Assembly: GCA_031278215.1 (NCBI GenBank)
Contig: JAITKV010000011.1
Coordinates: 58,063 to 122,062 of the forward strand
Direction: 5' to 3'
Length of the DNA: 64,000 bases
Source: Spirochaetaceae bacterium
Lineage (GTDB): Bacteria; Spirochaetota; Spirochaetia; Treponematales; Breznakiellaceae
Made by a program: the position numbers and the translations under genes. The notes under the pieces are model-generated. The model saw nothing but the letters and a program-made list of their open reading frames with translations, did not search any database and was not told where the DNA came from. This document shows, piece by piece, positions 1 to 64,000 of this stretch. How positions within the stretch are numbered: position 1 is the stretch's first letter; each line of letters begins with the position of its first letter.

Positions 1-800
1 CTTAGAAGGATCGCCGCCGTATTGTTCCGGCTTACCCCCCCCAGGGGCGCGGCCCGGAGCGTTCCCAGGGACCTGACGGAACCCCCGCCGCAGAGCTTTA
101 TTTCGCCGGTCCTAAGCAGGACCAGCACGCCGGAATCAGCGGCGACCAGCCCCGCCGGCGTTCCTCCGATGTTTTGTTTTTCCGCTTTTCCGAAGGGGCT
201 TAATTCCAGCAGATCCCCGTTTTCCAGGATCGCCGTAATTCCTCCGGTTTTGGAAAGTACCGGGCTGGCGCCGATCCGGTGTTCCAACTCCCTGCTCCAC
301 AGCAAATACCCCGACGCGGTGTAACAGCGGATTAATTCTTCGGTGGTAACAAAGATCCGTCCGTCCCAGCCGACCAGCACCTGCGCGGTGATGGGCCCCG
401 TGGAGATTTGCCACAATTCCCTTCCCGATCTGTTCACCGCAATAAGGGTTCCGTCGGTCCGGCAGATGTAACAGGTTCCCTCCCGGGCCCGGCTTACGTA
501 GGGAACCAGCTTTCCCCGGGCATAGTAATTCCAGAGGGGTTTTCCGTCCAAAGAATAGGCCCTAAGGTGTCCGCCTTCCAGCACCGCCACCACCGTTCCG
601 GCCTGGATCGAGGGGATCCCTATGACGGCCCCGCCGGGGGCCTGCCTCCAGATTGGAACGGCGGGATTACCCTCGTCTTCGGGAAAGATCCCCTCCGCGG
701 TTTCCGCCCCCAGAAACAGGGCGGAAAAAAGAAAGAAAAGCTGCCAGACCGCGGAGAAGATAGGCTGTTTTTTCCTGTAGGGTGCAAACATCATAGACAT
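1..800 (-). CDS. Exported PQQ/WD40-like beta-propeller repeat protein, partial (runs off left edge)
   Basis: Open minus-strand frame read by hand from ATG at 800/794: MMFAPYRKKQPIFSAVWQLFFLFSALFLGAETAEGIFPEDEGNPAVPIWRQAPGGAVIGIPSIQAGTVVAVLEGG...; signal peptide and repeated blade motifs (GTVVAVLEGGHLRAYSLDGKPLW, DGRIFVTTEELIRCYTASGYLLW). Not in ORF track, apparently because no stop lies in the window. Confidence 0.65.
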   Translation of the reverse strand, partial: MSMMFAPYRKKQPIFSAVWQLFFLFSALFLGAETAEGIFPEDEGNPAVPIWRQAPGGAVIGIPSIQAGTVVAVLEGGHLRAYSLDGKPLWNYYARGKLVPYVSRAREGTCYICRTDGTLIAVNRSGRELWQISTGPITAQVLVGWDGRIFVTTEELIRCYTASGYLLWSRELEHRIGASPVLSKTGGITAILENGDLLELSPFGKAEKQNIGGTPAGLVAADSGVLVLLRTGEIKLCGGGSVRSLGTLRAAPLGGVSRNNTAAILL

Positions 801-900
801 TTATTTTCGGATAAGCCCGGATATAGCTTAATTTTACTATACTTAGGGGAAGTTTTACAAACCGCCGGACAGGGGAGGTATGCGCCGCCGGACAGGGGGC

Positions 901-2148
901 CTAGACGCCGCCGGATCGTACAAAAACCACCAGACTTTCAATGTGGGCCGTCTGCGGATAAAAATCGAAAAAGTACAGTTCCTCCGGCTTGTAGGCCCCG
1001 CAGAGTATACGGTAATCCCGGGACAGGGAGGCGGGATCGCAGGACACGTAGGCCAGTACCGGGGGACCCTGGCGGCAAAGCCAGCGGACCACGGAAGGGG
1101 AAAGTCCCTGCCGGGGCGGGTCGGCTACGGCAAAGCTGTAGGACCGGTCCCTTAGGCCGGAGCGGATCCTGCCGCCGGAGCCGCTTTTACCGGGAACCCA
1201 TGCGGTGTCCCGCCGGGGAACATACCGGAACCCTTCCCTCCGGCCCAGGTTTTCTTCCGCCAGCCTAAGGGCCCGGCGGTTTTCTTCCAGCAAATCCGCC
1301 CCTCCGGGGAACAGGTTTTCCAGAAATACGGTAAAGGTTCCCACCCCCGCGTACAGATCCGCCATCGCCGGCGGATCCTCCCGGTGCCGGGAACCCCCGG
1401 AGGGGTCCGCCGGGGCCGCGGCCTTTTCCGCGATCCCGGCAAGGGGAGGGATCAGCGCTTCCAAAGCCCCGGCGTTGCTTTGGAAAAAACAGGAGGCGTC
1501 CAGGAGGATCTTCCGGTCCAGTACGGATACGGCCCCCCGGGAAGGAACCGGACCGGGAATGCCGGTTCCTTCTTCGGCCAAGAGGACCGTTCCCCGGCCG
1601 TAGAGGGTAAACCGGTCCTTTCCCGGAGGCGGCCGCAGATCCTTCAACAGGGGGCGAAGGACCGGATCGGCGATGGGGCAGTCTTCCACGGGGACCGGGG
1701 CGTGACTTTTCCGGGCCTTGAACCCGCACCGGGGACCCCGGTTGGCCCTGATCGCGTGGAGGGAAAGGCGGTTCCGGTATTCCCAGGGTTTGGAAGGAAC
1801 CGTAACAAGGGGCGGAAGCGTTTGCGCGGCCCCGGTGCGGGAAAGGATGCCGGAAAGGATCTCCCCCTTGGCCTGCAGCTGGGCCTCATAAGACAGATGC
1901 TGGAGGGAACAGCCTCCGCAGCGGCCGTAGAGGGAGCAGCGGGGTTCCACCCGCAGGGGCGAAGCTTCTTCCAGGCCGGCGATTTCTGCCCGGGCCCAGC
2001 TTCCGTGGTCCTCGGTAATTCGGCCCCGGACCAGGTCTCCCGGCGCCGAAAGGGGGATAAAGACCTTTTTCCCCCCGTGAAGGGCCAGTCCTTCGCCGCC
2101 GGGAAGGATTTTTTCCACCGGGGATAAAAAAGTATCGCCTATTGCCAT
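901..2148 (-). CDS. 23S rRNA (uracil-5-)-methyltransferase, RlmD/TrmA (RumA) family
   Basis: Fe-S Cys motif CSLYGRCGGCSLQH, C-terminal YVSCDPASLSRDYRIL catalytic motif, N-terminal TRAM-like segment. Confidence 0.85.
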   Translation of the reverse strand: MAIGDTFLSPVEKILPGGEGLALHGGKKVFIPLSAPGDLVRGRITEDHGSWARAEIAGLEEASPLRVEPRCSLYGRCGGCSLQHLSYEAQLQAKGEILSGILSRTGAAQTLPPLVTVPSKPWEYRNRLSLHAIRANRGPRCGFKARKSHAPVPVEDCPIADPVLRPLLKDLRPPPGKDRFTLYGRGTVLLAEEGTGIPGPVPSRGAVSVLDRKILLDASCFFQSNAGALEALIPPLAGIAEKAAAPADPSGGSRHREDPPAMADLYAGVGTFTVFLENLFPGGADLLEENRRALRLAEENLGRREGFRYVPRRDTAWVPGKSGSGGRIRSGLRDRSYSFAVADPPRQGLSPSVVRWLCRQGPPVLAYVSCDPASLSRDYRILCGAYKPEELYFFDFYPQTAHIESLVVFVRSGGV

Positions 2149-3146
2149 GTGGAGTGAACTGTATCATAATGGGTCCTATGATTGAAACCACCAGTTGGAT
2201 CCCCTGTGATGACGGCGCCAGGCTTTTTATACGGCGCTGGAGCCCCGGTTCCGGCACCCCCAAGGCCCTTGTGCATGCCGTGCATGGCATGACGGAACAT
2301 TCTGCCCGTTACCGGTTCCTGGCGGAAAAACTCTGCGGGGCGGGCATTGAACTGTGGGCGGCGGACATGCGGGGCCACGGAAAGACCGCGGATCCCGCGG
2401 TGAACGATCCCGCCAGGGGGGGGCTTCTGGGTCATACCGCGGACCGGGACGGCTTTTTCCGGGTGGTGGCGGATATCGGCATTATTAACAGGCATATTGC
2501 CGCCTCCACCGGGGAAACATACGGAAAACTTCCCCTGTTTCTTATGGGTCATTCCTGGGGATCCTTTTTGGCCCAGGGCTATATTGAAAGCCCGGACGCT
2601 TCCACGGTCCTGCGGGGCTGCATCCTCTCCGGCACCCGGGGGCCGGGGAGCGGATCCATAGCCCTTGGCGTTCCCCTGCTGGCCCTGCTGGCCCTGCTAA
2701 GGGGTAAACGGCGGGATTCCGCAGCGGCCCGGGTCTTGTCAGTAGGACTTTACAACAGGACCTTTAAGCCGAACCGGACCCCCTTTGACTGGCTTTCCCG
2801 GGACGAAAAGGCGGTGGACGAGTTCATGGCGGATCCGCTTTGCGGCAGGCCCTGTTCCTCCGGATTTTACCGTGATATGATACGGGGACTGGCGGCGATA
2901 CACCGGAAGAAGGCTATTGCCCGGATTAACAGGGCCTTGAAGGTCTATATTTTTTGCGGCAGCGCCGATCCGGCCGGCGAGATGGGGCTTAGCCCCGCCA
3001 GGCTGGTAAAGGCATACCGGGGGGCGGGCATAGAGGATTTGGAATTTGTACTTTATCCGGAAGCCCGGCACGAGCCTTTACATGAAATCAACCGGGAAGA
3101 GGTTGTGGACGCGCTTCTGAATTGGCTGGAACGGTGCCTTCCCTAG
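2142..3146 (+). CDS. Alpha/beta hydrolase (serine aminopeptidase S33 / monoacylglycerol lipase-like)
   Basis: GHSWGSFLAQ nucleophile elbow, HAVHGMTEHSARY, ADMRGHGKT; alternative in-frame start at 2178. Confidence 0.85.
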   Translation: MPCGVNCIIMGPMIETTSWIPCDDGARLFIRRWSPGSGTPKALVHAVHGMTEHSARYRFLAEKLCGAGIELWAADMRGHGKTADPAVNDPARGGLLGHTADRDGFFRVVADIGIINRHIAASTGETYGKLPLFLMGHSWGSFLAQGYIESPDASTVLRGCILSGTRGPGSGSIALGVPLLALLALLRGKRRDSAAARVLSVGLYNRTFKPNRTPFDWLSRDEKAVDEFMADPLCGRPCSSGFYRDMIRGLAAIHRKKAIARINRALKVYIFCGSADPAGEMGLSPARLVKAYRGAGIEDLEFVLYPEARHEPLHEINREEVVDALLNWLERCLP

Positions 3147-3300
3147 GCGCCTGTGGCACTTATAGGTTTTTGCGCCGCTTGGCGCCGCTTGGCGCCGCAA
3201 AACCTCGATAAATGGGCGCCTGCGAGTTTGCAGGGTAAAAATCGCCTGACCGGCGGTTTTTTAGGGTTTTATGTACGCAGTGCGGCAGACTCCCAGGGCC
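3144..3300. repeat. Composite intergenic repeat element between hydrolase and pcnB
   Basis: Left part TAGGCGCCTGTGGCACTTATAGGTTTTTGCGCC matches 49904-49936; right part GGGTAAAAATCGCCTGACCGGCGGTTTTTTAGGGTTTTATG matches 18245-18306; internal AGGTTTTTGCGCCGC/GGCGCCGCAAAACCT inverted repeat. Confidence 0.65.
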
Positions 3301-3325
3301 CATACTACAGTTTGCAGGAAAAAGA

Positions 3326-4549
3326 TTGCGGATCCGGTACGGAAAAGAGCAGAACGGAAAACTCATACGAAAGGCCGTGGTGTACACGCGGGATGAACAC
3401 AGGATCGATTTTACCGGAGTAGACCGGGATGCGGTGTTTATTACCAGCCGCCTGGGGGCCAACGGGTACGAGAGTTACATTGTGGGCGGCGCGGTCCGGG
3501 ATCTGATCCTGGGAAAAAGACCCAAAGATTTTGACATTGTTACCGGGGCAACTCCGGCGCAGATTAAGCGGATCTTTCGCAATTCCCGGATCATAGGCCG
3601 GCGGTTCCGGCTGGTCCATGTTTTTTTTGGCCCCAAAATATTTGAGGTTTCCACCTTCCGGTCCCTTAAGGACGGCCATACCAGCAATACCTATGGAACC
3701 ATAGAAGAGGATGTCCAGCGCAGGGATTTTTCGTTCAACGCCCTCTTTTACGATCCCGGCAAACAGGTGGTGGTGGACTATGTGAACGGAATGGCGGATA
3801 TCAAAAAACGGATCCTGCGGCCCATTATTCCCGTGGAACTTATTTTTAAGGACGATCCGGTGCGGATGATCCGGGCCGTAAAATACGCCGCCGCCGGCGG
3901 TTTTAAAATTCCCTGGCTTTTGCAGCGGCGGATAAAAAAAGAAGCCCCCCTGCTAAAAGAGATTTCCGCTTCCCGGCTTACGGAGGAGCTTAGTAAAATT
4001 ATCCGTTCACCCTATGCGGCGCGGATAGTGGAAGCCCTGGAAGATGCGGGGCTTTACGGGTATCTTCAAAAGGAAGCTTCGGCCCTGTTAAAAACCGACG
4101 CCGGCTTTCGCAGCAAGTACTTTCGCAGTTTGGCGGATAGTTCCGGCGAACCGGGGGAAGGAAAGGCCCTGGCGGCCTTGATCCAGGATTATCTGGAATT
4201 AAAGACTCCCTGGCAGGAGCTAAAGCAGTGGGAAGATTACCAGGCCGTGTTTTTTGACGCCCGGCGCTTTCTCCTTCCCATGAATCCCCCCCGGCTTGAA
4301 CTGGACAGATCGATCCGCCGTATCTTTGCGGCCCACGGAATTGAATTAAAAAAGAAGGCCCTCTTTGAACGGGATCGCCGGACCGGGGAAGGGTCAAGAC
4401 GTTCCAGGGGTAAAGAAGGATCCCCCGTAAAAGAACAGGCTCCCCCGGCGGCGGCGCCTGCCGGGCAGGCGGGGGTCCCCGGGCAGGCGGGGACCCGGCC
4501 CCTTCGCCGCCGCAGACGGCAAAAAAGTCCGGCCCCCCGGGGGCTGTAA
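3326..4549 (+). CDS. pcnB: Poly(A) polymerase / CCA-adding-type nucleotidyltransferase
   Basis: GGAVRDLILGKRPKDFDIVTGATPAQIKRIFRNSRIIGRRFRLVHV signature; basic low-complexity C-terminus. Confidence 0.85.
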   Translation: MRIRYGKEQNGKLIRKAVVYTRDEHRIDFTGVDRDAVFITSRLGANGYESYIVGGAVRDLILGKRPKDFDIVTGATPAQIKRIFRNSRIIGRRFRLVHVFFGPKIFEVSTFRSLKDGHTSNTYGTIEEDVQRRDFSFNALFYDPGKQVVVDYVNGMADIKKRILRPIIPVELIFKDDPVRMIRAVKYAAAGGFKIPWLLQRRIKKEAPLLKEISASRLTEELSKIIRSPYAARIVEALEDAGLYGYLQKEASALLKTDAGFRSKYFRSLADSSGEPGEGKALAALIQDYLELKTPWQELKQWEDYQAVFFDARRFLLPMNPPRLELDRSIRRIFAAHGIELKKKALFERDRRTGEGSRRSRGKEGSPVKEQAPPAAAPAGQAGVPGQAGTRPLRRRRRQKSPAPRGL

Positions 4550-4585
4550 GGGCCGGGGGCGGAGGCTCCGCCGGGGGCGGAGGGC

Positions 4586-5767
4586 TTATTCCAGTTTCTT
4601 AACCAGTTCCTCCACCCGGGTCCTGTATTTGGAAGGATCCGCGGAGGAAGCCTCTTCCAGGTATGCCAGGGCCTCTGTTTTTTTGCCCGACGCCAGGGCG
4701 TTTATGCCCCGGGCATATTGGATCAGGGCCCGCTCGGCGCCGTAGTCCAGGGCTGTTTTGTAGAATGCTTCGGCCTCCACATACCGGGCTTCTTCATAGG
4801 CTAAAAGACCCAGATAGTAAGGGGGCGCATAATGGCCCGGTTTAAGGGCCGCGGCCCGCCGAAACAGGGCCCCCGCGGCGGAAAAATCCTTGGCCCCGTA
4901 GGCCCTTTGTCCTTCCTCCACCAGTTCGGTAAAGGTCTTTTTGGCCGCCACATATACGGCATAATCCCTGCTTAGGTCCCGCAGGGGGGTAAAGAGTACG
5001 ATCCGGTCGTAGACCGCCCGGGCGTTTTCTTCCGCCGAGGCGGCGGGGGAAAGGACCATAAAGAGGTCCGTCAAGGTTCTAAAGTAGTTTCCCCCCCCGG
5101 GGGTGTTTTCCGCCGCCGGAGGAGGCGGAACGGCGGATCCGTTATCCACAAAAAAAGACACCAGGGACCACGCCAGGGCCTGAAAGTTGGGGGGAGCGCC
5201 GTTTGTATCCGCCCGCAGTATAAGCTCCGGGCTTGCGGAGGCCCCGGCCTGCCGGACCGTTTCCAGCCAGCTTAGGTTTTCTTCGTAATTTAGGGCGCCC
5301 TTTTCCCGGTCGTAGATAAGGGTGCTAAAATAGACCGCAAAACCCTCCCGTATCCAGGCCGGGGGCTGGGGTATAAAGGCCCGTAAAAACTGGATAAAAG
5401 CCTGGTGGGGAAGGATCTTTTCTTCTTCCGGGCTTCCCCGGAGTACGACCAGTTCCCTGCTGGCCGGCGTATTGTAGTGAAGGTATACGGCGCCGGGGCG
5501 GGAGCTTCCCAGCTTGGAACTAACATAGGCGTCGTACTCGCTTTTTTCGGTAAAGAGGCGGATCCGCAGCAGCCCGGAGAGCCCCGCGGGGTTAAAGCGG
5601 AAGATCCTGTTGTATGTGTCAAAGCGCTGTTCCATCTGGTTTGCGTAAATTGCTCCGTCGGCGCTTCCGGGAGGAACGATAACCTCGTAATGGGTGGATC
5701 GAAACTGGGCGGGAAGCAGGGCCCCCAGGCCCAGGATCAGGGAAATGCCTAAAAAAAACTTTTTCAT
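4586..5767 (-). CDS. Exported TPR protein with peptidase-MA-like N-terminal region
   Basis: Signal peptide MKKFFLGISLILGLGALLPAQ; TPR pattern AGALFRRAAALKPGHYAPPYYLGLLAYEEARYVEAEAFYKTALDYG. Confidence 0.65.
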   Translation of the reverse strand: MKKFFLGISLILGLGALLPAQFRSTHYEVIVPPGSADGAIYANQMEQRFDTYNRIFRFNPAGLSGLLRIRLFTEKSEYDAYVSSKLGSSRPGAVYLHYNTPASRELVVLRGSPEEEKILPHQAFIQFLRAFIPQPPAWIREGFAVYFSTLIYDREKGALNYEENLSWLETVRQAGASASPELILRADTNGAPPNFQALAWSLVSFFVDNGSAVPPPPAAENTPGGGNYFRTLTDLFMVLSPAASAEENARAVYDRIVLFTPLRDLSRDYAVYVAAKKTFTELVEEGQRAYGAKDFSAAGALFRRAAALKPGHYAPPYYLGLLAYEEARYVEAEAFYKTALDYGAERALIQYARGINALASGKKTEALAYLEEASSADPSKYRTRVEELVKKLE

Positions 5768-5810
5768 GGTACGCTCCGTTTAATGATTTCCGGCGTTCTG
5801 TAAATACCCC

Positions 5811-6686
5811 TTACAAGGCCTGGGAATATTCCTGCCGGATCTTGTCAATGATAATGTTCACCTCTTCTATGAGTATTCCCGTATACCGTTCAATGTTGTC
5901 AATAATGTACTGCTGCAGGGTATGGATGTTGCCTCCCAGCTGGATTCCGTAGGGTACGTCTATGGTAATTACCAGCCGGTACCCCGCGTCGTCATCCTTG
6001 ACGGATATTTTCTTGATAACAATATCCTCATCATATTCGTCTACACAGTGAATAACCATCTGTGAAAGGGCCGCTTCGGAAATAATTACCTTGCCCCGTT
6101 TGGAATATTCGGGCCTGACCACGGACTTTTCGTGGACCTGGGGGGTGGAGCCCAGGGTTTCCGGCAGCCGGCGGCGGCGGAATATCCGGATCGCGTCGTA
6201 AAATATCTGGGGGTAGGTTCGTTTAACTTCGATGGAAGGAACGGGGATTACATGCTTGCCCTCGATTTTTCTGGTCCGTATGGCCCGTTCGATTTCTTCC
6301 TGACTGGCAATATCCCGGATGTGGATAATCCGGACCGGGGGGGGCAGTTCCAGCCGGGATGCAATTTTATAAACCATCTTTTCGGAAGTTCCCAGCAGCA
6401 GGATCTTTTTAAATTTTTTTTCGTGCAGCGTCCGGGCCATTTCGATCCGGCTTTCTTTATCGTCAAAAAGGGCCACCTTAACCGCGGCCATAAAGGTTTT
6501 TTCTTTTTTTGCCGAGTGTCCCGCGAGGATCCGGTTGTCCCGGATAAGCAGCCCGTCGTCTATGATATAGTCAATGCCGTATTTTTGGGCCACCAGTTTT
6601 GCCCGGAAACTTTTGCCGGTGCCGCTTTCGCCGATAAGCGCGTAGGTTTTTATTCTTCGCAGGGAAAACAAGAACTCCCGAAACAT
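5811..6686 (-). CDS. P-loop ATP-binding protein with C-terminal Asp23/Gls24-like domain
   Basis: Walker A GESGTGKS; C-terminal GKVIISEAALSQMVIHCV...GIQLGGNIHTLQQYIIDNIERYTGILIEEVNIIIDKI resembles the Asp23 (DUF322) family. Confidence 0.65.
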   Translation of the reverse strand: MFREFLFSLRRIKTYALIGESGTGKSFRAKLVAQKYGIDYIIDDGLLIRDNRILAGHSAKKEKTFMAAVKVALFDDKESRIEMARTLHEKKFKKILLLGTSEKMVYKIASRLELPPPVRIIHIRDIASQEEIERAIRTRKIEGKHVIPVPSIEVKRTYPQIFYDAIRIFRRRRLPETLGSTPQVHEKSVVRPEYSKRGKVIISEAALSQMVIHCVDEYDEDIVIKKISVKDDDAGYRLVITIDVPYGIQLGGNIHTLQQYIIDNIERYTGILIEEVNIIIDKIRQEYSQAL

Positions 6687-6771
6687 ATTACATAAAAGTA
6701 TACTGTATTGAAGAAAATCTTACCACATGGCGGATCCAAAACCCGCCGGCCGCCCCGCGGGCAAAAGGCGC

Positions 6772-7848
6772 CTAAAGGCCGAACAGTTCCCGCACCGCGC
6801 TGGAAAAAGCTTCCGGCGGGGGGGCCCGGAAAAACAGGCCCTGCGCCGGGGGATCCCCGGGCGCCCCCGGTATTTCCAGTTCCGCGGCATGAAGAAAAAA
6901 TCCCCCCGGCCCCCGGCGGCCGGGGAAGGGGCCCCCGCCGTATTTACGGTCCCCGGCAAGGGGGTGTCCGTGATGCGCCGCCTGGGCGCGGATCTGGTGG
7001 GTCCGGCCTGTGTCGATCCCGATCTCCGCCAGGGTGTAGAACGCGCCGTCCTTGGCGGCCCTGGCTATGGGAGAAACCCTGGTCCGGGCCCGCCGGCCCC
7101 TGTCCGGTCCCGGGGGCCGTTTTCCCGGGGGGCCGGCAACGCGGGTTTTTTGTTCCCCCCCGGCGCGGTACAACTCTTCTTCCCATACCGCGGCTTTTGT
7201 AAGGCTTCCTTCCAGGATCCCCAGGTACCGCTTGCGGATCTTTCCTTCCCGCAGGAGGGCGCTAAAATACCGGGCCCCGGCCAGGGTGGTGGAAAACACA
7301 ACAATTCCGCTGGTGGGTTTATCCAGCCGGTGAAGGGGGCCGGGCGTAAAAGAAAGGGACGGCGGAAGCCGCCCCGCCAGGTACCGCCGTACCCCTTGTT
7401 CCAGGGTGTCCTCCCCTCCGGGCGCGGGACCCCGCGGGCCTCCGCCGTGGACCGCCAGGCCGGGGGCCTTGTTGACGACCAGAAGCCCCGCGCCTTCCCA
7501 GAGTATGTCCGGAAGGTCCCGGCCCGCCGACCACGGCGCCGCCGGCCGCGGCGCCGCCGGCCACGGCGCCGCCGGCCACGGCGCCGCCGGGTCCCGGGTT
7601 CCGGGGTTTTCCCCCGGTCCGGGAATGAAGGGGGAAGGCCGGGGCCTTCCGGCCCCCGCGGATTCCGGTACGGTGATCCGGGCCCCCGCGGGGATCCGGT
7701 CCCTTCCCCGGCCGGGGCGGCCGTCTACGAGCACCAGCCCCCGGCGTAACAGCCTGTGGAGGGCGGAAAGGGGCATGGACGGAAGGGCTTTGCGGAGGAT
7801 CCGGTCAAGGCGGCGGCCGTCGTCGTCTTCCCGGGCGCGGAGGGTCAT
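6772..7848 (-). CDS. Pseudouridine synthase, RluA/RluD family (S4 domain N-terminal)
   Basis: HRLDKPTSGIVVFS motif, S4-like RLDRILRKALPSMPLSALHRLLRRGLVLVDG, GRTHQIRAQAAHHGHPLAGDRKYG. Confidence 0.88.
   Translation of the reverse strand: MTLRAREDDDGRRLDRILRKALPSMPLSALHRLLRRGLVLVDGRPGRGRDRIPAGARITVPESAGAGRPRPSPFIPGPGENPGTRDPAAPWPAAPWPAAPRPAAPWSAGRDLPDILWEGAGLLVVNKAPGLAVHGGGPRGPAPGGEDTLEQGVRRYLAGRLPPSLSFTPGPLHRLDKPTSGIVVFSTTLAGARYFSALLREGKIRKRYLGILEGSLTKAAVWEEELYRAGGEQKTRVAGPPGKRPPGPDRGRRARTRVSPIARAAKDGAFYTLAEIGIDTGRTHQIRAQAAHHGHPLAGDRKYGGGPFPGRRGPGGFFLHAAELEIPGAPGDPPAQGLFFRAPPPEAFSSAVRELFGL
7528..7592. repeat. In-frame 15-bp tandem repeat in rluD-like gene (PAAPW units)
   Basis: Minus strand GGCGGCGCCGTGGCC repeated about 4 times. 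Confidence 0.85.
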
Positions 7849-7905
7849 GATTTACTGTACAAGAGTGAAACTTTTGGGTAAAGTAGTGGAGGGTCCTGGC
7901 CGAAT

Positions 7906-8376
7906 TTGGCAGGGGAGGCGGTTACGCGTTTTTTTGAAAATCCTATTTTTTTACCCTCTATTTCAAGTTTACTGCTGGCCCAGCTTATTAAGACCATTAT
8001 TTACCTGCTGCGGACAAAACGGAAAAATTTTAAAGACACCCTGGAAACCCTTATCTGGCGTACCGGGGGAATGCCTTCAAGCCATTCCGCCCTGGTAAGC
8101 TCCATGGCCCTGTCGGTGGCCTTTTCCGAAGGGGTGGATACGGCCCTGTTCATAGTTACCCTTATGCTAACCTTTATCGTAATCCGTGATTCCCTGGGGG
8201 TCCGCCGTTCCGCGGGAAACCAGGCCCGGGTTCTTAACTGGCTGGGCCGGAATATTTCCGAGAAGCTTGCATTGGAGTACCGCCCCGTTAAAGAGGTGAA
8301 CGGTCATTCCCCCCTTGAAGTAGTGGTGGGGTCTTTGTTAGGGCTCTTTATTGCCGCGGCCTTCCATTTTCTGTAG
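7906..8376 (+). CDS. Divergent PAP2 family protein (DUF212)
   Basis: GGMPSSHSALVSSMALSVAF...VIRDSLGVRRSAGNQARVLN; likely TTG start. Confidence 0.8.
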   Translation: MAGEAVTRFFENPIFLPSISSLLLAQLIKTIIYLLRTKRKNFKDTLETLIWRTGGMPSSHSALVSSMALSVAFSEGVDTALFIVTLMLTFIVIRDSLGVRRSAGNQARVLNWLGRNISEKLALEYRPVKEVNGHSPLEVVVGSLLGLFIAAAFHFL

Positions 8377-8485
8377 GGGGTCCCTGTTCCCCGCGGGAAG
8401 GATCCGGAAGCCGCGATTTTAAATGTTTCTTACCCCTTTACCCCTATAGTAAAAAAAAAAGAACCATAGTATAAAGAAAAAATTA

Positions 8486-9790
8486 ATGAGGGTGCATTCA
8501 TTTTCCCGGGGGGGCATTCACTTTGCCGATTCGACGGTTCCTCCCCGGGATTCCAGTATTACCGCTTTCCTTCCCGGCCTTTCGGTGATTCCCCTGGTCC
8601 AGCATACCGGAAGCAAGGCTAATCCCGTCGTTTCGGTGGGAAGCCGGGTCAGCGAAGGCATGCTTATTGGCCGGGGCCAGGGCTTGGGGTCCGCCAATAT
8701 CCATGCCACCGTGCCGGGCCGGGTGGTTAGGACCGTTTCCTGGAAGATGGCCGAAGGAATTACCAACGACGCGCTGGTTATAAAACTGGAAGGCAGTTTT
8801 GAAAAACTGGGACGCCGGGAAGAGATCTTTCCCTGGCAAGGGCTGCCGGCCTTTGAACTACAGCGGATCATTGCCGAATACGGCATTGTAGAAATGGAGG
8901 GCTCCGGCCGGCCGGTGTCGGATATGTTGTACGCCCTCCGGTCTTCCCGAACCCCGGTAACGCTGGTGGTCCGCTGCGTTTTTGACGATCCCTGGCTGGC
9001 CGCGGATTATGTGCTGCTTCGGGAACGGCTGGAAGCGGTGGCCGAAGGAAGCCGCATCGCCGCCCGGGCCGGCCGGATGGACCGTATTGTGCTGGTTTTT
9101 TCCCGGGACGAAAAAGATCTGGGGCGCCTGCTTATGGACGCCATGACCAAGGCGGAACTTCCCGTTTCCCTGGCCCTGGTGGGGGCCCGGTATCCCCAGC
9201 GGAACCGCCGGGAACTGGAATTGGTGCTGGAACGTTTTGCCCAGGAAGAGGGGATAGAGCTGGGAACGATTCTGGCCTTGGGTCCCGCCACCCTGGCGGC
9301 GATCCACGATGCGGTAAAGCTAAAAAAAACCATCCTGGACCGGTATGTGGCGGTGGGGGGATCGGCCATTAAAAAACCCCAGGTGATGAAGGTGCGGATA
9401 GGCACCAGAATCGGGGAGATCTTTGCCGAATGCGGCGGCTTTATTGACACGCCCCGCCGCATAGGTTCCGGCTCCCCCCTGCTGGGCCGTACGGTGGTGG
9501 ATCTGGACGAACCGGTGATTAAAACCAGTTTTGCTATTTTTGCAATCCTTCCCGGACAAATAGGCGGTTCTGTCCGGAGTAAGTGTATCGGCTGCGGAGA
9601 ATGCCGGATCGTATGCCCCCTGGGGCTGGACCCGGAGGCGCTCTACAAGTACATGAACGGATCGGACCACCGGGATGTACATTTTGGCCGGGCCGCGGAA
9701 TGTCACGGCTGCGGCTGCTGTGAAGCGGTCTGTCCGTCCCGGCTGCCCCTTTCAACTACTATTATCCGGTCCGCATTAAAGGGTAATTAG
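8486..9790 (+). CDS. rnfC: Rnf electron transport complex subunit C-like
   Basis: Two ferredoxin motifs CIGCGECRIVCP and CHGCGCCEAVCP; RnfC N-terminal barrel PLVQHTGSKANPVVSVGSRVSEGMLIG; located at head of rnfCDGEA. Confidence 0.85.
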   Translation: MRVHSFSRGGIHFADSTVPPRDSSITAFLPGLSVIPLVQHTGSKANPVVSVGSRVSEGMLIGRGQGLGSANIHATVPGRVVRTVSWKMAEGITNDALVIKLEGSFEKLGRREEIFPWQGLPAFELQRIIAEYGIVEMEGSGRPVSDMLYALRSSRTPVTLVVRCVFDDPWLAADYVLLRERLEAVAEGSRIAARAGRMDRIVLVFSRDEKDLGRLLMDAMTKAELPVSLALVGARYPQRNRRELELVLERFAQEEGIELGTILALGPATLAAIHDAVKLKKTILDRYVAVGGSAIKKPQVMKVRIGTRIGEIFAECGGFIDTPRRIGSGSPLLGRTVVDLDEPVIKTSFAIFAILPGQIGGSVRSKCIGCGECRIVCPLGLDPEALYKYMNGSDHRDVHFGRAAECHGCGCCEAVCPSRLPLSTTIIRSALKGN

Positions 9791-9794
9791 GATT

Positions 9795-10850
9795 ATGGAT
9801 ATTTCTCTCTTGCAAAAACCCCAGGTAAACCTGGCCCGCTCTACCCGCGGACGGATGTGGCTTGTAAGCGTCTGTGCGTTCCTTGCCGTATTTCAATCTT
9901 CCCTGGGCGATAACTTTCACTCCCTCTTTGTAGCCCTGGCGGCGATGGCGGGGGCCATGGGCACGGAACTCCTTTTTAACATCAAGGCCCGGTACTACTC
10001 TATCACCGATGGCAGCGCCCTGGCTTCGGCCCTGGTTCTGGCGCTGCTGCTTCCCAACCGGCTTAATCCCCTCCTGGCGTTCCTGGGGGGCGTCTTTGCC
10101 ATGACGGTATTTAAGTACAGTTTTGGGGGCCTGGGTTCCAACTGGGTTAATCCCGCCGCGGGGGCCTGGCTTTTTATCCGGTCCGCGTGGCCCGGGGCCT
10201 TTACCCGCAGCATCCAACAGGGGCCCCTGGAACAGCTTGCCCTGTCCCTGGAAGCGGGGCTTCGGGACTCCCAGGGCCTGCCCATGGCCCTGCTCAAGAT
10301 TAACGGCTGGTTCAGTTCCTCCCTGGACAATATCCTAAGCGGGTTTTTTAACAATACCATCTTTGCCTTTACCGGAACCTCCCTTCCCCAGGGCTACCTG
10401 ACCCTCCTTTCCCCGCCGGGGCCGGGAATAATCGCCGACCGGGGATTGTTCTTTTTGCTGCTGGGGACGATCCTGATCGTCTCTTCCCAAAGTTTCCGGT
10501 TTTGGCTTCCCCTGGTTTTTGTGTTTGTTTTTTCAGGCCTAGTGCGAATTTTTGGGGCCCTGTCCTTTGGGGGGGGGCTGTGGGAAGGGGATGTGCTTTT
10601 TGCCCTTTTTTCCGGGGGCACAATGGCCGCGGCCTTTATTCTTATTACCGATCCCGCCACAGGGCCCAAATCCGCTCCGGGCTACGTGGTTCTTGTTTCG
10701 TTTATTGCGTTTTTTACGTTCCTGTTCCGCTACCCCGGCCGGGACCCCTACGGCGCGATCACCGCGGTCCTGGTGGGCAATGCCCTGACGCCCCTGATCC
10801 GCCGGATCGAGAATGTCCTCTATTATGAAAAACGAAGGGGGGGGCCATGA
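9795..10850 (+). CDS. rnfD: Rnf/Nqr membrane subunit D-like
   Basis: Multi-TM, GLGSNWVNPAAGAWLFIRSAWP and ITDPATGPKS motifs typical of RnfD/NqrB. Confidence 0.82.
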   Translation: MDISLLQKPQVNLARSTRGRMWLVSVCAFLAVFQSSLGDNFHSLFVALAAMAGAMGTELLFNIKARYYSITDGSALASALVLALLLPNRLNPLLAFLGGVFAMTVFKYSFGGLGSNWVNPAAGAWLFIRSAWPGAFTRSIQQGPLEQLALSLEAGLRDSQGLPMALLKINGWFSSSLDNILSGFFNNTIFAFTGTSLPQGYLTLLSPPGPGIIADRGLFFLLLGTILIVSSQSFRFWLPLVFVFVFSGLVRIFGALSFGGGLWEGDVLFALFSGGTMAAAFILITDPATGPKSAPGYVVLVSFIAFFTFLFRYPGRDPYGAITAVLVGNALTPLIRRIENVLYYEKRRGGP

Positions 10851-11287
10851 GCGGCAAAAACCCGCGGCGGGATTTGCTTGTAACCGCGGCTTGGATTGGG
10901 GGGGCGATCCTCGTGGGGGCTCTGGTCTGGGCCTTAACCCAGCCCCACCGGTCAAGGCTTTTAATCGAGGCGGTTAACAAGGTTCTGGCCCAGGACGGGG
11001 ACGGACGGCGGCTTGGGGCTCCGCTGGAACCGGGATCCCTCCTGGGTTTGGGCCGGTGGTTTTCGATGGAAGGGTCCGGCGACAGGGCCTTTGTATTCAC
11101 CGTTATAAGGGGAGGGGGCTTTGCGGCCTGCGTGGCCCTAACCGACAGTTCCGGCCGGGTTAGGCTTGTGGCGCCCCTAAGCCGCGGCGCCGCTCAGATT
11201 ATGGCGGAACTGCCCCCGCCCGTGTACCAGTTCTACGTAAACCGGATCGAAAGAGCCGCCGCCCTGGACTTTAGGAGGTTTAGATGA
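10847..11287 (+). CDS. rnfG: Short RnfG-like subunit
   Basis: Position between rnfD and rnfE, N-terminal TM; 146 aa with no SGAT-type flavinylation motif seen. Confidence 0.55.
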   Translation: MSGKNPRRDLLVTAAWIGGAILVGALVWALTQPHRSRLLIEAVNKVLAQDGDGRRLGAPLEPGSLLGLGRWFSMEGSGDRAFVFTVIRGGGFAACVALTDSSGRVRLVAPLSRGAAQIMAELPPPVYQFYVNRIERAAALDFRRFR

Positions 11288-11889
11288 ATTCGCAGGCCCA
11301 GTCCCACCTGTTTTGGGGGATCAATTCTCCCCTGACCACCCTTACCGGATCGGGGCTCTTGATAATTGCTTCCGGGCGCATTTCATTTGCCCTGGTCTGC
11401 GGCATGGCCCTGATATGGGTGTATGTTTTTTCCCTATGCGCCGCCAAACTGGGAAAATTACCCCCGCCGGGAAGGGCGCCGGCGCTGCTCTTTCTTTCCG
11501 CCCTGGGGGCGTGCATTTTTTTTGTGGTCCTGTGGATCCTTAATCCCATTCTGGCCCTGGAAAGCAGCTTCTTTATCTTTCTTAGTCCCGTGGTTTTTAC
11601 CGCCTCCCGGCTTTGTGAACGGGTATGGGACTTCGATATGGCGGAGGGCCTGTCCCAGGCGGTAACGGAGGCGCTGATCCTGGGGATATTGATCCTGGGG
11701 CTGTCCTTGATTCGGGAACCCCTGGGCTTTGGGTCCGTTTCCGTTCCCGGTTTGGACAGCATCAGGTTTATACAGGAAGAACCCCTTAGGATACTTCAGG
11801 CTTCATCCGGGGCCCTGATTATCCTGGGATACGGCATCGCCGTTTACCGGTACTTTAGAAACCGGTATACCAATTCGGAGGACGACTGA
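11284..11889 (+). CDS. rnfE: Rnf membrane subunit E
   Basis: NSQAQSHLFWGINSPLTTLTGSGLLI..., LIREPLGFGSVSVPG, RnfE/NqrD-like. Confidence 0.8.
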   Translation: MNSQAQSHLFWGINSPLTTLTGSGLLIIASGRISFALVCGMALIWVYVFSLCAAKLGKLPPPGRAPALLFLSALGACIFFVVLWILNPILALESSFFIFLSPVVFTASRLCERVWDFDMAEGLSQAVTEALILGILILGLSLIREPLGFGSVSVPGLDSIRFIQEEPLRILQASSGALIILGYGIAVYRYFRNRYTNSEDD

Positions 11890-12479
11890 TGATCCTGGCG
11901 TTGTTCTTCTTCGCGGCCCTGTCCCTTAATTTACTTTTGAATTTCGGCCTGGGGGTCCGGGAATTGATTTCCCGGGAACGATCCCCCAAGGCGCACCTGT
12001 ACTATCCCTGGGTTATCCTTTTTCTGGCCACCGCGTTGATCTGGGTTGTGTTTGCCCGGATCCTCCGTCCGCTGGGGGATACTTTTAATTATCTGTTGAT
12101 GATTCCCCTGGCGCTGCTGGGCAGCCAGGAAATCGAAAAGCTCCTGTTTTATTTTTTTCCGGGACTGGGGGATTGTCCGGGGGTGTTTAAAATCGGCTCG
12201 GCCTATAACGACCTTTCCGCGGCCGCCCTTTTTTTTACCCTCCAGTTTGCCCTTACGGTTTGGGAGGCCCTGCTTTTTTCCTGTGCCTTTTCCGCCGGCG
12301 GGCTTTTGGCCTTCCTGGTGGTTAAGGAAATACAAAAAAGGTCCTTCCTCGAAGCTATCCCGTACGGCCTGCGGGGAACCCCCATACTGCTTATTTCTCT
12401 GGGGATCCTGTCCCTTATTTTTTCCGCGGGGGCGGTGCTGCTTTTAAAAATTCTGGGACCCGGCCTCGCCCGGCCTTGA
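11889..12479 (+). CDS. rnfA: Rnf membrane subunit A
   Basis: Six-TM protein with LNLLLNFGLGVRELISRE and PYGLRGTPILLISLGILSLIF; overlaps rnfE stop. Confidence 0.78.
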   Translation: MILALFFFAALSLNLLLNFGLGVRELISRERSPKAHLYYPWVILFLATALIWVVFARILRPLGDTFNYLLMIPLALLGSQEIEKLLFYFFPGLGDCPGVFKIGSAYNDLSAAALFFTLQFALTVWEALLFSCAFSAGGLLAFLVVKEIQKRSFLEAIPYGLRGTPILLISLGILSLIFSAGAVLLLKILGPGLARP

Positions 12480-12591
12480 CAGGAACTTCGCCCGGCCTTG
12501 ACAGGCGCAGGATCCTTTAAACACAAGGCGGCAATTCCTATACAGAGACGGCGGACTGTTCAGAACGGAAAAAAAGCCGTACACTGGCCTA

Positions 12592-14400
12592 ATGGCCGGC
12601 AAGATTAGCCTTATCCTTGGCTCCCATGCCCATTTTTCTCCTTCCATGGGGGAGGAAGATTTTGAGGATCTGTACAGGACTAAACTTAAACCCTTTATTA
12701 CCGCGTTAAATCAACATACCAAGATCCAGGCGGTGCTCCGCTATTCCGGCCCCCTGCTATGCAAGCTGGAACAGAAAAAACCGGAATTCTTTTTGCTTAT
12801 CAAGGAACTGGCGGCCCGAAAACGGCTTGAAATATTGGGGGGAGGATTTTACGAGCCCCTGCTGCCCTTTTTACCCCCCGCGGACAAAATAGGACAGATC
12901 GAGATGTTTACCACCTACATCCGGAAAAATTTCGGCAGAAAACCCCAGGGCTGCTGGCTTGCCCGGAATGGCTGGGATCAGTCCCTGGTGGGGGTGCTTA
13001 ATACCTGCGGCATGGCCTATACTTTTTTAAGCGAAGAACAGTTCTTTGCCGCCGGATGCACCGGCGAGGCCCTCTTTCATCCTGTTTTTACCGAAGATCA
13101 AGGAAAACTGTTGGCGGTTTTTCCGGTATTTAGCTCCCTGGCGGACATGGGAACCAGGGGGGCCCCCGAGGTTTTGCAGGGCATTTCGGAACCCGCCTTT
13201 GTAACGGTATTTCCCGAATTTCCCTCGAACCAGGGGGAAGAGGCGGTGGAAAAGTTTTTCGCGGAGCTTTCCGAATTCTTGGCGGAAAAAGGCGGAATTG
13301 AACTTACCACCCCCGGCAAGGTATACAGAAGCTGCGGCTCCCTGCCCCGGGTGTATTTTCCCTCCTCCGGAGACCGGTACCGGGGCTGCCTTATCAAGTT
13401 CGAAGAAGCCAACGACCTTTATTCCAAGATATTTTTTATCCATAACCAGATAAACCAGCTTAGGGGCGACAAGTCCCGCAAACGTTCCGCCCGGGAAGAA
13501 CTGTGGAAGGCCCAGTGCATGGAAGCCCTAAGCTGCAGCTGCCGGGGGGACATCAGCGCCCCGGCGGTCCGTAAACATTCCTACAAGGCTATCCTCGCGT
13601 CGGAGCGGATTACCAGGGAAAAAGAATTTAAGCCTTCCCTGCTTGCCTTTGACTTTAACCTAAACAGCACCCTGGAATACCTTTTCCAGGATAAAAACAT
13701 CAACTGCTATGTACGAACCCGGGGGGCCGCGGTCTTTGAACTTGATCACCTTCCCCGGGGCTGGAATTACCTGGACACCTTTTCCGGCGGGGCCCGCCGC
13801 CGCTGCGCCTTCATGGACCGGATCCTCCCCGGCGATTTTATTCCCTCGGGGCCAAACTCCTTTCCCCCCGGGAGCTGTTTCTACGGGGAAGAAAACTACC
13901 ATGTGGAATCCATGGACCGGCAGAAGCTTAAGATTTCTTTTATCCTTCCCCCCCAGGGGGATCTTCCCTTTGGCTCAATCGAGATTCAAAAAACCTACCG
14001 GCTGGAAAAAAACATCCTGCACCTTTCGTATACCCTCTGTAACCGGGGAGAGGAAAAAACGGTGTTTTGTTTTATTCCCCAGTTTGATCTATCCCTGGCC
14101 GTGGAAGGACGGCGGCTTTTGTTTAAGCAAAGCCAGGGGGAAGAAGAACTGTCCGAAGAGGGGGGCGGAGTAAAAAAGCGGGTTCTGGCCCTGGAGGAAC
14201 AAAATGACCGGTCCGGCGCGGCCCTTTCCCTGGACTTTCAAAGCCCCTGCGACCTGTACTATTATCCGGTGATGGTAGACGGGTACTACCAGTCCACCTG
14301 CTTTTTTCCGGTGTTCCAGCTTTTTTTGAACCCCGCCGGCGAATGGCAAAACCAGATAGCCCTTACCGTCTCCACCAGGACCCGGCTGTCAAAGAGTTAA
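12592..14400 (+). CDS. Glycoside hydrolase family 57 (alpha-amylase / 4-alpha-glucanotransferase-like)
   Basis: LGSHAHFSPSMGEEDFEDLY, LEILGGGFYEPLLPFLPPADKIGQIEM, GCWLARNGWDQSLVGVLNTCGMAYTFLSEEQF. Confidence 0.8.
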   Translation: MAGKISLILGSHAHFSPSMGEEDFEDLYRTKLKPFITALNQHTKIQAVLRYSGPLLCKLEQKKPEFFLLIKELAARKRLEILGGGFYEPLLPFLPPADKIGQIEMFTTYIRKNFGRKPQGCWLARNGWDQSLVGVLNTCGMAYTFLSEEQFFAAGCTGEALFHPVFTEDQGKLLAVFPVFSSLADMGTRGAPEVLQGISEPAFVTVFPEFPSNQGEEAVEKFFAELSEFLAEKGGIELTTPGKVYRSCGSLPRVYFPSSGDRYRGCLIKFEEANDLYSKIFFIHNQINQLRGDKSRKRSAREELWKAQCMEALSCSCRGDISAPAVRKHSYKAILASERITREKEFKPSLLAFDFNLNSTLEYLFQDKNINCYVRTRGAAVFELDHLPRGWNYLDTFSGGARRRCAFMDRILPGDFIPSGPNSFPPGSCFYGEENYHVESMDRQKLKISFILPPQGDLPFGSIEIQKTYRLEKNILHLSYTLCNRGEEKTVFCFIPQFDLSLAVEGRRLLFKQSQGEEELSEEGGGVKKRVLALEEQNDRSGAALSLDFQSPCDLYYYPVMVDGYYQSTCFFPVFQLFLNPAGEWQNQIALTVSTRTRLSKS

Positions 14401-14467
14401 GGGCCCCGCGAAAACCGCGCCGGGTTTGCTACTTTTCCGGTGGGGGAATATCGGGTATAGTGGGGGC

Positions 14468-16753
14468 ATGAAACGCAGACTGATTACCTCCGCACTTCCC
14501 TATGTAAATAACGTCCCCCATCTGGGGAACCTTATTCAGGTTCTTTCCGCCGATGTGTTTGCCCGGTTCTGCCGCCTAAGGGGCTACGAAACCTTGTATA
14601 TCTGCGGTACCGATGAATATGGCACCGCCACGGAAACCCGGGCCGCGGCGGAGGGCCTAAGCCCCCGGGAACTCTGCGACCGCTACTATACGATCCACGC
14701 GGATATTTACCGGTGGTTTAATATCGGGTTTGATAAATTCGGCAGAACCTCCACGGCGATCCAGACCGAAGTAACCCAGCGCCTGTACAAAAAACTCGAT
14801 GAAAACGGCTATATCCTGGAACGGTCCCTGGAACAGCTTTACTGCGGAAACTGCGGCCGTTTTTTGGCGGACCGCTATGTCCGGGGAACCTGTCCCAGCT
14901 GCGGGTACCCCGAAGCCCGGGGGGATCAGTGTGAATCCTGCGGCAAACTTCTGGACCCCACGGAATTAAAGGACAGCCGCTGCGCTTCCTGTGGCGCCGC
15001 CCCTACCCTGGAGCAGACCCGGCACCTGTACATCGATCTGCCGAAGATCAAAGGCAGGCTTGAACAGTGGATTAAGAAAGCTTCGACGCAGGGTGAATGG
15101 GCCCACAACGCGATTCAGATGACCGCGGCCTGGATCAGGGACGGCCTGCACGAACGGGCGATTACCCGGGATCTTAAGTGGGGCATCCCCGTGCCCAGGC
15201 CGGGGTACGAAAACAAGGTCTTTTATGTTTGGTTCGACGCCCCCATAGGCTATATTTCCATCACCGGAAACCTTGCCGAAGAGCGGGGCGGGGACTGGAG
15301 GGCTTTTGTGGATTACTGGTGGAAGAGCCCGGAGGAAACGGAACTTTTTCAGTTTATCGGCAAGGATAACATTCCTTTCCATACGGTCATATTCCCCTCC
15401 ACCCTTCTGGGGAGCGGCGAAAACTGGACCCTGCTGCACCACATGTCCAGCACCGAATACCTTAACTACGAAAGCGGAAAATTTTCCAAGTCCAAGGGCG
15501 TGGGGGTTTTTGGCACCGACGTAATGGAAACGGACATTCCTGCGGACGTATGGCGCTTTTACATTTTCTACAACCGCCCGGAAAAATCCGACGCCATGTT
15601 TAGCTGGAAGGATTTTCAGGAAAAGGTAAACGGGGAACTTATCGGGAACCTGGGAAACCTGGTAAACCGGACCCTTTCCTTTGTGGTCCGGTACTATGGG
15701 GGCCTAATTCCCGGCTGTGAGGGGGCGGCGGCCGGAGCGGCCGGCGCGGCCGAAGCGGCCGGAACGGCCGGCGCTTCCGGCGGCGGAAATCTATCCTTCT
15801 GGGAAGAACTGCGGCGTTACGAGGAGAAGATTACCGCAAAACTGGAATGGGCCGAACTAAAGGACGCGTTCCGTCTTATCTTTGAGCTTTCTTCTTTTGC
15901 CAACAAAACTTTCCAGGACGCGGAACCCTGGCGGTTCCGTAACGAGGATCCCCCCCAAGCCGCGGCGGTGATCCGGAACCTGTGCTTTGTGGTTCGGGAC
16001 CTGGCAATTCTTATCGAGCCTTTCTTGCCCCAAACCGCGGAGCGGATCGCAGGCTTCCTGGGCCTGGACCTAAGAGGGGGGGGGAAGGGCGCGGTAAACT
16101 GGGATATGCTGGGAAAGGACACGCCCTTGCCGGGGCCGGTAAAAAGCGAAGTCCTCTTTACAAAACTGCCGGATGAACATATCGCGGCCCTGCGGGACCG
16201 GTATTCGGGGACCCAGATGGAACGGGAACAGAAGACCGGCGCCCCGGAGGCCCCGGCCTTTACCGCCACCCTGGATCTGCGGGTGGCAAAGATCGTAAAG
16301 GTAGAGCGGCACCCGGATGCGGAAAAGCTGTACATTGAAACCCTGGACATTGCCGGAGAGGAACGGGTTATTGTTTCCGGCCTGGTTCCCTTTTATACAG
16401 AAGAAGAACTTCTTGGCAGGCATATCATTGTTGCCTATAACCTTAGGGCCGCCAAGCTCCGGGGAGTGATGAGCAGGGGAATGCTCCTGGCGGCGGGGGA
16501 TCGGCAGGGGCCCGAAGGTTCCGAACGGTGCGAAGTGCTGGATGCGCCGGGGGTCCCCACGGGAACCAGGGTCCTCCCGGAAGGAACGGAGGCCGCCGAA
16601 GCGCCCGCAGAAATTCCTGAAATTTCCATCGATACCTTTTTTAGCATCCCCCTTATGGCAAAGGACGGAAAGGTTCTGGCCGGCGGAAAGATCCTTACGG
16701 TGGACGGGAAACCCCTGACAACTTCGGTGATACACGACGGGGAAGTACATTAA
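14468..16753 (+). CDS. metG: Methionyl-tRNA synthetase with C-terminal EMAP/Arc1-like tRNA-binding domain
   Basis: MKRRLITSALPYVNNVPHLGNL, ICGTDEYGTATE, KFSKSKGVGVF (KMSKS-like), C-terminal LDLRVAKIVKVERHPDAEKLY; ORF start trimmed to ATG at 14468. Confidence 0.95.
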   Translation: MKRRLITSALPYVNNVPHLGNLIQVLSADVFARFCRLRGYETLYICGTDEYGTATETRAAAEGLSPRELCDRYYTIHADIYRWFNIGFDKFGRTSTAIQTEVTQRLYKKLDENGYILERSLEQLYCGNCGRFLADRYVRGTCPSCGYPEARGDQCESCGKLLDPTELKDSRCASCGAAPTLEQTRHLYIDLPKIKGRLEQWIKKASTQGEWAHNAIQMTAAWIRDGLHERAITRDLKWGIPVPRPGYENKVFYVWFDAPIGYISITGNLAEERGGDWRAFVDYWWKSPEETELFQFIGKDNIPFHTVIFPSTLLGSGENWTLLHHMSSTEYLNYESGKFSKSKGVGVFGTDVMETDIPADVWRFYIFYNRPEKSDAMFSWKDFQEKVNGELIGNLGNLVNRTLSFVVRYYGGLIPGCEGAAAGAAGAAEAAGTAGASGGGNLSFWEELRRYEEKITAKLEWAELKDAFRLIFELSSFANKTFQDAEPWRFRNEDPPQAAAVIRNLCFVVRDLAILIEPFLPQTAERIAGFLGLDLRGGGKGAVNWDMLGKDTPLPGPVKSEVLFTKLPDEHIAALRDRYSGTQMEREQKTGAPEAPAFTATLDLRVAKIVKVERHPDAEKLYIETLDIAGEERVIVSGLVPFYTEEELLGRHIIVAYNLRAAKLRGVMSRGMLLAAGDRQGPEGSERCEVLDAPGVPTGTRVLPEGTEAAEAPAEIPEISIDTFFSIPLMAKDGKVLAGGKILTVDGKPLTTSVIHDGEVH

Positions 16754-17985
16754 TGACGGGGGGGGGTGCATCACTATCGCCCGCGGAAAATTCTGTTCTT
16801 AGGCGCCTGGTCCCTGCGGAGCCCCCGGATTGCGGGGCGCCCCGTTCGTTCTTACAGTCCCCGTTTTGGGGGGCCTTTAAGGCCCGGTTCGGCTGGAGGC
16901 CCCTGAGCTTTTGCTCCGAATGGCTTCACCGGCAGGGGCGGGGCTTCTGCCTGGTACTGTGCCGCCCCCTGGGGCCGGGAATCTCTTTTGCCTATGTGCC
17001 CTGGGGCCCTGAATTGCCGGAATCCCCGCCCGGCCAGGCCGGAATCTGGAGCGCCGGGGAGAGGGGCCGGGCGGCGGCGGAACTGGCCAAGGCTCTCCGG
17101 CCCCTTCTTCCCAGGAATACGGCGTTTATCCGTTTTGATCTGCCCTGGTATTGGGTGGAAGCTCCCGCCCAAACAGATCCCGCCGGGACAGATCCCGCCC
17201 AAGCCGGGGCCGCCGCGGGGATCGGGACCCCGGTCTTTTCCGCTCCGCCCGCGGATCCGCCCGCGGCCCCCGGATCTTTTATCCCCCCGAAACCCTTTAT
17301 CCGGGCCGCCGCGGACGTGCAGCCCCCGGACTCGGTACTGGTGGATCTAACCGGAGAAGAATCGGCGATACTGGCGGGGATGAAGCCAAAGTGGCGCTAC
17401 AACGTGGGGCTTGCGGAACGAAAGAACGTCAGCCTTCGCTGCGCGGCCGCATCCGGCGGAGTCCGGGAGGACCTGGAAAAATTTTACGCCCTCTACCAGG
17501 AGACCGCGGACCGGGACGGTATTTTAATTCACAACCGGGAATATTACACGGCCCTGTTTGAAGAGGCGGCGAAGCACAAGGCGGATCTTCGGCTTTACAC
17601 GGCCTCTCATGGGGGACAGGACATCGCGGGAATAATTACCCTGTTTTGGGGTTTGGAAGGGGTGTACCTGTACGGGGCTTCGGCAAACCACAAACGAAAC
17701 CTGATGGCGCCCTATGCCCTGCAGTGGAGGGCCATGCGGGACGCCAAGGCCGCGGGCTGCGGATTCTACGATCTTTTTGGCATAGCTCCGAAGGCGGATC
17801 CGGCGCACCCCATGGCGGGGCTCTACCGGTTTAAAACCGGCTTTGGCGGCCAAATCATCCACCGGCCCGGCAGCTGGGATTACCCCTACCGTCCCCTGGC
17901 CACGGCCCTGTACCATGGGGCGGAACGGATCAGGAAAAAAATCCGGGACAGTAAAAAGCGGCAAAAACGGCGTTCCCGCCTGTAA
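16753..17985 (+). CDS. FemAB/FmhB-family peptidoglycan bridge aminoacyltransferase-like
   Basis: KPKWRYNVGLAERKNVSLRC, GIITLFWGLEGVYLYGASANHKRNLMAPYALQWRAMRDAKAAGCGFYDLFGI. Confidence 0.85.
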   Translation: MTGGGASLSPAENSVLRRLVPAEPPDCGAPRSFLQSPFWGAFKARFGWRPLSFCSEWLHRQGRGFCLVLCRPLGPGISFAYVPWGPELPESPPGQAGIWSAGERGRAAAELAKALRPLLPRNTAFIRFDLPWYWVEAPAQTDPAGTDPAQAGAAAGIGTPVFSAPPADPPAAPGSFIPPKPFIRAAADVQPPDSVLVDLTGEESAILAGMKPKWRYNVGLAERKNVSLRCAAASGGVREDLEKFYALYQETADRDGILIHNREYYTALFEEAAKHKADLRLYTASHGGQDIAGIITLFWGLEGVYLYGASANHKRNLMAPYALQWRAMRDAKAAGCGFYDLFGIAPKADPAHPMAGLYRFKTGFGGQIIHRPGSWDYPYRPLATALYHGAERIRKKIRDSKKRQKRRSRL

Positions 17986-17989
17986 GCGT

Positions 17990-18007
17990 CCGGGGCGGAA
18001 GCCCCGG
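17990..18007. terminator. GC-rich hairpin CCGGGGC-GGAA-GCCCCGG between femAB-like gene and SRP RNA
   Basis: Perfect 7-bp stem with 4-nt loop at a convergent boundary. Confidence 0.45.
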
Positions 18008-18041
18008 CTTAAAAAACCGCGGCCGGGCAAATCCAAAAAAT

Positions 18042-18146
18042 CCCCGCCAGGAGCTCCACGGCGCAAAAGCTAACCGCTTACCGCTGCTTCCTTCCGGACC
18101 TGACGGGGTTGGGCGGCCGCCTTCCGCATGGTTCCTGGCAGGGACC
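18042..18146 (-). ncRNA. ffs: Signal recognition particle RNA, small bacterial 4.5S type
   Basis: Minus strand carries GTCAGGTCCGGAAGGAAGCAGC apical signature; terminal stem CCCTGCCAGGA/TCCTGGCGGGG followed by T6. Confidence 0.93.
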
Positions 18147-18233
18147 CTTATGGTATCCCGAATGGGCTTTCAGGTCAATATTTGTCTGCCAAAACCACGC
18201 TTTATGGGCCGCTGCGGAAACTTCGTTTCCCCT

Positions 18234-18309
18234 GCAGTTTTCGGGGTAAAAAGCCGCCCGGCCGGCGATTTTTTAGAATTTTATGCGCGAAGCGCGGCAA
18301 ACTGCTAGG
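18234..18309. repeat. Intergenic repeat element (right-half homologue of 3144-3300)
   Basis: GGGGTAAAAAGCCGCCCGGCCGGCGATTTTTTAGAATTTTATGCGCGAAGCGCGGCAAACTGCTAGG. Confidence 0.65.
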
Positions 18310-19159
18310 CTAGTTCTGTGGAACGCTTCCAGGCCGCCTCCACGGCGGAAATAACCGCGCCGCGGAAACCGCCCCGTTCCAGGGCCGCGATTCCCTGGAT
18401 GGTGGTGCCCCCGGGGGATGTAACCATGTCCTTAAGCTCCCCCGGATGTTTTCCCGTTTGAAGCACCATGGCGGCGGTGCCCATGACGGTCTGGGCGGCG
18501 TAGCGCAGGGCCTTGTCCCGTGAAAGCCCCGCCATAACTCCCCCGTCCGCCAGGGCTTCGATAAATTGGCACACATAGGCGGGGCCGGATCCTGAAAGAC
18601 CCGTAACGGCGTCCATAAGCTTTTCGTCCACCTTGTCCACCAGCCCGGCGCCGGTTAGTATTTTTTCCAGTTCCGCCAGTTTTGCGGGGGGGAATTTAGC
18701 GGAAACCGCAAGGGCAATTACCCCCTGGGATATAAGGGCCGGGGTATTCGGCATAAGCCGCACCACCGGTACAGAGGCCAGCGGCGCCCGGGCGGCGGGA
18801 ATATCCATCCCCGAGCCGCTTACAATGGCCTGGATTTTGTTTATGGACCAGCCTGCGGCTAAGGAGACCAGTGTGGCGGGATCGCCTGAGGCAATACGTT
18901 CCCGCACCGTGGGGGCTATTTCCGCCAATACCGAGGGCAGTATCTGGGGCTTAACCGCCAGAAAAACGTATTGCCCGGTTTTTACCGCCTCCGTATTAGT
19001 GCCGAATACCGTGGCCCCCAGGACGCGGGCCAGGGTCCTTGCCTTGGACTTATCGGTATCGGTAACGCCGATATTTTCACCCCCCAGGGCGGCGGCGGCG
19101 CCCTTCATCAGGGCCGCCCCCATATTCCCGGCGCCTATGCAGGCAATTACTGTTTTCAT
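18305..19159 (-). CDS. proC: Pyrroline-5-carboxylate reductase
   Basis: IGAGNMGAALMKG, VRLMPNTPALI, TGLSGSGPAYVCQFIEALADGGVMAGLSRDKA, SPGGTTIQGIAALERGGFR. Confidence 0.95.
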   Translation of the reverse strand: MKTVIACIGAGNMGAALMKGAAAALGGENIGVTDTDKSKARTLARVLGATVFGTNTEAVKTGQYVFLAVKPQILPSVLAEIAPTVRERIASGDPATLVSLAAGWSINKIQAIVSGSGMDIPAARAPLASVPVVRLMPNTPALISQGVIALAVSAKFPPAKLAELEKILTGAGLVDKVDEKLMDAVTGLSGSGPAYVCQFIEALADGGVMAGLSRDKALRYAAQTVMGTAAMVLQTGKHPGELKDMVTSPGGTTIQGIAALERGGFRGAVISAVEAAWKRSTELA

Positions 19160-19209
19160 GGAAAGAGTATAGCACGGAGGATCGCTAATATCCAGCGAAA
19201 ATTTTTAAG

Positions 19210-19998
19210 TTACGCCAGAAACACCGTGGCCCGCTGGGTTCCCGCCGCCAGGGCTTCCAGGGCCCGGGGCCTTCCCCCGTGGGCCAAAATCATGGGGATG
19301 CCGTAGGACGCCGCAAGCTTGGCCGCGTCCAGCTTGGTAACAATGCCCCCGGTGCCAAACTCGCTGGTTCCGCCGGTATGGACCGACAGCCTGGCGGCGG
19401 CTATGTCGCGGACAGATTCAACCAGCGACGCCCCGGGATGCTCCTTGGGGTTTTTATCGTAGAGGCCGTCGATATCGCTAAAAAGGATAAGCAGATCCGC
19501 GCTCCACAGTATGGCGGACTGGGCCGCGAGGGTATCGTTATCGCCGATTTTTATTTCTTCCACGCTGACCGTATCGTTTTCGTTGATCACCGGAACGATC
19601 CCCTCGTCCACCAGGGTAAAAAGGGTATTGCGCATATTAAGAGTCCGGGTATGATCGCCAAAATCGTCCCGGGTTAGGAGGATCTGGGCAATGTGAATGT
19701 CCTGGGGGGCAAAGGCCCGTTCCCACGCGTCCATCAACTTTACCTGGCCCACGGCGCACAGGGCCTGGCGGTAATGGAGATCCCGCTTGCGGGCCCACTT
19801 ATCCATGGTGGACAGCCCCGCGACCTGGGCGCCGGAAGAGACGATGACGATCTGTTTGCCCGTTTTAATAAGCTCCGTCCCCTGGCGGGCAAATTCGGCA
19901 AGAAACTCATTGTTGATCTTCCCGTGGCCGTCGGCCAGGATATTGGATCCGAGTTTAAAGACTATCTTGCGGGACTCTGCGATAAGTTGTGGTATCAT
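19210..19998 (-). CDS. proB: Glutamate 5-kinase, short form without PUA domain
   Basis: KIVFKLGSNILADG, VSSGAQVAG, NENDTVSVEEIKIGDNDTLAAQSA, FGTGGIVTKLDAAKLAASYG; start trimmed to M63 of ORF. Confidence 0.93.
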   Translation of the reverse strand: MIPQLIAESRKIVFKLGSNILADGHGKINNEFLAEFARQGTELIKTGKQIVIVSSGAQVAGLSTMDKWARKRDLHYRQALCAVGQVKLMDAWERAFAPQDIHIAQILLTRDDFGDHTRTLNMRNTLFTLVDEGIVPVINENDTVSVEEIKIGDNDTLAAQSAILWSADLLILFSDIDGLYDKNPKEHPGASLVESVRDIAAARLSVHTGGTSEFGTGGIVTKLDAAKLAASYGIPMILAHGGRPRALEALAAGTQRATVFLA

Positions 19999-20017
19999 GC
20001 CTGTGATCCAGAACGGG

Positions 20018-21322
20018 TTAAGATGATTTCCGGATTTGTCCGGCGCCGCGTATATGGTACTTAATCGTCGTAAGCGCTTCAAGACCCATGGGGCCCCGGG
20101 CATGGAATTTCTGGGTGCTAATTCCCAGTTCCGCCCCAAAGCCGAATTCCCCCCCGTCGGTAAAGCGGGTGGACGCGTTGACATATACGCAGGCGGCGTC
20201 CACCCGGCGGCAGAATTCTTCCGCGGCCCGGTGATCGTTGGTAAGGATGGCTTCCGAATGGCCTGTGCCGTGGCGGTTAATGTGATCGACGGCCTCGTCC
20301 AGGGAATCGACCGTTTTTACCGCCAGAATATAATCCAGATATTCCGTATCCCAATCTTCTTCCACCGCGTCCTTTACCGCCGCATGGGGGAGCGCCGCGC
20401 CCTCCGCCGCGCCGCGGAGCGCCGGGGTCCGGGCGCCGATCACCGCCGCCTTTGCGGAAGGATCGCAGCGGAGCTCCGCCTTTCCCAAAAGGCGTTTTGC
20501 CAGGACGGGCATAAGGGCGGGCAAAGCTTTCCGGTGGACCAGAAGGGTTTCCACCGCATTACAGGCGCCGGGTTTTTGGAGCTTGGCGTTTTCAATAATC
20601 GCCGCGGCGGTTTCCACCTCCGCGGTTTCATCGGCGTAGATGTGGCAGTTTCCTTCGCCGGTTTCAATAACCGGGACCCCGGCATGTTCCACCACCCGCC
20701 GTATTAGGTCGCGCCCCCCCCGGGGAAGAACCACGTCCACATAGCCCCGGGCATGTAAAATTTCGTCTATCTCGTCCCGGCTTCCCGAATCCGCCAGGGC
20801 CACCGCGCCGCCGATTCCTCCGGCGGCTTCCAAGCCCTCTTTAATGGCCGCCGTCAGGGCCCGGTTCGATTCCAGGGCCGCCGAGGAGCCCCGAAGCAGG
20901 ATCCCGCAGCCCGCTTTGTAGGCCAGGCTAAAGGCGTCCACGCTTACGTTGGGCCGGGATTCATAGATAATTGCCGCCACCCCCAGGGGGACGGTGATCT
21001 GTTCTATTACAAGGCCGTTGGGGGTCTTCCAGCCCCCCCGGATCCTGCCTATGGGGTCCTCCAGCCCTATGATGGTCCTTAGGCCCGAAAGGATCAAATC
21101 GATGCGGCGGCCGGTAAGCGTCAGCCGGTCCGCCAGGGCTTCGGTCATCCCCCCGGAACGGGCCCTTTGTAGATCCCCGGCGTTGGCGGCGAGGATGGCC
21201 CCACGGTTCCGGTCTATGGCCTCCGCCGCGGCTTCAAGGGCGGCGTCTTTTTCCTGTCTGTTTTGCAGGGCCAGTTTTTTCTGGGCCTCTTTAAGGGAGA
21301 TAAAAACAGGGGTTAAATTCAT
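20018..21322 (-). CDS. proA: Gamma-glutamyl phosphate reductase
   Basis: GVAAIIYESRPNVSVDAFSLAYKAGCGILLRGSSAALESN, GRDLIRRVVEHAGVPVIETGEGNCHIYAD, RFTDGGEFGFGAELGISTQKFHARGPMGLEALTTIKY. Confidence 0.95.
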   Translation of the reverse strand: MNLTPVFISLKEAQKKLALQNRQEKDAALEAAAEAIDRNRGAILAANAGDLQRARSGGMTEALADRLTLTGRRIDLILSGLRTIIGLEDPIGRIRGGWKTPNGLVIEQITVPLGVAAIIYESRPNVSVDAFSLAYKAGCGILLRGSSAALESNRALTAAIKEGLEAAGGIGGAVALADSGSRDEIDEILHARGYVDVVLPRGGRDLIRRVVEHAGVPVIETGEGNCHIYADETAEVETAAAIIENAKLQKPGACNAVETLLVHRKALPALMPVLAKRLLGKAELRCDPSAKAAVIGARTPALRGAAEGAALPHAAVKDAVEEDWDTEYLDYILAVKTVDSLDEAVDHINRHGTGHSEAILTNDHRAAEEFCRRVDAACVYVNASTRFTDGGEFGFGAELGISTQKFHARGPMGLEALTTIKYHIRGAGQIRKSS

Positions 21323-21337
21323 ACGCGTCTCCGGCCC

Positions 21338-23254
21338 CTAGGGGTGCTTTTTCTTTCCAAGCATACCCAGAAGTTTTCCGAACAGGCCGGGTTTTTTCGC
21401 CGACGCATCCTCCGGGGGGCCTGACCGTGCCGGTCCTTCCTGCGGTCGGAACCCTCCGTCGTCCTTCTGCCGGGCCGGGGCGGGATTGGCACGCCCCCCC
21501 CGCCGGTTTCCGTTTCGGGAAGCTTCGGGGGGCCGGGATGACCGGGAGGAAGGCCGGGGCGCCTCGGGGGACCGGGAAGTCCGGGAGGACCCGGAGGAAG
21601 GCCGGGAGGCTTCGGGGGACCGGGAAGTCCGGGAGGAAGGCCGGGAAGCTTCGGGGGACCGGGAAGTCCGGGATAAGCCGGAGGAAGGCCGGGGCGCTTC
21701 GGGGGACCGGGAAGGCCGGGGAGACCGGGAGGAAGGCCGGGAAGCCTCAAGAGGCCGGGAAGCTCTGTCCCGGCGGGGCTTTCCTGTTTCCGGGGGCTTA
21801 TCTCCCCCCTTCCCCTCGTATTTTTCCTTGTAGTACGACATCCGTTCTTCAAGGGAAAGCCCGGACAGGTTCCGCCCTTCTTCCGGCCGCCCGGATCTTT
21901 GCCCGGGGGGATCCGTTTCGGTTCTTCCGGCTTCGTAGGGCTTCCGCCCCCGGCCTTCTTTCCGGTCCCGGCGGAGCCCCCCCTGCCGGCTGCCCCTGGC
22001 TGCCGCCGCGCCGGAATTCCTGTCCCCAAAACCGCCGGAACGGCCGCGGCCCTCTCTCTTTCGCCGGTCGGTCCGGTCGTCATAAAAATCGGTGTGGATC
22101 CTAAGCCCTTCGCTTTTATCCTGCCCAAAAAGTTCTTCCCCGGCGATTTCGCTGGGGATCTTCTTACCTATGTACTTTTCGATGTCCGCAAGCTCGTACA
22201 CGTCCTGTTCGCTAACCAGGCTTAGGGCCTTGCCGGTTTTGCCGGCCCGGGCGGTACGTCCTATACGGTGGACATAATTTTCCGCATCCGCGGGAAGATC
22301 GTAATTAATCACCAGGGCCAGGGCTTCAATGTCCAGGCCCCGGGCGGCCACATCGGTGGCCACCAGAACCCGGGTTATATCGGCCTTTAGATCCTCAATA
22401 ATTTTAAGCCGCTTTACCTGGGGAAGGTCGCCCATAATAAATTCGCAGGCGATGCCGTTTACCCGCAGGCGCTTGGCGACGATTTCTGCATATCGCTTGG
22501 TATTACAGAAGATAATAGCGCTTTCGGGCTGTTCCCGTTCCATGATGCCCAGAAGAAGGCGCATTTTATCCACCGAGTGCACATGGTACAGAAGCTGTTC
22601 CACCTCTTCCACCGTAACCGTCTCCGGCTCTATTTCTATTTCGTAGGGATTTTTAGTGTATTCCCAGGCCAGGTTTTTTACCCAGGTATTAAGGGTCGCG
22701 GAAAAAAGCATGGTCTGGCGGCGATCCGCCGGGGGAACCACCCCGATAAGCTTCCTTAGATCCGGATAAAAGCCCATGTCGAACATCCGGTCCGCCTCGT
22801 CAATGACCAGGAAGGCCATGTCCATAAGGTTCATGTGGCCCGATTTATTCAGGTCCAGTACCCGTCCCGGAGTACCCACCATGATTTGTACATTGTCCCG
22901 TAAAAGGCCCTGCTGCTGGGCGTATCCTACCCCGCCGTAAAAGCTTCCCGCTTTAAAGGGCAGGTACTTTCCCAGTGTCTTTGCTTCTTTTTCAACCTGT
23001 ACGGCCAGTTCCCTGGTGGGCACCATAATCAGGGCCTTTTTTCCGCCCAAAAGAGATTCCGAAAGAAGCCGCTGGAAAATCACGATAAGAAAGGCCGCGG
23101 TTTTTCCCGTGCCGGTCTGGGACTGGACGTACAGATCCTGGCCTCCAAAGGCGTGGGTTAATACCTGTTCCTGGACGGGCATGCAGGTAAGGTACCCCGC
23201 TTCGCCGATGCCCCTTTGAAGATCCGCGTGCAGATTAAGCTTGCTGAATTCCAT
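21338..23254 (-). CDS. DEAD-box ATP-dependent RNA helicase with long R/S/P/G-rich repeat tail
   Basis: SQTGTGKTAAF, VPTRELAVQ, VIDEADRMFDMGF, SATL, HRIGRTARAG; C-terminal RPSSRSPRPSRSPEAPRPSSG repeats; start trimmed to MEFSKLNL. Confidence 0.92.
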   Translation of the reverse strand: MEFSKLNLHADLQRGIGEAGYLTCMPVQEQVLTHAFGGQDLYVQSQTGTGKTAAFLIVIFQRLLSESLLGGKKALIMVPTRELAVQVEKEAKTLGKYLPFKAGSFYGGVGYAQQQGLLRDNVQIMVGTPGRVLDLNKSGHMNLMDMAFLVIDEADRMFDMGFYPDLRKLIGVVPPADRRQTMLFSATLNTWVKNLAWEYTKNPYEIEIEPETVTVEEVEQLLYHVHSVDKMRLLLGIMEREQPESAIIFCNTKRYAEIVAKRLRVNGIACEFIMGDLPQVKRLKIIEDLKADITRVLVATDVAARGLDIEALALVINYDLPADAENYVHRIGRTARAGKTGKALSLVSEQDVYELADIEKYIGKKIPSEIAGEELFGQDKSEGLRIHTDFYDDRTDRRKREGRGRSGGFGDRNSGAAAARGSRQGGLRRDRKEGRGRKPYEAGRTETDPPGQRSGRPEEGRNLSGLSLEERMSYYKEKYEGKGGDKPPETGKPRRDRASRPLEASRPSSRSPRPSRSPEAPRPSSGLSRTSRSPEASRPSSRTSRSPEASRPSSGSSRTSRSPEAPRPSSRSSRPPEASRNGNRRGGRANPAPARQKDDGGFRPQEGPARSGPPEDASAKKPGLFGKLLGMLGKKKHP

Positions 23255-23341
23255 AATAGTTGTACTACTATAGCCTTTAATCGAAAGGAGGAACAAGACC
23301 CGGTTTGCGGCGCAGGGAAATTTTGGGAACAGCCCTGGCTC

Positions 23342-24298
23342 CTAGATGTTCCTGCCCTTAAATTGATCCCCCGGCGCCGGAAGGCCGGCCCCCGGTTTAT
23401 GGAGCATGCCCTGCAGCGCCAACTGCAGCGCCAGGGCGAATATAAAGGCGGTCCAGGAATATGTAAAACCGCCCAGGAAGCCGAAGAGTAAAAAACAGGC
23501 GGCCGCGCCCGTCCATATGGCGCCGGAAAAAAGCCGCCGCCGGGCCGCGGCGGGGCCGGAGATCCTTTCATATTCCTCGGTTTCCCTGTTCCGGGCAATC
23601 CGTTCCCGCATCCAGGGCTTAAACCGGCTTTTCTCGGTGAGCACAAGAAAGGCCAACAGGGCGGCGCCGGGAAGTCCGAAGGGAATAAGCAGGCCCAGGG
23701 CGCTTATAACGTTTACCGGACTATGGCCTGCCGCAAAGTAGCTAAGGGGCGCCATGGTAAGGCTAAAGCTTATGAGTCCCGCGGCCAAGGTATATCCCAG
23801 GGCCCGTTTTTTCTTCATCGGATGCATCGCGGAACTTTCCTGGGTAAGGCCCAGAAAAACAAATCCGCCGATCCCCAGGGTGGTAAAGATCATCAGGGTC
23901 CCGAACATGGGAACCAAAGCTTTCCGGACCGGAACTATTTCCCCTTCCTGGTATATCGAAAAATAGGCTAGTACGGCGGCAATAAACCCGAAGGCGAGCA
24001 GGATGCCGAAGCACAGATAGGCGGCGATCCGGGGGATCTTCATATACCGGCGGATCCCCATATATGCATCCTGGTATATCTCTTGGCGGCGTTTTAGGCT
24101 TAGTTCATCGGCCAGGACGCTAATGTCCCCCAGCTCGCCGGAAGCTTTGGCAAAGGCTTCGTTTTCGGACAGGCCCTTGTGTATTAAACTTGCGATGCGG
24201 TCCTCCAGGTTGCTTTTAAGCTCTTCCATAAAATCCTTTAATTCAGGGGTTTCTTCGTAATCCGCAAAAAGGGATTTAACATAAGTTTGAGTATCCAT
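23342..24298 (-). CDS. HAAS/permease-prefix-domain membrane protein (DUF1700-like)
   Basis: N-terminal LFADYEETPELKDFMEELKSNLEDRIASLIHKGLSENEAFAKASGELGDISVLADEL then TM segments; adjacent to PadR. Confidence 0.6.
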   Translation of the reverse strand: MDTQTYVKSLFADYEETPELKDFMEELKSNLEDRIASLIHKGLSENEAFAKASGELGDISVLADELSLKRRQEIYQDAYMGIRRYMKIPRIAAYLCFGILLAFGFIAAVLAYFSIYQEGEIVPVRKALVPMFGTLMIFTTLGIGGFVFLGLTQESSAMHPMKKKRALGYTLAAGLISFSLTMAPLSYFAAGHSPVNVISALGLLIPFGLPGAALLAFLVLTEKSRFKPWMRERIARNRETEEYERISGPAAARRRLFSGAIWTGAAACFLLFGFLGGFTYSWTAFIFALALQLALQGMLHKPGAGLPAPGDQFKGRNI

Positions 24299-24324
24299 GT
24301 GTGCTCCTTCATAAGATATTAGAC

Positions 24325-24356
24325 TTGTTCGACAACCCGGTTGGGTTCCGGACAAC
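24325..24356. repeat. Palindromic intergenic repeat, copy 1: TTGTTCGACAACCCGGTTGGGTTCCGGACAAC
   Basis: Shares TTGTTC...AACCCGGTTGGGTT..G.ACA.C and length with copy at 54002-54033; inverted-repeat structure. Confidence 0.6.
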
Positions 24357-24357
24357 T

Positions 24358-24798
24358 CTATTGCAGGTTAAGCATATCCCGGCTCTTTGCAACGGCGCCG
24401 CCGATTACGGCGCCGCCGGTTACGGCGCCGCCGGTTTGCATAAGGCTTTCAAGAATTTTCCGGGTAAATTCCCAGTCCTGCATATTCCGGCGGTAGCTTT
24501 CCCGGCCCGTATCGGTTAGATGGTAGTACCGCCGCCGGGCCCCCCGGGTTTCATCCCCCCAGTAGGAAGTAATGCAGCCTTCTTGTTCCAGCCGCTTATA
24601 GCTGGAATACAGGGTCGTTTCTTTAAGTTCGTACCGGTCCCCGGTCCGTTCGAGAATAGTGGTATAGATTTCGAACCCATAGGCGTCCCCGCCGTGCAAG
24701 ATTCCCAGTACAATAGTTTCCGTGTGGCCCCGGAGCAGATCCGGCGACAACTTCGGTTTATACGGTTCCTCTGTTCTGGGGCTTTGCGGTATATCCAT
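24358..24798 (-). CDS. PadR-family transcriptional regulator
   Basis: GILHGGDAYGFEIYTTILERTGDRYELKETTLYSSYKRLEQEGCITSYWGDETRGARRRYYHLTDTGRE. Confidence 0.9.
   Translation of the reverse strand: MDIPQSPRTEEPYKPKLSPDLLRGHTETIVLGILHGGDAYGFEIYTTILERTGDRYELKETTLYSSYKRLEQEGCITSYWGDETRGARRRYYHLTDTGRESYRRNMQDWEFTRKILESLMQTGGAVTGGAVIGGAVAKSRDMLNLQ
24387..24437. repeat. In-frame 15-bp tandem repeat in padR-like gene (TGGAV units)
   Basis: Minus strand GGCGGCGCCGTAACC / GGCGGCGCCGTAATC, about 3 copies. Confidence 0.85.
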
Positions 24799-24930
24799 AG
24801 GCCGGTTCCTCCTTCTTGTATAGTGTTTGTCGTTTATCTCTCTCTGTCAGATAATATTGTATATCAAATTAATATGACTGTCAAGTATAATTTAAAAATT
24901 AAAGGCCCGGCGGCCAAAAAGCCCCGGATT

Positions 24931-24964
24931 AAAAAAAACCCTCCGGCCGGAACCGGAGGGTTTT
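24931..24964 (-). terminator. Rho-independent terminator downstream of groEL
   Basis: ACCCTCCGG/CCGGAGGGT stem flanked by A/T runs (minus-strand U8). Confidence 0.85.
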
Positions 24965-25033
24965 GTGTTAGGGGGGCGCCGGATTTTCCAAAATTCACCG
25001 GCTTGGCCGGCGCTTTGGAAGTTTCCGGGTTTT

Positions 25034-26731
<1,698 letters not shown>

Positions 26732-26801
26732 TTATGTCCCTGTTAGAGACCGATTATAAGATAGCAAAATTTGCTGTAAAAAGTCAATATTGGGAGTTAA
26801 A

Positions 26802-27812
26802 ATGATGAATAAATTACGCCTGGGGGTCCTGGGGACCTCGGAACACTACGGCCTGCGGGTCGCCATACCGCTGCAGTCGTCCCCGGTAATAGAAACCTAC
26901 GGGATCGCGTCCCGGGACCGGGACCGGGCCGGAAAATATGCGGAAAAATGGGGTTTTAAGCGGGCCTACGGTTCTTACGAAGCCCTGCTGGCGGATCCGG
27001 AAATCGACTTTGTCTATTGCCCCCTGCCGAATAATCTGCATCTGGAGTACATAAAAAAGGCGGTGGATGCGGGAAAACCGCTTATCTGTGAAAAACCGCT
27101 GGGGATGAACGCCAAAGAAGCGGTGGAAGCGGCGGAGTACAGCAAGAAAAAGGGAATTTTAGTGATGGAAGCCTTTATGTACCGGTTCCACCCCCAGTGG
27201 ATCCGGGCCGCGGAAATTGCCAAATCCGGCGAGCTGGGCAGGGTTTTGTCCACCCAGGGAATCTTTTCTTACGATAACCGGGATGCAAAAAATATCCGGA
27301 ATATTCCCGAAACCGGGGGCGGGGGTATCCTGGATATCGGGTGTTACACCGTTTCCAGCGCCCGGCTCCTTATGGGAGCGGAACCGGAACGGGTAATTTG
27401 CACCCTGGATCGGGACCGGACCTTTAAAACCGACGCCTTTGCGTCGGCGATTCTGGATTTTGGGGAGGGCAGGGCGTCGGTTTTTACCATTGGCACCCAG
27501 TGTTATCCCTGGCAGCGGGTTAGGGCCCTGGGAACCGGGGGAACCTTGGCGGTGGAAGTACCCTTTAATATGTACGGAGACGTGCCCGGCCGGATCCACG
27601 TTAGCACCGGCGTGGGGGAGCGGACCATCGAGACCAAGGTTGCCAACCAGTACCTGTTGGAATTCGAGGCCTTTGCCGGGACGGTGGCGGAAAAGCGGCC
27701 CGAAGCCCCCACCCCTATTTCCGATGCGGTGTCGAATATGGCGGTCCTGGACGCCCTGTTTGCCTCCGCCGAATCGGGCCGCTGGGAACCGGTAAGCCGG
27801 TATTCCCTTTAG
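26802..27812 (+). CDS. Gfo/Idh/MocA-family oxidoreductase
   Basis: VYCPLPNNLHLEYIKKAVDAGKPLICEKPLGMNAKEAVEAAEYSKKKGILVMEAFMYRFHPQ. Confidence 0.88.
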   Translation: MMNKLRLGVLGTSEHYGLRVAIPLQSSPVIETYGIASRDRDRAGKYAEKWGFKRAYGSYEALLADPEIDFVYCPLPNNLHLEYIKKAVDAGKPLICEKPLGMNAKEAVEAAEYSKKKGILVMEAFMYRFHPQWIRAAEIAKSGELGRVLSTQGIFSYDNRDAKNIRNIPETGGGGILDIGCYTVSSARLLMGAEPERVICTLDRDRTFKTDAFASAILDFGEGRASVFTIGTQCYPWQRVRALGTGGTLAVEVPFNMYGDVPGRIHVSTGVGERTIETKVANQYLLEFEAFAGTVAEKRPEAPTPISDAVSNMAVLDALFASAESGRWEPVSRYSL

Positions 27813-27839
27813 GGCGGCCGAATGTACGGGCCCGTCCCC

Positions 27840-28322
27840 ATGGCGCTGCATATTTATACCGACGGAGGCTGCTCGGGCAACCCCGGCCCCGGCGGCTGGG
27901 CCTATGTGATCCTCAAAGTGGAACCCCGGGGCGACACAATTCTGGCGGAAGAGTCGGGATTTGAAGAGGATACCACCAATAACCGCATGGAACTTTTGGG
28001 GGTAATCTCCGCCCTAAAGGCCCTAAAATCCCTGGACGCCTCCGGGGCGGTGGTCCATACCGATTCCCAGTACGTTCAAAAGGGCATAACCGGATGGATC
28101 CACAGCTGGAAAAAAAATTCCTGGCGGACCGGCGATAAACGGCCCGTAAAAAACCAGGATCTGTGGAAGGCCCTGGATCTGCTCGCCGGGGAATTAACCC
28201 TGGACTGGAAATGGGTCCGGGGCCACGAGGGCAACCGCTACAATGAGCTCTGCGATAAGATGGCCCGGAACATGATCAAACGGTCCGCCGCCCCGGGGCC
28301 CCGCAGCGCCGGACCGGCCTAG
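27840..28322 (+). CDS. rnhA: Ribonuclease HI
   Basis: IYTDGGCSGNPGPGGWAYV, NNRMELLGVISAL, HTDSQYVQKGITGWIHSWKKNSWRT, VRGHEGNRYNELCD. Confidence 0.95.
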   Translation: MALHIYTDGGCSGNPGPGGWAYVILKVEPRGDTILAEESGFEEDTTNNRMELLGVISALKALKSLDASGAVVHTDSQYVQKGITGWIHSWKKNSWRTGDKRPVKNQDLWKALDLLAGELTLDWKWVRGHEGNRYNELCDKMARNMIKRSAAPGPRSAGPA

Positions 28323-28417
28323 GCGCCCGTTCATCGTGGTTTTGCCGCACTTTGCGCCGCACTTTGCGCCGCAAAGCCGCAAAGCCGCACAAAGCGGCGC
28401 AAAAACGAACGCGGGCC
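28320..28417. repeat. GC-rich intergenic hairpin/tandem repeat element
   Basis: Repeated GCACTTTGCGCCGC / GCAAAGCC units, terminal GTTTTGCCGC...GCGGCGCAAAAAC inverted repeat; begins TAGGCGCC like the element at 3144. Confidence 0.6.
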
Positions 28418-28461
28418 CTTGAAAAACAATTTGCCCTGTGATATGTTTAACTTCAGTTAAT

Positions 28462-28632
28462 GATTTTCAGGGTTGGGTGAGGGAAGCGTAAAATTCCGGT
28501 TTTATGCTTCGCAATTCCCTACCGGCGGTATAGCCCGCGAGGATCTACAAGCTTAGCCGGAACGGCGGCTTGTATATTTCAGAGTCCGGTGAAATTCCGG
28601 CGCCGACGGTACAGTCCGGATGGAAGAAAATC
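28462..28632 (+). promoter_or_regulatory. FMN riboswitch (RFN element) upstream of rfuA
   Basis: TTCAGGGTTGGGTGA...AATTCCCTACCGGCGGTATAGCCCGCGAG...AGTCCGGTGAAATTCCGGCGCCGACGGTACAGTCCGGATGGAAGAA; P1 GATTTTC/GAAAATC. Confidence 0.95.
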
Positions 28633-28758
28633 CCGCGCATGGCGGCGCCCCGCCGGCGTCTTCTCCTTCTAAAAGCCCCTGAAACCATGCCCTTTCTCTT
28701 TTGGAAGGGCCGCCCCTAGTCCGTCCTTTTCGGACATCCCCGTATTCAGGAGGCTTTT

Positions 28759-29811
28759 ATGAAACATCCGGCGTCCGCCGCCCTTGCTCCAATCCTTGTG
28801 GCGGCGGTTTTTTCCCTTTTTACGGCCTGCGTAAAAAAGAATGCACAAACAAATTCTTCTGCGGGAACCTCCATCGGGGTCTTTATTCCCGGAGTCATGT
28901 CCGGAAGCCCGGTGTACGAAATGCTTGTGGAGGGGGTCCGGGCTGCGGTAAACCGGCACAATGGCGCCCAGGGCGCCGCGGCCCCGGTGGAGTTGACTGT
29001 TATTGAGGGGGGCTACAATCAGGCGGAATGGGAGACTAAGCTTACCGCCATGACCGCCTCTTTTTCTTATGACCTTATTGTTTCATCCAATCCCTCTCTG
29101 CCCGATATTGTTTCCCATATTTCGGATCGATTTCCGGATCAGCATTTTTTGCTGTTGGACGGACGCCTGGAAGGAAATCCCCGTGTGTATACCCTGCGGT
29201 ATAACCAGCGGGAACAGTCCTATATGGCCGGGTATATGGCCGCCCTGATAAGCGAGGCCGCAGGCCCGGCGCCGGCGCGGCGGGTGGGTTTGGTGGCGGC
29301 CCAGGAATACCCGGTGATGAACAATGTTATCCTGCCGGGTTTTCTTGAAGGGGCCCGGGGGGTAAACGGCGGGTATACTGTAGATTTTCGCATTGTAGGA
29401 AACTGGTATGACGCCGCCAAGGCCGGCGAACTTGCCGCGGATATGATCCAGGGGGGGGTTCAGGTTTTGCTGTGCATAGCCGGGGGCGCCAATGAGGGGG
29501 TAATCCACGCCGCGGCGGAAGGGGGCGCCAGGGTTATATGGTTCGATACCAACGGATACGGCATCCGCCCCGGAATAGTGGCGGGCAGTTCCGTACTGTA
29601 CCAGGACAAGGCGGCGTATACCCAGATGCTGCGCTACCTGGAAGGGACCCTTCCCTTCGGAACCGCCGAAACCCTGGGCCTGAGCGAGGGCTATGTGGAC
29701 TTTATCCAGGACGATCCGGTGTATATCGAAACGGTGGCGCCGGAACTTAGGGAACGGCAGGCTTCTATGATAGAGCGGATCCGTTCGGGGGCCTTGGCGC
29801 TTCCCCTGTAA
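28759..29811 (+). CDS. rfuA: BMP/PnrA-family lipoprotein, riboflavin-binding component
   Basis: Lipobox FTAC; SIGVFIPGVMSGSPVYEMLVEGVRAAV; downstream of FMN riboswitch and followed by ABC ATPase and two permeases (cf. Treponema RfuABCD). Confidence 0.85.
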   Translation: MKHPASAALAPILVAAVFSLFTACVKKNAQTNSSAGTSIGVFIPGVMSGSPVYEMLVEGVRAAVNRHNGAQGAAAPVELTVIEGGYNQAEWETKLTAMTASFSYDLIVSSNPSLPDIVSHISDRFPDQHFLLLDGRLEGNPRVYTLRYNQREQSYMAGYMAALISEAAGPAPARRVGLVAAQEYPVMNNVILPGFLEGARGVNGGYTVDFRIVGNWYDAAKAGELAADMIQGGVQVLLCIAGGANEGVIHAAAEGGARVIWFDTNGYGIRPGIVAGSSVLYQDKAAYTQMLRYLEGTLPFGTAETLGLSEGYVDFIQDDPVYIETVAPELRERQASMIERIRSGALALPL

Positions 29812-29822
29812 AGGCGGCCGGC

Positions 29823-31415
29823 ATGGTGGAGCTAAAAAATATCCGGAAGTATTTTTCTGCCAACGGGGTTAAGGCTTTAAACGGCGCGAATTTTAACCTT
29901 GTCCGGGGGGAGATCCATGCGCTGCTGGGAGAAAACGGTGCGGGAAAATCCACCCTGATGCAGATCATGGCGGGCTTTATGCGGCCCGGTACGGAAAGTA
30001 TAATCCGGGACCTGCTGCCGGACAGGGCGGGCTGGACGGACCGGGCGGGGACCATTACCGTGGACGGCAGGGAGCAGCGCTTTTCTTCCCCCGCCCAGGC
30101 AATGGCCGCGGGGATTGGCATGGTTCGCCAGCACCCCCATCAAATTCCGGGATTCCCGGTATGGGCAAACTGCGACATCGGTTCCGCAAAACATCCGGTC
30201 CCCTGGCTGGACCGGAAGCTTCACCGGGCGCGGATTGCCGACATGGACAGGCGCCTTCGCCTTGAGCTTCCCCTGGACAGCCCCACGGAGCTTCTTACCG
30301 TAAGCCAAAGCCAAAAGGCGGCGATCCTGGCCCTGCTTTTGCGGGATGTACGGTACCTGATTTTTGATGAACCCACCGCGGTATTAAGTCCGGTGGAAAC
30401 CGCCGCGCTTTTTACAATTTTTCGCAGATTAAAAAACGAGGGCAAGGGAATTGTGTTTATTTCCCACAAGCTTGAAGAAACCCTTAAACTGGCCGGCCGG
30501 ATAACGGTGCTGCGGGACGGAAAAACCCAGGCTTGTCTTCCGGCGGAGGGGCTTGACGGCAAAACCCTTTGGGAGTTTATGTTTGGCCCCGAATACGCTT
30601 CTTCCCCGCCGGCGGCCCTTCCTGCAGCGCCCGCGCCGGGCCGGAACGCCGCGGCCCCCAGAGGAAGCGCCGGCCGGGATCGGGAAATTCCCGCCCTGAT
30701 CCTCCGGCGGTTTAGCGTTACCGTGGCGGATAAACCCTTGATCCGCAGCGTGGACCTTACCCTGGAACGGGGGAAAATTATGGGGATCACCGGCATACGG
30801 GACAGCGGGCTGGAAACTCTGGAACTGGCGGTGGCGGGCTTTCTTCCCTCGTCGGGGCTGATCCGCCTTAACGGGGTCGATCTTTCCCGGGGAAACGCCC
30901 GGAGCTTCCGAAGGGCCGGCGGCGCGTATCTGGGAACCCGGAACGAGGGAACGAATCTGCCCGTAAGGGATCTGCTTATCGTCCATGCCCACCGGCGCTT
31001 TCAAAACCGGGGTTTTTTGGACTTAAAGGGACTCGACGGGTGGGTTAAATCCATAATGGCCGCCGCGAAGGTTCCGGTCCGGGAAAAGGCCCCCGCCGCG
31101 GCCTTTTCCGGCGGCCAGCTTCAAAGGCTGCTTTTAACCAGGGAAATGGCGGAAAGCTCCTGTCTGCTGGTTCTTTCCGAACCCGGCCGGGGCCTGGACA
31201 GGCGGTACCAGAGGCGGCTTTCGGCGCTGCTGCGGGAAAAGGCCGCGGCGGGGACGGGGGCGCTTATTTTTTCCACCGATGTGGAAGAACTGCTGTTTCT
31301 GGCGGATTCCATCGCGGTGCTGCGGGACGGGACTATTGCCGGGACCCTGGAAGTTTCGGGATCCGGCGCTTCCCTTCAGGAACAAATTCAGGCGGCCATG
31401 GTGGGGCAGCTATGA
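29823..31415 (+). CDS. rfuB: Double ABC-domain ATPase, riboflavin ABC transporter
   Basis: LGENGAGKSTLMQIMAGFMRPG, YLIFDEPTAVLSPVE; second ABC half with FSGGQLQRLLLTREMAESSCLLVLSEPGRGLD. Confidence 0.87.
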   Translation: MVELKNIRKYFSANGVKALNGANFNLVRGEIHALLGENGAGKSTLMQIMAGFMRPGTESIIRDLLPDRAGWTDRAGTITVDGREQRFSSPAQAMAAGIGMVRQHPHQIPGFPVWANCDIGSAKHPVPWLDRKLHRARIADMDRRLRLELPLDSPTELLTVSQSQKAAILALLLRDVRYLIFDEPTAVLSPVETAALFTIFRRLKNEGKGIVFISHKLEETLKLAGRITVLRDGKTQACLPAEGLDGKTLWEFMFGPEYASSPPAALPAAPAPGRNAAAPRGSAGRDREIPALILRRFSVTVADKPLIRSVDLTLERGKIMGITGIRDSGLETLELAVAGFLPSSGLIRLNGVDLSRGNARSFRRAGGAYLGTRNEGTNLPVRDLLIVHAHRRFQNRGFLDLKGLDGWVKSIMAAAKVPVREKAPAAAFSGGQLQRLLLTREMAESSCLLVLSEPGRGLDRRYQRRLSALLREKAAAGTGALIFSTDVEELLFLADSIAVLRDGTIAGTLEVSGSGASLQEQIQAAMVGQL

Positions 31416-32452
31416 AGTCCCGCCGTTCCCTGTACCGGGACTTTGCTTTCGGCGCGTTGATCCCCCTGGGGGCGGCGTTTCTAATTCCCCTGGTATTTAT
31501 TTTTTTTGGTTCCAAGGATCCCTCGAAAACCTTAGCCGGATTTTTTATCGGCCCCTGGTCTAATCCCTGGTTTTTGGGGAATACCCTGGACAGCATGACC
31601 CTGCTCCTTATGGCTTCCCTGGGAGCGGCGGTGGCGTTCCGGGGGGGGTGTTTTAACCTGGGCGGGGAAGGGCAAATCTACCTGGGCGGATGCGCCGCCG
31701 CCGCGGTCCTGCTGAGCCGGGGAAGCCTTTCCGGTCCGGCGCTGCTGTTTACCGCGGCCTTCGCGGCCGCCGGGGCCGGGGGGATCATGGGGGGCCTTTC
31801 CGGGCTGCTGCGGCAAAAGATCGGCGCCAACGAACTTATCACCTCCTTTCTGGCCGGCGCGGCCCTTATGCCCCTGGGGGACTATGTAATTTCCGGCGTT
31901 CTGCGGGATCCCGGGGGAAATCTGCTGTCCACCGGAAAAATTGCCGCCCCCCGGCTTTTGCCGCGGATCTTTCCCCCTTCGGTACTGTCGATCTCCATCA
32001 TTATCGTTCTGGGATCTATGCTGTTGCTGCACCTGCTTATTCACGGAACCGCCCTGGGCTATCGGTTCCGCATTTCCGGCGCCGCCCCGGATTTAGCGCG
32101 GTTCAGCGGCATCAACGCGGAAAAACGCTTTCTTCCCGCGATGGCCGGTTCGGGGATCATGGCGGGGCTGACGGGCTTTTTTGCCGTGGCCGGAACCTAC
32201 GGTATGTGTTACCAGGGTTTTCCCGCGGGCCTGGGCTGGAACGCCATTGCCGTGGCCCTTATTGCCGGCAGCGAACCCCTGTTTATTTTGCCGGTGGCCT
32301 TTATTTTTAACGCGCTTAAAGCGGGGGCCGATACGGCAATGCTCCAGGCGGGTTTTGGCTTTGAAACCGCGGCCTTTATCCAGGCGGCGGTGCTGCTTTT
32401 AGCGGCCCTGCCCTTTAGCAGCCGCTATCTTTCCGGGAAGGGAAATGACTGA
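31412..32452 (+). CDS. rfuC: ABC transporter permease, riboflavin uptake
   Basis: Multi-TM; FRGGCFNLGGEGQIYLGGCAAAAVLL; overlaps rfuB stop. Confidence 0.83.
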   Translation: MKSRRSLYRDFAFGALIPLGAAFLIPLVFIFFGSKDPSKTLAGFFIGPWSNPWFLGNTLDSMTLLLMASLGAAVAFRGGCFNLGGEGQIYLGGCAAAAVLLSRGSLSGPALLFTAAFAAAGAGGIMGGLSGLLRQKIGANELITSFLAGAALMPLGDYVISGVLRDPGGNLLSTGKIAAPRLLPRIFPPSVLSISIIIVLGSMLLLHLLIHGTALGYRFRISGAAPDLARFSGINAEKRFLPAMAGSGIMAGLTGFFAVAGTYGMCYQGFPAGLGWNAIAVALIAGSEPLFILPVAFIFNALKAGADTAMLQAGFGFETAAFIQAAVLLLAALPFSSRYLSGKGND

Positions 32453-33350
32453 TTTTTTAGACCGGCTTTTTAGCTCCGCGGCGCCTTTGATTTTAGCCTC
32501 CCTGGGGGCCCTGTGTACCGAACTTGCGGGGATCCTGGGAATCTTTATAGAAGGGTTTATGAACGCCGGGGCCTTTTTTGCCTGGATCATTGCCGGCTGG
32601 ACAGGGTCCGCGTTATACGGAATTTTTGTAAGCGCCTGCCTCGCGGGGCTTGGGGGCTGGGGTCTGGCCCGGCTGGTTCGAAAAACCCACGCGAACCCCT
32701 TTATAGCGGGGCTGGCGGTTAATGTGGCCGCGGGAGGGATTACCGCTACTTTGTCGGTTCTGCTGTTTGGAACCAAGGGGGTCCTGCGGAACCCCCATAT
32801 TGCTATTCCCGGACGGATAACGATTCCTTTAATTAAAGATATTCCCGGACTGGGAATGATCCTTTCCGGCCATTCCTTTTCGGTTTACCTGTCCTGGGGG
32901 GCCCTTGTGGGGGCGGCGGTTTTTTTGGAAAAAACTTCCCTGGGCATGCGGCTTAAGGCGTCGGGGCTTTCCCCGGAAGCGGCTAAGGAGCGGGGTATAC
33001 GCCCCGGCCTGTACTGGGAAGGGGCCTGGGCGGCGGCGGCTTTTTTAGCCGCGGCCGCGGGCGCCCTGCTGTGTTTCCGGGTAGGGGCGTATACCCCCGG
33101 GGGCGTGGCGGGCCGGGGCTGGATAAGCATAGCCGCCGTGTACCTGGGTTTTCGCACGGTGGGGGGAGTTCTTGCCGCCTCCCTGGGCTTTGCCCTGGCG
33201 GATCGTTTAAGCCAAAGCCTTCAGGGTTTTGGCGGCGTCTCTTCCACCGCCGTGCTGGGGCTTCCCCACGCCCTGGCCCTGGTCCTCTATACCCTGTCCC
33301 AGTGGATTAGAAACAGGCGCGTCCGCCGCCGGCCGCAGAAGAAGCCGTAA
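32445..33350 (+). CDS. rfuD: ABC transporter permease, riboflavin uptake
   Basis: Multi-TM; LCTELAGILGIFIEGFMNAGAFFAW, ANPFIAGLAVNVAAGGITA; overlaps rfuC. Confidence 0.83.
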   Translation: MTDFLDRLFSSAAPLILASLGALCTELAGILGIFIEGFMNAGAFFAWIIAGWTGSALYGIFVSACLAGLGGWGLARLVRKTHANPFIAGLAVNVAAGGITATLSVLLFGTKGVLRNPHIAIPGRITIPLIKDIPGLGMILSGHSFSVYLSWGALVGAAVFLEKTSLGMRLKASGLSPEAAKERGIRPGLYWEGAWAAAAFLAAAAGALLCFRVGAYTPGGVAGRGWISIAAVYLGFRTVGGVLAASLGFALADRLSQSLQGFGGVSSTAVLGLPHALALVLYTLSQWIRNRRVRRRPQKKP

Positions 33351-33432
33351 GGGCCCCGGCCGGAAAGACCCCGGCCGGAAAGACCGGCAGTTTTCGGGGC
33401 CCCGGCCAAACCGGCGGAATTTTCGAAGATTC

Positions 33433-34167
33433 CTACAGCTTGCCCGCCAGTTCTTCTTTTACGAATTTATTTGTAGGATAAACGCTTAGGGCCCTGGCAA
33501 TCCAGATCCGGGCTTCGGCGCTGTTTTTTTCTTGTATATACCCGTATGCCAGGGCGGTATACACGTTAAATAAATCGTCCCGCTGGAGGGTGTAATTTCC
33601 CGACAGGATCTCCTTCATCATGGCGACGCCCTTTTTTATGTCGTTAAACGGCGGCGGGGCATAGATCCACCGGGAGGCCGTAATGTGCCGGGCCGCGGCG
33701 TCCCGGGGGTTTATTTTAAGGGCATTTTCGGCGAATTTTCCTACGTCCAGGCCGTGGGCTATGGCCCAGGCCTTTGATTTGAGCATACAAAGCTGGGAAA
33801 GATTGTTTGACCGCATGGTCCAGCCGTCGGCGCTTTCTTTAAGGGCCAGGGATTGTTCCGCCGCCGCCAGTCCCCGCTGGTAGCATTCGACGGCCGGGGC
33901 GTTCTGTGTAAAATATTGATAGGCCCGGCCCATTAGATATTCGCAGCGGGAAACCGCGTTAAGCTGTTCGCCGCCGGAAAGTTCCGCCGCGGCCATGTTC
34001 CTGGCGTTTGTATACAGGGGATAAATTTGTTCCGGCCGCAATACCTGTTCATAAACCGCATCCCGCAGTTTAAGAAGCCACGGGGGAAGCCGGTCCTGGT
34101 AGCTCTGGGCGCAAAGCCCGGTGCACGCGGCGGCAAAGATCCCTGCAAAAAGCAATGGTTTTTTCAT
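33433..34167 (-). CDS. Exported TPR-like protein
   Basis: Signal peptide MKKPLLFAGIFAAACTGLCAQ; helical repeats CEYLMGRAYQYFTQNAPAVECYQRGLAAAEQ. Confidence 0.6.
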   Translation of the reverse strand: MKKPLLFAGIFAAACTGLCAQSYQDRLPPWLLKLRDAVYEQVLRPEQIYPLYTNARNMAAAELSGGEQLNAVSRCEYLMGRAYQYFTQNAPAVECYQRGLAAAEQSLALKESADGWTMRSNNLSQLCMLKSKAWAIAHGLDVGKFAENALKINPRDAAARHITASRWIYAPPPFNDIKKGVAMMKEILSGNYTLQRDDLFNVYTALAYGYIQEKNSAEARIWIARALSVYPTNKFVKEELAGKL

Positions 34168-34940
34168 TCGTTTATTCCTTTTAGTCTGCTCATTTTTCCC
34201 CGGTAATAGGCCTGGGTGCCCCAGCGGGGATTCTCTCTGCGGCGGCGGTCAATTTCGTCCTGCATCCGCCGCCGCGCCGTCTCGGCAAAGGCCTGGACGG
34301 AGTTTATGTCTAATTCACCGTTTTCCTTGCGGCGGACAAAATCGCCGGGGTAGAGGGGGTCCAGCACCACCAGAGTCTGCCGCGGGTACCTTCGGGCAAA
34401 GGGCGTTTTTGGCTTAAGCCGGCCTTCCGAAAAAACCGTCACCAGGGGGTAAACCGGCAAGTCCAGCCTGGCGGCCACGTAAAAAGCCCCCGCCTTAAAG
34501 GGCTGGATCTGTTGATTGTACAGGTAACAGTCGCCCTCGGGATAAAAATGGATAAAGGGCTTGTAACGGAAGGCCCGGGATGAAATCTTTATTATCTTTT
34601 CCAGCCCCGCCATTCCCGGAGGAAGGGGAAGCCCCCCCAAAAGGCGGGTAAAGGTCCCCAAAAAGGGGGCCTTTACGGTGGCTTCTAAAAGGGTGTGCCA
34701 GATGGTCCGGGGCATCGCCGCGCCGGAAATAAAAACAGGATCCAAAAGTGTGGTATGGTTGGATACCAGCACGGCGTTTCCCTTTAGGGCCCTAAGCTTT
34801 TTTTTGCCTTCGTAGCGGGCCGATCCCAGGATGCGGCAGACCATAAAACCTATATGCCAGACCGTATAAAAAACAACGTACGTGGCGGCCTGAAAAAGAA
34901 AAGAAAAATTGATAAGGCTGTCTCCCTTTTTGTAGGCCAT
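34164..34940 (-). CDS. PlsC-family 1-acyl-glycerol-3-phosphate acyltransferase-like
   Basis: VLVSNHTTLLDPVFISGA, FIHFYPEGDCYLYNQQIQPFKAGAFYVAARLDLPVYPLV. Confidence 0.82.
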   Translation of the reverse strand: MAYKKGDSLINFSFLFQAATYVVFYTVWHIGFMVCRILGSARYEGKKKLRALKGNAVLVSNHTTLLDPVFISGAAMPRTIWHTLLEATVKAPFLGTFTRLLGGLPLPPGMAGLEKIIKISSRAFRYKPFIHFYPEGDCYLYNQQIQPFKAGAFYVAARLDLPVYPLVTVFSEGRLKPKTPFARRYPRQTLVVLDPLYPGDFVRRKENGELDINSVQAFAETARRRMQDEIDRRRRENPRWGTQAYYRGKMSRLKGINE

Positions 34941-34941
34941 T

Positions 34942-36081
34942 CTAGTTTACCACCCGGCCTTTCCAGAAAAAACCCTTATGGGAAACGGTTCGGTAAAAGG
35001 ACCACAGTACCATAAACAGCAGGTTAAAATACATGGCGGGCCACAGAAGGCAGTTATACCAGGGTATGCTGCGGCCTATAAATAACACAAGCCAGGTAAG
35101 GGTGAACAACAGGTGAACCGCTATCAGGTGGGAAAGAAAGGGGGAGTTAAAAAGGATCCCCCATATAAGCAGGGGAAAGGGCAGGGCAAAAAACAGAAAA
35201 ATTAAAAGGGCAATGCCTATAAGGATCGCCGGTTTTTTTCCTAAAAAATCGTAAATATTTTTTCCTATGCCCTCGAGGCCGCTGTAGTAGCCCCTGTACA
35301 TTCTACATTGAACCTGGCCGGTGATGTCCAGAAATTCCGTTTTGTATCCCTGTTGTTTTACATGCCGGGCCATATAAACATCTTCGCTGGTTTTCTTTTT
35401 GAATGCGGTAAATCCTCCTATGTTTGTAAAGACCTCTTTTTTAATAACAATATACTGGCCCACCGCGGCGGAAAAATAGCCTGACTTAACCAGACTGTTA
35501 AGAAAGGTGGGAATGATAAAACCGGTAAGAAAAAACATAACCGGCACCGTTATCCGTTCTCCCAGGCTTTTTAAAATCTGCCCCACATAACCGGAAATAA
35601 AATCGCAGCGGTTTGTCTCGAGGTTTGTGACGGCCCAGGAAACGCTTGTGGGCGCGTGCACGGTATCCGCATCGGTGCACAAAATAATATCCCCCCTGGC
35701 ATAGGCGGAAAGCTGCTGCAGGGCAAAGGGCTTACCGTACCAGTCCGGCGGCAGGGGCTTTCCCCTATACACCCTAAGGCGCTGATTTTTTTTTGCCATC
35801 CTGTTGATTATAGAAAGGGTATTATCGGTGGAATTATCATCGATAACTAATATTTCGTATGTTTCGTAACTTTGGTCGAGCAGCGATGCAAGACAGCGCT
35901 CGATATTTTCTTCTTCGTCCCGGCAGGGAATTAAAACAGAAACCAGGGGGCCGGTTTTTAATCCGGGCGGAACGGTTTTTTTTCGCATTTCCAAAATATT
36001 TACCACGGCCATGATAAAAAAATAAACGGACACGGCAATCATGCCGTAATAATACACTGTGGCAATAAAATAAAGCGCCAT
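34942..36081 (-). CDS. Family 2 glycosyltransferase, membrane-associated
   Basis: VSVLIPCRDEEENIERCLASLLDQSYETYEILVIDDNSTDNT, GDIILCTDADTVHAPTSVSWAV, SEDVYMARHVKQQGYKTEFLD; C-terminal TM segments. Confidence 0.88.
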   Translation of the reverse strand: MALYFIATVYYYGMIAVSVYFFIMAVVNILEMRKKTVPPGLKTGPLVSVLIPCRDEEENIERCLASLLDQSYETYEILVIDDNSTDNTLSIINRMAKKNQRLRVYRGKPLPPDWYGKPFALQQLSAYARGDIILCTDADTVHAPTSVSWAVTNLETNRCDFISGYVGQILKSLGERITVPVMFFLTGFIIPTFLNSLVKSGYFSAAVGQYIVIKKEVFTNIGGFTAFKKKTSEDVYMARHVKQQGYKTEFLDITGQVQCRMYRGYYSGLEGIGKNIYDFLGKKPAILIGIALLIFLFFALPFPLLIWGILFNSPFLSHLIAVHLLFTLTWLVLFIGRSIPWYNCLLWPAMYFNLLFMVLWSFYRTVSHKGFFWKGRVVN

Positions 36082-36168
36082 GATTTTAAATTTATACTAC
36101 TCCATCTTACGGATCAATACTTTAAAAAGTTATGTATATGATATATAATTATTTACCACGAATCACGG

Positions 36169-36201
36169 GTATAGGTATGTATAGGTATTATGTATAGGTA
36201 T
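36169..36201. repeat. Three direct repeats of GTATAGGTAT
   Basis: GTATAGGTAT at 36169-36178, 36179-36188 and 36192-36201 in an AT-rich leader. Confidence 0.7.
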
Positions 36202-36215
36202 ATTATAGAAAAAAC

Positions 36216-37541
36216 ATGAAAAAGGTAAATTTACCCCGGCGCGGCTCCCTGGCGGCGGCTCTGCTGACCTGGATGCTTTTTTCCGTACTTGCAGTGTTTA
36301 TTATATGGGGGTACAGAGATCGGGCCCGGCTAATCCGGAATAATGAGAACGAGCGCATCCTTAACACCCTTTTTGCCGGCCTTAGGGATTATGACGACTT
36401 TGGTTCCGCCATCGAGGCCAACGAAACGCTTAAGGAGCGGATCGCCGGCCTGGCCGTATATTCGAGCAATCTTTCCCCGATTTACCGCTGGGGTAAAGCG
36501 CCGGAACACTTTGATCCGGAGATCCTGGAAGAAAAAGAACACGACCGGTTTAACCGGTATTTTATTCCGGATCGCCGGGGCAGATCGGTTAAATTTGTGA
36601 TCCACAATGAAAGGCAGCCCCGTCCGCCGCGGTCTACGGAGGCCTCCCGTCCGCTGCGGACCGCGGCGGACGGGGGGCAGTCTGCGGAACCATCCCCGCC
36701 GCAGAACCCCCGGTCCCTGTGGTTTAGCTCCCTGGCGGTGGGGAATTATATTTACATTGACATTAACCACACCGCCTACTGGAACACCATTACCTTTACG
36801 GACATCCTGTATCCCCTCTGTGTTACGCTCCTCTTGCTGCTGGTGGCGGGCATACGGTTCCTGTACCTGCGGAACATCGAATACCGTCAGCGCATCGAGG
36901 GCCAGCAGAATCTGGTGGTTCTTGGAACCGCCGCAAGCACCTTGGCCCACGAGATTAAGAACCCCCTTCATTCGATCCGGCTTCAAACGGGAATCCTAAA
37001 AAAAATGAACCCGGCCGCGGGCGCGGAAGAAATAACACGGATCGAAGAAGAGGTGGACCGGCTGGCGGCCCTAAGCTACCGGGTAAACGATTATCTGCGG
37101 GACGCCGCGGGAAGTCCCGAATCGATCCATATTGCCGAAGTAGTTGAAGAAACATCCCGGCGGATCTGCGGAAGATCGATCCTGGAAGGGGAGGGGGGCG
37201 AAGAAGTTCTGGTGCGGATGGATCGGGGCCGGGCCTGTTCGGTTTTCGAGAATATCATCCGCAACGCCCTGGAGGCGGGGGGAGAGGAAAAAGCCATCCG
37301 GGCCCGGATTAAAAAAGAAGGGGGAAACGCCGTGGTTATTGTGGAGGACCGGGGAAAGGGTATACCCCGGGAAGACATGCTGCGGATTACCGATCCCTTT
37401 TATACCAGCAAAAGCACCGGGACCGGCATAGGGCTGACAATCAGCAAACGCTTTGTTGAAGCCGCCGGCGGAACCATGGTCCTGGAAAACCGCAGCGGCG
37501 GCGGCGTTTCCGTAAGGATTACGGTGCCATGCGAATCCTGA
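36216..37541 (+). CDS. Sensor histidine kinase (NtrB-like)
   Basis: TLAHEIKNPLHSIRLQTGIL H-box, NIIRNALEAGG N-box, VEDRGKGIPRED, STGTGIGLTISKRFVEAAGG. Confidence 0.92.
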   Translation: MKKVNLPRRGSLAAALLTWMLFSVLAVFIIWGYRDRARLIRNNENERILNTLFAGLRDYDDFGSAIEANETLKERIAGLAVYSSNLSPIYRWGKAPEHFDPEILEEKEHDRFNRYFIPDRRGRSVKFVIHNERQPRPPRSTEASRPLRTAADGGQSAEPSPPQNPRSLWFSSLAVGNYIYIDINHTAYWNTITFTDILYPLCVTLLLLLVAGIRFLYLRNIEYRQRIEGQQNLVVLGTAASTLAHEIKNPLHSIRLQTGILKKMNPAAGAEEITRIEEEVDRLAALSYRVNDYLRDAAGSPESIHIAEVVEETSRRICGRSILEGEGGEEVLVRMDRGRACSVFENIIRNALEAGGEEKAIRARIKKEGGNAVVIVEDRGKGIPREDMLRITDPFYTSKSTGTGIGLTISKRFVEAAGGTMVLENRSGGGVSVRITVPCES

Positions 37542-38920
37542 TTGTGGATGATGAAAAAAATATTCGGGAATCCCTTAAAAAATACCTTGCCCTGGAACAC
37601 ATCGATTCGGAATCCGCCGCTTCCGCAGAGGAAGCCCTGGCCCTGCTGGAAGAAAAAACCTTCGATGCGGCGGTGCTGGACCTTATGCTGCCGGGCATGA
37701 GCGGCCAGGAACTGCTGTGCCAAATCCAGGACAAGGGCTTTTCTGTTCCGGTGATCATGATCTCCGCCCATGGGCAGATAGCCGACGCGGTAAACGCGCT
37801 TAAGGCCGGGGCCCGGGATTACCTTTCCAAGCCCGTGGATCCCGCGGAACTTTCTATTAAGCTCCGTTCTTTAATCGAAAACCACCGCCGGGAAAACCTT
37901 ATCGAAGCCGAGACCCGCCGCCGGGCCTCGGGCAAGATGGGGCCGGAAAAACCGGCCCTTATCGGGAACAGTCCGGCCATAAAGAGCCTTTCCGCCCAGA
38001 TCGGCAAACTGGCGGCCACGGATGTAAGGGTCCTGATTACCGGCGAAAGCGGCGCCGGCAAGGAAGTGGCGGCCCGGGAAATACACCGCCGGGGCCCCCA
38101 CCGCGAGGAACCCTTTGCCGCGGTAAATATCGGGGGCATCCATGAATCGCTGATGGAAAGCGAACTGTTCGGCCACGAAAAGGGCGCCTTTACCGGCGCG
38201 GCGTCCCGCCGTCCGGGGCTTTTTGAATTGGCCGGCAGGGGCAGTATCTTCCTGGACGAAATAGGAGAAATGCCCATGCCCCTGCAGGTAAAACTGCTTA
38301 GGGTTCTTCAGGACCGGAAGATACGCCGCCTGGGAGGGATAACGGACATACCCGTTAATGCACGGATTATTTCCGCCACCAATAAGGATGTGGAAGCCCT
38401 GGTCCGGGAAGGTAAATTCCGGGAGGATCTGTACTACCGGCTTAACGTGTTCCGCATCCGTCTGCCCCCGCTGCGGGAACGCCGGGGAGACATTCTTCCT
38501 TTGGCGGAATTCCTTTTGGACAAGCTCTGTTCCCGCATGGGCCGCCCCCGCCATGTCCTGGGCGCCGCCGCCCTGGATAAACTTGCGGCCTATGATTTTC
38601 CCGGCAATATCCGGGAACTGGAGAATATTCTGGAACGGGCCCTTATTTTTTGCGAAACCGGGACGATAGAGCCCTACGACATCGACATCCGCAGTTCCCT
38701 CCGCGGCGGCGGCGGCGGCGGCGGCGTCGTCGTCGGCGCCGGCGGCATCAACGCCGCGGACTCCCCCTCCGGAAAGCCGGCTTTATTGGAAGAAATAGAA
38801 AAAAACGCCATCCTGGCGGCGTTGGCCCGCTGCGAGGGCAACCGTACCAGGGCCGCGGAAGAACTGGGGATAACCCGGAAAACCATACTGAATAAACTTA
38901 AGGGTTACGGATATTTTTAA
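37529..38920 (+). CDS. Sigma-54-dependent response regulator, NtrC/AtoC family
   Basis: Receiver domain ILIVDDEKNIRESLKKYL; AAA+ GESGAGKEVAAREIH and ELFGHEKGAFTGAASRRPGLFE (GAFTGA); C-terminal HTH GNRTRAAEELGITRKTILNKLK. Confidence 0.95.
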   Translation: MRILIVDDEKNIRESLKKYLALEHIDSESAASAEEALALLEEKTFDAAVLDLMLPGMSGQELLCQIQDKGFSVPVIMISAHGQIADAVNALKAGARDYLSKPVDPAELSIKLRSLIENHRRENLIEAETRRRASGKMGPEKPALIGNSPAIKSLSAQIGKLAATDVRVLITGESGAGKEVAAREIHRRGPHREEPFAAVNIGGIHESLMESELFGHEKGAFTGAASRRPGLFELAGRGSIFLDEIGEMPMPLQVKLLRVLQDRKIRRLGGITDIPVNARIISATNKDVEALVREGKFREDLYYRLNVFRIRLPPLRERRGDILPLAEFLLDKLCSRMGRPRHVLGAAALDKLAAYDFPGNIRELENILERALIFCETGTIEPYDIDIRSSLRGGGGGGGVVVGAGGINAADSPSGKPALLEEIEKNAILAALARCEGNRTRAAEELGITRKTILNKLKGYGYF

Positions 38921-39000
38921 GGGCCCCTTTCTTTGGGAGCGCGGCGGCACGATTTTTTGCCGCGGCCCCGCTTTGATCCGGAAAATCCGGCGGGGCGGCT

Positions 39001-40341
39001 CTACCGGATCAGTTTTTTATAGGTTTTTTCGTCCAGCGGATAGAACTGCATCAGTACCCAGGCCCCCAGAAAAATAAGCGCCGGAATCGGTCCGATGATA
39101 AGCCTAATCGCCAGATGGGCCCGGGGGCCCTGAATCTGGTTCGCCGTGTAGCCTCCCCATTTAAGGATCTGCCCCGTGATCAGCATCGCCAGGGCGGCCC
39201 CTATTTTGGAAACAAAGGTCCACACCCCGTAGTAGGCCCCCTCCTTTCGCTCTCCGGTTTTAACCGCGTCAAATTCCACCGTGTCCGGCACCATGGCAAA
39301 GGGCGCCACATAACTAAAGCCTACCCCCGCCCCCGCATAGGCCAAGAGGAGCAGAAAAAACCGCGGCGGCAGCAAATGGCCGATTGCGGCCACAAGCATG
39401 CAGGCCGAAGCAATAATAATAAAACAGATTTGATAGGTTTTCTTTTTTCCGATCTTTTTTGAAACGGCCACCGAAAGGGGTATAAACACCATGGCGGTTA
39501 AAAGCAGGGCCAGCATGGAAATTATACTAAGATTAAGCCCCGCAAATTCAAACTTATGGGGGTACAGATACTCCACATAGTACAACAGAATACTCTGCAA
39601 AAAGGTAATGGCCGATATATGCAGGGCATAGGTAAAAAACAGGATCATGTAGGGCTTGTTGGTAAAGACCGCTTTATATGTGGCAAAAAACCCTTCGGCA
39701 GGACGATCCGCAAAGGAGCGTTTTTTTTCTTTTGTTCCAAAAAAAGTAATAAGGGTAACGGCGGTTATTACCGCCCCCAGGCTAAGGCCCATCATGGACC
39801 AGCCCCCGCGGCCGCCGCCGAAGGTTTCGACCAGGGGGACGACCGCCGCCGCGCCGATGATGGCGCCGATTACGGCGAATCCGAAACGGTATCCGTTTAG
39901 GCTTGTCCGTTCATGATAGTCGCTGGTAAGTTCCGGGGTTAAGGAGGAATAGGGAATATGGATGATGGTGGAGACGGTGTTGACCAGCATCAGGGTTCCG
40001 GCGGCCCAGAGCATCAGCATGATCTGATTAGAAATGCCGGGAGCGGTAAAGAAAATCCACAGCGCCAGCATCATCGGAAGGGCCCCGGCAAGCAGGTAGG
40101 GGCGCCGCCGTCCCAAAGGTGTAAGGGTTCTGTCGGAGGCGAAGCCCATCACCGGATCGCTTATCGCGTCCCAGCCCTTTCCAATCATCACGGCCCTTCC
40201 GGCCAGAGCGGGCCCAAGCAGGGCCGCATCGGTTAGGTATTTAAGGCACCAGAATCCCATAAGGGTAAACAGCATATTTCCCCCCAGGTCAAAAATTCCG
40301 AACCCCAATTTTTGCCCCGCCGTAAGTTTTTTACTGCTCAT
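39001..40341 (-). CDS. GPH-family (MelB-like) sugar:cation symporter, MFS
   Basis: KLGFGIFDLGGNMLFTLMGFWCLKYLTDA, GKGWDAISDPVMGFASDRT, GRRRPYLLAGALPM. Confidence 0.88.
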   Translation of the reverse strand: MSSKKLTAGQKLGFGIFDLGGNMLFTLMGFWCLKYLTDAALLGPALAGRAVMIGKGWDAISDPVMGFASDRTLTPLGRRRPYLLAGALPMMLALWIFFTAPGISNQIMLMLWAAGTLMLVNTVSTIIHIPYSSLTPELTSDYHERTSLNGYRFGFAVIGAIIGAAAVVPLVETFGGGRGGWSMMGLSLGAVITAVTLITFFGTKEKKRSFADRPAEGFFATYKAVFTNKPYMILFFTYALHISAITFLQSILLYYVEYLYPHKFEFAGLNLSIISMLALLLTAMVFIPLSVAVSKKIGKKKTYQICFIIIASACMLVAAIGHLLPPRFFLLLLAYAGAGVGFSYVAPFAMVPDTVEFDAVKTGERKEGAYYGVWTFVSKIGAALAMLITGQILKWGGYTANQIQGPRAHLAIRLIIGPIPALIFLGAWVLMQFYPLDEKTYKKLIR

Positions 40342-40663
40342 CCTATCCTCCGGTAATGCCCGGCGTTTTTGCGGGAGCCGCGCGTACCCGTAATGCTTGT
40401 GCGCAGACGCCCCCGGGCGCCGCCCCCGGGCGTGGTATAATTTATCATGCTAAAGTATACTACCATGGGGCGGGATAAAGGTCTTGTGGTTCGGCAGCGC
40501 CTTCTGTCCAAGCGGGGTTCGGGTGCTTTGTGGCGCCTCTTTCACAGGGCTTGTTTTTTCCGGTTTATGTGGTAGAATACACCAGGGATTGCACATAATC
40601 GTCCTTGACAAATGATAGCGTTACGCTGTCATGGAAAAGGATAGAGTTGAGGGAAAAGAAATT

Positions 40664-41506
40664 ATGAAAAAAATCGTATGGCTTTTACTGGGGATCAGCG
40701 CCGCGGGCGCTTTCGGGGAAGAGGATGTTTTTTCCTACAAAATAGGAAACATCGATGTGTATATGCTGGTGGAAACCGCCGGCCCGGGAAATCCCCGGAT
40801 CCTTCTGGGGGTGGACGAGGCCCTTAGGGGCCGGTACCTAAAGCCGGACTTCCAATCGGCGGTTAATGTCTTTTTAATTAAAGGCCCCGGCGGGATCGTG
40901 CTGGTGGATACCGGCTTTGGCGGAAAAATTTTTGACAGCATGAAAAGCCTTGGCGTTAAGCCCGGCGATGTGGACGTGGTGCTTCTTACCCACATGCACG
41001 GCGATCATATAGGAGGACTTGCCCGGGACGGCAGGGCCCTTTTTCCCAAGGCCCTTGTCTATGTTGGTGAAAAGGAAAAAGAATACTGGACCGTAACAAA
41101 TCCAAACCAGGGGGTCATAGCGGCCTTGGCGCCCTACGGAAACCGCGTTAGAACCTTCCGGCCCGGAGAATTGGGGGGCCCGCCGTCCCGTCTGGCGCCG
41201 GGGATTGAAGCTGTGGCGGCCTACGGGCACACGCCGGGGCACAGCTGTTTTCTTATCAGGTCCGGCGACGCGCAGCTTTTGATTTTCGGGGATCTGGTCC
41301 ATGTCCAGGACGTCCAGTTTCCCCTGCCCGGGGTTTCCGTAAGCTACGACGTGGATCCTGCCATGGCCGCAGAAACCCGGAAAAGGGTGCTCCGTTACGC
41401 GGCGGAACATAACATACCCGTTGCGGGTATGCACCTGGTGTATCCGGCAATCGGCGGGGTAAACGATAATGGAGAGGGGGGCTATGTCCTAATCCCCGCC
41501 CGGTAA
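40664..41506 (+). CDS. Exported metallo-beta-lactamase-fold hydrolase
   Basis: LLTHMHGDHIGGL, VAAYGHTPGHSCFLI, LLIFGDLVHV; signal peptide MKKIVWLLLGISAAGAFG. Confidence 0.88.
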   Translation: MKKIVWLLLGISAAGAFGEEDVFSYKIGNIDVYMLVETAGPGNPRILLGVDEALRGRYLKPDFQSAVNVFLIKGPGGIVLVDTGFGGKIFDSMKSLGVKPGDVDVVLLTHMHGDHIGGLARDGRALFPKALVYVGEKEKEYWTVTNPNQGVIAALAPYGNRVRTFRPGELGGPPSRLAPGIEAVAAYGHTPGHSCFLIRSGDAQLLIFGDLVHVQDVQFPLPGVSVSYDVDPAMAAETRKRVLRYAAEHNIPVAGMHLVYPAIGGVNDNGEGGYVLIPAR

Positions 41507-41747
41507 ATACCGGGAAGCAGCAAACTTCCCAAAGGTTCCCAGCCTTTTCCCTGCTTTTTTTGCTTGCCCGGGCCGGCGGTTTTTTTGAAAACCCTTGATG
41601 TTCCCCGGGCAAGAAATGAAAAAAAACCAACGCATTAAAGCCTTCGCCGCTGTTAAAACCGCTATACTATAAACAGGTGGTATCCAACAACTGTATAAGC
41701 GTTCCGTGGTTATTTGCCGGACCGTGCGTACAGGGTTACGCGGAAAT

Positions 41748-42098
41748 ATGACAAAACATTTTCAAGGCGCCGATATCCGGGACGCCTTTAGCAGGAATTT
41801 ACGGCTTTTTCGAAACCGGAAAAAACTTTCCCAGTTTGCCCTTTCAAACCTGGCGGGGCTTGCCCATAACTTTGTTAATGATATTGAAAACAGAAAAAAA
41901 TGGGTGTCCCCCGATACCATTGCAAAGCTTGCGAAGGCCCTTAACGTGGAGCCCTATCAACTGTTTATGACCAATCCCCTGGACGGAAATCAGACAGAGC
42001 GGCTCCATGGGTATCTTGACGAACTGAACGAACGCTTTGCCGAAGCGGTGGGGGAAATTAAAACGGCCTTTCTCCCCCGGAGGGGCAAGAAACCCTAG
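41748..42098 (+). CDS. XRE-family helix-turn-helix regulator
   Basis: NLRLFRNRKKLSQFALSNLAGLAHNFVNDIENRKKWVSPDTIAKLAKALNVEPYQLF. Confidence 0.88.
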   Translation: MTKHFQGADIRDAFSRNLRLFRNRKKLSQFALSNLAGLAHNFVNDIENRKKWVSPDTIAKLAKALNVEPYQLFMTNPLDGNQTERLHGYLDELNERFAEAVGEIKTAFLPRRGKKP

Positions 42099-42189
42099 CC
42101 GCGTGGAATTGTACCGGAAACCCGCCTGCCGGCGGGGCTTGGGGGAAGTGTATAAACCGCCGTCTTTAAAGCGCCGATATGTAAAGGGT

Positions 42190-43755
42190 ATGCATGCACT
42201 CACGGTTTTATACGGCGGCGCCCTGCACCCCTTGGCCTTTAAGCCCCTTTACGGCGGGCAAAGCGCCTTTTCCCTTGCCTTGGAACGGGCGGGTTCTTTT
42301 CCGGGGACGGAAAAAATTCTGGTCCTGGCGGAGGACGCCCTGGATCTGCCGGAAATTCCCGGACAGCTGCTGACCAGGCAAAAGTGGACCGTCCCGGATC
42401 TGCTCCGGGTCCTTTCGGAAGAAAGTTCCGCGTACGATTTTGCCTACTATGCCTGGGCGGACACCCCCTTTCTTGACCCTTCTTTGGCGGAGCGGATAGC
42501 CCTTCGGCACACGCGGTTTGCGGCGGATTATTCCTACGCCGACGGCTGGCCCTACGGATTGGCCCCGGAACTGATCACCTCTTCCGCTGCGGGGGTGCTG
42601 TGTAAAATCTCTGGCGAAGCCGACGCCGGGCCGGTTAAGCGGGACGCCCTCTTTGGGGTTCTGCAGAGGGATATTAATTCCTTCGACATAGAAACAGAAA
42701 TTTCCCCGGTGGATCTCCGGTATCACCGGATCTCCCTAAGCGCCGACTCCCGCCGCAATTTCCTGCTGCTGCAGCGATTTGCCGAAGCCCGGTGCGGCGG
42801 CGCCGCCGATGCGCAGCGGATCATCGCGGAACATCCTGAGTTCCTTCGAACCCTGCCGGCCTTTTTCCCCATCCAGATTTCCCGGCCCTGTCCGCCCGGG
42901 GGGGGCCGCACCGGAAGCTGCGGTATCTGCCCCTATCCCCGGCTTTCGGCCCGGAACGGCGCGGCCGCCCGGGATTTTCTTGATCCGGATGAATTTAAAA
43001 AACTCCTGGATAAAATCGAAGAATTTGCGGGGGACGCGGTGATCGATCTTTCCCCCTGGGGAGAACCGGCCCTTCATCCCCGGCGGGACGAGCTTATCCG
43101 CGCCGTGCTGGCACGGTCGGCTTTTTCCCTGGTGATAGAAAGTTCCGGCGCCGGCTGGGACAGGGGGACCCTGGAAGCCCTGGCCCGGGATGCGCCCGTA
43201 AAACCGGGATCCGGGGAAAGCCGGTTTTTTTCCTGGATTGTTTCGCTTAACCCCGGGGATCTTCCCCGGGACAAGTCGGAAAAGACTTCTTTTGTGGAGG
43301 CCCTGGTTTCGCTTTTTCCCCGGAAGCCGGGAGAAGAGGACCGGGTATACGTGGAGGCCGTTAGAACCGCCGGCGCCGAGGACCAGATCGAACAGTTTTA
43401 CCGGGCCTGGAAATCCTGGGGGGCCGAAAAAAACGGGCCGGGAATTATTATCCAGAAATACGACGATTTTTGCGGCTTTCTTCCCCGCCGGCAGGGAGTG
43501 GACCTTTCTCCGGTGGAACGCCGCCCCTGCTGGCATATTATGAGGGATTTTCCGGTTCTTATCGACGGCGCCGTCCCGGTTTGCCGGGAGGATCTGGAAG
43601 GTAAACTGGGAACCCTGGGGAACGCCCTAAAGGATGATCTGGAAACTATCTGGGAAAAAGGAAAAGAACGGTACCATCTTCACTGCAAAAAAGATTATGG
43701 CGAACCGGGGAGCCCCTGTAGGGTCTGCGATGAGTACTATACCTTCAACTTTTAA
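42190..43755 (+). CDS. Spiro-SPASM-type protein: NTP-transferase-like N-terminus, radical-SAM-like core, C-terminal SPASM-like region
   Basis: LTVLYGGALHPLAFKPLYGGQSAFSLALERA...ADTPFLDPSLAER; GSCGICPYPRLS; VIDLSPWGEPALHPRRDELI; RPCWHIMRDFPVLIDGAVPVCREDLEGKLGTLGNALKDDLETIWEKG...CRVCDEYY; start trimmed to MHALTV. Confidence 0.75.
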   Translation: MHALTVLYGGALHPLAFKPLYGGQSAFSLALERAGSFPGTEKILVLAEDALDLPEIPGQLLTRQKWTVPDLLRVLSEESSAYDFAYYAWADTPFLDPSLAERIALRHTRFAADYSYADGWPYGLAPELITSSAAGVLCKISGEADAGPVKRDALFGVLQRDINSFDIETEISPVDLRYHRISLSADSRRNFLLLQRFAEARCGGAADAQRIIAEHPEFLRTLPAFFPIQISRPCPPGGGRTGSCGICPYPRLSARNGAAARDFLDPDEFKKLLDKIEEFAGDAVIDLSPWGEPALHPRRDELIRAVLARSAFSLVIESSGAGWDRGTLEALARDAPVKPGSGESRFFSWIVSLNPGDLPRDKSEKTSFVEALVSLFPRKPGEEDRVYVEAVRTAGAEDQIEQFYRAWKSWGAEKNGPGIIIQKYDDFCGFLPRRQGVDLSPVERRPCWHIMRDFPVLIDGAVPVCREDLEGKLGTLGNALKDDLETIWEKGKERYHLHCKKDYGEPGSPCRVCDEYYTFNF

Positions 43756-44686
43756 CGATACCCTGCCCTCGTATACCGCCGTGGGGGGGACGGAACGGGC
43801 CGCTTCCACGGGGCTCTCCGTGGTGCTTCTTAACCGGGGGGGGCGCTATCCCCGGCGGACCCTTTTTCAGGAATTGGAAAAGGGGGGATTTGACTACATT
43901 CTTTCCATAGAGGGGCCTCAGGAACGCTACGATCTGGAGGATCTTTCCAGCCGCTTTCCCTTTGTGCGCTTTATCCTGCTTAAAGAAGCTATCAGCCCCG
44001 GCGAAGGGATCAACCTGGCGGCCGCGGAGCTGTCCAGCCCCCTTTTCTTCGTCCTCTGGAACGATTACCGGCTTTTTAACGGCCTGGGGGCGGCCAAAAT
44101 AACGGAACTGTTCGCCCGGAAACGGCTTTGTACGGTTCCGGCGGTTCAAAATTCCCGGTTTGAACTTCTTCATACCCTTACTATGCCGGTACTGTACAAA
44201 AGAACCGTCAAGGTTTTGCCGGGGGCGCCGGAATGGGAAAACCAGGCGTCCCTGTTCCCCTATGAATACATGGGGGTCTACGACCGGGAACGGTTTTTGC
44301 GGCTGGGCGGCTTTGACCGGAATATCCTTCATCTTCACTGGCAGCTTATGGACTTTGGATTTCGCGCCCACCTCTGGGGAGAGGAGATCCGGTCCACCCA
44401 GATTATCCGCCTTGTCTTTGACGGCGCCCTGCCGCCGGCAGATAATACCACAGACGCCTCTTACCGCCTTTTTTATCTTAAAAACCTGGCCCCGGTCTTC
44501 CGGCTGGATCACGCCCACATACCCTTTCGTAGTTTTCCCGGCTACCTGGCAAAGGCGGGCTGGGACCCCGTAAGCGCCTGGATCGAGTTTTCCCGGGAAC
44601 GCCGCTGGGTCCGGGAAAACCGGAACCGTTTCTGCCGGGACGCCCGGACGGTGGCGGATCTGTGGGAACGGAGGCCGGAACCATGA
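43730..44686 (+). CDS. Glycosyltransferase-like protein
   Basis: LSVVLLNRGGRYPRRTLFQELEKGGFDYILSIEG, SPLFFVLWNDYRLFNG, RLGGFDRNILHLHWQLMDFGFRAHLWG; GT2-like layout; overlaps stop of previous ORF. Confidence 0.55.
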   Translation: MSTIPSTFNDTLPSYTAVGGTERAASTGLSVVLLNRGGRYPRRTLFQELEKGGFDYILSIEGPQERYDLEDLSSRFPFVRFILLKEAISPGEGINLAAAELSSPLFFVLWNDYRLFNGLGAAKITELFARKRLCTVPAVQNSRFELLHTLTMPVLYKRTVKVLPGAPEWENQASLFPYEYMGVYDRERFLRLGGFDRNILHLHWQLMDFGFRAHLWGEEIRSTQIIRLVFDGALPPADNTTDASYRLFYLKNLAPVFRLDHAHIPFRSFPGYLAKAGWDPVSAWIEFSRERRWVRENRNRFCRDARTVADLWERRPEP

Positions 44687-45375
44687 CCGCCCTGATCCTC
44701 CAGGGCCGGCTGGATTCCCGCCGGCTTCCGGGTAAAAGCCTGCTGCCCCTGGACGGCGAAGCCCTGATCTTCCGGGTCATGGAAGCCCTGGCTTTAGTGC
44801 CCTGCGATCTCCGGATCCTGGCCTGCCCCGAAGACGCCGGGTTTTCTTTTCTGCCCTTGGCAAAACGGGCGGGGTTTGAACTGTATACGGGGCCTAAGGA
44901 AGACGTGCTGGCCCGGTATTGCGGGGCCATAGGCCGGTTTTTTCCGAAGCCCCTGGGGGATTCTTCCCGGATAATCCGGGCCACCGGGGACAATCCCTTT
45001 GTCTTTACCGACGCCGCGGCGGCCATCGCGGAGGAATCCGCCGCCCGGGGGGCGGATTACGGGGGCTCTGCGGGGCGTCCCCTGGGGGCGGGGGTGGAAG
45101 CGGTAAGCGCTCCGGCCCTTCTCCGGGCAGAAAAAGAGGCGGAGAAAGAGGAGGACCGGGAGCATGTCTGCCCATACTTGTACCGCCGGCCGGATCTGTT
45201 CCGGCTCCACCGGCCCCTGGCCCCCCGGCGCTGGCAGGATGATCCGCGTAGGCCCCGGCGGCTTACGGTGGACACCCCGGAGGATTACCGCCGGGCCGAA
45301 ACCTTATACCGGAATTTAAACAATACGCCGGGCCGGCACCTGGGGGGGGCGATCATGGAGGCCGCAGGCCTATGA
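44683..45375 (+). CDS. SpsF/CMP-sugar-synthetase-like nucleotidyltransferase
   Basis: ALILQGRLDSRRLPGKSLLPLDGEALIFRVMEAL, EDVLARYCGAIG, RATGDNPFVF, RLTVDTPEDYRRAETLY. Confidence 0.82.
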   Translation: MTALILQGRLDSRRLPGKSLLPLDGEALIFRVMEALALVPCDLRILACPEDAGFSFLPLAKRAGFELYTGPKEDVLARYCGAIGRFFPKPLGDSSRIIRATGDNPFVFTDAAAAIAEESAARGADYGGSAGRPLGAGVEAVSAPALLRAEKEAEKEEDREHVCPYLYRRPDLFRLHRPLAPRRWQDDPRRPRRLTVDTPEDYRRAETLYRNLNNTPGRHLGGAIMEAAGL

Positions 45376-47240
45376 TCCGTCCCAGGGATGTACCGGATCC
45401 CGTGGAAAAACCGGGGGCCGTTCTTGTGGTTTCCGCCTGCGGAACGGGCAGGGGAGGGGGCCACCTTTTCCGCGGCCTTGCCCTGGTTAAGGCCCTTCGC
45501 TCCCGGGGTAAAGCGGCCTGGCTGCATCCCGGAGACCCGCAAATTCCCGAAGAATTTCTGGTCTCCGCGGAAGACCTGGAGGGCGGGGAATGGTCCCTTA
45601 TTGTTCTGGACCGGTACCGCTGCCCCGCCGGGGAGCTTCGCCGGTGGCTTTCCCTGGGGCCGGTGCTGGGAATCGACGAGGGGGTGTCCCGAAGGGACTG
45701 CGATTTTCTTATCGATCTGCTGCCGAACACCTGCCGGGAAGCCCCGAACATCTGCGATCCTTCCCTGCTCTTCCTGCCCCGGCGGCGCCGGCCCTCGTTT
45801 TTTGGAACCGCCTCCGGGGTCCGCAGGGCGCTTATCAGCTTTGGGGCCGAAGATTCGGCGGGGCTTAGTTTGCCGGCGGCCCGGATTCTGCGGACCCTTG
45901 GATCTGCGGAGCTTTCCGTCACGGTGGTGCTGGGCCCCCTGTACGAACAGAGGGAAAAAACCCGGCGGGCCCTGGAAGACGAGGGGGCGGCGGTTATTGA
46001 CGGCGGCCCGGATCCCGAAGCTTTCCGGGAATCTTTGGCGGATTACGATTTGCTGATAACCCATTTTGGAATTACCGCCTTTGAAGCCCTCTATGCCCGG
46101 CTGCCGGTGCTGCTGCTTAACCCCGGACCCCGCCACGAAGCCCTGGCCCGCCGGGGAGGATTGTATTCCGCGGGCTGGGGCCGCGGGGGGTGCAAAAAGC
46201 TTTCCCGGCTTTTCCGGTCCGGGGATCCGGGGGCCGCGGCCGCGGAATACGGCGAAAGGGCCCTTCGGCGCTGGATGCCCGGGGCGCCGGGGGACCTGGC
46301 GGACCTGGTTTTAAGGGCCGCGCCGTTTGTACACCGCCGCTGCCCTCTCTGCGGGAACCGGAGCGGCTGCCGCCGGGGGCTGGTCCGTTTTCCCCACAGA
46401 AGCTACCGGCGCTGTTCCTGCGGCATGGTGTACATGGACAGGCTTAGCCCCCCTCTGCCGGAATATACGGAGGAATATTTTTTTTCCCGTTACCGGGAAC
46501 AGTACGGAAGAACCTATTTGGAAGATTTTTCCCGGATCCAGGGCCAGGGGGAACGGCGGCTTACGTTTATCCGGGGCCTCTTAAAAAAAAGCCGCGGCCC
46601 CGACGGAGCCCCCGGCCCCTCCGCCAAAAAAATCCCCCGGCTCCTGGACATAGGCTGTGCATACGGCCCCTTCCTGGCGGCCGCCCGGAACGGCGGCTTC
46701 GAGGTCCTGGGGCTGGACCCCGCGAAAGAGCCGGTCCGGTACATCCGGGAAAACCTGGGCATGAATGCGGTCCGGGGCAGTTTTCCCGACGACATTCCCG
46801 GAGCTCCGGGGGAATTTGAGGTTATTACCCTTTGGTACGTGATCGAACATTTTAAGGAGCCCCGCAGGGCCCTGGAGGCGCTTAACCGGCTCCTGGGGGC
46901 CGGGGGAATTCTGGCCTTTTCCACCCCCTCGTTCCGGGGTATTTCCCGGCGAAGTTCCCTTAGGAATTTTTTGGACCGGAGCCCCGGGGACCACTGGACC
47001 ATTTGGGATCCCCGCCGCTGCGGAAGTTTTTTACGCCGCTACGGATTTTGCCTGAAGAAGCGGGTGATCACCGGCCATCATCCCGAACGGTTCCCCCTTA
47101 TCGGGGCCCTGTTACGGGGGCCGGCCTTCCGGTTTTTTTTAATGATAAGCCGGCTGTTCGGACTGGGGGACACCTTTGAAGTCTACGCGGTAAAGAGGGC
47201 GGAACTGCCCGCGGCGGGAGGGGTCCATGGGAGGGGCTAA
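45372..47240 (+). CDS. Fusion: SpsG/PseG-like sugar-nucleotide hydrolase domain + class I SAM methyltransferase
   Basis: N-terminal SACGTGRGGGHLFRGLALVKALRSRG...ITHFGITAFEALYARLPVLLLNPGPRHEALARR; zinc-ribbon-like CPLCGNRSGC; C-terminal RLLDIGCAYGPFLAAARNGGFEVLGLDPAKEPV...VITLWYVIEHFKEPRRALEALNRLLGAGGIL. Confidence 0.78.
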   Translation: MIRPRDVPDPVEKPGAVLVVSACGTGRGGGHLFRGLALVKALRSRGKAAWLHPGDPQIPEEFLVSAEDLEGGEWSLIVLDRYRCPAGELRRWLSLGPVLGIDEGVSRRDCDFLIDLLPNTCREAPNICDPSLLFLPRRRRPSFFGTASGVRRALISFGAEDSAGLSLPAARILRTLGSAELSVTVVLGPLYEQREKTRRALEDEGAAVIDGGPDPEAFRESLADYDLLITHFGITAFEALYARLPVLLLNPGPRHEALARRGGLYSAGWGRGGCKKLSRLFRSGDPGAAAAEYGERALRRWMPGAPGDLADLVLRAAPFVHRRCPLCGNRSGCRRGLVRFPHRSYRRCSCGMVYMDRLSPPLPEYTEEYFFSRYREQYGRTYLEDFSRIQGQGERRLTFIRGLLKKSRGPDGAPGPSAKKIPRLLDIGCAYGPFLAAARNGGFEVLGLDPAKEPVRYIRENLGMNAVRGSFPDDIPGAPGEFEVITLWYVIEHFKEPRRALEALNRLLGAGGILAFSTPSFRGISRRSSLRNFLDRSPGDHWTIWDPRRCGSFLRRYGFCLKKRVITGHHPERFPLIGALLRGPAFRFFLMISRLFGLGDTFEVYAVKRAELPAAGGVHGRG

Positions 47241-48840
47241 GAAGGGGCGAATTTTAATTCTTGGGGCCGGGATCATGCAGGGGCCGGCGATCCGCAGCGC
47301 CAAGGACATGGGATTGGAAACGGTGGTAATCGACGGGGATCCCCAGGCGCCCCTGGCCGCGGCGGCGGATCGTTTTGAATGCATCGACCTAAAGGACATC
47401 CATGGCATCGAGGCATTGGCCCGGACCCTTATGGCAGAGGGGGGTCTGGACGGCGTTATGACCGCGGGAACCGATTTTTCCGCCTCCGTGGCCTGGACCG
47501 CGGAAAAAACCGGCCTGCCGGGAATTTCTTACGAAAGCGCGCTGGATGCGTCGGATAAGGAGCGGATGCGCCGCCGTTTTGCCCAGGCGGGCCTTCCCTC
47601 GCCGGCCTTTACGGTGCTGCGCGAAATTCCCCCGGCGGGGGATCTTTCCGTGGGGTACCCGGCGGTGGTTAAGCCGGTGGACAATATGGGGGGCCGGGGC
47701 TGCCGCAGGGTGGATACGTTTGCGGAACTCCGGGACGCGGTGGAAGGGGCCCTGCGGTTTTCCCGGTCCCGCCGGGCGATTGTGGAAGAGTACATGGAGG
47801 GGCCGGAGTTTTCCGTGGATGCGGTGATATACCGGGGGGACATACGAATTTGCGGCCTTGCGGACCGGCATATCCGGTTTCCCCCCTACTTTATCGAAAT
47901 GGGCCATACCATGCCCACCGGAATCCCCCGGAAGGACCAGGACGCCATAGTCGCGTTGTTTATCCGGGGCGTCCGGGCCCTGGGGATTGACACCGGCGCG
48001 GCCAAGGGAGATATAAAACTTACCAAAAAGGGACCCATGATCGGCGAAATCGCCGCCCGGCTTTCCGGGGGCTATATGTCCGGCTGGACCTATCCCTACG
48101 CATCCGGGGCGGCGCCCTGCCGGGGGGCCCTCTGCGCCGCCCTGGGGATCCCCCCGGAGGGGCTGGAACCGCGGCGAAATTGGACCAGTGCGGAACGGGC
48201 CTTTATTTCCATTCCCGGCCTGGTCCGGTCCATCGAGGGGATCGACGGGGCCCGGAAAATTCCGGGGATCAAGGACGTTTTCTTCCGGGCAGAACCGGGG
48301 CGGCGTATTTCGTTCCCGGAAAACAACGTATCCAAGGGGGGGAATGTGATCAGCGCCGCCCCGGACCGGGAAACCGCGGTTACGGCGGCGGAAGAGGCCG
48401 CCCGGAGCATCCGGATCCGGCTGGCCGCCCCGGATCCGCAAACCGAAGCGTTCCTCCGGGGCCCCCTAAAGGCGCCCTGCTTTCCGCCCCCGGCCTTTGC
48501 CCTAAGCGAAAAACTTCTCCAAGAACTGATGGAACTGCCGGAAACAGCCCCCCGGCGCCCGGCTTTTCCGGCCCCCCAAAGCCCGGCCCCGGAAACTTCC
48601 CGGGGATTCCGTCCTTTCCGGGGTTTTTTGCACTCGAATTTACAGGATTATATGGGACGGAATCCCCGGGAGACCCTGGACGCGGTTCGGGAACTTACCG
48701 GAGTGGCGCCGGAAACCCTTCCCCTGGGCCGGGGCTTTTGGATTGCCCTGGTCCGGGGGGGATACCAGGGCGGGGCGTATTATATAGATACAGTGATAAA
48801 GGATCCGGCTGCGGCCGGCGCCGGGGGGGAATTGCCGTGA
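47227..48840 (+). CDS. ATP-grasp superfamily protein (carbamoyl-phosphate-synthase/PurK-like)
   Basis: ILGAGIMQGPAIRSAKDMGLETVVIDGDPQAPLAAAADRF, YPAVVKPVDNMGGRGCRRVDTFAELRDAV, AIVEEYMEGPEFSVDAVIY. Confidence 0.82.
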   Translation: MGGAKKGRILILGAGIMQGPAIRSAKDMGLETVVIDGDPQAPLAAAADRFECIDLKDIHGIEALARTLMAEGGLDGVMTAGTDFSASVAWTAEKTGLPGISYESALDASDKERMRRRFAQAGLPSPAFTVLREIPPAGDLSVGYPAVVKPVDNMGGRGCRRVDTFAELRDAVEGALRFSRSRRAIVEEYMEGPEFSVDAVIYRGDIRICGLADRHIRFPPYFIEMGHTMPTGIPRKDQDAIVALFIRGVRALGIDTGAAKGDIKLTKKGPMIGEIAARLSGGYMSGWTYPYASGAAPCRGALCAALGIPPEGLEPRRNWTSAERAFISIPGLVRSIEGIDGARKIPGIKDVFFRAEPGRRISFPENNVSKGGNVISAAPDRETAVTAAEEAARSIRIRLAAPDPQTEAFLRGPLKAPCFPPPAFALSEKLLQELMELPETAPRRPAFPAPQSPAPETSRGFRPFRGFLHSNLQDYMGRNPRETLDAVRELTGVAPETLPLGRGFWIALVRGGYQGGAYYIDTVIKDPAAAGAGGELP

Positions 48841-49904
48841 AGGGCGCTTTGCCGCTTTCGCTGGCGGTTTTCTGCGCCGCGGTTCTTTGGGCCGCGCCCC
48901 TCTATGCCCAAAATCCCGAAAAAAGCTATTCCCTGGACGAAACCCTTCGGGAACTGGGTTCCTCCCTGCGCTGGGACCCCTTTCTTTCCGCGGGGATCTT
49001 AAGCGCCGGGGACCACCGGCTTAGTTTTTACACGGGAGCCCCGGGAGAACAGGGCCTGGTCCTGCTGGACGGCAGGGAACTGTTTAACCTGGCCCTGCCC
49101 TACAGGGAAGGGGGAAGCCTCCGCTTTCCCAATTCCTTTGTACAGACCGGCAAGCAGGCCCTGTCCAGGGCCGCCGCGGAAGATTCGGTCCGGTTCAGGG
49201 TGGCGGCAATTATTGTGGATCCCGGCCACGGGGGCAAGGATCCGGGGGCGGTGGGAACCCATGTGATAGGGGGAAAAACCCTAAAATCGGTAGAAAAAGA
49301 CATTACCCTTACGGTTTCAAAGAAATTGGCGGCCCTGCTGCAATCCGCCTACCCGGAAAAACGGGTGCTCCTTACCAGGGACGGCGACACCTATCCTACT
49401 CTGGAAGACCGGGTTAATATCGCCAATACCGTGTCCCTGAAGGATAACGAAGCGATCATCTATATTTCTATCCATGCCAATGCGTCGTTAAATAAAACCG
49501 CCCGGGGCTACGAGGTCTGGTATCTTCCCCCGGAGGCCCGGCGGGAACTTATAGACCGGGACAAATACGCGGACGCCGCGGAGGTTATTCCCATCCTTAA
49601 CGCCATGCTGGAAGAAGAATTTATCTCCGAAAGCACCCGAATAGGCCGGTTTATCCTAGACCGGTTCCGGGAAGCCTTTGGAAACCGCCTTCCCTCCCGG
49701 GGCCTAAAGGCGGAAAACTGGTACGTGGTCCGGAACGCCCGGATGCCGGCGGTGCTGGTGGAACTGGGTTTTGTAAGCAACCCCGAAGACGCCGTCCTTA
49801 TGGCGGACCCGGAGTACTTGAAATTGTTTTCCGAAGGGTTGTATAAAGGAATTGCCGATTTTGTGGCGGAATTTGAACAATCCGGAGGCTATATCGCTCC
49901 CTAG
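48837..49904 (+). CDS. N-acetylmuramoyl-L-alanine amidase (Amidase_3)
   Basis: IIVDPGHGGKDPGAVG, VLLTRDGDTYPTLEDRVNIAN, ISIHANASLNKTARGYEVWYL, VLVELGFVSNPEDA; GTG start overlapping upstream TGA. Confidence 0.92.
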   Translation: MKGALPLSLAVFCAAVLWAAPLYAQNPEKSYSLDETLRELGSSLRWDPFLSAGILSAGDHRLSFYTGAPGEQGLVLLDGRELFNLALPYREGGSLRFPNSFVQTGKQALSRAAAEDSVRFRVAAIIVDPGHGGKDPGAVGTHVIGGKTLKSVEKDITLTVSKKLAALLQSAYPEKRVLLTRDGDTYPTLEDRVNIANTVSLKDNEAIIYISIHANASLNKTARGYEVWYLPPEARRELIDRDKYADAAEVIPILNAMLEEEFISESTRIGRFILDRFREAFGNRLPSRGLKAENWYVVRNARMPAVLVELGFVSNPEDAVLMADPEYLKLFSEGLYKGIADFVAEFEQSGGYIAP

Positions 49905-49940
49905 GAGCCTGTGGCGCTTGCAGGTTTTTGCGCCCATAAA
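49904..49940. repeat. Intergenic repeat fragment (left-half homologue of 3144-3300)
   Basis: TAGGAGCCTGTGGCGCTTGCAGGTTTTTGCGCC directly after the amidase stop, same position relative to a stop codon as at 3144. Confidence 0.6.
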
Positions 49941-49962
49941 CCGGACGGACAGGGGATGGAGC

Positions 49963-50445
49963 ATGGGATTTTTTAAGCAGATCCGCCGTTTGGCGTACCT
50001 GGCGGCGCTTCTTGGCTATACGTTTTTTGAGCTGTTGCATTCAGGATTAACCAGGCGCACCTTTGAATTTCCCGCCCTGGCGAACGGAGAACTGGTGGTA
50101 GAAGACCGAATGCTCTATAAGGCTGATTCTCTGGAACAGAACATCAAGAATTACGTGGAGGAACTTATTTTAGGCCCCATTTCGATAACCTGCGCCCCCC
50201 TGTTGACCAAGGGGGTTAAGCTGCAATCGTTTATGTACCGGGACGGAACGGTATACGCCGATTTTTCGGGGGACGCGGCCCTGCCGGTCCAGGGGGGGGC
50301 GCCGCTCTTTGAAAGCTTTTTGGCCCTAAACCGGGGAATCAGACGGAATTTTCACTCGATTTCGAATGTAAAACTCTTTGTAAACGGGAACGAGGTTTTT
50401 TTTAGCGAATTTGACCGGATATTTGGGCCGAATCCGCGGAATTAG
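49963..50445 (+). CDS. GerMN-domain-like membrane/exported protein
   Basis: KNYVEELILGPISITCAPLLTKGVKLQSFMYRDGTVYADFSGDAALP...ISNVKLFVNGNEV. Confidence 0.6.
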   Translation: MGFFKQIRRLAYLAALLGYTFFELLHSGLTRRTFEFPALANGELVVEDRMLYKADSLEQNIKNYVEELILGPISITCAPLLTKGVKLQSFMYRDGTVYADFSGDAALPVQGGAPLFESFLALNRGIRRNFHSISNVKLFVNGNEVFFSEFDRIFGPNPRN

Positions 50446-50466
50446 GCGGAATTAGATAATAGGGTA

Positions 50467-50494
50467 TTGACAAATTGTTTTAAGATCATATATT
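50467..50494 (+). promoter_or_regulatory. Sigma70-like promoter of flaA
   Basis: TTGACA, 16-nt spacer, TATATT; AAAGGAG RBS before flaA ATG. Confidence 0.6.
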
Positions 50495-50539
50495 TTTATA
50501 TATCTTGATTTATTATCTGGTAATGTAAAGGAGCTGTGA

Positions 50540-51595
50540 ATGAAACGAATATTCATTCTTTTAACCATCGCAGTGATGGCTGTTGGGTTGTTTGCTGAAG
50601 AAGCGGTTCTTATTGACTTTACGAAGCTTTCGGCGGATATTCTTGCCCCTGAAGACGGACAGCCGACTCAGAACCGGGCGACAATAATGGATTACGGCGC
50701 TGTGGCCGGAGCCAGCTTTACCGATGAGCAAAAGCAGATTATGAAGACTTCTCTAGCCATAAGGAACTGGAATATAATCCTGGCGTCTTCTTCCAGAACC
50801 GTACAGCGGGAAGTCCTTAGCTATGCGGAAGAAGCCGACTCCAAACAGTACGGAAAGGTGCTGGGTATAAGGGTTAATTTTCCTGTGGAACCGTGGAATT
50901 CCTGGGCCCTGATAAGGCCGCCCTTTGAAATTCCCGCCTTTGAAGCCAGGGCCGAAATTGACGATCAGGGAAACGTTACCGGTACCGGCGAAAGCGGTGT
51001 AAGCGGACTTTCCCGGTTTGAAGGCCCCGATGAAGACCAGGACGGAAAACCCGACTACGGTCTTGGGGTGGTTAAAAATGTGGGCACCATTAAGGCCATT
51101 GCCGTAAATGTATACGGCCTACAGTTTCCCCACAGCCTTTCGGTGATCCTTATTGACAACGAAGGGAACGAAAAGACCATGTTTGTGGATTACCTTAACT
51201 TTGACGGCTGGGCCGAAATTACATGGCAAAATCCGGCCTATGTGGCCCAGGTGCGGAACCGGGAATTACGCCTGTACCCCCTGTACCCCACCTCCACGCC
51301 CTTTGTAAAATTCGGGGGCTTCCTGATTAAGCGGGACGCCGATAAGGCCGGCGGGGACTTTATCGCCTATTTCCGGGACGTTAAAATCATCTACGATAAG
51401 GCGGTTCTTGATACCGATCCGGATATCGACAATGAAGGACTGTGGCACATCATTCAGACCAGAGAAGAAGCCAAGAAGAAGTGGGAAATGAGCCGCTTTG
51501 GACAGCAGCAGATTCTTCGGTATCTGGAACAGCAGAAACAAGCTACGGAAGATACCTTTACTCCTTCTCCTAAGGTTGGCGGCGGCACGAACTAA
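50540..51595 (+). CDS. flaA: Flagellar filament outer layer (sheath) protein FlaA
   Basis: Signal peptide; VLIDFTKLSADILAPE..., WNIILASSSRTVQREVLSYAEEA, GIRVNFPVEPWNSWALIRPPFEIPAFE, NVGTIKAIAVNVYGLQFPHSLSVILIDNEGNEKTMFVDYLNFDGW. Confidence 0.95.
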   Translation: MKRIFILLTIAVMAVGLFAEEAVLIDFTKLSADILAPEDGQPTQNRATIMDYGAVAGASFTDEQKQIMKTSLAIRNWNIILASSSRTVQREVLSYAEEADSKQYGKVLGIRVNFPVEPWNSWALIRPPFEIPAFEARAEIDDQGNVTGTGESGVSGLSRFEGPDEDQDGKPDYGLGVVKNVGTIKAIAVNVYGLQFPHSLSVILIDNEGNEKTMFVDYLNFDGWAEITWQNPAYVAQVRNRELRLYPLYPTSTPFVKFGGFLIKRDADKAGGDFIAYFRDVKIIYDKAVLDTDPDIDNEGLWHIIQTREEAKKKWEMSRFGQQQILRYLEQQKQATEDTFTPSPKVGGGTN

Positions 51596-51669
51596 GGCTT
51601 ACTCTGCAAGGGGCGGCTTCGCCTGAAGGCGCCGCCTGAAGGCGCCGCCTGAGGGCGTGTATAAAACGG

Positions 51670-51696
51670 GGCTGTTTCAATTCAAATGAAACAGCC
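51670..51696. other. Perfect hairpin GGCTGTTTCA-N7-TGAAACAGCC downstream of flaA
   Basis: 10-bp perfect inverted repeat. Confidence 0.6.
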
Positions 51697-51720
51697 TTGA
51701 CAGACCTAAAAAACTTACAG

Positions 51721-51753
51721 GCTGTCTGAAACGGGCTTTCAGGCAGCTTTTTT
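51721..51753 (+). terminator. Rho-independent terminator downstream of flaA
   Basis: GCTGTCTGAAA-CGGG-CTTTCAGGCAGC followed by T6. Confidence 0.8.
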
Positions 51754-51768
51754 AATCCCGGGGAAACC

Positions 51769-52992
51769 ATGGCTTTTGTTCTTCCGGATCGTAACCAGCT
51801 TCAGAAAAAGTATAAAAAAGCGCTTCCGGCCCGGGATCATATTTTAAAAGAGATAACCGGAATCCTGGAAACCGCGGTTCAACCTCTGTCTTCCCGGCCC
51901 ACTATTAAGGGCCGGATCAAGGAATTTGACAGCTACTATAAAAAATACCTTAAACTTCTTAAGGAAACTCCGGGGATCGATCCGGTAATTACCGATTTGC
52001 TGGCCCTGCGGATTATTTGTCCTTTCCTGGAGGATCTTTCGGTGGTAGAAAAGCTTATCCGGGGGAATTTTTCCGTAACGGAGCTGGACAGAAAGGGCGC
52101 CCATTTTAGCTTTAAAGAATTCGGGTACGAATCGGTACACCTGCTTATACAGATCCCCCCGGATTTAACGGCCCAATGGGGGCCCTGCGGGGTCGAGGCG
52201 GTGGAAATTCAGGTGCGGACGATTCTGCAGGACGCCTGGGCGGAGGTTGAACACGAACTGGTGTACAAGGCGGAATTTACCCCCTTTGACGATCCCATGA
52301 AGCGCCGCCTGGCGGCGGTCAACGCAAGCCTTTCTTTGGCGGACAGTATTTTCCAGGAAATCCGAAGCTACCAGCGCCAGCTTAACCGGGAAATGGGAAA
52401 ACGCCGGAATTCCTTCTACCGTAAGATAGAAGATTCCACCGACGGCCTGCTTTTTGAAGAAGAACACGAAACGGAAACAGAAATGCCCGCCCTGCCGGAG
52501 CCTAATTACCAGAGCACCATCGATGATCTTCTGTTAAACGCCCTGTACGCCCATAACCAGAACCGTTTTGCCGAGGCCATTGCCTTTTACAGCCGGATTT
52601 TGGACATGAACCCGGCGCCTTCCATTGTATCCTTAATCTACAAACACCGGGGTATGGCGTATTTTGCCCAATCCAAATACGAGGAAGCCATTGACGATTT
52701 TACCAAATCTTTAAAATTCGACAAAAAATCCTATAAATCCGCGTATTACCGGGGGGTGGTTAGGTCGGTACTGCGGGAATATGCCGGGGCGGTGGACGAT
52801 TTTACCCTTTCCCTGGAAATTAACCCCTACCAGAATTTTACCCTGTACCGCAGAGGCCAGGCCTATTATCATCTGGAAGATTATCCGGCCGCCCTGGCGG
52901 ACTGCAACGCTTCCCTGGCCCTGGACCCGGAATTTGAAACCGCCCTGCGGTTCCGCTCCCTTTTGTTGAATAAACTTAAGATGCGGGGATAG
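51769..52992 (+). CDS. RelA/SpoT-synthetase-domain protein with C-terminal TPR repeats
   Basis: DLLALRIICPFLEDLSVVEKLI, FGYESVHLLIQ, EIQVRTILQDAWAEVEHELVYK; TPRs IVSLIYKHRGMAYFAQSKYEEAIDDFTKSLKFDKKSYKSAYYRGVV. Confidence 0.88.
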   Translation: MAFVLPDRNQLQKKYKKALPARDHILKEITGILETAVQPLSSRPTIKGRIKEFDSYYKKYLKLLKETPGIDPVITDLLALRIICPFLEDLSVVEKLIRGNFSVTELDRKGAHFSFKEFGYESVHLLIQIPPDLTAQWGPCGVEAVEIQVRTILQDAWAEVEHELVYKAEFTPFDDPMKRRLAAVNASLSLADSIFQEIRSYQRQLNREMGKRRNSFYRKIEDSTDGLLFEEEHETETEMPALPEPNYQSTIDDLLLNALYAHNQNRFAEAIAFYSRILDMNPAPSIVSLIYKHRGMAYFAQSKYEEAIDDFTKSLKFDKKSYKSAYYRGVVRSVLREYAGAVDDFTLSLEINPYQNFTLYRRGQAYYHLEDYPAALADCNASLALDPEFETALRFRSLLLNKLKMRG

Positions 52993-53102
52993 AAGGGGCC
53001 GAAAAAAAAAGAGCGCCTTATATTGCTTTCTAATATTAAGAACAATTATACTAACTATGAGTAGCAATACTTGCAGTATATTATTTTAACGAGGAGTAAA
53101 AC

Positions 53103-53789
53103 ATGAAAAAAATTATAGCATTGGCGGCCCTGGTTTTTGCCGCGGGCCTGGCGTTTGCCCAGGAAGACGCCGCCCCGGCGGAGGAAAAACCGGAAAAATT
53201 CGATCTGGAAGTAACCGTGGGCTTCCCCATTCACTGGACAAATGCGGACCATCGCGATTCGGGGCTGTTCTATGAAGACAAGACCGTAACCGCCAATACC
53301 GCGCTGGGGCTTTCCCTGCTTTTTAACTTTACCCGGAAGCTAGGCTTTACCCTGGACACGGACTTTTTCTTTGGCGGCAAAATTATGGGATTTGCCTCGA
53401 ATAACTCGAATTATAATTCTCTTTTTGGGGCCAATGTCCTTTTGGGGCCGGTAATCTACCTGTATAACGGCAACTTCCTGCGCATCCCCCTGGCCTTTGG
53501 GGCCCATCTGTACTATTTTAGCGACGATCTGTGGGAACCTGCCATAGCGGGGGACGGTGATTGGATAAAGCGGCAGGACCTTCAGATAGGTCCCGGCGCA
53601 TACCTGGGTATCCAGTTCCATTTTAATAAGAATATTTATATCTTTAGCCGTACCAGCGTGGCGGTAGATGTATTCCGCTGGTACAAGGCAAATACTACCA
53701 TTGCAGGCAGCAGCAACAGCGATACGGACATTGAATTTGCCTTTGGCTGGACGGTTACGCCCGTTATTGGTATCGGCGTAAAGTTCTAA
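53103..53789 (+). CDS. Predicted outer-membrane beta-barrel protein
   Basis: Signal peptide MKKIIALAALVFAAGLAFAQ; alternating amphipathic strands; C-terminal VTPVIGIGVKF. Confidence 0.6.
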   Translation: MKKIIALAALVFAAGLAFAQEDAAPAEEKPEKFDLEVTVGFPIHWTNADHRDSGLFYEDKTVTANTALGLSLLFNFTRKLGFTLDTDFFFGGKIMGFASNNSNYNSLFGANVLLGPVIYLYNGNFLRIPLAFGAHLYYFSDDLWEPAIAGDGDWIKRQDLQIGPGAYLGIQFHFNKNIYIFSRTSVAVDVFRWYKANTTIAGSSNSDTDIEFAFGWTVTPVIGIGVKF

Positions 53790-53801
53790 TTTTTTTGACG
53801 C

Positions 53802-53849
53802 CGGCCGCAGGGGTTTTTAGCAGGGAAGACTCCCCGCCTGCGGCCGGTG
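53802..53849. terminator. Long GC hairpin after the OM barrel gene
   Basis: CCGGCCGCAGG...CCTGCGGCCGG inverted repeat. Confidence 0.45.
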
Positions 53850-53959
53850 TTTAGCCCCGGGCTTATCACTACGCGTCGGACCAGGTCTGCGGACCGGGAA
53901 CCGCGGATACACGAATTTGCGCTTCCATAGCCCTTTCTTTTTGTAAGGTATGGGTGCGG

Positions 53960-53987
53960 TTGACAAAATCCGGTGGTTTTTTATAGT
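53960..53987 (+). promoter_or_regulatory. Sigma70-like promoter upstream of repeat element/tRNA-Glu
   Basis: TTGACA, 16-nt spacer, TATAGT. Confidence 0.5.
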
Positions 53988-54001
53988 ATACACCATGGGG
54001 T

Positions 54002-54033
54002 TTGTTCCAAAACCCGGTTGGGTTTAGAACAGC
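54002..54033. repeat. Palindromic intergenic repeat, copy 2: TTGTTCCAAAACCCGGTTGGGTTTAGAACAGC
   Basis: Same length and core as 24325-24356. Confidence 0.6.
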
Positions 54034-54154
54034 CGCCATGGACTTGAGTTTAGGGGCAGGGAATTAGATAAGGGAACCTCTGGATGCCCCGGGAAGCCCA
54101 AAGTATAAAATGGCAGGTAAAACAAAGCGGCGCATGGCGCCGCACCCGCCGCAG

Positions 54155-54226
54155 GTCTCCTTCGTCTAGTGGTTAGGACATCGGGTTTTCATCCCGACAA
54201 CGGGGGTTCAATTCCCCCAGGAGATG
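54155..54226 (+). tRNA. tRNA-Glu (anticodon TTC)
   Basis: GTCTCCTTCGTCTAGTGGTTAGGACATCGGGTTTTCATCCCGACAACGGGGGTTCAATTCCCCCAGGAGATG: cloverleaf, acceptor GTCTCCT/AGGAGAT, anticodon loop TTTTCAT. Confidence 0.95.
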
Positions 54227-54455
54227 AAACGACTTCTTGTAATTCCTTACAGAATAAGAAATTGCGTTATCTATAAAATATTCCTTTCTGGAAATAGTGG
54301 CGGCCGGAGACAGCCATATTGTTACCAGGTCTATCGTCCGGCCGCCGGAACAGGCGGAAAACCGCTTGATTTTTATAAAAAACCGGGTATAATTAAGGCT
54401 GCCCTGGTGTACCGAATTCTGTCCGGCAAAACCGGCAAAGGAGGGTTTAGCAGCC

Positions 54456-54899
54456 ATGAAAAGAAACACGATTTTGGCGGGAACGGCGGTTTTTGTCCTT
54501 GCCTTCGTGCTGGGGGCCTGCGGCGAGGTTCCGGGCAGCGTTACGCCCTATACGTTCAGGTTCAAGGTAGCTAATAACACACCTAATAATTACGCCGGTA
54601 AGTCGATTTCCAAGGTTGAAATTTTTAACGGATCCAACGAATACAGCCCTGTATTGAGGACGATTGCTTCGGCCTCCCCCCTTGGCCCGGGTAATTTGTC
54701 CGTAGAATACCAGGTGTCCGGATTTACCGCTCCGTACCAGGGCGACCGGCGCTATGTCGGCGCGCGAATTACCGATTCAGACGGGTACTCTTATTTTGAC
54801 TATTACACTTTCGGCCCCGAAAGCAAAATTACGATTAGTTTAAAGTTTGATACTTGGGATTCCCGCTACTACGCATTTCTTAGCACCGGCAACTGGTGA
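54456..54899 (+). CDS. Small lipoprotein of unknown function
   Basis: Lipobox VLGAC; beta-rich sequence; no family recognised. Confidence 0.5.
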   Translation: MKRNTILAGTAVFVLAFVLGACGEVPGSVTPYTFRFKVANNTPNNYAGKSISKVEIFNGSNEYSPVLRTIASASPLGPGNLSVEYQVSGFTAPYQGDRRYVGARITDSDGYSYFDYYTFGPESKITISLKFDTWDSRYYAFLSTGNW

Positions 54900-54957
54900 T
54901 CCCCGGACCATGGGGGAAGCTCCGGCTGGGTTTCCGGAACTTTCGGCCTTTGGCCGC

Positions 54958-54981
54958 GGCCCTTGGCCGCGGCCAAGGGCC
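54958..54981. other. 24-bp perfect palindrome GGCCCTTGGCCGCGGCCAAGGGCC at convergent gene junction
   Basis: Direct reading; lies between + CDS ending 54899 and - CDS ending 55010. Confidence 0.7.
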
Positions 54982-55009
54982 GGCGGAGAAAATTGCTAAT
55001 TCCCAGGGC

Positions 55010-56266
55010 TTAGGGTTCTTTTTTCCGCTTTGAGAGCCCATATCTCCAGCCCACGTTGATGAAGGGCCGCAGAAAACCGGGCTGGGGCGCGTCGGGGGAA
55101 AAGAGGTGGGCATAGTCCGCCCCCAGTTCCGCGTAGAGGAAGGGGAGGAACCGCCATTCCAGGGAAAGGCCCAGGGAGGCCAGGGGAACCCAGCTTGTAA
55201 GGGGTTCGCTGGTGTAGTTTTGGTAATCAAACACCAGGCGCAGGGGCGCGGCGTTTATGCCCCCTCTTAGCCGCGCGTTAAAGGCAAAGCCCCGCAGGGG
55301 AAGCGTTTTCCGGTACAAGAGGCCCGCTTCGGCCCCGGTGATAAACGCGGAAAAATCGGCGCCGCCGCTCCCGACGCCGCTCCCGCTAAGATAGTTCAGG
55401 CTTATGTTGGCCTCGGCGCCCAGGAAGCCCCAGGGCCGTTTAAGGAATATAAAGGCCCCCCGGATATCCATGCCCAGGGGGGCAAATTTTTTATCCAGGG
55501 CGTCGAAAAGATAACCGTACAAAGGCAGAAGGGGCGCGTAACCGGCGGAAAGATGCAGATCGTAGGAACTGCTAAAAAGGTCAACATCCACAGGCCCCGC
55601 GGATGCTTCCAGGCCGCCGGGGTTTCTGACAAGGATCCGGTACGCGCCGGGCCGCAGTTCCGCGGGGTTAAAGGACAGGGAGGCTTTGTCCCCTTCTGGA
55701 AGATATGTTTTTGCCGCGATGGGCTGCGCGGAATCCTCTTCCAGGGGAACCAGATACGCTTCTCCGGCTTCTATAAAATTTGCCCCCGTAAGCTTAAACT
55801 CCCAGCCGTCTCCGTCGTGGATGTACAGGGCGTCCGGCGTGTGGGCCGCGATTTCCGGCCGCAGGGCCAGGATAATGCTAAAAGAGGCCCAGTTGGTGGC
55901 GTATTCAAACTGGTTTAGCAGATTGAATACCCGCACCTGGTAGCGGTATCTTCCGGGCCCCAGGGATATATCGACATAGCTTCTGTCCGTGCTTTCCCGG
56001 TGGATTTCGGCAAAGGCGCCCGAGCGTTCGCGTTCCACCACCACCTCGTAACGCGCGGCGTTTTCATCGTCCGGCCACCTAAGGCGCTGTACGATGGTCT
56101 GCTCCCCCGTTTCGCTCTCGCGGATAAAATACGCGCCCGTGGTTTCCTGGGCCGCCGCGGGCGCCGCGAGGATCCCCGCCGCGAAGAGCAGGGCGGCGAT
56201 GATCCTGAAGCCCGGAAAAAAGGGCGCGGCGGATTTTTGTACCATCCTTGTGTTGATTTTTGTCAT
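55010..56266 (-). CDS. Exported FnIII-like/beta-structured protein with barrel-like C-terminal half
   Basis: Signal peptide; QRLRWPDDENAARYEVVVERERSGAFAEIHRESTDRSYVDISLGPGRYRYQVRVFN; overlaps upstream repeat-lipoprotein stop. Confidence 0.55.
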   Translation of the reverse strand: MTKINTRMVQKSAAPFFPGFRIIAALLFAAGILAAPAAAQETTGAYFIRESETGEQTIVQRLRWPDDENAARYEVVVERERSGAFAEIHRESTDRSYVDISLGPGRYRYQVRVFNLLNQFEYATNWASFSIILALRPEIAAHTPDALYIHDGDGWEFKLTGANFIEAGEAYLVPLEEDSAQPIAAKTYLPEGDKASLSFNPAELRPGAYRILVRNPGGLEASAGPVDVDLFSSSYDLHLSAGYAPLLPLYGYLFDALDKKFAPLGMDIRGAFIFLKRPWGFLGAEANISLNYLSGSGVGSGGADFSAFITGAEAGLLYRKTLPLRGFAFNARLRGGINAAPLRLVFDYQNYTSEPLTSWVPLASLGLSLEWRFLPFLYAELGADYAHLFSPDAPQPGFLRPFINVGWRYGLSKRKKEP

Positions 56267-57288
56267 AGAACCCAGCCTTCGTCCTCCGCACTGTCAAGCG
56301 CATCCCCTTCCCCTGCGGTACTTTCCCGCCATTTTACGGGGCTACTACTAACATACACCGCGTGGCCGTGGCCGGCGGCCATCTCACTACCGTCGTTGTC
56401 CTTCACACGGTTTTTCATTCCATCGTCGTCCACGTCCGTACCGTAAATGACCCCCCCTGCTTTTGTAAAGGCGCCGCCGCTGTCCACATACACCCCGCCG
56501 CCGTAGCCGCCGTTGCCGGTGGCGGTATTGCCGCTGATAGTTCCGCCGTTCATGATAAATCTGCCGCCGGTCACATATACCCCGCCGCCGCTGCCGCTGC
56601 CTAAGGCGCGTTCCGCCCTGTTCCCGCTGATAGTTCCGCCGTTCATGGTAAAGCTGCCGGTCCCGGCCACATACACCCCGCCGCCGCCGCTGGCGCTGGT
56701 ATTGCCGCTGATGGTTCCGCCGTTCATGGTAAAGGCGCCGCCGTCCACAAACACCCCGCCGCCGGTTCCGTTAGTATGGTTATTCCGCAGTTCGGTCCCG
56801 TCCTGCATCGTACAGGAACGGTTCACTACCTTTATCAGAGGAGGACTACCCGGAACCGCGCCGCCGTCCAGGACCAGGGTTCCTCCTTCGGGCCGGCCCA
56901 GGGTTAAATCGCCGCTTGAACCATTTACCTCGAAGAAGATGTCCGTAGGAAAGCCGTCTGGCCGGGTAATGACCGCCGTAACGCCGGGCGCGGCGGTAAT
57001 GGTAAGGGGCCGGCTTACCCTTATCGTGGCGCTTCCGGCGGGGAAACTTTTTGCCAGGGCGATAAGCTGCGCATCCGTGTGTTCAACGGCGTTTCTCAGT
57101 TCCTCCCAACTGCTTACCGGGGTCATGGCGCTTAAAAACGCTATGCTGTCTTTTAGCGGCAGGTTCCAGTTATCGCAGGCCGCAAGGACAAGGAAGAGGG
57201 GCAGGAACCGCCGCAGCGGTTTTTTTGCCCCGGCGCCGGAACCCGCTTGTCCGGGGGCCTGTACCGGCCGCGCGTTGATTTTTGTCAT
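56263..57288 (-). CDS. Beta-helix repeat lipoprotein (FTMNGGTISGNTA repeats), paralogue B
   Basis: Lipobox LVLAAC; repeats GGGVYVDGGAFTMNGGTISGNTSAS; C-terminal HAVYVSSSPVKWRESTAGEGDALDS. Confidence 0.75.
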   Translation of the reverse strand: MTKINARPVQAPGQAGSGAGAKKPLRRFLPLFLVLAACDNWNLPLKDSIAFLSAMTPVSSWEELRNAVEHTDAQLIALAKSFPAGSATIRVSRPLTITAAPGVTAVITRPDGFPTDIFFEVNGSSGDLTLGRPEGGTLVLDGGAVPGSPPLIKVVNRSCTMQDGTELRNNHTNGTGGGVFVDGGAFTMNGGTISGNTSASGGGGVYVAGTGSFTMNGGTISGNRAERALGSGSGGGVYVTGGRFIMNGGTISGNTATGNGGYGGGVYVDSGGAFTKAGGVIYGTDVDDDGMKNRVKDNDGSEMAAGHGHAVYVSSSPVKWRESTAGEGDALDSAEDEGWVL

Positions 57289-58433
57289 GAATCCCAGCCT
57301 CCGCCCCCCGTACTGTCAAGGTCATCCCTTTCCCCTGCGGTACTTTCCCGCCGTTTTGAGGGGGTAACATACACCGCGTGGCCGCAGGGAGTGCCGGAAT
57401 TGTTCGTCACAAGATTGTTCATTGCGCCGCCGTTCATACCGTAAATGACCCCCCCATATTTTTTAAAGACGACGGTCGGCCCGTTCACATACACCCCGCC
57501 GCCGTTGAAGGCGGCGGTATTGCCGCTGATGGCCCCGCCCTTCATGGTAAAGGCGCCGCCGTTCACATACACCCCGCCGCCGTTGAAGGCGGCGGTATTG
57601 CCGCTGATGGCCCCGCCGTTCATGGTAAAGCTGTAGCCGGTCAGCCCGGCCACATACACCCCGCCGCCGCCGCCGCTGGCGCTGGCGCTGGTATTGCCGC
57701 TGATAGTTCCGCCGTTCATGGTAAAGGCGCCGGTCGGCCCGGCCACATACACCCCGCCGCCACCGCTGGCGGCGGTATTGCCGCTGATAGTTCCGCCGTT
57801 CATGGTAAAGGCGCCGTCCACATACACCCCGCCGCCGTTGCCGGTGGCGGTATTGCCGCTGATAGTTCCGCCGTTCATGGTAAAGCTGTAGCCGGTAGCC
57901 ACATGCACCCCGCCGCCGTCATGGTTATTCCGCAGTTCGGCCCCGTCCTGCATCGTACAGGAACCGTAGCTTATCGCTATCAGAGAAGAACTACCCGAAA
58001 CCGCGCCGCCGTCCAGGACCAGGGTTCCTCCCCCGGGCCGGCCCAGGGTTAAATCGCCGCTTCCTAAATGGGTTCCTACCTCGAAGAAGCTGCCCGTAAA
58101 GCCGGTTGGCCGGGTAATGACCGCCGTAACGCCGGGTGCGGCGGTAATGGTAAGGGGCCGGCTTACCGTTATCGTGCCGCCTCCGGCGGCGGGGAAACTT
58201 TTTGTCAGGCCGATAAGCTGCGGCCCGGCGATGGTGTCAACGGCAGATTTCAGTTCCTCCCAACTGCTTACCGGGGTCATGGCGTTCAAAACCGCTATGC
58301 TGTCTTTTACCGGCAGGTTCCAGTTGTCGCAGGCGGTAAGGGCAAGGAAGAGGGGCAGGAACCGCCGCAGCGGTTTTTTTGCCCCGGCGCCGGAACCCGC
58401 TTGTCCGGGGGGTTTTATTCCCTGTGTGTTCAT
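57285..58433 (-). CDS. Beta-helix repeat lipoprotein (FTMNGGTISGNTA repeats), paralogue A
   Basis: Near-identical N-terminus to paralogue B (KKPLRRFLPLFLALTACDNWNLPVKDSIAVLNAMTPVSSWEEL); repeated GGGVYVxGGAFTMNGGAISGNTAAFN. Confidence 0.75.
   Translation of the reverse strand: MNTQGIKPPGQAGSGAGAKKPLRRFLPLFLALTACDNWNLPVKDSIAVLNAMTPVSSWEELKSAVDTIAGPQLIGLTKSFPAAGGGTITVSRPLTITAAPGVTAVITRPTGFTGSFFEVGTHLGSGDLTLGRPGGGTLVLDGGAVSGSSSLIAISYGSCTMQDGAELRNNHDGGGVHVATGYSFTMNGGTISGNTATGNGGGVYVDGAFTMNGGTISGNTAASGGGGVYVAGPTGAFTMNGGTISGNTSASASGGGGGVYVAGLTGYSFTMNGGAISGNTAAFNGGGVYVNGGAFTMKGGAISGNTAAFNGGGVYVNGPTVVFKKYGGVIYGMNGGAMNNLVTNNSGTPCGHAVYVTPSKRRESTAGERDDLDSTGGGGWDS
57481..57636. repeat. Two near-identical 78-bp in-frame tandem repeats in the repeat lipoprotein gene
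   Basis: CCGTTCACATACACCCCGCCGCCGTTGAAGGCGGCGGTATTGCCGCTGATGGCCCCGCC(C/G)TTCATGGTAAAG starting at 57481 and 57559; encodes 26-aa unit. Confidence 0.85.
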
Positions 58434-58472
58434 CGTCTCTTCCTCCGTCGATGGTTTTTCGTAAACGGGCTG

Positions 58473-60479
58473 TTAACGCCCGTACAGATCGCCGATGTCT
58501 TCCAGCCTGGTCCGGCGCAGGGCCGGTATATCCACGGTAAAAGAAGCTTCCCCGGCGGGGCTTTGTTCTTCCCCCGATCCACCCCGGCGCAGGGCCCGTA
58601 CCTGCCAGCGGAACCGGCCGTTGCTTAGGATCGACAGATCGCTAAGAAGGTACGAGGGCGTTTTAGGCCGGACAGAAAGGATCTCCCGGCCCTCGGCGGA
58701 AAGAAGGACAAAGGTATAGCCCTCCGCCCCGTCCACCGCCGTCCAGCTAAAGGAAATGCCGTCGATGCCCCGCAGCCTGTCCGCGTCAAAAAGAAAATTG
58801 TCCGCGGGGGCGCCGGGGCGGGGGGCGGGAAGGGACCGGGAACGGGAAACGGCTGCCTGCGGGGGCGCCGTTTCGGCGGGCCTGCGTCTTAGCTCAAAGG
58901 ATACCACCGCGGGAAGGCTTTCCTGCCGGGTGGACTCCGGGGTCTGGCCGGAAAAGGCCTGGACGGTCCAGCGGTACGGGCCGTCTTCGTACGCGGCCAG
59001 GGAGACGGCGGCGGAGGTTCCGGTAAGGGTTTCGGAACGCAGGAGCCGGCCGCCGCTTTGCCCCTGGTAAAAGCGGAACTCGTAATAGGCGGCGCCGTCC
59101 ACGGGCTGCCAGCGGAAGACCGCTTGGTCCTGTCCGGCGCCCGGGGGGCTGCCGACGGGGGCGGGGAAGGGAAGGGAAGCGGCCACGGTAAGACGCCGCG
59201 GAGGGGAGTTCTGACCCCCGGCGGAAACCCGCCAGTACCAGCCGCCGGGGGCAAGGCGGCGGATCTGCCATGTTTTGCCGGACACCCTTTCGTCCACTTC
59301 CAGCCGGGCAAAGTCTTCCGCGGCGCTTACCTGAAACCGCGCCTCCCTTACCGGGGCTTTCCAGGTAAAACGCAGGTCGGGCACGAGGGCCTCCGCGACG
59401 GTGTACCCCGCGGGGGGAAAGGTCGCCCGCAGGGAGGCGTCTTCCGGCGGGGGGCTAAAGGCCGCGGGGGGCGGAGGCAGGGGCCCTTCCTCCACCAGGA
59501 AAGAGCCCCGGGTTCCCGCCGGGGAAGGGCCCTGGTACACGGGGCTTATCCGCCAGTACCAAAGACCCGGCCGGGGAACGGATGCGGAGACGCTGGTTAC
59601 CCTGGTTTGCAGGCTTAGGGCGGGATTTTCCATGGCCGGATTATCCGCCGCTTCCAGAATATAATACGCGGGAGGAGGCTCGTTTCCGGCGGGGCCGCTC
59701 CAGCGAAAGCGGATCTCCGGCAGCCGGTTTTGATACCGGAGGACTTCTCTTTCTCCGGGGCTAAAGAGAATTGGCGGCGAAAGATTCGCCGGCGGCGAAA
59801 AGTTCGCCGGCGGCGAAAAGTTCGGCCCGGTGGAACCGGGAAGCTCCGGCCCGGCGCGCCCCGGCCCGCCGGAAGCGGCCGCGCCGGTGGAAAGGGAAAA
59901 GCCCTCCCCGGCGGAGGCTTCGCGGCTGCCGCCGGCGAATCTTTCGCCGCCGGCGCCCGATACGCTCGCGGTTCCTTCATCCACCCGGACCTGTAACAGC
60001 TCCGCGTCCGCGCCGGCCGTTACCCGGCCCCCGGAATTCACCCGCACGCTGTTTTTACCGGAGACAATCAGCACATCCGTGTCCCGGGCGTTGATGTTTA
60101 CCACGCCGCCGCTGATTTCCACCTGGGGCGTGTTGTCTTCAATTACAATATGGACCAGGCTGTTTTCCGCAACCTCGATGACGCTGCCGGAAGAAAAATT
60201 GACGGCGGCCGCGGAAAGCTCCCCGGTGCGGATATAGTCCCCCGAATAGACGGGGCTGTCCTGCTTAAGCCTGTCCCACAGGACCCGGTCGGCAAAGCGG
60301 CGCTGGGCCGCGCGGCGTTTCCAGTTTACCGTTCCCATGGGCTCTTCGTTGTACCGGCGAAGGGAGCGGTTAAGGTCTATCTGGAAGCATGCAAAACAAA
60401 GCGCCGCGCCGGCCAGGCAGAGCAGGACGGCCAGAAAGTCGGCCCGTTCAGCCGATCTTGTATTTTTTTTCTTCGCCAC
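58473..60479 (-). CDS. FecR-domain membrane-anchored protein with about four FnIII-like repeats
   Basis: DSPVYSGDYIRTGELSAAAVNFSSGSVIEVAENSLVHIVIED...VRVNSGGRVTAGADAELLQVRVDEGTASV (FecR); repeated FRW..V/YYxFRF...YRWTVQAF modules. Confidence 0.75.
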   Translation of the reverse strand: MAKKKNTRSAERADFLAVLLCLAGAALCFACFQIDLNRSLRRYNEEPMGTVNWKRRAAQRRFADRVLWDRLKQDSPVYSGDYIRTGELSAAAVNFSSGSVIEVAENSLVHIVIEDNTPQVEISGGVVNINARDTDVLIVSGKNSVRVNSGGRVTAGADAELLQVRVDEGTASVSGAGGERFAGGSREASAGEGFSLSTGAAASGGPGRAGPELPGSTGPNFSPPANFSPPANLSPPILFSPGEREVLRYQNRLPEIRFRWSGPAGNEPPPAYYILEAADNPAMENPALSLQTRVTSVSASVPRPGLWYWRISPVYQGPSPAGTRGSFLVEEGPLPPPPAAFSPPPEDASLRATFPPAGYTVAEALVPDLRFTWKAPVREARFQVSAAEDFARLEVDERVSGKTWQIRRLAPGGWYWRVSAGGQNSPPRRLTVAASLPFPAPVGSPPGAGQDQAVFRWQPVDGAAYYEFRFYQGQSGGRLLRSETLTGTSAAVSLAAYEDGPYRWTVQAFSGQTPESTRQESLPAVVSFELRRRPAETAPPQAAVSRSRSLPAPRPGAPADNFLFDADRLRGIDGISFSWTAVDGAEGYTFVLLSAEGREILSVRPKTPSYLLSDLSILSNGRFRWQVRALRRGGSGEEQSPAGEASFTVDIPALRRTRLEDIGDLYGR

Positions 60480-62322
60480 TAAGATCCACCTTTTGTAAAT
60501 CCGGGGCGCTAAGCCCCAGCAGGGTTCGCAGTTCTTTCAGGTTCGCCGGACGGGCCAGTTTGCCGGTTTGGGGTTTTAGATTGACGACGGCGAACATACG
60601 CACGGGTTTTTCCTTGCCCTTGACGGAAACCGGCGCCATTTCTTCTACTATAAGGACCGATTTCAGGAGCCCCCAGGTGTCTTCGGTGATAAGAATGTCC
60701 GTGTGGAAGGGCTTGTTAAGGGCTTCGGTGCGGCTGGCAAGGTTTACCGTGTCGCCGATAACCGTGTACTCCATGCGCTGGCTGGAGCCGATCTGCCCCG
60801 CCACCACGTTGCCGGTGTTGATTCCGCAGCCGATGCGGATCAGGGGCTTTCTTGGGCCCCCCCGGTCTTTGTTGAATTCCCTTAAGGAGTTCCTCATCAT
60901 CAGGGCGGCCTTGACGCAGTTGAACGCGTCCCTCGCGGGGCTTCCCGCGGAAACCGGCGCCCCCCACACCGCCATTACCGCGTCGCCGATAAACTTGTCC
61001 ACCACGCCGCCGGTCTTGTCTACGCAGTCCACCATGCGCGTCATGTAGTCGTTCAGGAACTCCACCACCTCCTGGGGTTCCAGCTTTTCCGAAATTTCGG
61101 TAAAGGCGCGTATGTCGGAAAAAAACACCGTTACCTGTTTGGTTTCGCCGCCCAGGCTAAGTTCGCCCCGCAGGGCCCTTTCCGCGATTTCCCTGTTGGT
61201 AAAACGGCCAAAGGTCTCTTTAAGCCGTTCCCGCTCCGCCAGGCCCCGGCCCATGGACACGAAGCTGCGGGTCAAAAGCCCCAGTTCGTCGCGGGTTTTG
61301 GCTTCGAGCTTTACTTCAAATTCCCCGTTTTCGATGCGCCCCGCCGCGGCGGCAAGGTTTTTTAAGGGGACGCTCAGGGTCTTCGAGAAAAACCAGATGC
61401 ACAGCACCCCCAGGAACAGCACCACCCCGGTAAGAAAAACGTTGCGCCGGGTGGTGGCGGCGACTCCCTCAAGGACCACCGCCTCTTCCACGGAGGTAAT
61501 TACCGCGACGTTGGCCAGGGTCAGCTTCTGGAAGGCCCCGAACCGGCGGGCGCCGCCGGCGCCGGTATAGAGGGTCTGGAAGCGGCGATCCGGGCTTTCC
61601 CGGACGATTTTGTCAAAGGGATCGTCCTTAAAACTTTCTCCGGCCCGGAGCAGGGAGGGGTCGGGGTGGACCAGGATGTCTCCGTCGTCGTTTATCATAA
61701 GGGAAACATTGCCGCCTTCGCCGAAGGTTTCCGCCAGCGAATCGGAGCCGAAGAAAATCACCGCCCCGGTTTCGCCCCCCCGGGGCCGGGGGCAGTACAT
61801 GGCCAGAACGGGGACGCCGAAGGCCGGCGACGCGTTAAGGAGCACCAGTTCCCCCCTGGCGCAGCGGGAGGCCGCATCGGGCCGGGAAGCGGCAAACGCG
61901 GCGGCCGCGGAACTGTCCAGTTCGGCGGCGGCGAAAAACTGTTCGTTTACCAGGGTCCGGGAAAAGCCCCCTTCGTCCAGAAGGCCGATAAAGGCAAGGT
62001 CCGGGTTACGTTCAAAAAAGAAATCCGTGGTTTGGGCGGCCACCCCGCCGGGAACCCCTTCCAGCGCGTCCAGGGTATCCAGCAGGGCCAGGGTGTTGGA
62101 GCGCGTCATGGACAGAAGCAGTTCCGCCTCCGATGCGGAACGGCGGTTTACGCTAAAGTTGTTTTCTTCCGCGGTAACCCGCACGTCCGCTCCCACCATT
62201 ACCGACACCAGGACGGTGATGGCCCCCAGAGACAGGAGGAGCAGAATCGAGATAATCGTGATAAGCTTAAACCCTATGGAAAAGCGGACTGCGGATTTTT
62301 GCGCCGCGTCGGTGTTTGTCAT
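60448..62322 (-). CDS. Class III adenylate/guanylate cyclase with dCache-like sensor and HAMP
   Basis: TVFFSDIRAFTEISEKLEPQEVVEFLNDYMTRMVDCVDKTGGVVDKFIGDAVMAVWGAP...MEYTVIGDTVNLASRTEALN; two TM segments and HAMP; start trimmed to MTNTDAAQ. Confidence 0.9.
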   Translation of the reverse strand: MTNTDAAQKSAVRFSIGFKLITIISILLLLSLGAITVLVSVMVGADVRVTAEENNFSVNRRSASEAELLLSMTRSNTLALLDTLDALEGVPGGVAAQTTDFFFERNPDLAFIGLLDEGGFSRTLVNEQFFAAAELDSSAAAAFAASRPDAASRCARGELVLLNASPAFGVPVLAMYCPRPRGGETGAVIFFGSDSLAETFGEGGNVSLMINDDGDILVHPDPSLLRAGESFKDDPFDKIVRESPDRRFQTLYTGAGGARRFGAFQKLTLANVAVITSVEEAVVLEGVAATTRRNVFLTGVVLFLGVLCIWFFSKTLSVPLKNLAAAAGRIENGEFEVKLEAKTRDELGLLTRSFVSMGRGLAERERLKETFGRFTNREIAERALRGELSLGGETKQVTVFFSDIRAFTEISEKLEPQEVVEFLNDYMTRMVDCVDKTGGVVDKFIGDAVMAVWGAPVSAGSPARDAFNCVKAALMMRNSLREFNKDRGGPRKPLIRIGCGINTGNVVAGQIGSSQRMEYTVIGDTVNLASRTEALNKPFHTDILITEDTWGLLKSVLIVEEMAPVSVKGKEKPVRMFAVVNLKPQTGKLARPANLKELRTLLGLSAPDLQKVDLSGEEKKYKIG

Positions 62323-62407
62323 GGATTCTATTCCTCCTCCGGTTTCATATTCTACCCTACGCGCCGCCGCACGGGGGAGGGTACTACAGTACAATATGAA
62401 TAATTTC

Positions 62408-62506
62408 GGTATATTTTCATACGATTTCCTCCTTAAACAAACAAACGAAGAACAGTATACCGGAACGGCGGACACAACGCAAGGGTATATTTTCATGCGA
62501 TTTCCT
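62408..62506. repeat. Duplicated 23-bp motif GGTATATTTTCAT(A/G)CGATTTCCT in cyclase leader
   Basis: Copies at 62408-62430 and 62484-62506, one mismatch, offset 76 bp. Confidence 0.85.
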
Positions 62507-62771
62507 GCGGCGGCCATCCCCCTGTACAATCAGGATTATGATGATGAGGGCAATCCGCCCCGGGAATGGTTTATACACAGGTGGGTTTTTAGGCGCCCTA
62601 AAAAACCGTATCAAAAATAGTTGACTCCGGGCCCGGAAAGCTATATATTACTATTATTGTCAGAAATACCGGCATAGTGTGTCCTCGTTTCAAGACTTAA
62701 AGATACCCATTCCCGCGTAACGTTAAATTCTGTACAAGACCGCAATCTTAGGTTGCATTTCAGGAGAAAGT

Positions 62772-64000
62772 ATGAAGATAGGTACAAAACTCATCATGGT
62801 AATTGTCACCCTAGCCCTTGCCGGAACCGGGGCGCTGACAGGAACCATTTTGCATCTCGCGCAGAAACAGGTAAAAACGCTTATCACCAGTGAGATTACT
62901 AATCTGGCCAATGAAAGCGCCAGTGAAATTCAGGTCTGGCTGGAAGTTTATATGGATATGGCCAGGACAATCAGTCAGGTTATGTCAAAATATGAAGAGG
63001 TAAACCGGGACGACCGGCGTTCGCTGTTTAACATGATGCTCAAAACTCTTGTTGAGGAAAACCCTGAAATTATCGCCGCCTTCAGCGCCTGGGAACCCAA
63101 TGCCCTGGACGGACGGGACGGCGAATTCGCCAACAGCGCCGAATCGGACAGTACCGGCAGATTTATCCCTTACTGGGTACGGTACGGCGACGCCATAAAA
63201 CCGGAACCCTTGGAGGATTATGAGGTTCCGGGTACGGGGGATTACTTCCTTCTGCCCAAGCAGACCGGTAATGAAGTTCTTATCGAGCCTTTCCCCTATA
63301 CCCTCAACGGCCGGGAAATTCTTTTGGTTACCCCAAGCGTGCCGATCAAAAATAAGGGCCGTTTTACAGGCACGATAAGCATTGATATTGACACGGACGC
63401 CATTCAAAAAAGGCTGGAACAAATAAAACCCTATGACGGAAGCGTGGCGGTTGTGTACAGCCACGGGGGGCTTGTCAGCGGCCATTTTGATCCGGGGCGG
63501 AACGGAAAACCAATGATGGAAACGGAACAGGACCTTGCCGGCCCGTATCTGGAACCCCTGCGGGAAGCCGTACAAAAAGGACAGATGTTCAGCTTCAGCA
63601 ATTATGTTCCCGGGCTAAAAGAAAATATGTTTTTTGTGAATGTTCCCCTGCACGTGGGAAGAACCACGGCCCCCTGGTCGCTTATGCTGGGCATCCCGAG
63701 CGAAGTTATCTCCGCGCCGGTTTACCGCATGCTTGTCTTCGGCGTCGTCATTGCCGTGTTAATGCTCTTCTTCATGTCGGCGGGCGCCTTCCTTTTGTCC
63801 AAAGCCATCAGCAATCCCCTTAAACGAATGGTAACGATCCTGGGCGATATAGGAGAAGGAGATTTGACCAAACGGCTGGACGCCCGCAGCAAAGACGAGA
63901 TTGGGGATATGACCCGTTCTTTTAACAATACCCTGGATAAAATCAGAAACCTTATTTTGATAATCCGGGAAAAAGCCCGGTCCCTTTCCAAAACCGGAAC
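62772..64000 (+). CDS. Methyl-accepting chemotaxis protein, dCache + HAMP, partial (runs off right edge)
   Basis: Translation from ATG 62772: MKIGTKLIMVIVTLALAGTGALTGTILHLAQ...AAFSAWEPNALDGRDGEF...SKAISNPLKRMVTILGDIGEGDLTKRLDARSKDEIGDMTRSFNNTLDKI. Confidence 0.88.
   Translation, partial: MKIGTKLIMVIVTLALAGTGALTGTILHLAQKQVKTLITSEITNLANESASEIQVWLEVYMDMARTISQVMSKYEEVNRDDRRSLFNMMLKTLVEENPEIIAAFSAWEPNALDGRDGEFANSAESDSTGRFIPYWVRYGDAIKPEPLEDYEVPGTGDYFLLPKQTGNEVLIEPFPYTLNGREILLVTPSVPIKNKGRFTGTISIDIDTDAIQKRLEQIKPYDGSVAVVYSHGGLVSGHFDPGRNGKPMMETEQDLAGPYLEPLREAVQKGQMFSFSNYVPGLKENMFFVNVPLHVGRTTAPWSLMLGIPSEVISAPVYRMLVFGVVIAVLMLFFMSAGAFLLSKAISNPLKRMVTILGDIGEGDLTKRLDARSKDEIGDMTRSFNNTLDKIRNLILIIREKARSLSKTG

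Follow-up and report, generated by a model that had tools for sequence, protein, structure and literature searches.

The legionaminic acid pathway of Bacillus subtilis comprises SpsM, SpsC, SpsD, SpsG, SpsE and SpsF (PMC7439481). In Shewanella, the sfmABCDE genes encode a NeuB protein, a SAM methyltransferase and an ATP-grasp_4 protein, and the flagellin carries a 274-Da mono-acetyl pseudaminic acid with a nitrogen-free O-methylated group (PMC3765264). Among spirochaetes, the FlaB flagellins of T. denticola are glycosylated in the motifs VEVSQL and DRIAS (PMC7431986) and bear a 450.2-Da glycan that is essential for filament assembly (PMC9481697), and according to the title of a 1998 report by Wyss, glycosylation in T. 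pallidum and its relatives affects the flagellins but spares the sheath proteins. We found no open paper assigning the ligase and methyltransferase steps of the spirochaete flagellin glycan to genes. A structure of the 450.2-Da glycan attributed to Kurniyati in 2017 reportedly includes an N7 2-methoxy-4,5,6-trihydroxyhexanoyl group; the sum of 274.1 and 176.1 (methoxy-trihydroxyhexanoyl) is 450.2.

The window, a stretch of 64,000 nucleotides from a Spirochaetaceae bacterium, carries between positions 41748 and 48840 six plus-strand genes encoding an XRE regulator, a spiro-SPASM protein, a glycosyltransferase (GT), SpsF, an SpsG-methyltransferase fusion and an ATP-grasp protein. From spiro-SPASM through ATP-grasp, each gene shares 4 to 26 bases with the next, and genes for an Amidase_3 protein, a Germane-domain protein and FlaA come next on the same strand. 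Profile matches and reading of the sequence bear out the first-pass annotation, which had described the overlapping run and its continuation into amidase, GerMN and flaA. The features are as follows:

41748–42098, plus strand: XRE/Cro-type HTH regulator, accessory (HTH_3, 2.5e-9)
42190–43755, plus strand: spiro-SPASM protein, with a cytidylyltransferase-like N domain (about 1–225) and a BtrN/anSME-like radical-SAM/SPASM domain (TIGR04321, 483 bits); 42190 is the best placement of its start
43730–44686, plus strand: predicted GT-A fold glycosyltransferase without a Pfam family (predicted fold, Foldseek); start placed by alignment of 22–35 relatives
44683–45375, plus strand: SpsF, predicted CMP-nonulosonate (cytidylyl)transferase (PF02348, 8.8e-23, 81.7 bits)
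45372–47240, plus strand: SpsG-methyltransferase fusion, whole ORF
45372–46361, plus strand: SpsG/PseG-like UDP-sugar hydrolase domain, about residues 1–330 of the fusion (TIGR03590 PseG, 1.3e-8)
46362–47240, plus strand: SAM methyltransferase domain fused to SpsG (PF13489, 2.7e-20)
47227–48840, plus strand: ATP-grasp carboxylate-amine ligase (PF18603, LAL_C2, 1.6e-17; ATP-grasp_4, 2.6e-13)
48822–49904, plus strand: N-acetylmuramoyl-L-alanine amidase, start uncertain (Amidase_3, 3e-47); a neighbour in 29/47 loci, not assigned to the pathway
49921–50445, plus strand: GerMN/Germane-domain protein, start uncertain, a conserved neighbour (PF10646, 1.8e-6)
50540–51595, plus strand: FlaA flagellar sheath protein, a conserved neighbour (PF04620, 2.8e-68)

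The start of SpsF overlaps the GT stop in an ATGA. Two elements of an Sps/Pse/Leg pathway are present in the block, namely a cytidylyltransferase domain (PF02348) over its cut-off and a PseG-like hydrolase domain; the latter scores 34.8 bits, under the equivalog cut-off, and contains a GGGH..R motif read in the sequence. The fused methyltransferase domain is predicted to O-methylate an acyl group. The ATP-grasp protein matches PF18603 and PF13535 over cut-off, has K149, E274 and R278 invariant in the alignment of relatives, and finds among solved structures 4dim (8e-39) and the L-amino-acid ligase 3vot (1.6e-37). It is L-amino-acid-ligase-like, and its predicted reaction is acylation of the amino group that SpsC introduces. 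In the profile search the GT reached no Pfam family, and because its sequence gave only weak matches, to NTP_transf_3, GT2, HddC and TagF, its fold was predicted. The AF2 model (pLDDT 79.6, pTM 0.83) is closest in Foldseek to polypeptide GalNAc-transferases (8e-10, TMq about 0.55), which assigns the protein, motif GGFD..I....WQLMDFGFR, a GT-A fold at the level of the model.

We consider it likely that the block is the cytoplasmic part of a spirochaete pathway for flagellin glycosylation with nonulosonic acid, with FlaB, the core flagellin of the internal flagella, as its target. We infer the individual reactions, the sequence in which acylation and methylation occur, and the sugar product; the pathway would run as follows. 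A long UDP-GlcNAc-type 4,6-dehydratase and an SpsC-type aminotransferase, both outside the block, would yield a UDP-4-amino sugar. The ATP-grasp enzyme would then join a carboxylic (poly)hydroxy acid to the SpsC-made amine through an amide bond, replacing the GNAT enzyme PseH/SpsD of textbook pathways, and the fused methyltransferase domain would place an O-methyl group on the hydroxy acid. SpsG would remove UDP, SpsE/NeuB would condense the sugar with PEP to a nonulosonic acid, and SpsF would form the CMP-sugar. A Maf-type transferase, possibly together with the locus GT, would finally transfer the sugar, ahead of export, to Ser/Thr residues of FlaB core flagellins.

This putative pathway shares with B. 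subtilis Sps the chain of dehydratase, SpsC aminotransferase, SpsG hydrolase, SpsE synthase and SpsF cytidylyltransferase (PMC7439481), yet differs from it in that acylation is probably carried out by ATP-grasp and not by the SpsD acetyltransferase, that a methyltransferase is fused to SpsG and spiro-SPASM added, and that the presumed target is flagellin rather than the spore crust. With sfmABCDE of Shewanella oneidensis it has in common a NeuB-type synthase, a SAM methyltransferase, an ATP-grasp_4 protein and a Maf gene nearby (PMC3765264). However, the Shewanella operon lacks SpsF/SpsG, spiro-SPASM and the GT, has a TPP enzyme and a reductase instead, and serves an outer group of 236–264 Da. 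For the proposed ligation and methylation of an acyl group, sfmABCDE is a precedent. A T. denticola-like genome (G214, taken as ATCC 35405) has orthologs of spiro-SPASM, GT, SpsF, SpsG, methyltransferase and ATP-grasp. Unlike in the window, SpsF, SpsG and methyltransferase form one 881-aa protein, ATP-grasp is detached (at about 2,247,684–2,249,360), some 310 kb from the block, and spiro-SPASM lacks the radical-SAM cysteines.

The first-pass annotation had staked its reading on co-conservation of the cluster genes across spirochaetes, and this comparison came out in its favour. We surveyed gene order around spiro-SPASM at 49 loci in 16 spirochaete families. Downstream of it and on the same strand, SpsF is present in 44/49 loci, SpsG in 37/49, GT in 36/49, methyltransferase in 34/48, ATP-grasp in 29/48 and FlaA in 29/46. 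With this recurrence, the grouping is not due to chance. ATP-grasp, methyltransferase and GT are absent from the block in distant families. The SpsG-methyltransferase fusion is found in relatives too, and SpsF, SpsG and methyltransferase are a single polypeptide in Treponemataceae. The XRE gene, by contrast, had been counted as a cluster member and is not one: the window and one congener (locus L032/L069) are the only places where it precedes the block, the other congener (L033/L070) lacks it, and it was ruled out as part of the system for want of conservation beyond the closest relatives. The core block is a very old, phylum-wide spirochaete feature, and XRE is a local addition.

Across the phylum, spiro-SPASM occurs in 183/198 genomes and NeuB in 182/198. 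Among 151 good genomes, eight lack spiro-SPASM and all eight also lack NeuB (raw counts, kinship ignored), whereas two further genomes keep spiro-SPASM and miss NeuB alone. Seven of the eight belong to one Borrelia-like family, which is flagellate, with chromosomes of about 0.91–0.92 Mb, and retains FlaA; the eighth has neither FlaA nor flagellin. Five of 59 relatives are flagellin-less (G043, G046, G049, G052 and G058), and these have no spiro-SPASM over cut-off, no ATP-grasp and no Maf over cut-off (raw counts, kinship again ignored); NeuB is still present in flagellum-less G046 and G049. The window's own genome, G000, has four PF01973 matches to Maf-type transferases and, on contig C9, an adjacent dehydratase–SpsC pair that recurs in most flagellate relatives; its SpsC copy is interrupted by an in-frame stop. 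NeuB/SpsE is strongly matched in both congeners, with no strong match in this 80%-complete genome. Matches to PseB, PseC, PseG and PseI all fall below the equivalog cut-offs, and no PseH/SpsD/LegH-type N-acetyltransferase is seen among the block genes. The dehydratase and SpsC, SpsE/NeuB and Maf steps are most likely encoded elsewhere in the genome than the block.

The acceptor sites follow a similar distribution. The serines of VEVSQL and DRIAS are kept in nearly all pathway-bearing lineages sampled, the window's genome included, and are replaced by E/D in all seven Borrelia-like genomes. Exceptions exist: all flagellins sampled from family f8, which has the block, carry another residue at the second acceptor serine, and the first is missing in two Brachyspira-like flagellins. 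The first-pass annotation had suggested an activated unusual sugar for envelope or flagellar glycosylation. Co-distribution and the FlaB serines support the flagellar direction; the envelope or FlaA as target is not supported, FlaB being more likely.

The window's spiro-SPASM protein is a full-length member of TIGR04321 (483.3 bits against a cut-off of 250, profile positions 2–510 of 510), a family whose name carries no function; our literature search for 'spiro-SPASM' and TP locus tags found no paper. Profile matches (BtrN 4m7t, 1.5e-15; cytidylyltransferase 6oew, 3.6e-7) and Foldseek with an AF2 model of pLDDT 80.2 (BtrN, 6.3e-8; 6oew, 5.1e-7) agree. BtrN and anSME are closest by sequence and fold, with DesII further down the list, and the canonical CX3CX2C motif is intact in most members. 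These features favour radical catalysis in an essential pathway step, with spiro-SPASM oxidising or deoxygenating the sugar or its acyl chain in the manner of BtrN or DesII. We nevertheless regard that as rather unlikely. The radical-SAM cysteines are missing in 17/44 members, including those of T. denticola-like and T. pallidum-sized genomes in which the other block genes are retained, through at least six changes on the tree, five of them forced by well-supported branches. In the window's clade the first motif loop is lengthened from 3 to 6–9 residues; the window protein itself has CX9CX2C, and its Pfam Radical_SAM score of 16.8 bits lies under the threshold of 29.5. The SPASM domain (PF13186) scores 22.8 bits, over its threshold of 21.5, and four SPASM cysteines are present in 43/44 aligned members and three in the remaining one. 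Because the radical-SAM cysteines changed at least five times while the SPASM cysteines were kept, radical chemistry is probably not the conserved role, and an essential radical enzyme is disfavoured. The common function cannot require the radical-SAM part, and we infer that spiro-SPASM probably accompanies SpsF, or the chain of enzymes, as a partner without catalysis of its own. More tentatively, it may be a phylum-specific pseudo-radical-SAM protein, a dead cytidylyltransferase joined to a body that repeatedly loses the radical cluster and never the SPASM cysteines, whose role in flagellin glycosylation would be that of an obligate partner, structural or redox-sensing, for the CMP-sugar synthetase SpsF.

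Alternative products and targets also have to be weighed. The first-pass annotation had raised an amino-acid-linked sugar made by ATP-grasp, that is, an aminoacyl-nonulosonate. L-amino-acid ligases are among the best solved relatives of this enzyme, and the glutamyl-type legionaminic acid on Clostridium botulinum flagellin offers a parallel. However, nitrogen-free acyl groups explain the 450.2 Da of T. denticola and the 510/524/538 Da of Shewanella, and a methyltransferase is fused within the same block; the aminoacyl product is thus doubtful and, by analogy with these two organisms, a hydroxy-acid amide is more likely. That the block serves an envelope glycan, a surface polysaccharide or glycolipid, with flaA close by incidentally, appears distinctly improbable. 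NeuB/Sps pathways often serve surface glycans, NeuB persists in G046 and G049, and amidase and Germane-domain genes adjoin the locus, yet spiro-SPASM and ATP-grasp track flagellin and Maf rather than NeuB alone, the FlaB acceptor serines disappear along with the pathway, and a glycan of fitting mass sits on T. denticola FlaB. Modification of the FlaA sheath protein, instead of the FlaB core, is very unlikely: FlaA lies downstream in 29/46 testable loci, but the block does not adjoin flaA in T. denticola-like, T. pallidum-sized and Brachyspira-like genomes and is absent from Borrelia-like genomes that keep FlaA, and FlaA as acceptor is further disfavoured by the title of Wyss 1998, in which sheath proteins are not the glycosylated ones.

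Collectively, FlaB glycosylation by this block would place candidates for the ligase and methyltransferase in one conserved locus, present also in a T. pallidum-sized genome, and its distribution fits the loss of acceptor serines in Borrelia-like flagellins. Spiro-SPASM would be a rare case, open to experiment, of a radical-SAM family that cannot rely on the radical cluster for its conserved function. For the unusual methylated sugar on the flagella of the oral spirochaete T. denticola, whose filament assembly and motility require the flagellin glycan, the block offers a candidate explanation at the gene level that can be tested.

Every gene that the first-pass annotation had listed, from an XRE regulator through spiro-SPASM, a glycosyltransferase (GT)-like protein, SpsF, an SpsG-methyltransferase (SpsG-MT) fusion and ATP-grasp to amidase, GerMN and FlaA, is found at its assigned position. 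The genome containing the window, G000, is 2.1 Mb and 80% complete, and its closest named relatives are Treponema/Spirochaetaceae MAGs, most likely of termite-gut origin as judged from isolate names. Alignment best supports starts at 42190 (spiro-SPASM), 43730 (GT-like protein) and 44683 (SpsF), and successive genes overlap by 4-26 bases through to the ATP-grasp gene, an apparently operon-like run. The block is real and conserved: TIGR04321 (spiro-SPASM) scores above the family cut-off in 49/59 relatives, and phylum-wide 183 of 198 genomes contain a spiro-SPASM match (E<=1e-20). SpsF is its deepest partner by locus count (44/49), followed by SpsG (37/49), GT (36/49), MT (34/48), ATP-grasp (29/48) and FlaA (29/46). 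Locus maps show the block reduced to SPASM-SpsF, with or without SpsG, in distant families; by maps and counts, GT and ATP-grasp lie within the window's class, and SpsG-MT is also present in family f14. SpsF, SpsG and MT form a single fused protein of 820-900 aa in Treponemataceae-like (f3) genomes, and the upstream XRE gene is confined to the window and one congener.

At the f14 locus of a distant class (L133), amidase, GerM and FlaA come after SPASM-SpsF-SpsG/MT and ATP-grasp is missing, so either the flaA linkage predates ATP-grasp insertion or ATP-grasp was lost. In two termite treponemes (L049/L135 and L046), inserts of ~2 kb separate SpsG-MT from ATP-grasp, one comprising an XRE-like gene and two small ORFs. 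Immediately after flaA lies a RelA/SpoT-domain protein with TPR repeats (window 51769-52992), its position kept in most relatives. Farther on, four consecutive minus-strand ORFs of 341-668 aa without Pfam match (55010-60479) adjoin a HAMP-guanylate/adenylate cyclase (60448-62529).

Profile and predicted-structure matches show that spiro-SPASM combines a cytidylyltransferase fold, nearest to 6oew from Leptospira borgpetersenii, with a BtrN/anSME-like body. The R..SxRLPGK loop, present in the block's SpsF, is missing from the spiro-SPASM N domain, so that on sequence grounds this domain is probably not a functional cytidylyltransferase. Of 44 sequences sampled phylum-wide, 17 lack the three radical-SAM cysteines, and 43 have the full set of four SPASM cysteines. 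The radical-SAM state changes at least 6 times on a tree built without the radical-SAM/SPASM cysteine columns, five changes being forced by well-supported branches, and the loss count is approximate because deep branches are weak and several tips long. The Cys1-Cys2 loop spans 6-9 residues in the window's clade versus 3. The simplest reading would make spiro-SPASM a pseudoenzyme or scaffold. Its natural partner would be SpsF, which is the most constant of its neighbours and homologous to its N domain. The GT-like protein has a predicted GT-A fold with polypeptide GalNAc-transferases nearest (TM-score about 0.55), a predicted kinship at fold level only.

Good but indirect evidence points to flagellin nonulosonate glycosylation as the block's function, with product, acceptor and ATP-grasp reaction predicted. 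A 500-aa dehydratase (CoA_binding_3 + Polysacc_synt_2) adjoins a DegT/PseC-like aminotransferase in G000 and most flagellate relatives; the G000 aminotransferase gene (C9:52993-54147; L181, L214) carries one in-frame TAA, either an assembly error or a real lesion. NeuB with a SAF domain is present in both congeners and 182/198 genomes phylum-wide, and no strong match was found in G000, an incomplete assembly. Maf (PF01973) has 4 matches in G000, and most flagellate genomes have three or four copies. With SpsG and SpsF added, these proteins make up a predicted full CMP-nonulosonate route of the Bacillus subtilis kind, which has been shown genetically in that species (PMC7439481).

Flagellin was not found in 5/59 relatives; in these five, neither spiro-SPASM nor Maf exceeds its cut-off (G058 has a single weak Maf trace), ATP-grasp was not found, and NeuB is retained in two. 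G047 is an exception, being flagellate and 96% complete with flagellin, ATP-grasp and Maf, yet without spiro-SPASM over the cut-off. Phylum-wide, 8 good genomes lack spiro-SPASM, namely seven of the Borrelia-like family f7, which is flagellate and has a main chromosome of 907-921 kb in the members read, and G198, in which neither FlaA nor flagellin was found; NeuB was not found in any of the 8. Spiro-SPASM and NeuB occur together in 141 good genomes, neither in 8, spiro-SPASM only in 2 and NeuB only in 0, with few evolutionary events behind these counts.

The flagellate f7 family, without spiro-SPASM and NeuB, provides an independent test of the flagellin link. T. denticola FlaB is glycosylated within the motifs VEVSQL and DRIAS, both substituted in Borrelia (PMC7431986). 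We aligned 58 flagellin reading frames, some of which represent one gene twice. Both motif serines are retained in nearly all pathway-bearing lineages, the flagellin of G000 itself (VEVSALIDEVDRIAS) included; in 7/7 f7 genomes the two positions hold Glu and Asp. Exceptions are f8, whose flagellins retain the first serine only, and two of four Brachyspira-like flagellins, with Asn at the first position.

G214, whose 2,843,201-bp contig matches T. denticola ATCC 35405 in length, encodes spiro-SPASM, GT and an 881-aa SpsF-SpsG-MT protein, with an ATP-grasp ortholog (599 bits) ~310 kb away. In G045 (1,139,633 bp, equal in length to T. pallidum Nichols), the block is accompanied by NeuB, the dehydratase-SpsC pair and an ATP-grasp gene at a separate site. 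The T. denticola glycan is reportedly (Kurniyati 2017) a mono-N-acetyl, pseudaminic-configured nonulosonate bearing 2-methoxy-4,5,6-trihydroxyhexanoyl on N7. N7 derives from the amino group placed by the SpsC/PseC transaminase, which PseH normally acetylates. An N7-acylated, methoxylated product would need a carboxylate-amine ligase and a methyltransferase, and the block encodes both types. Adding 176.07 for the methoxy-trihydroxyhexanoyl group to 274.12 gives 450.19. In T. denticola, filament assembly and motility both depend on the 450.2-Da glycan borne by the FlaBs (PMC9481697). Directly after SpsF-SpsG-MT in G214 (L185:2519-5358) come the genes for an FGGY carbohydrate kinase, which overlaps it, and for an iron-type alcohol dehydrogenase; the two enzymes might produce the hydroxy acid in T. 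denticola's genus, and L083 and L086 have genes of the same size.

A precedent exists in Shewanella oneidensis, where the products of sfmABCDE include a NeuB-type synthase, a SAM methyltransferase and an ATP-grasp_4 protein. The flagellins of this species are modified with a mono-acetyl pseudaminic acid of 274 Da, the outer moiety of which contains no nitrogen and is variably O-methylated (PMC3765264). This precedent backs the proposed chemistry and narrows the claim of novelty. The block would represent a new, variant form of flagellin nonulosonate glycosylation.
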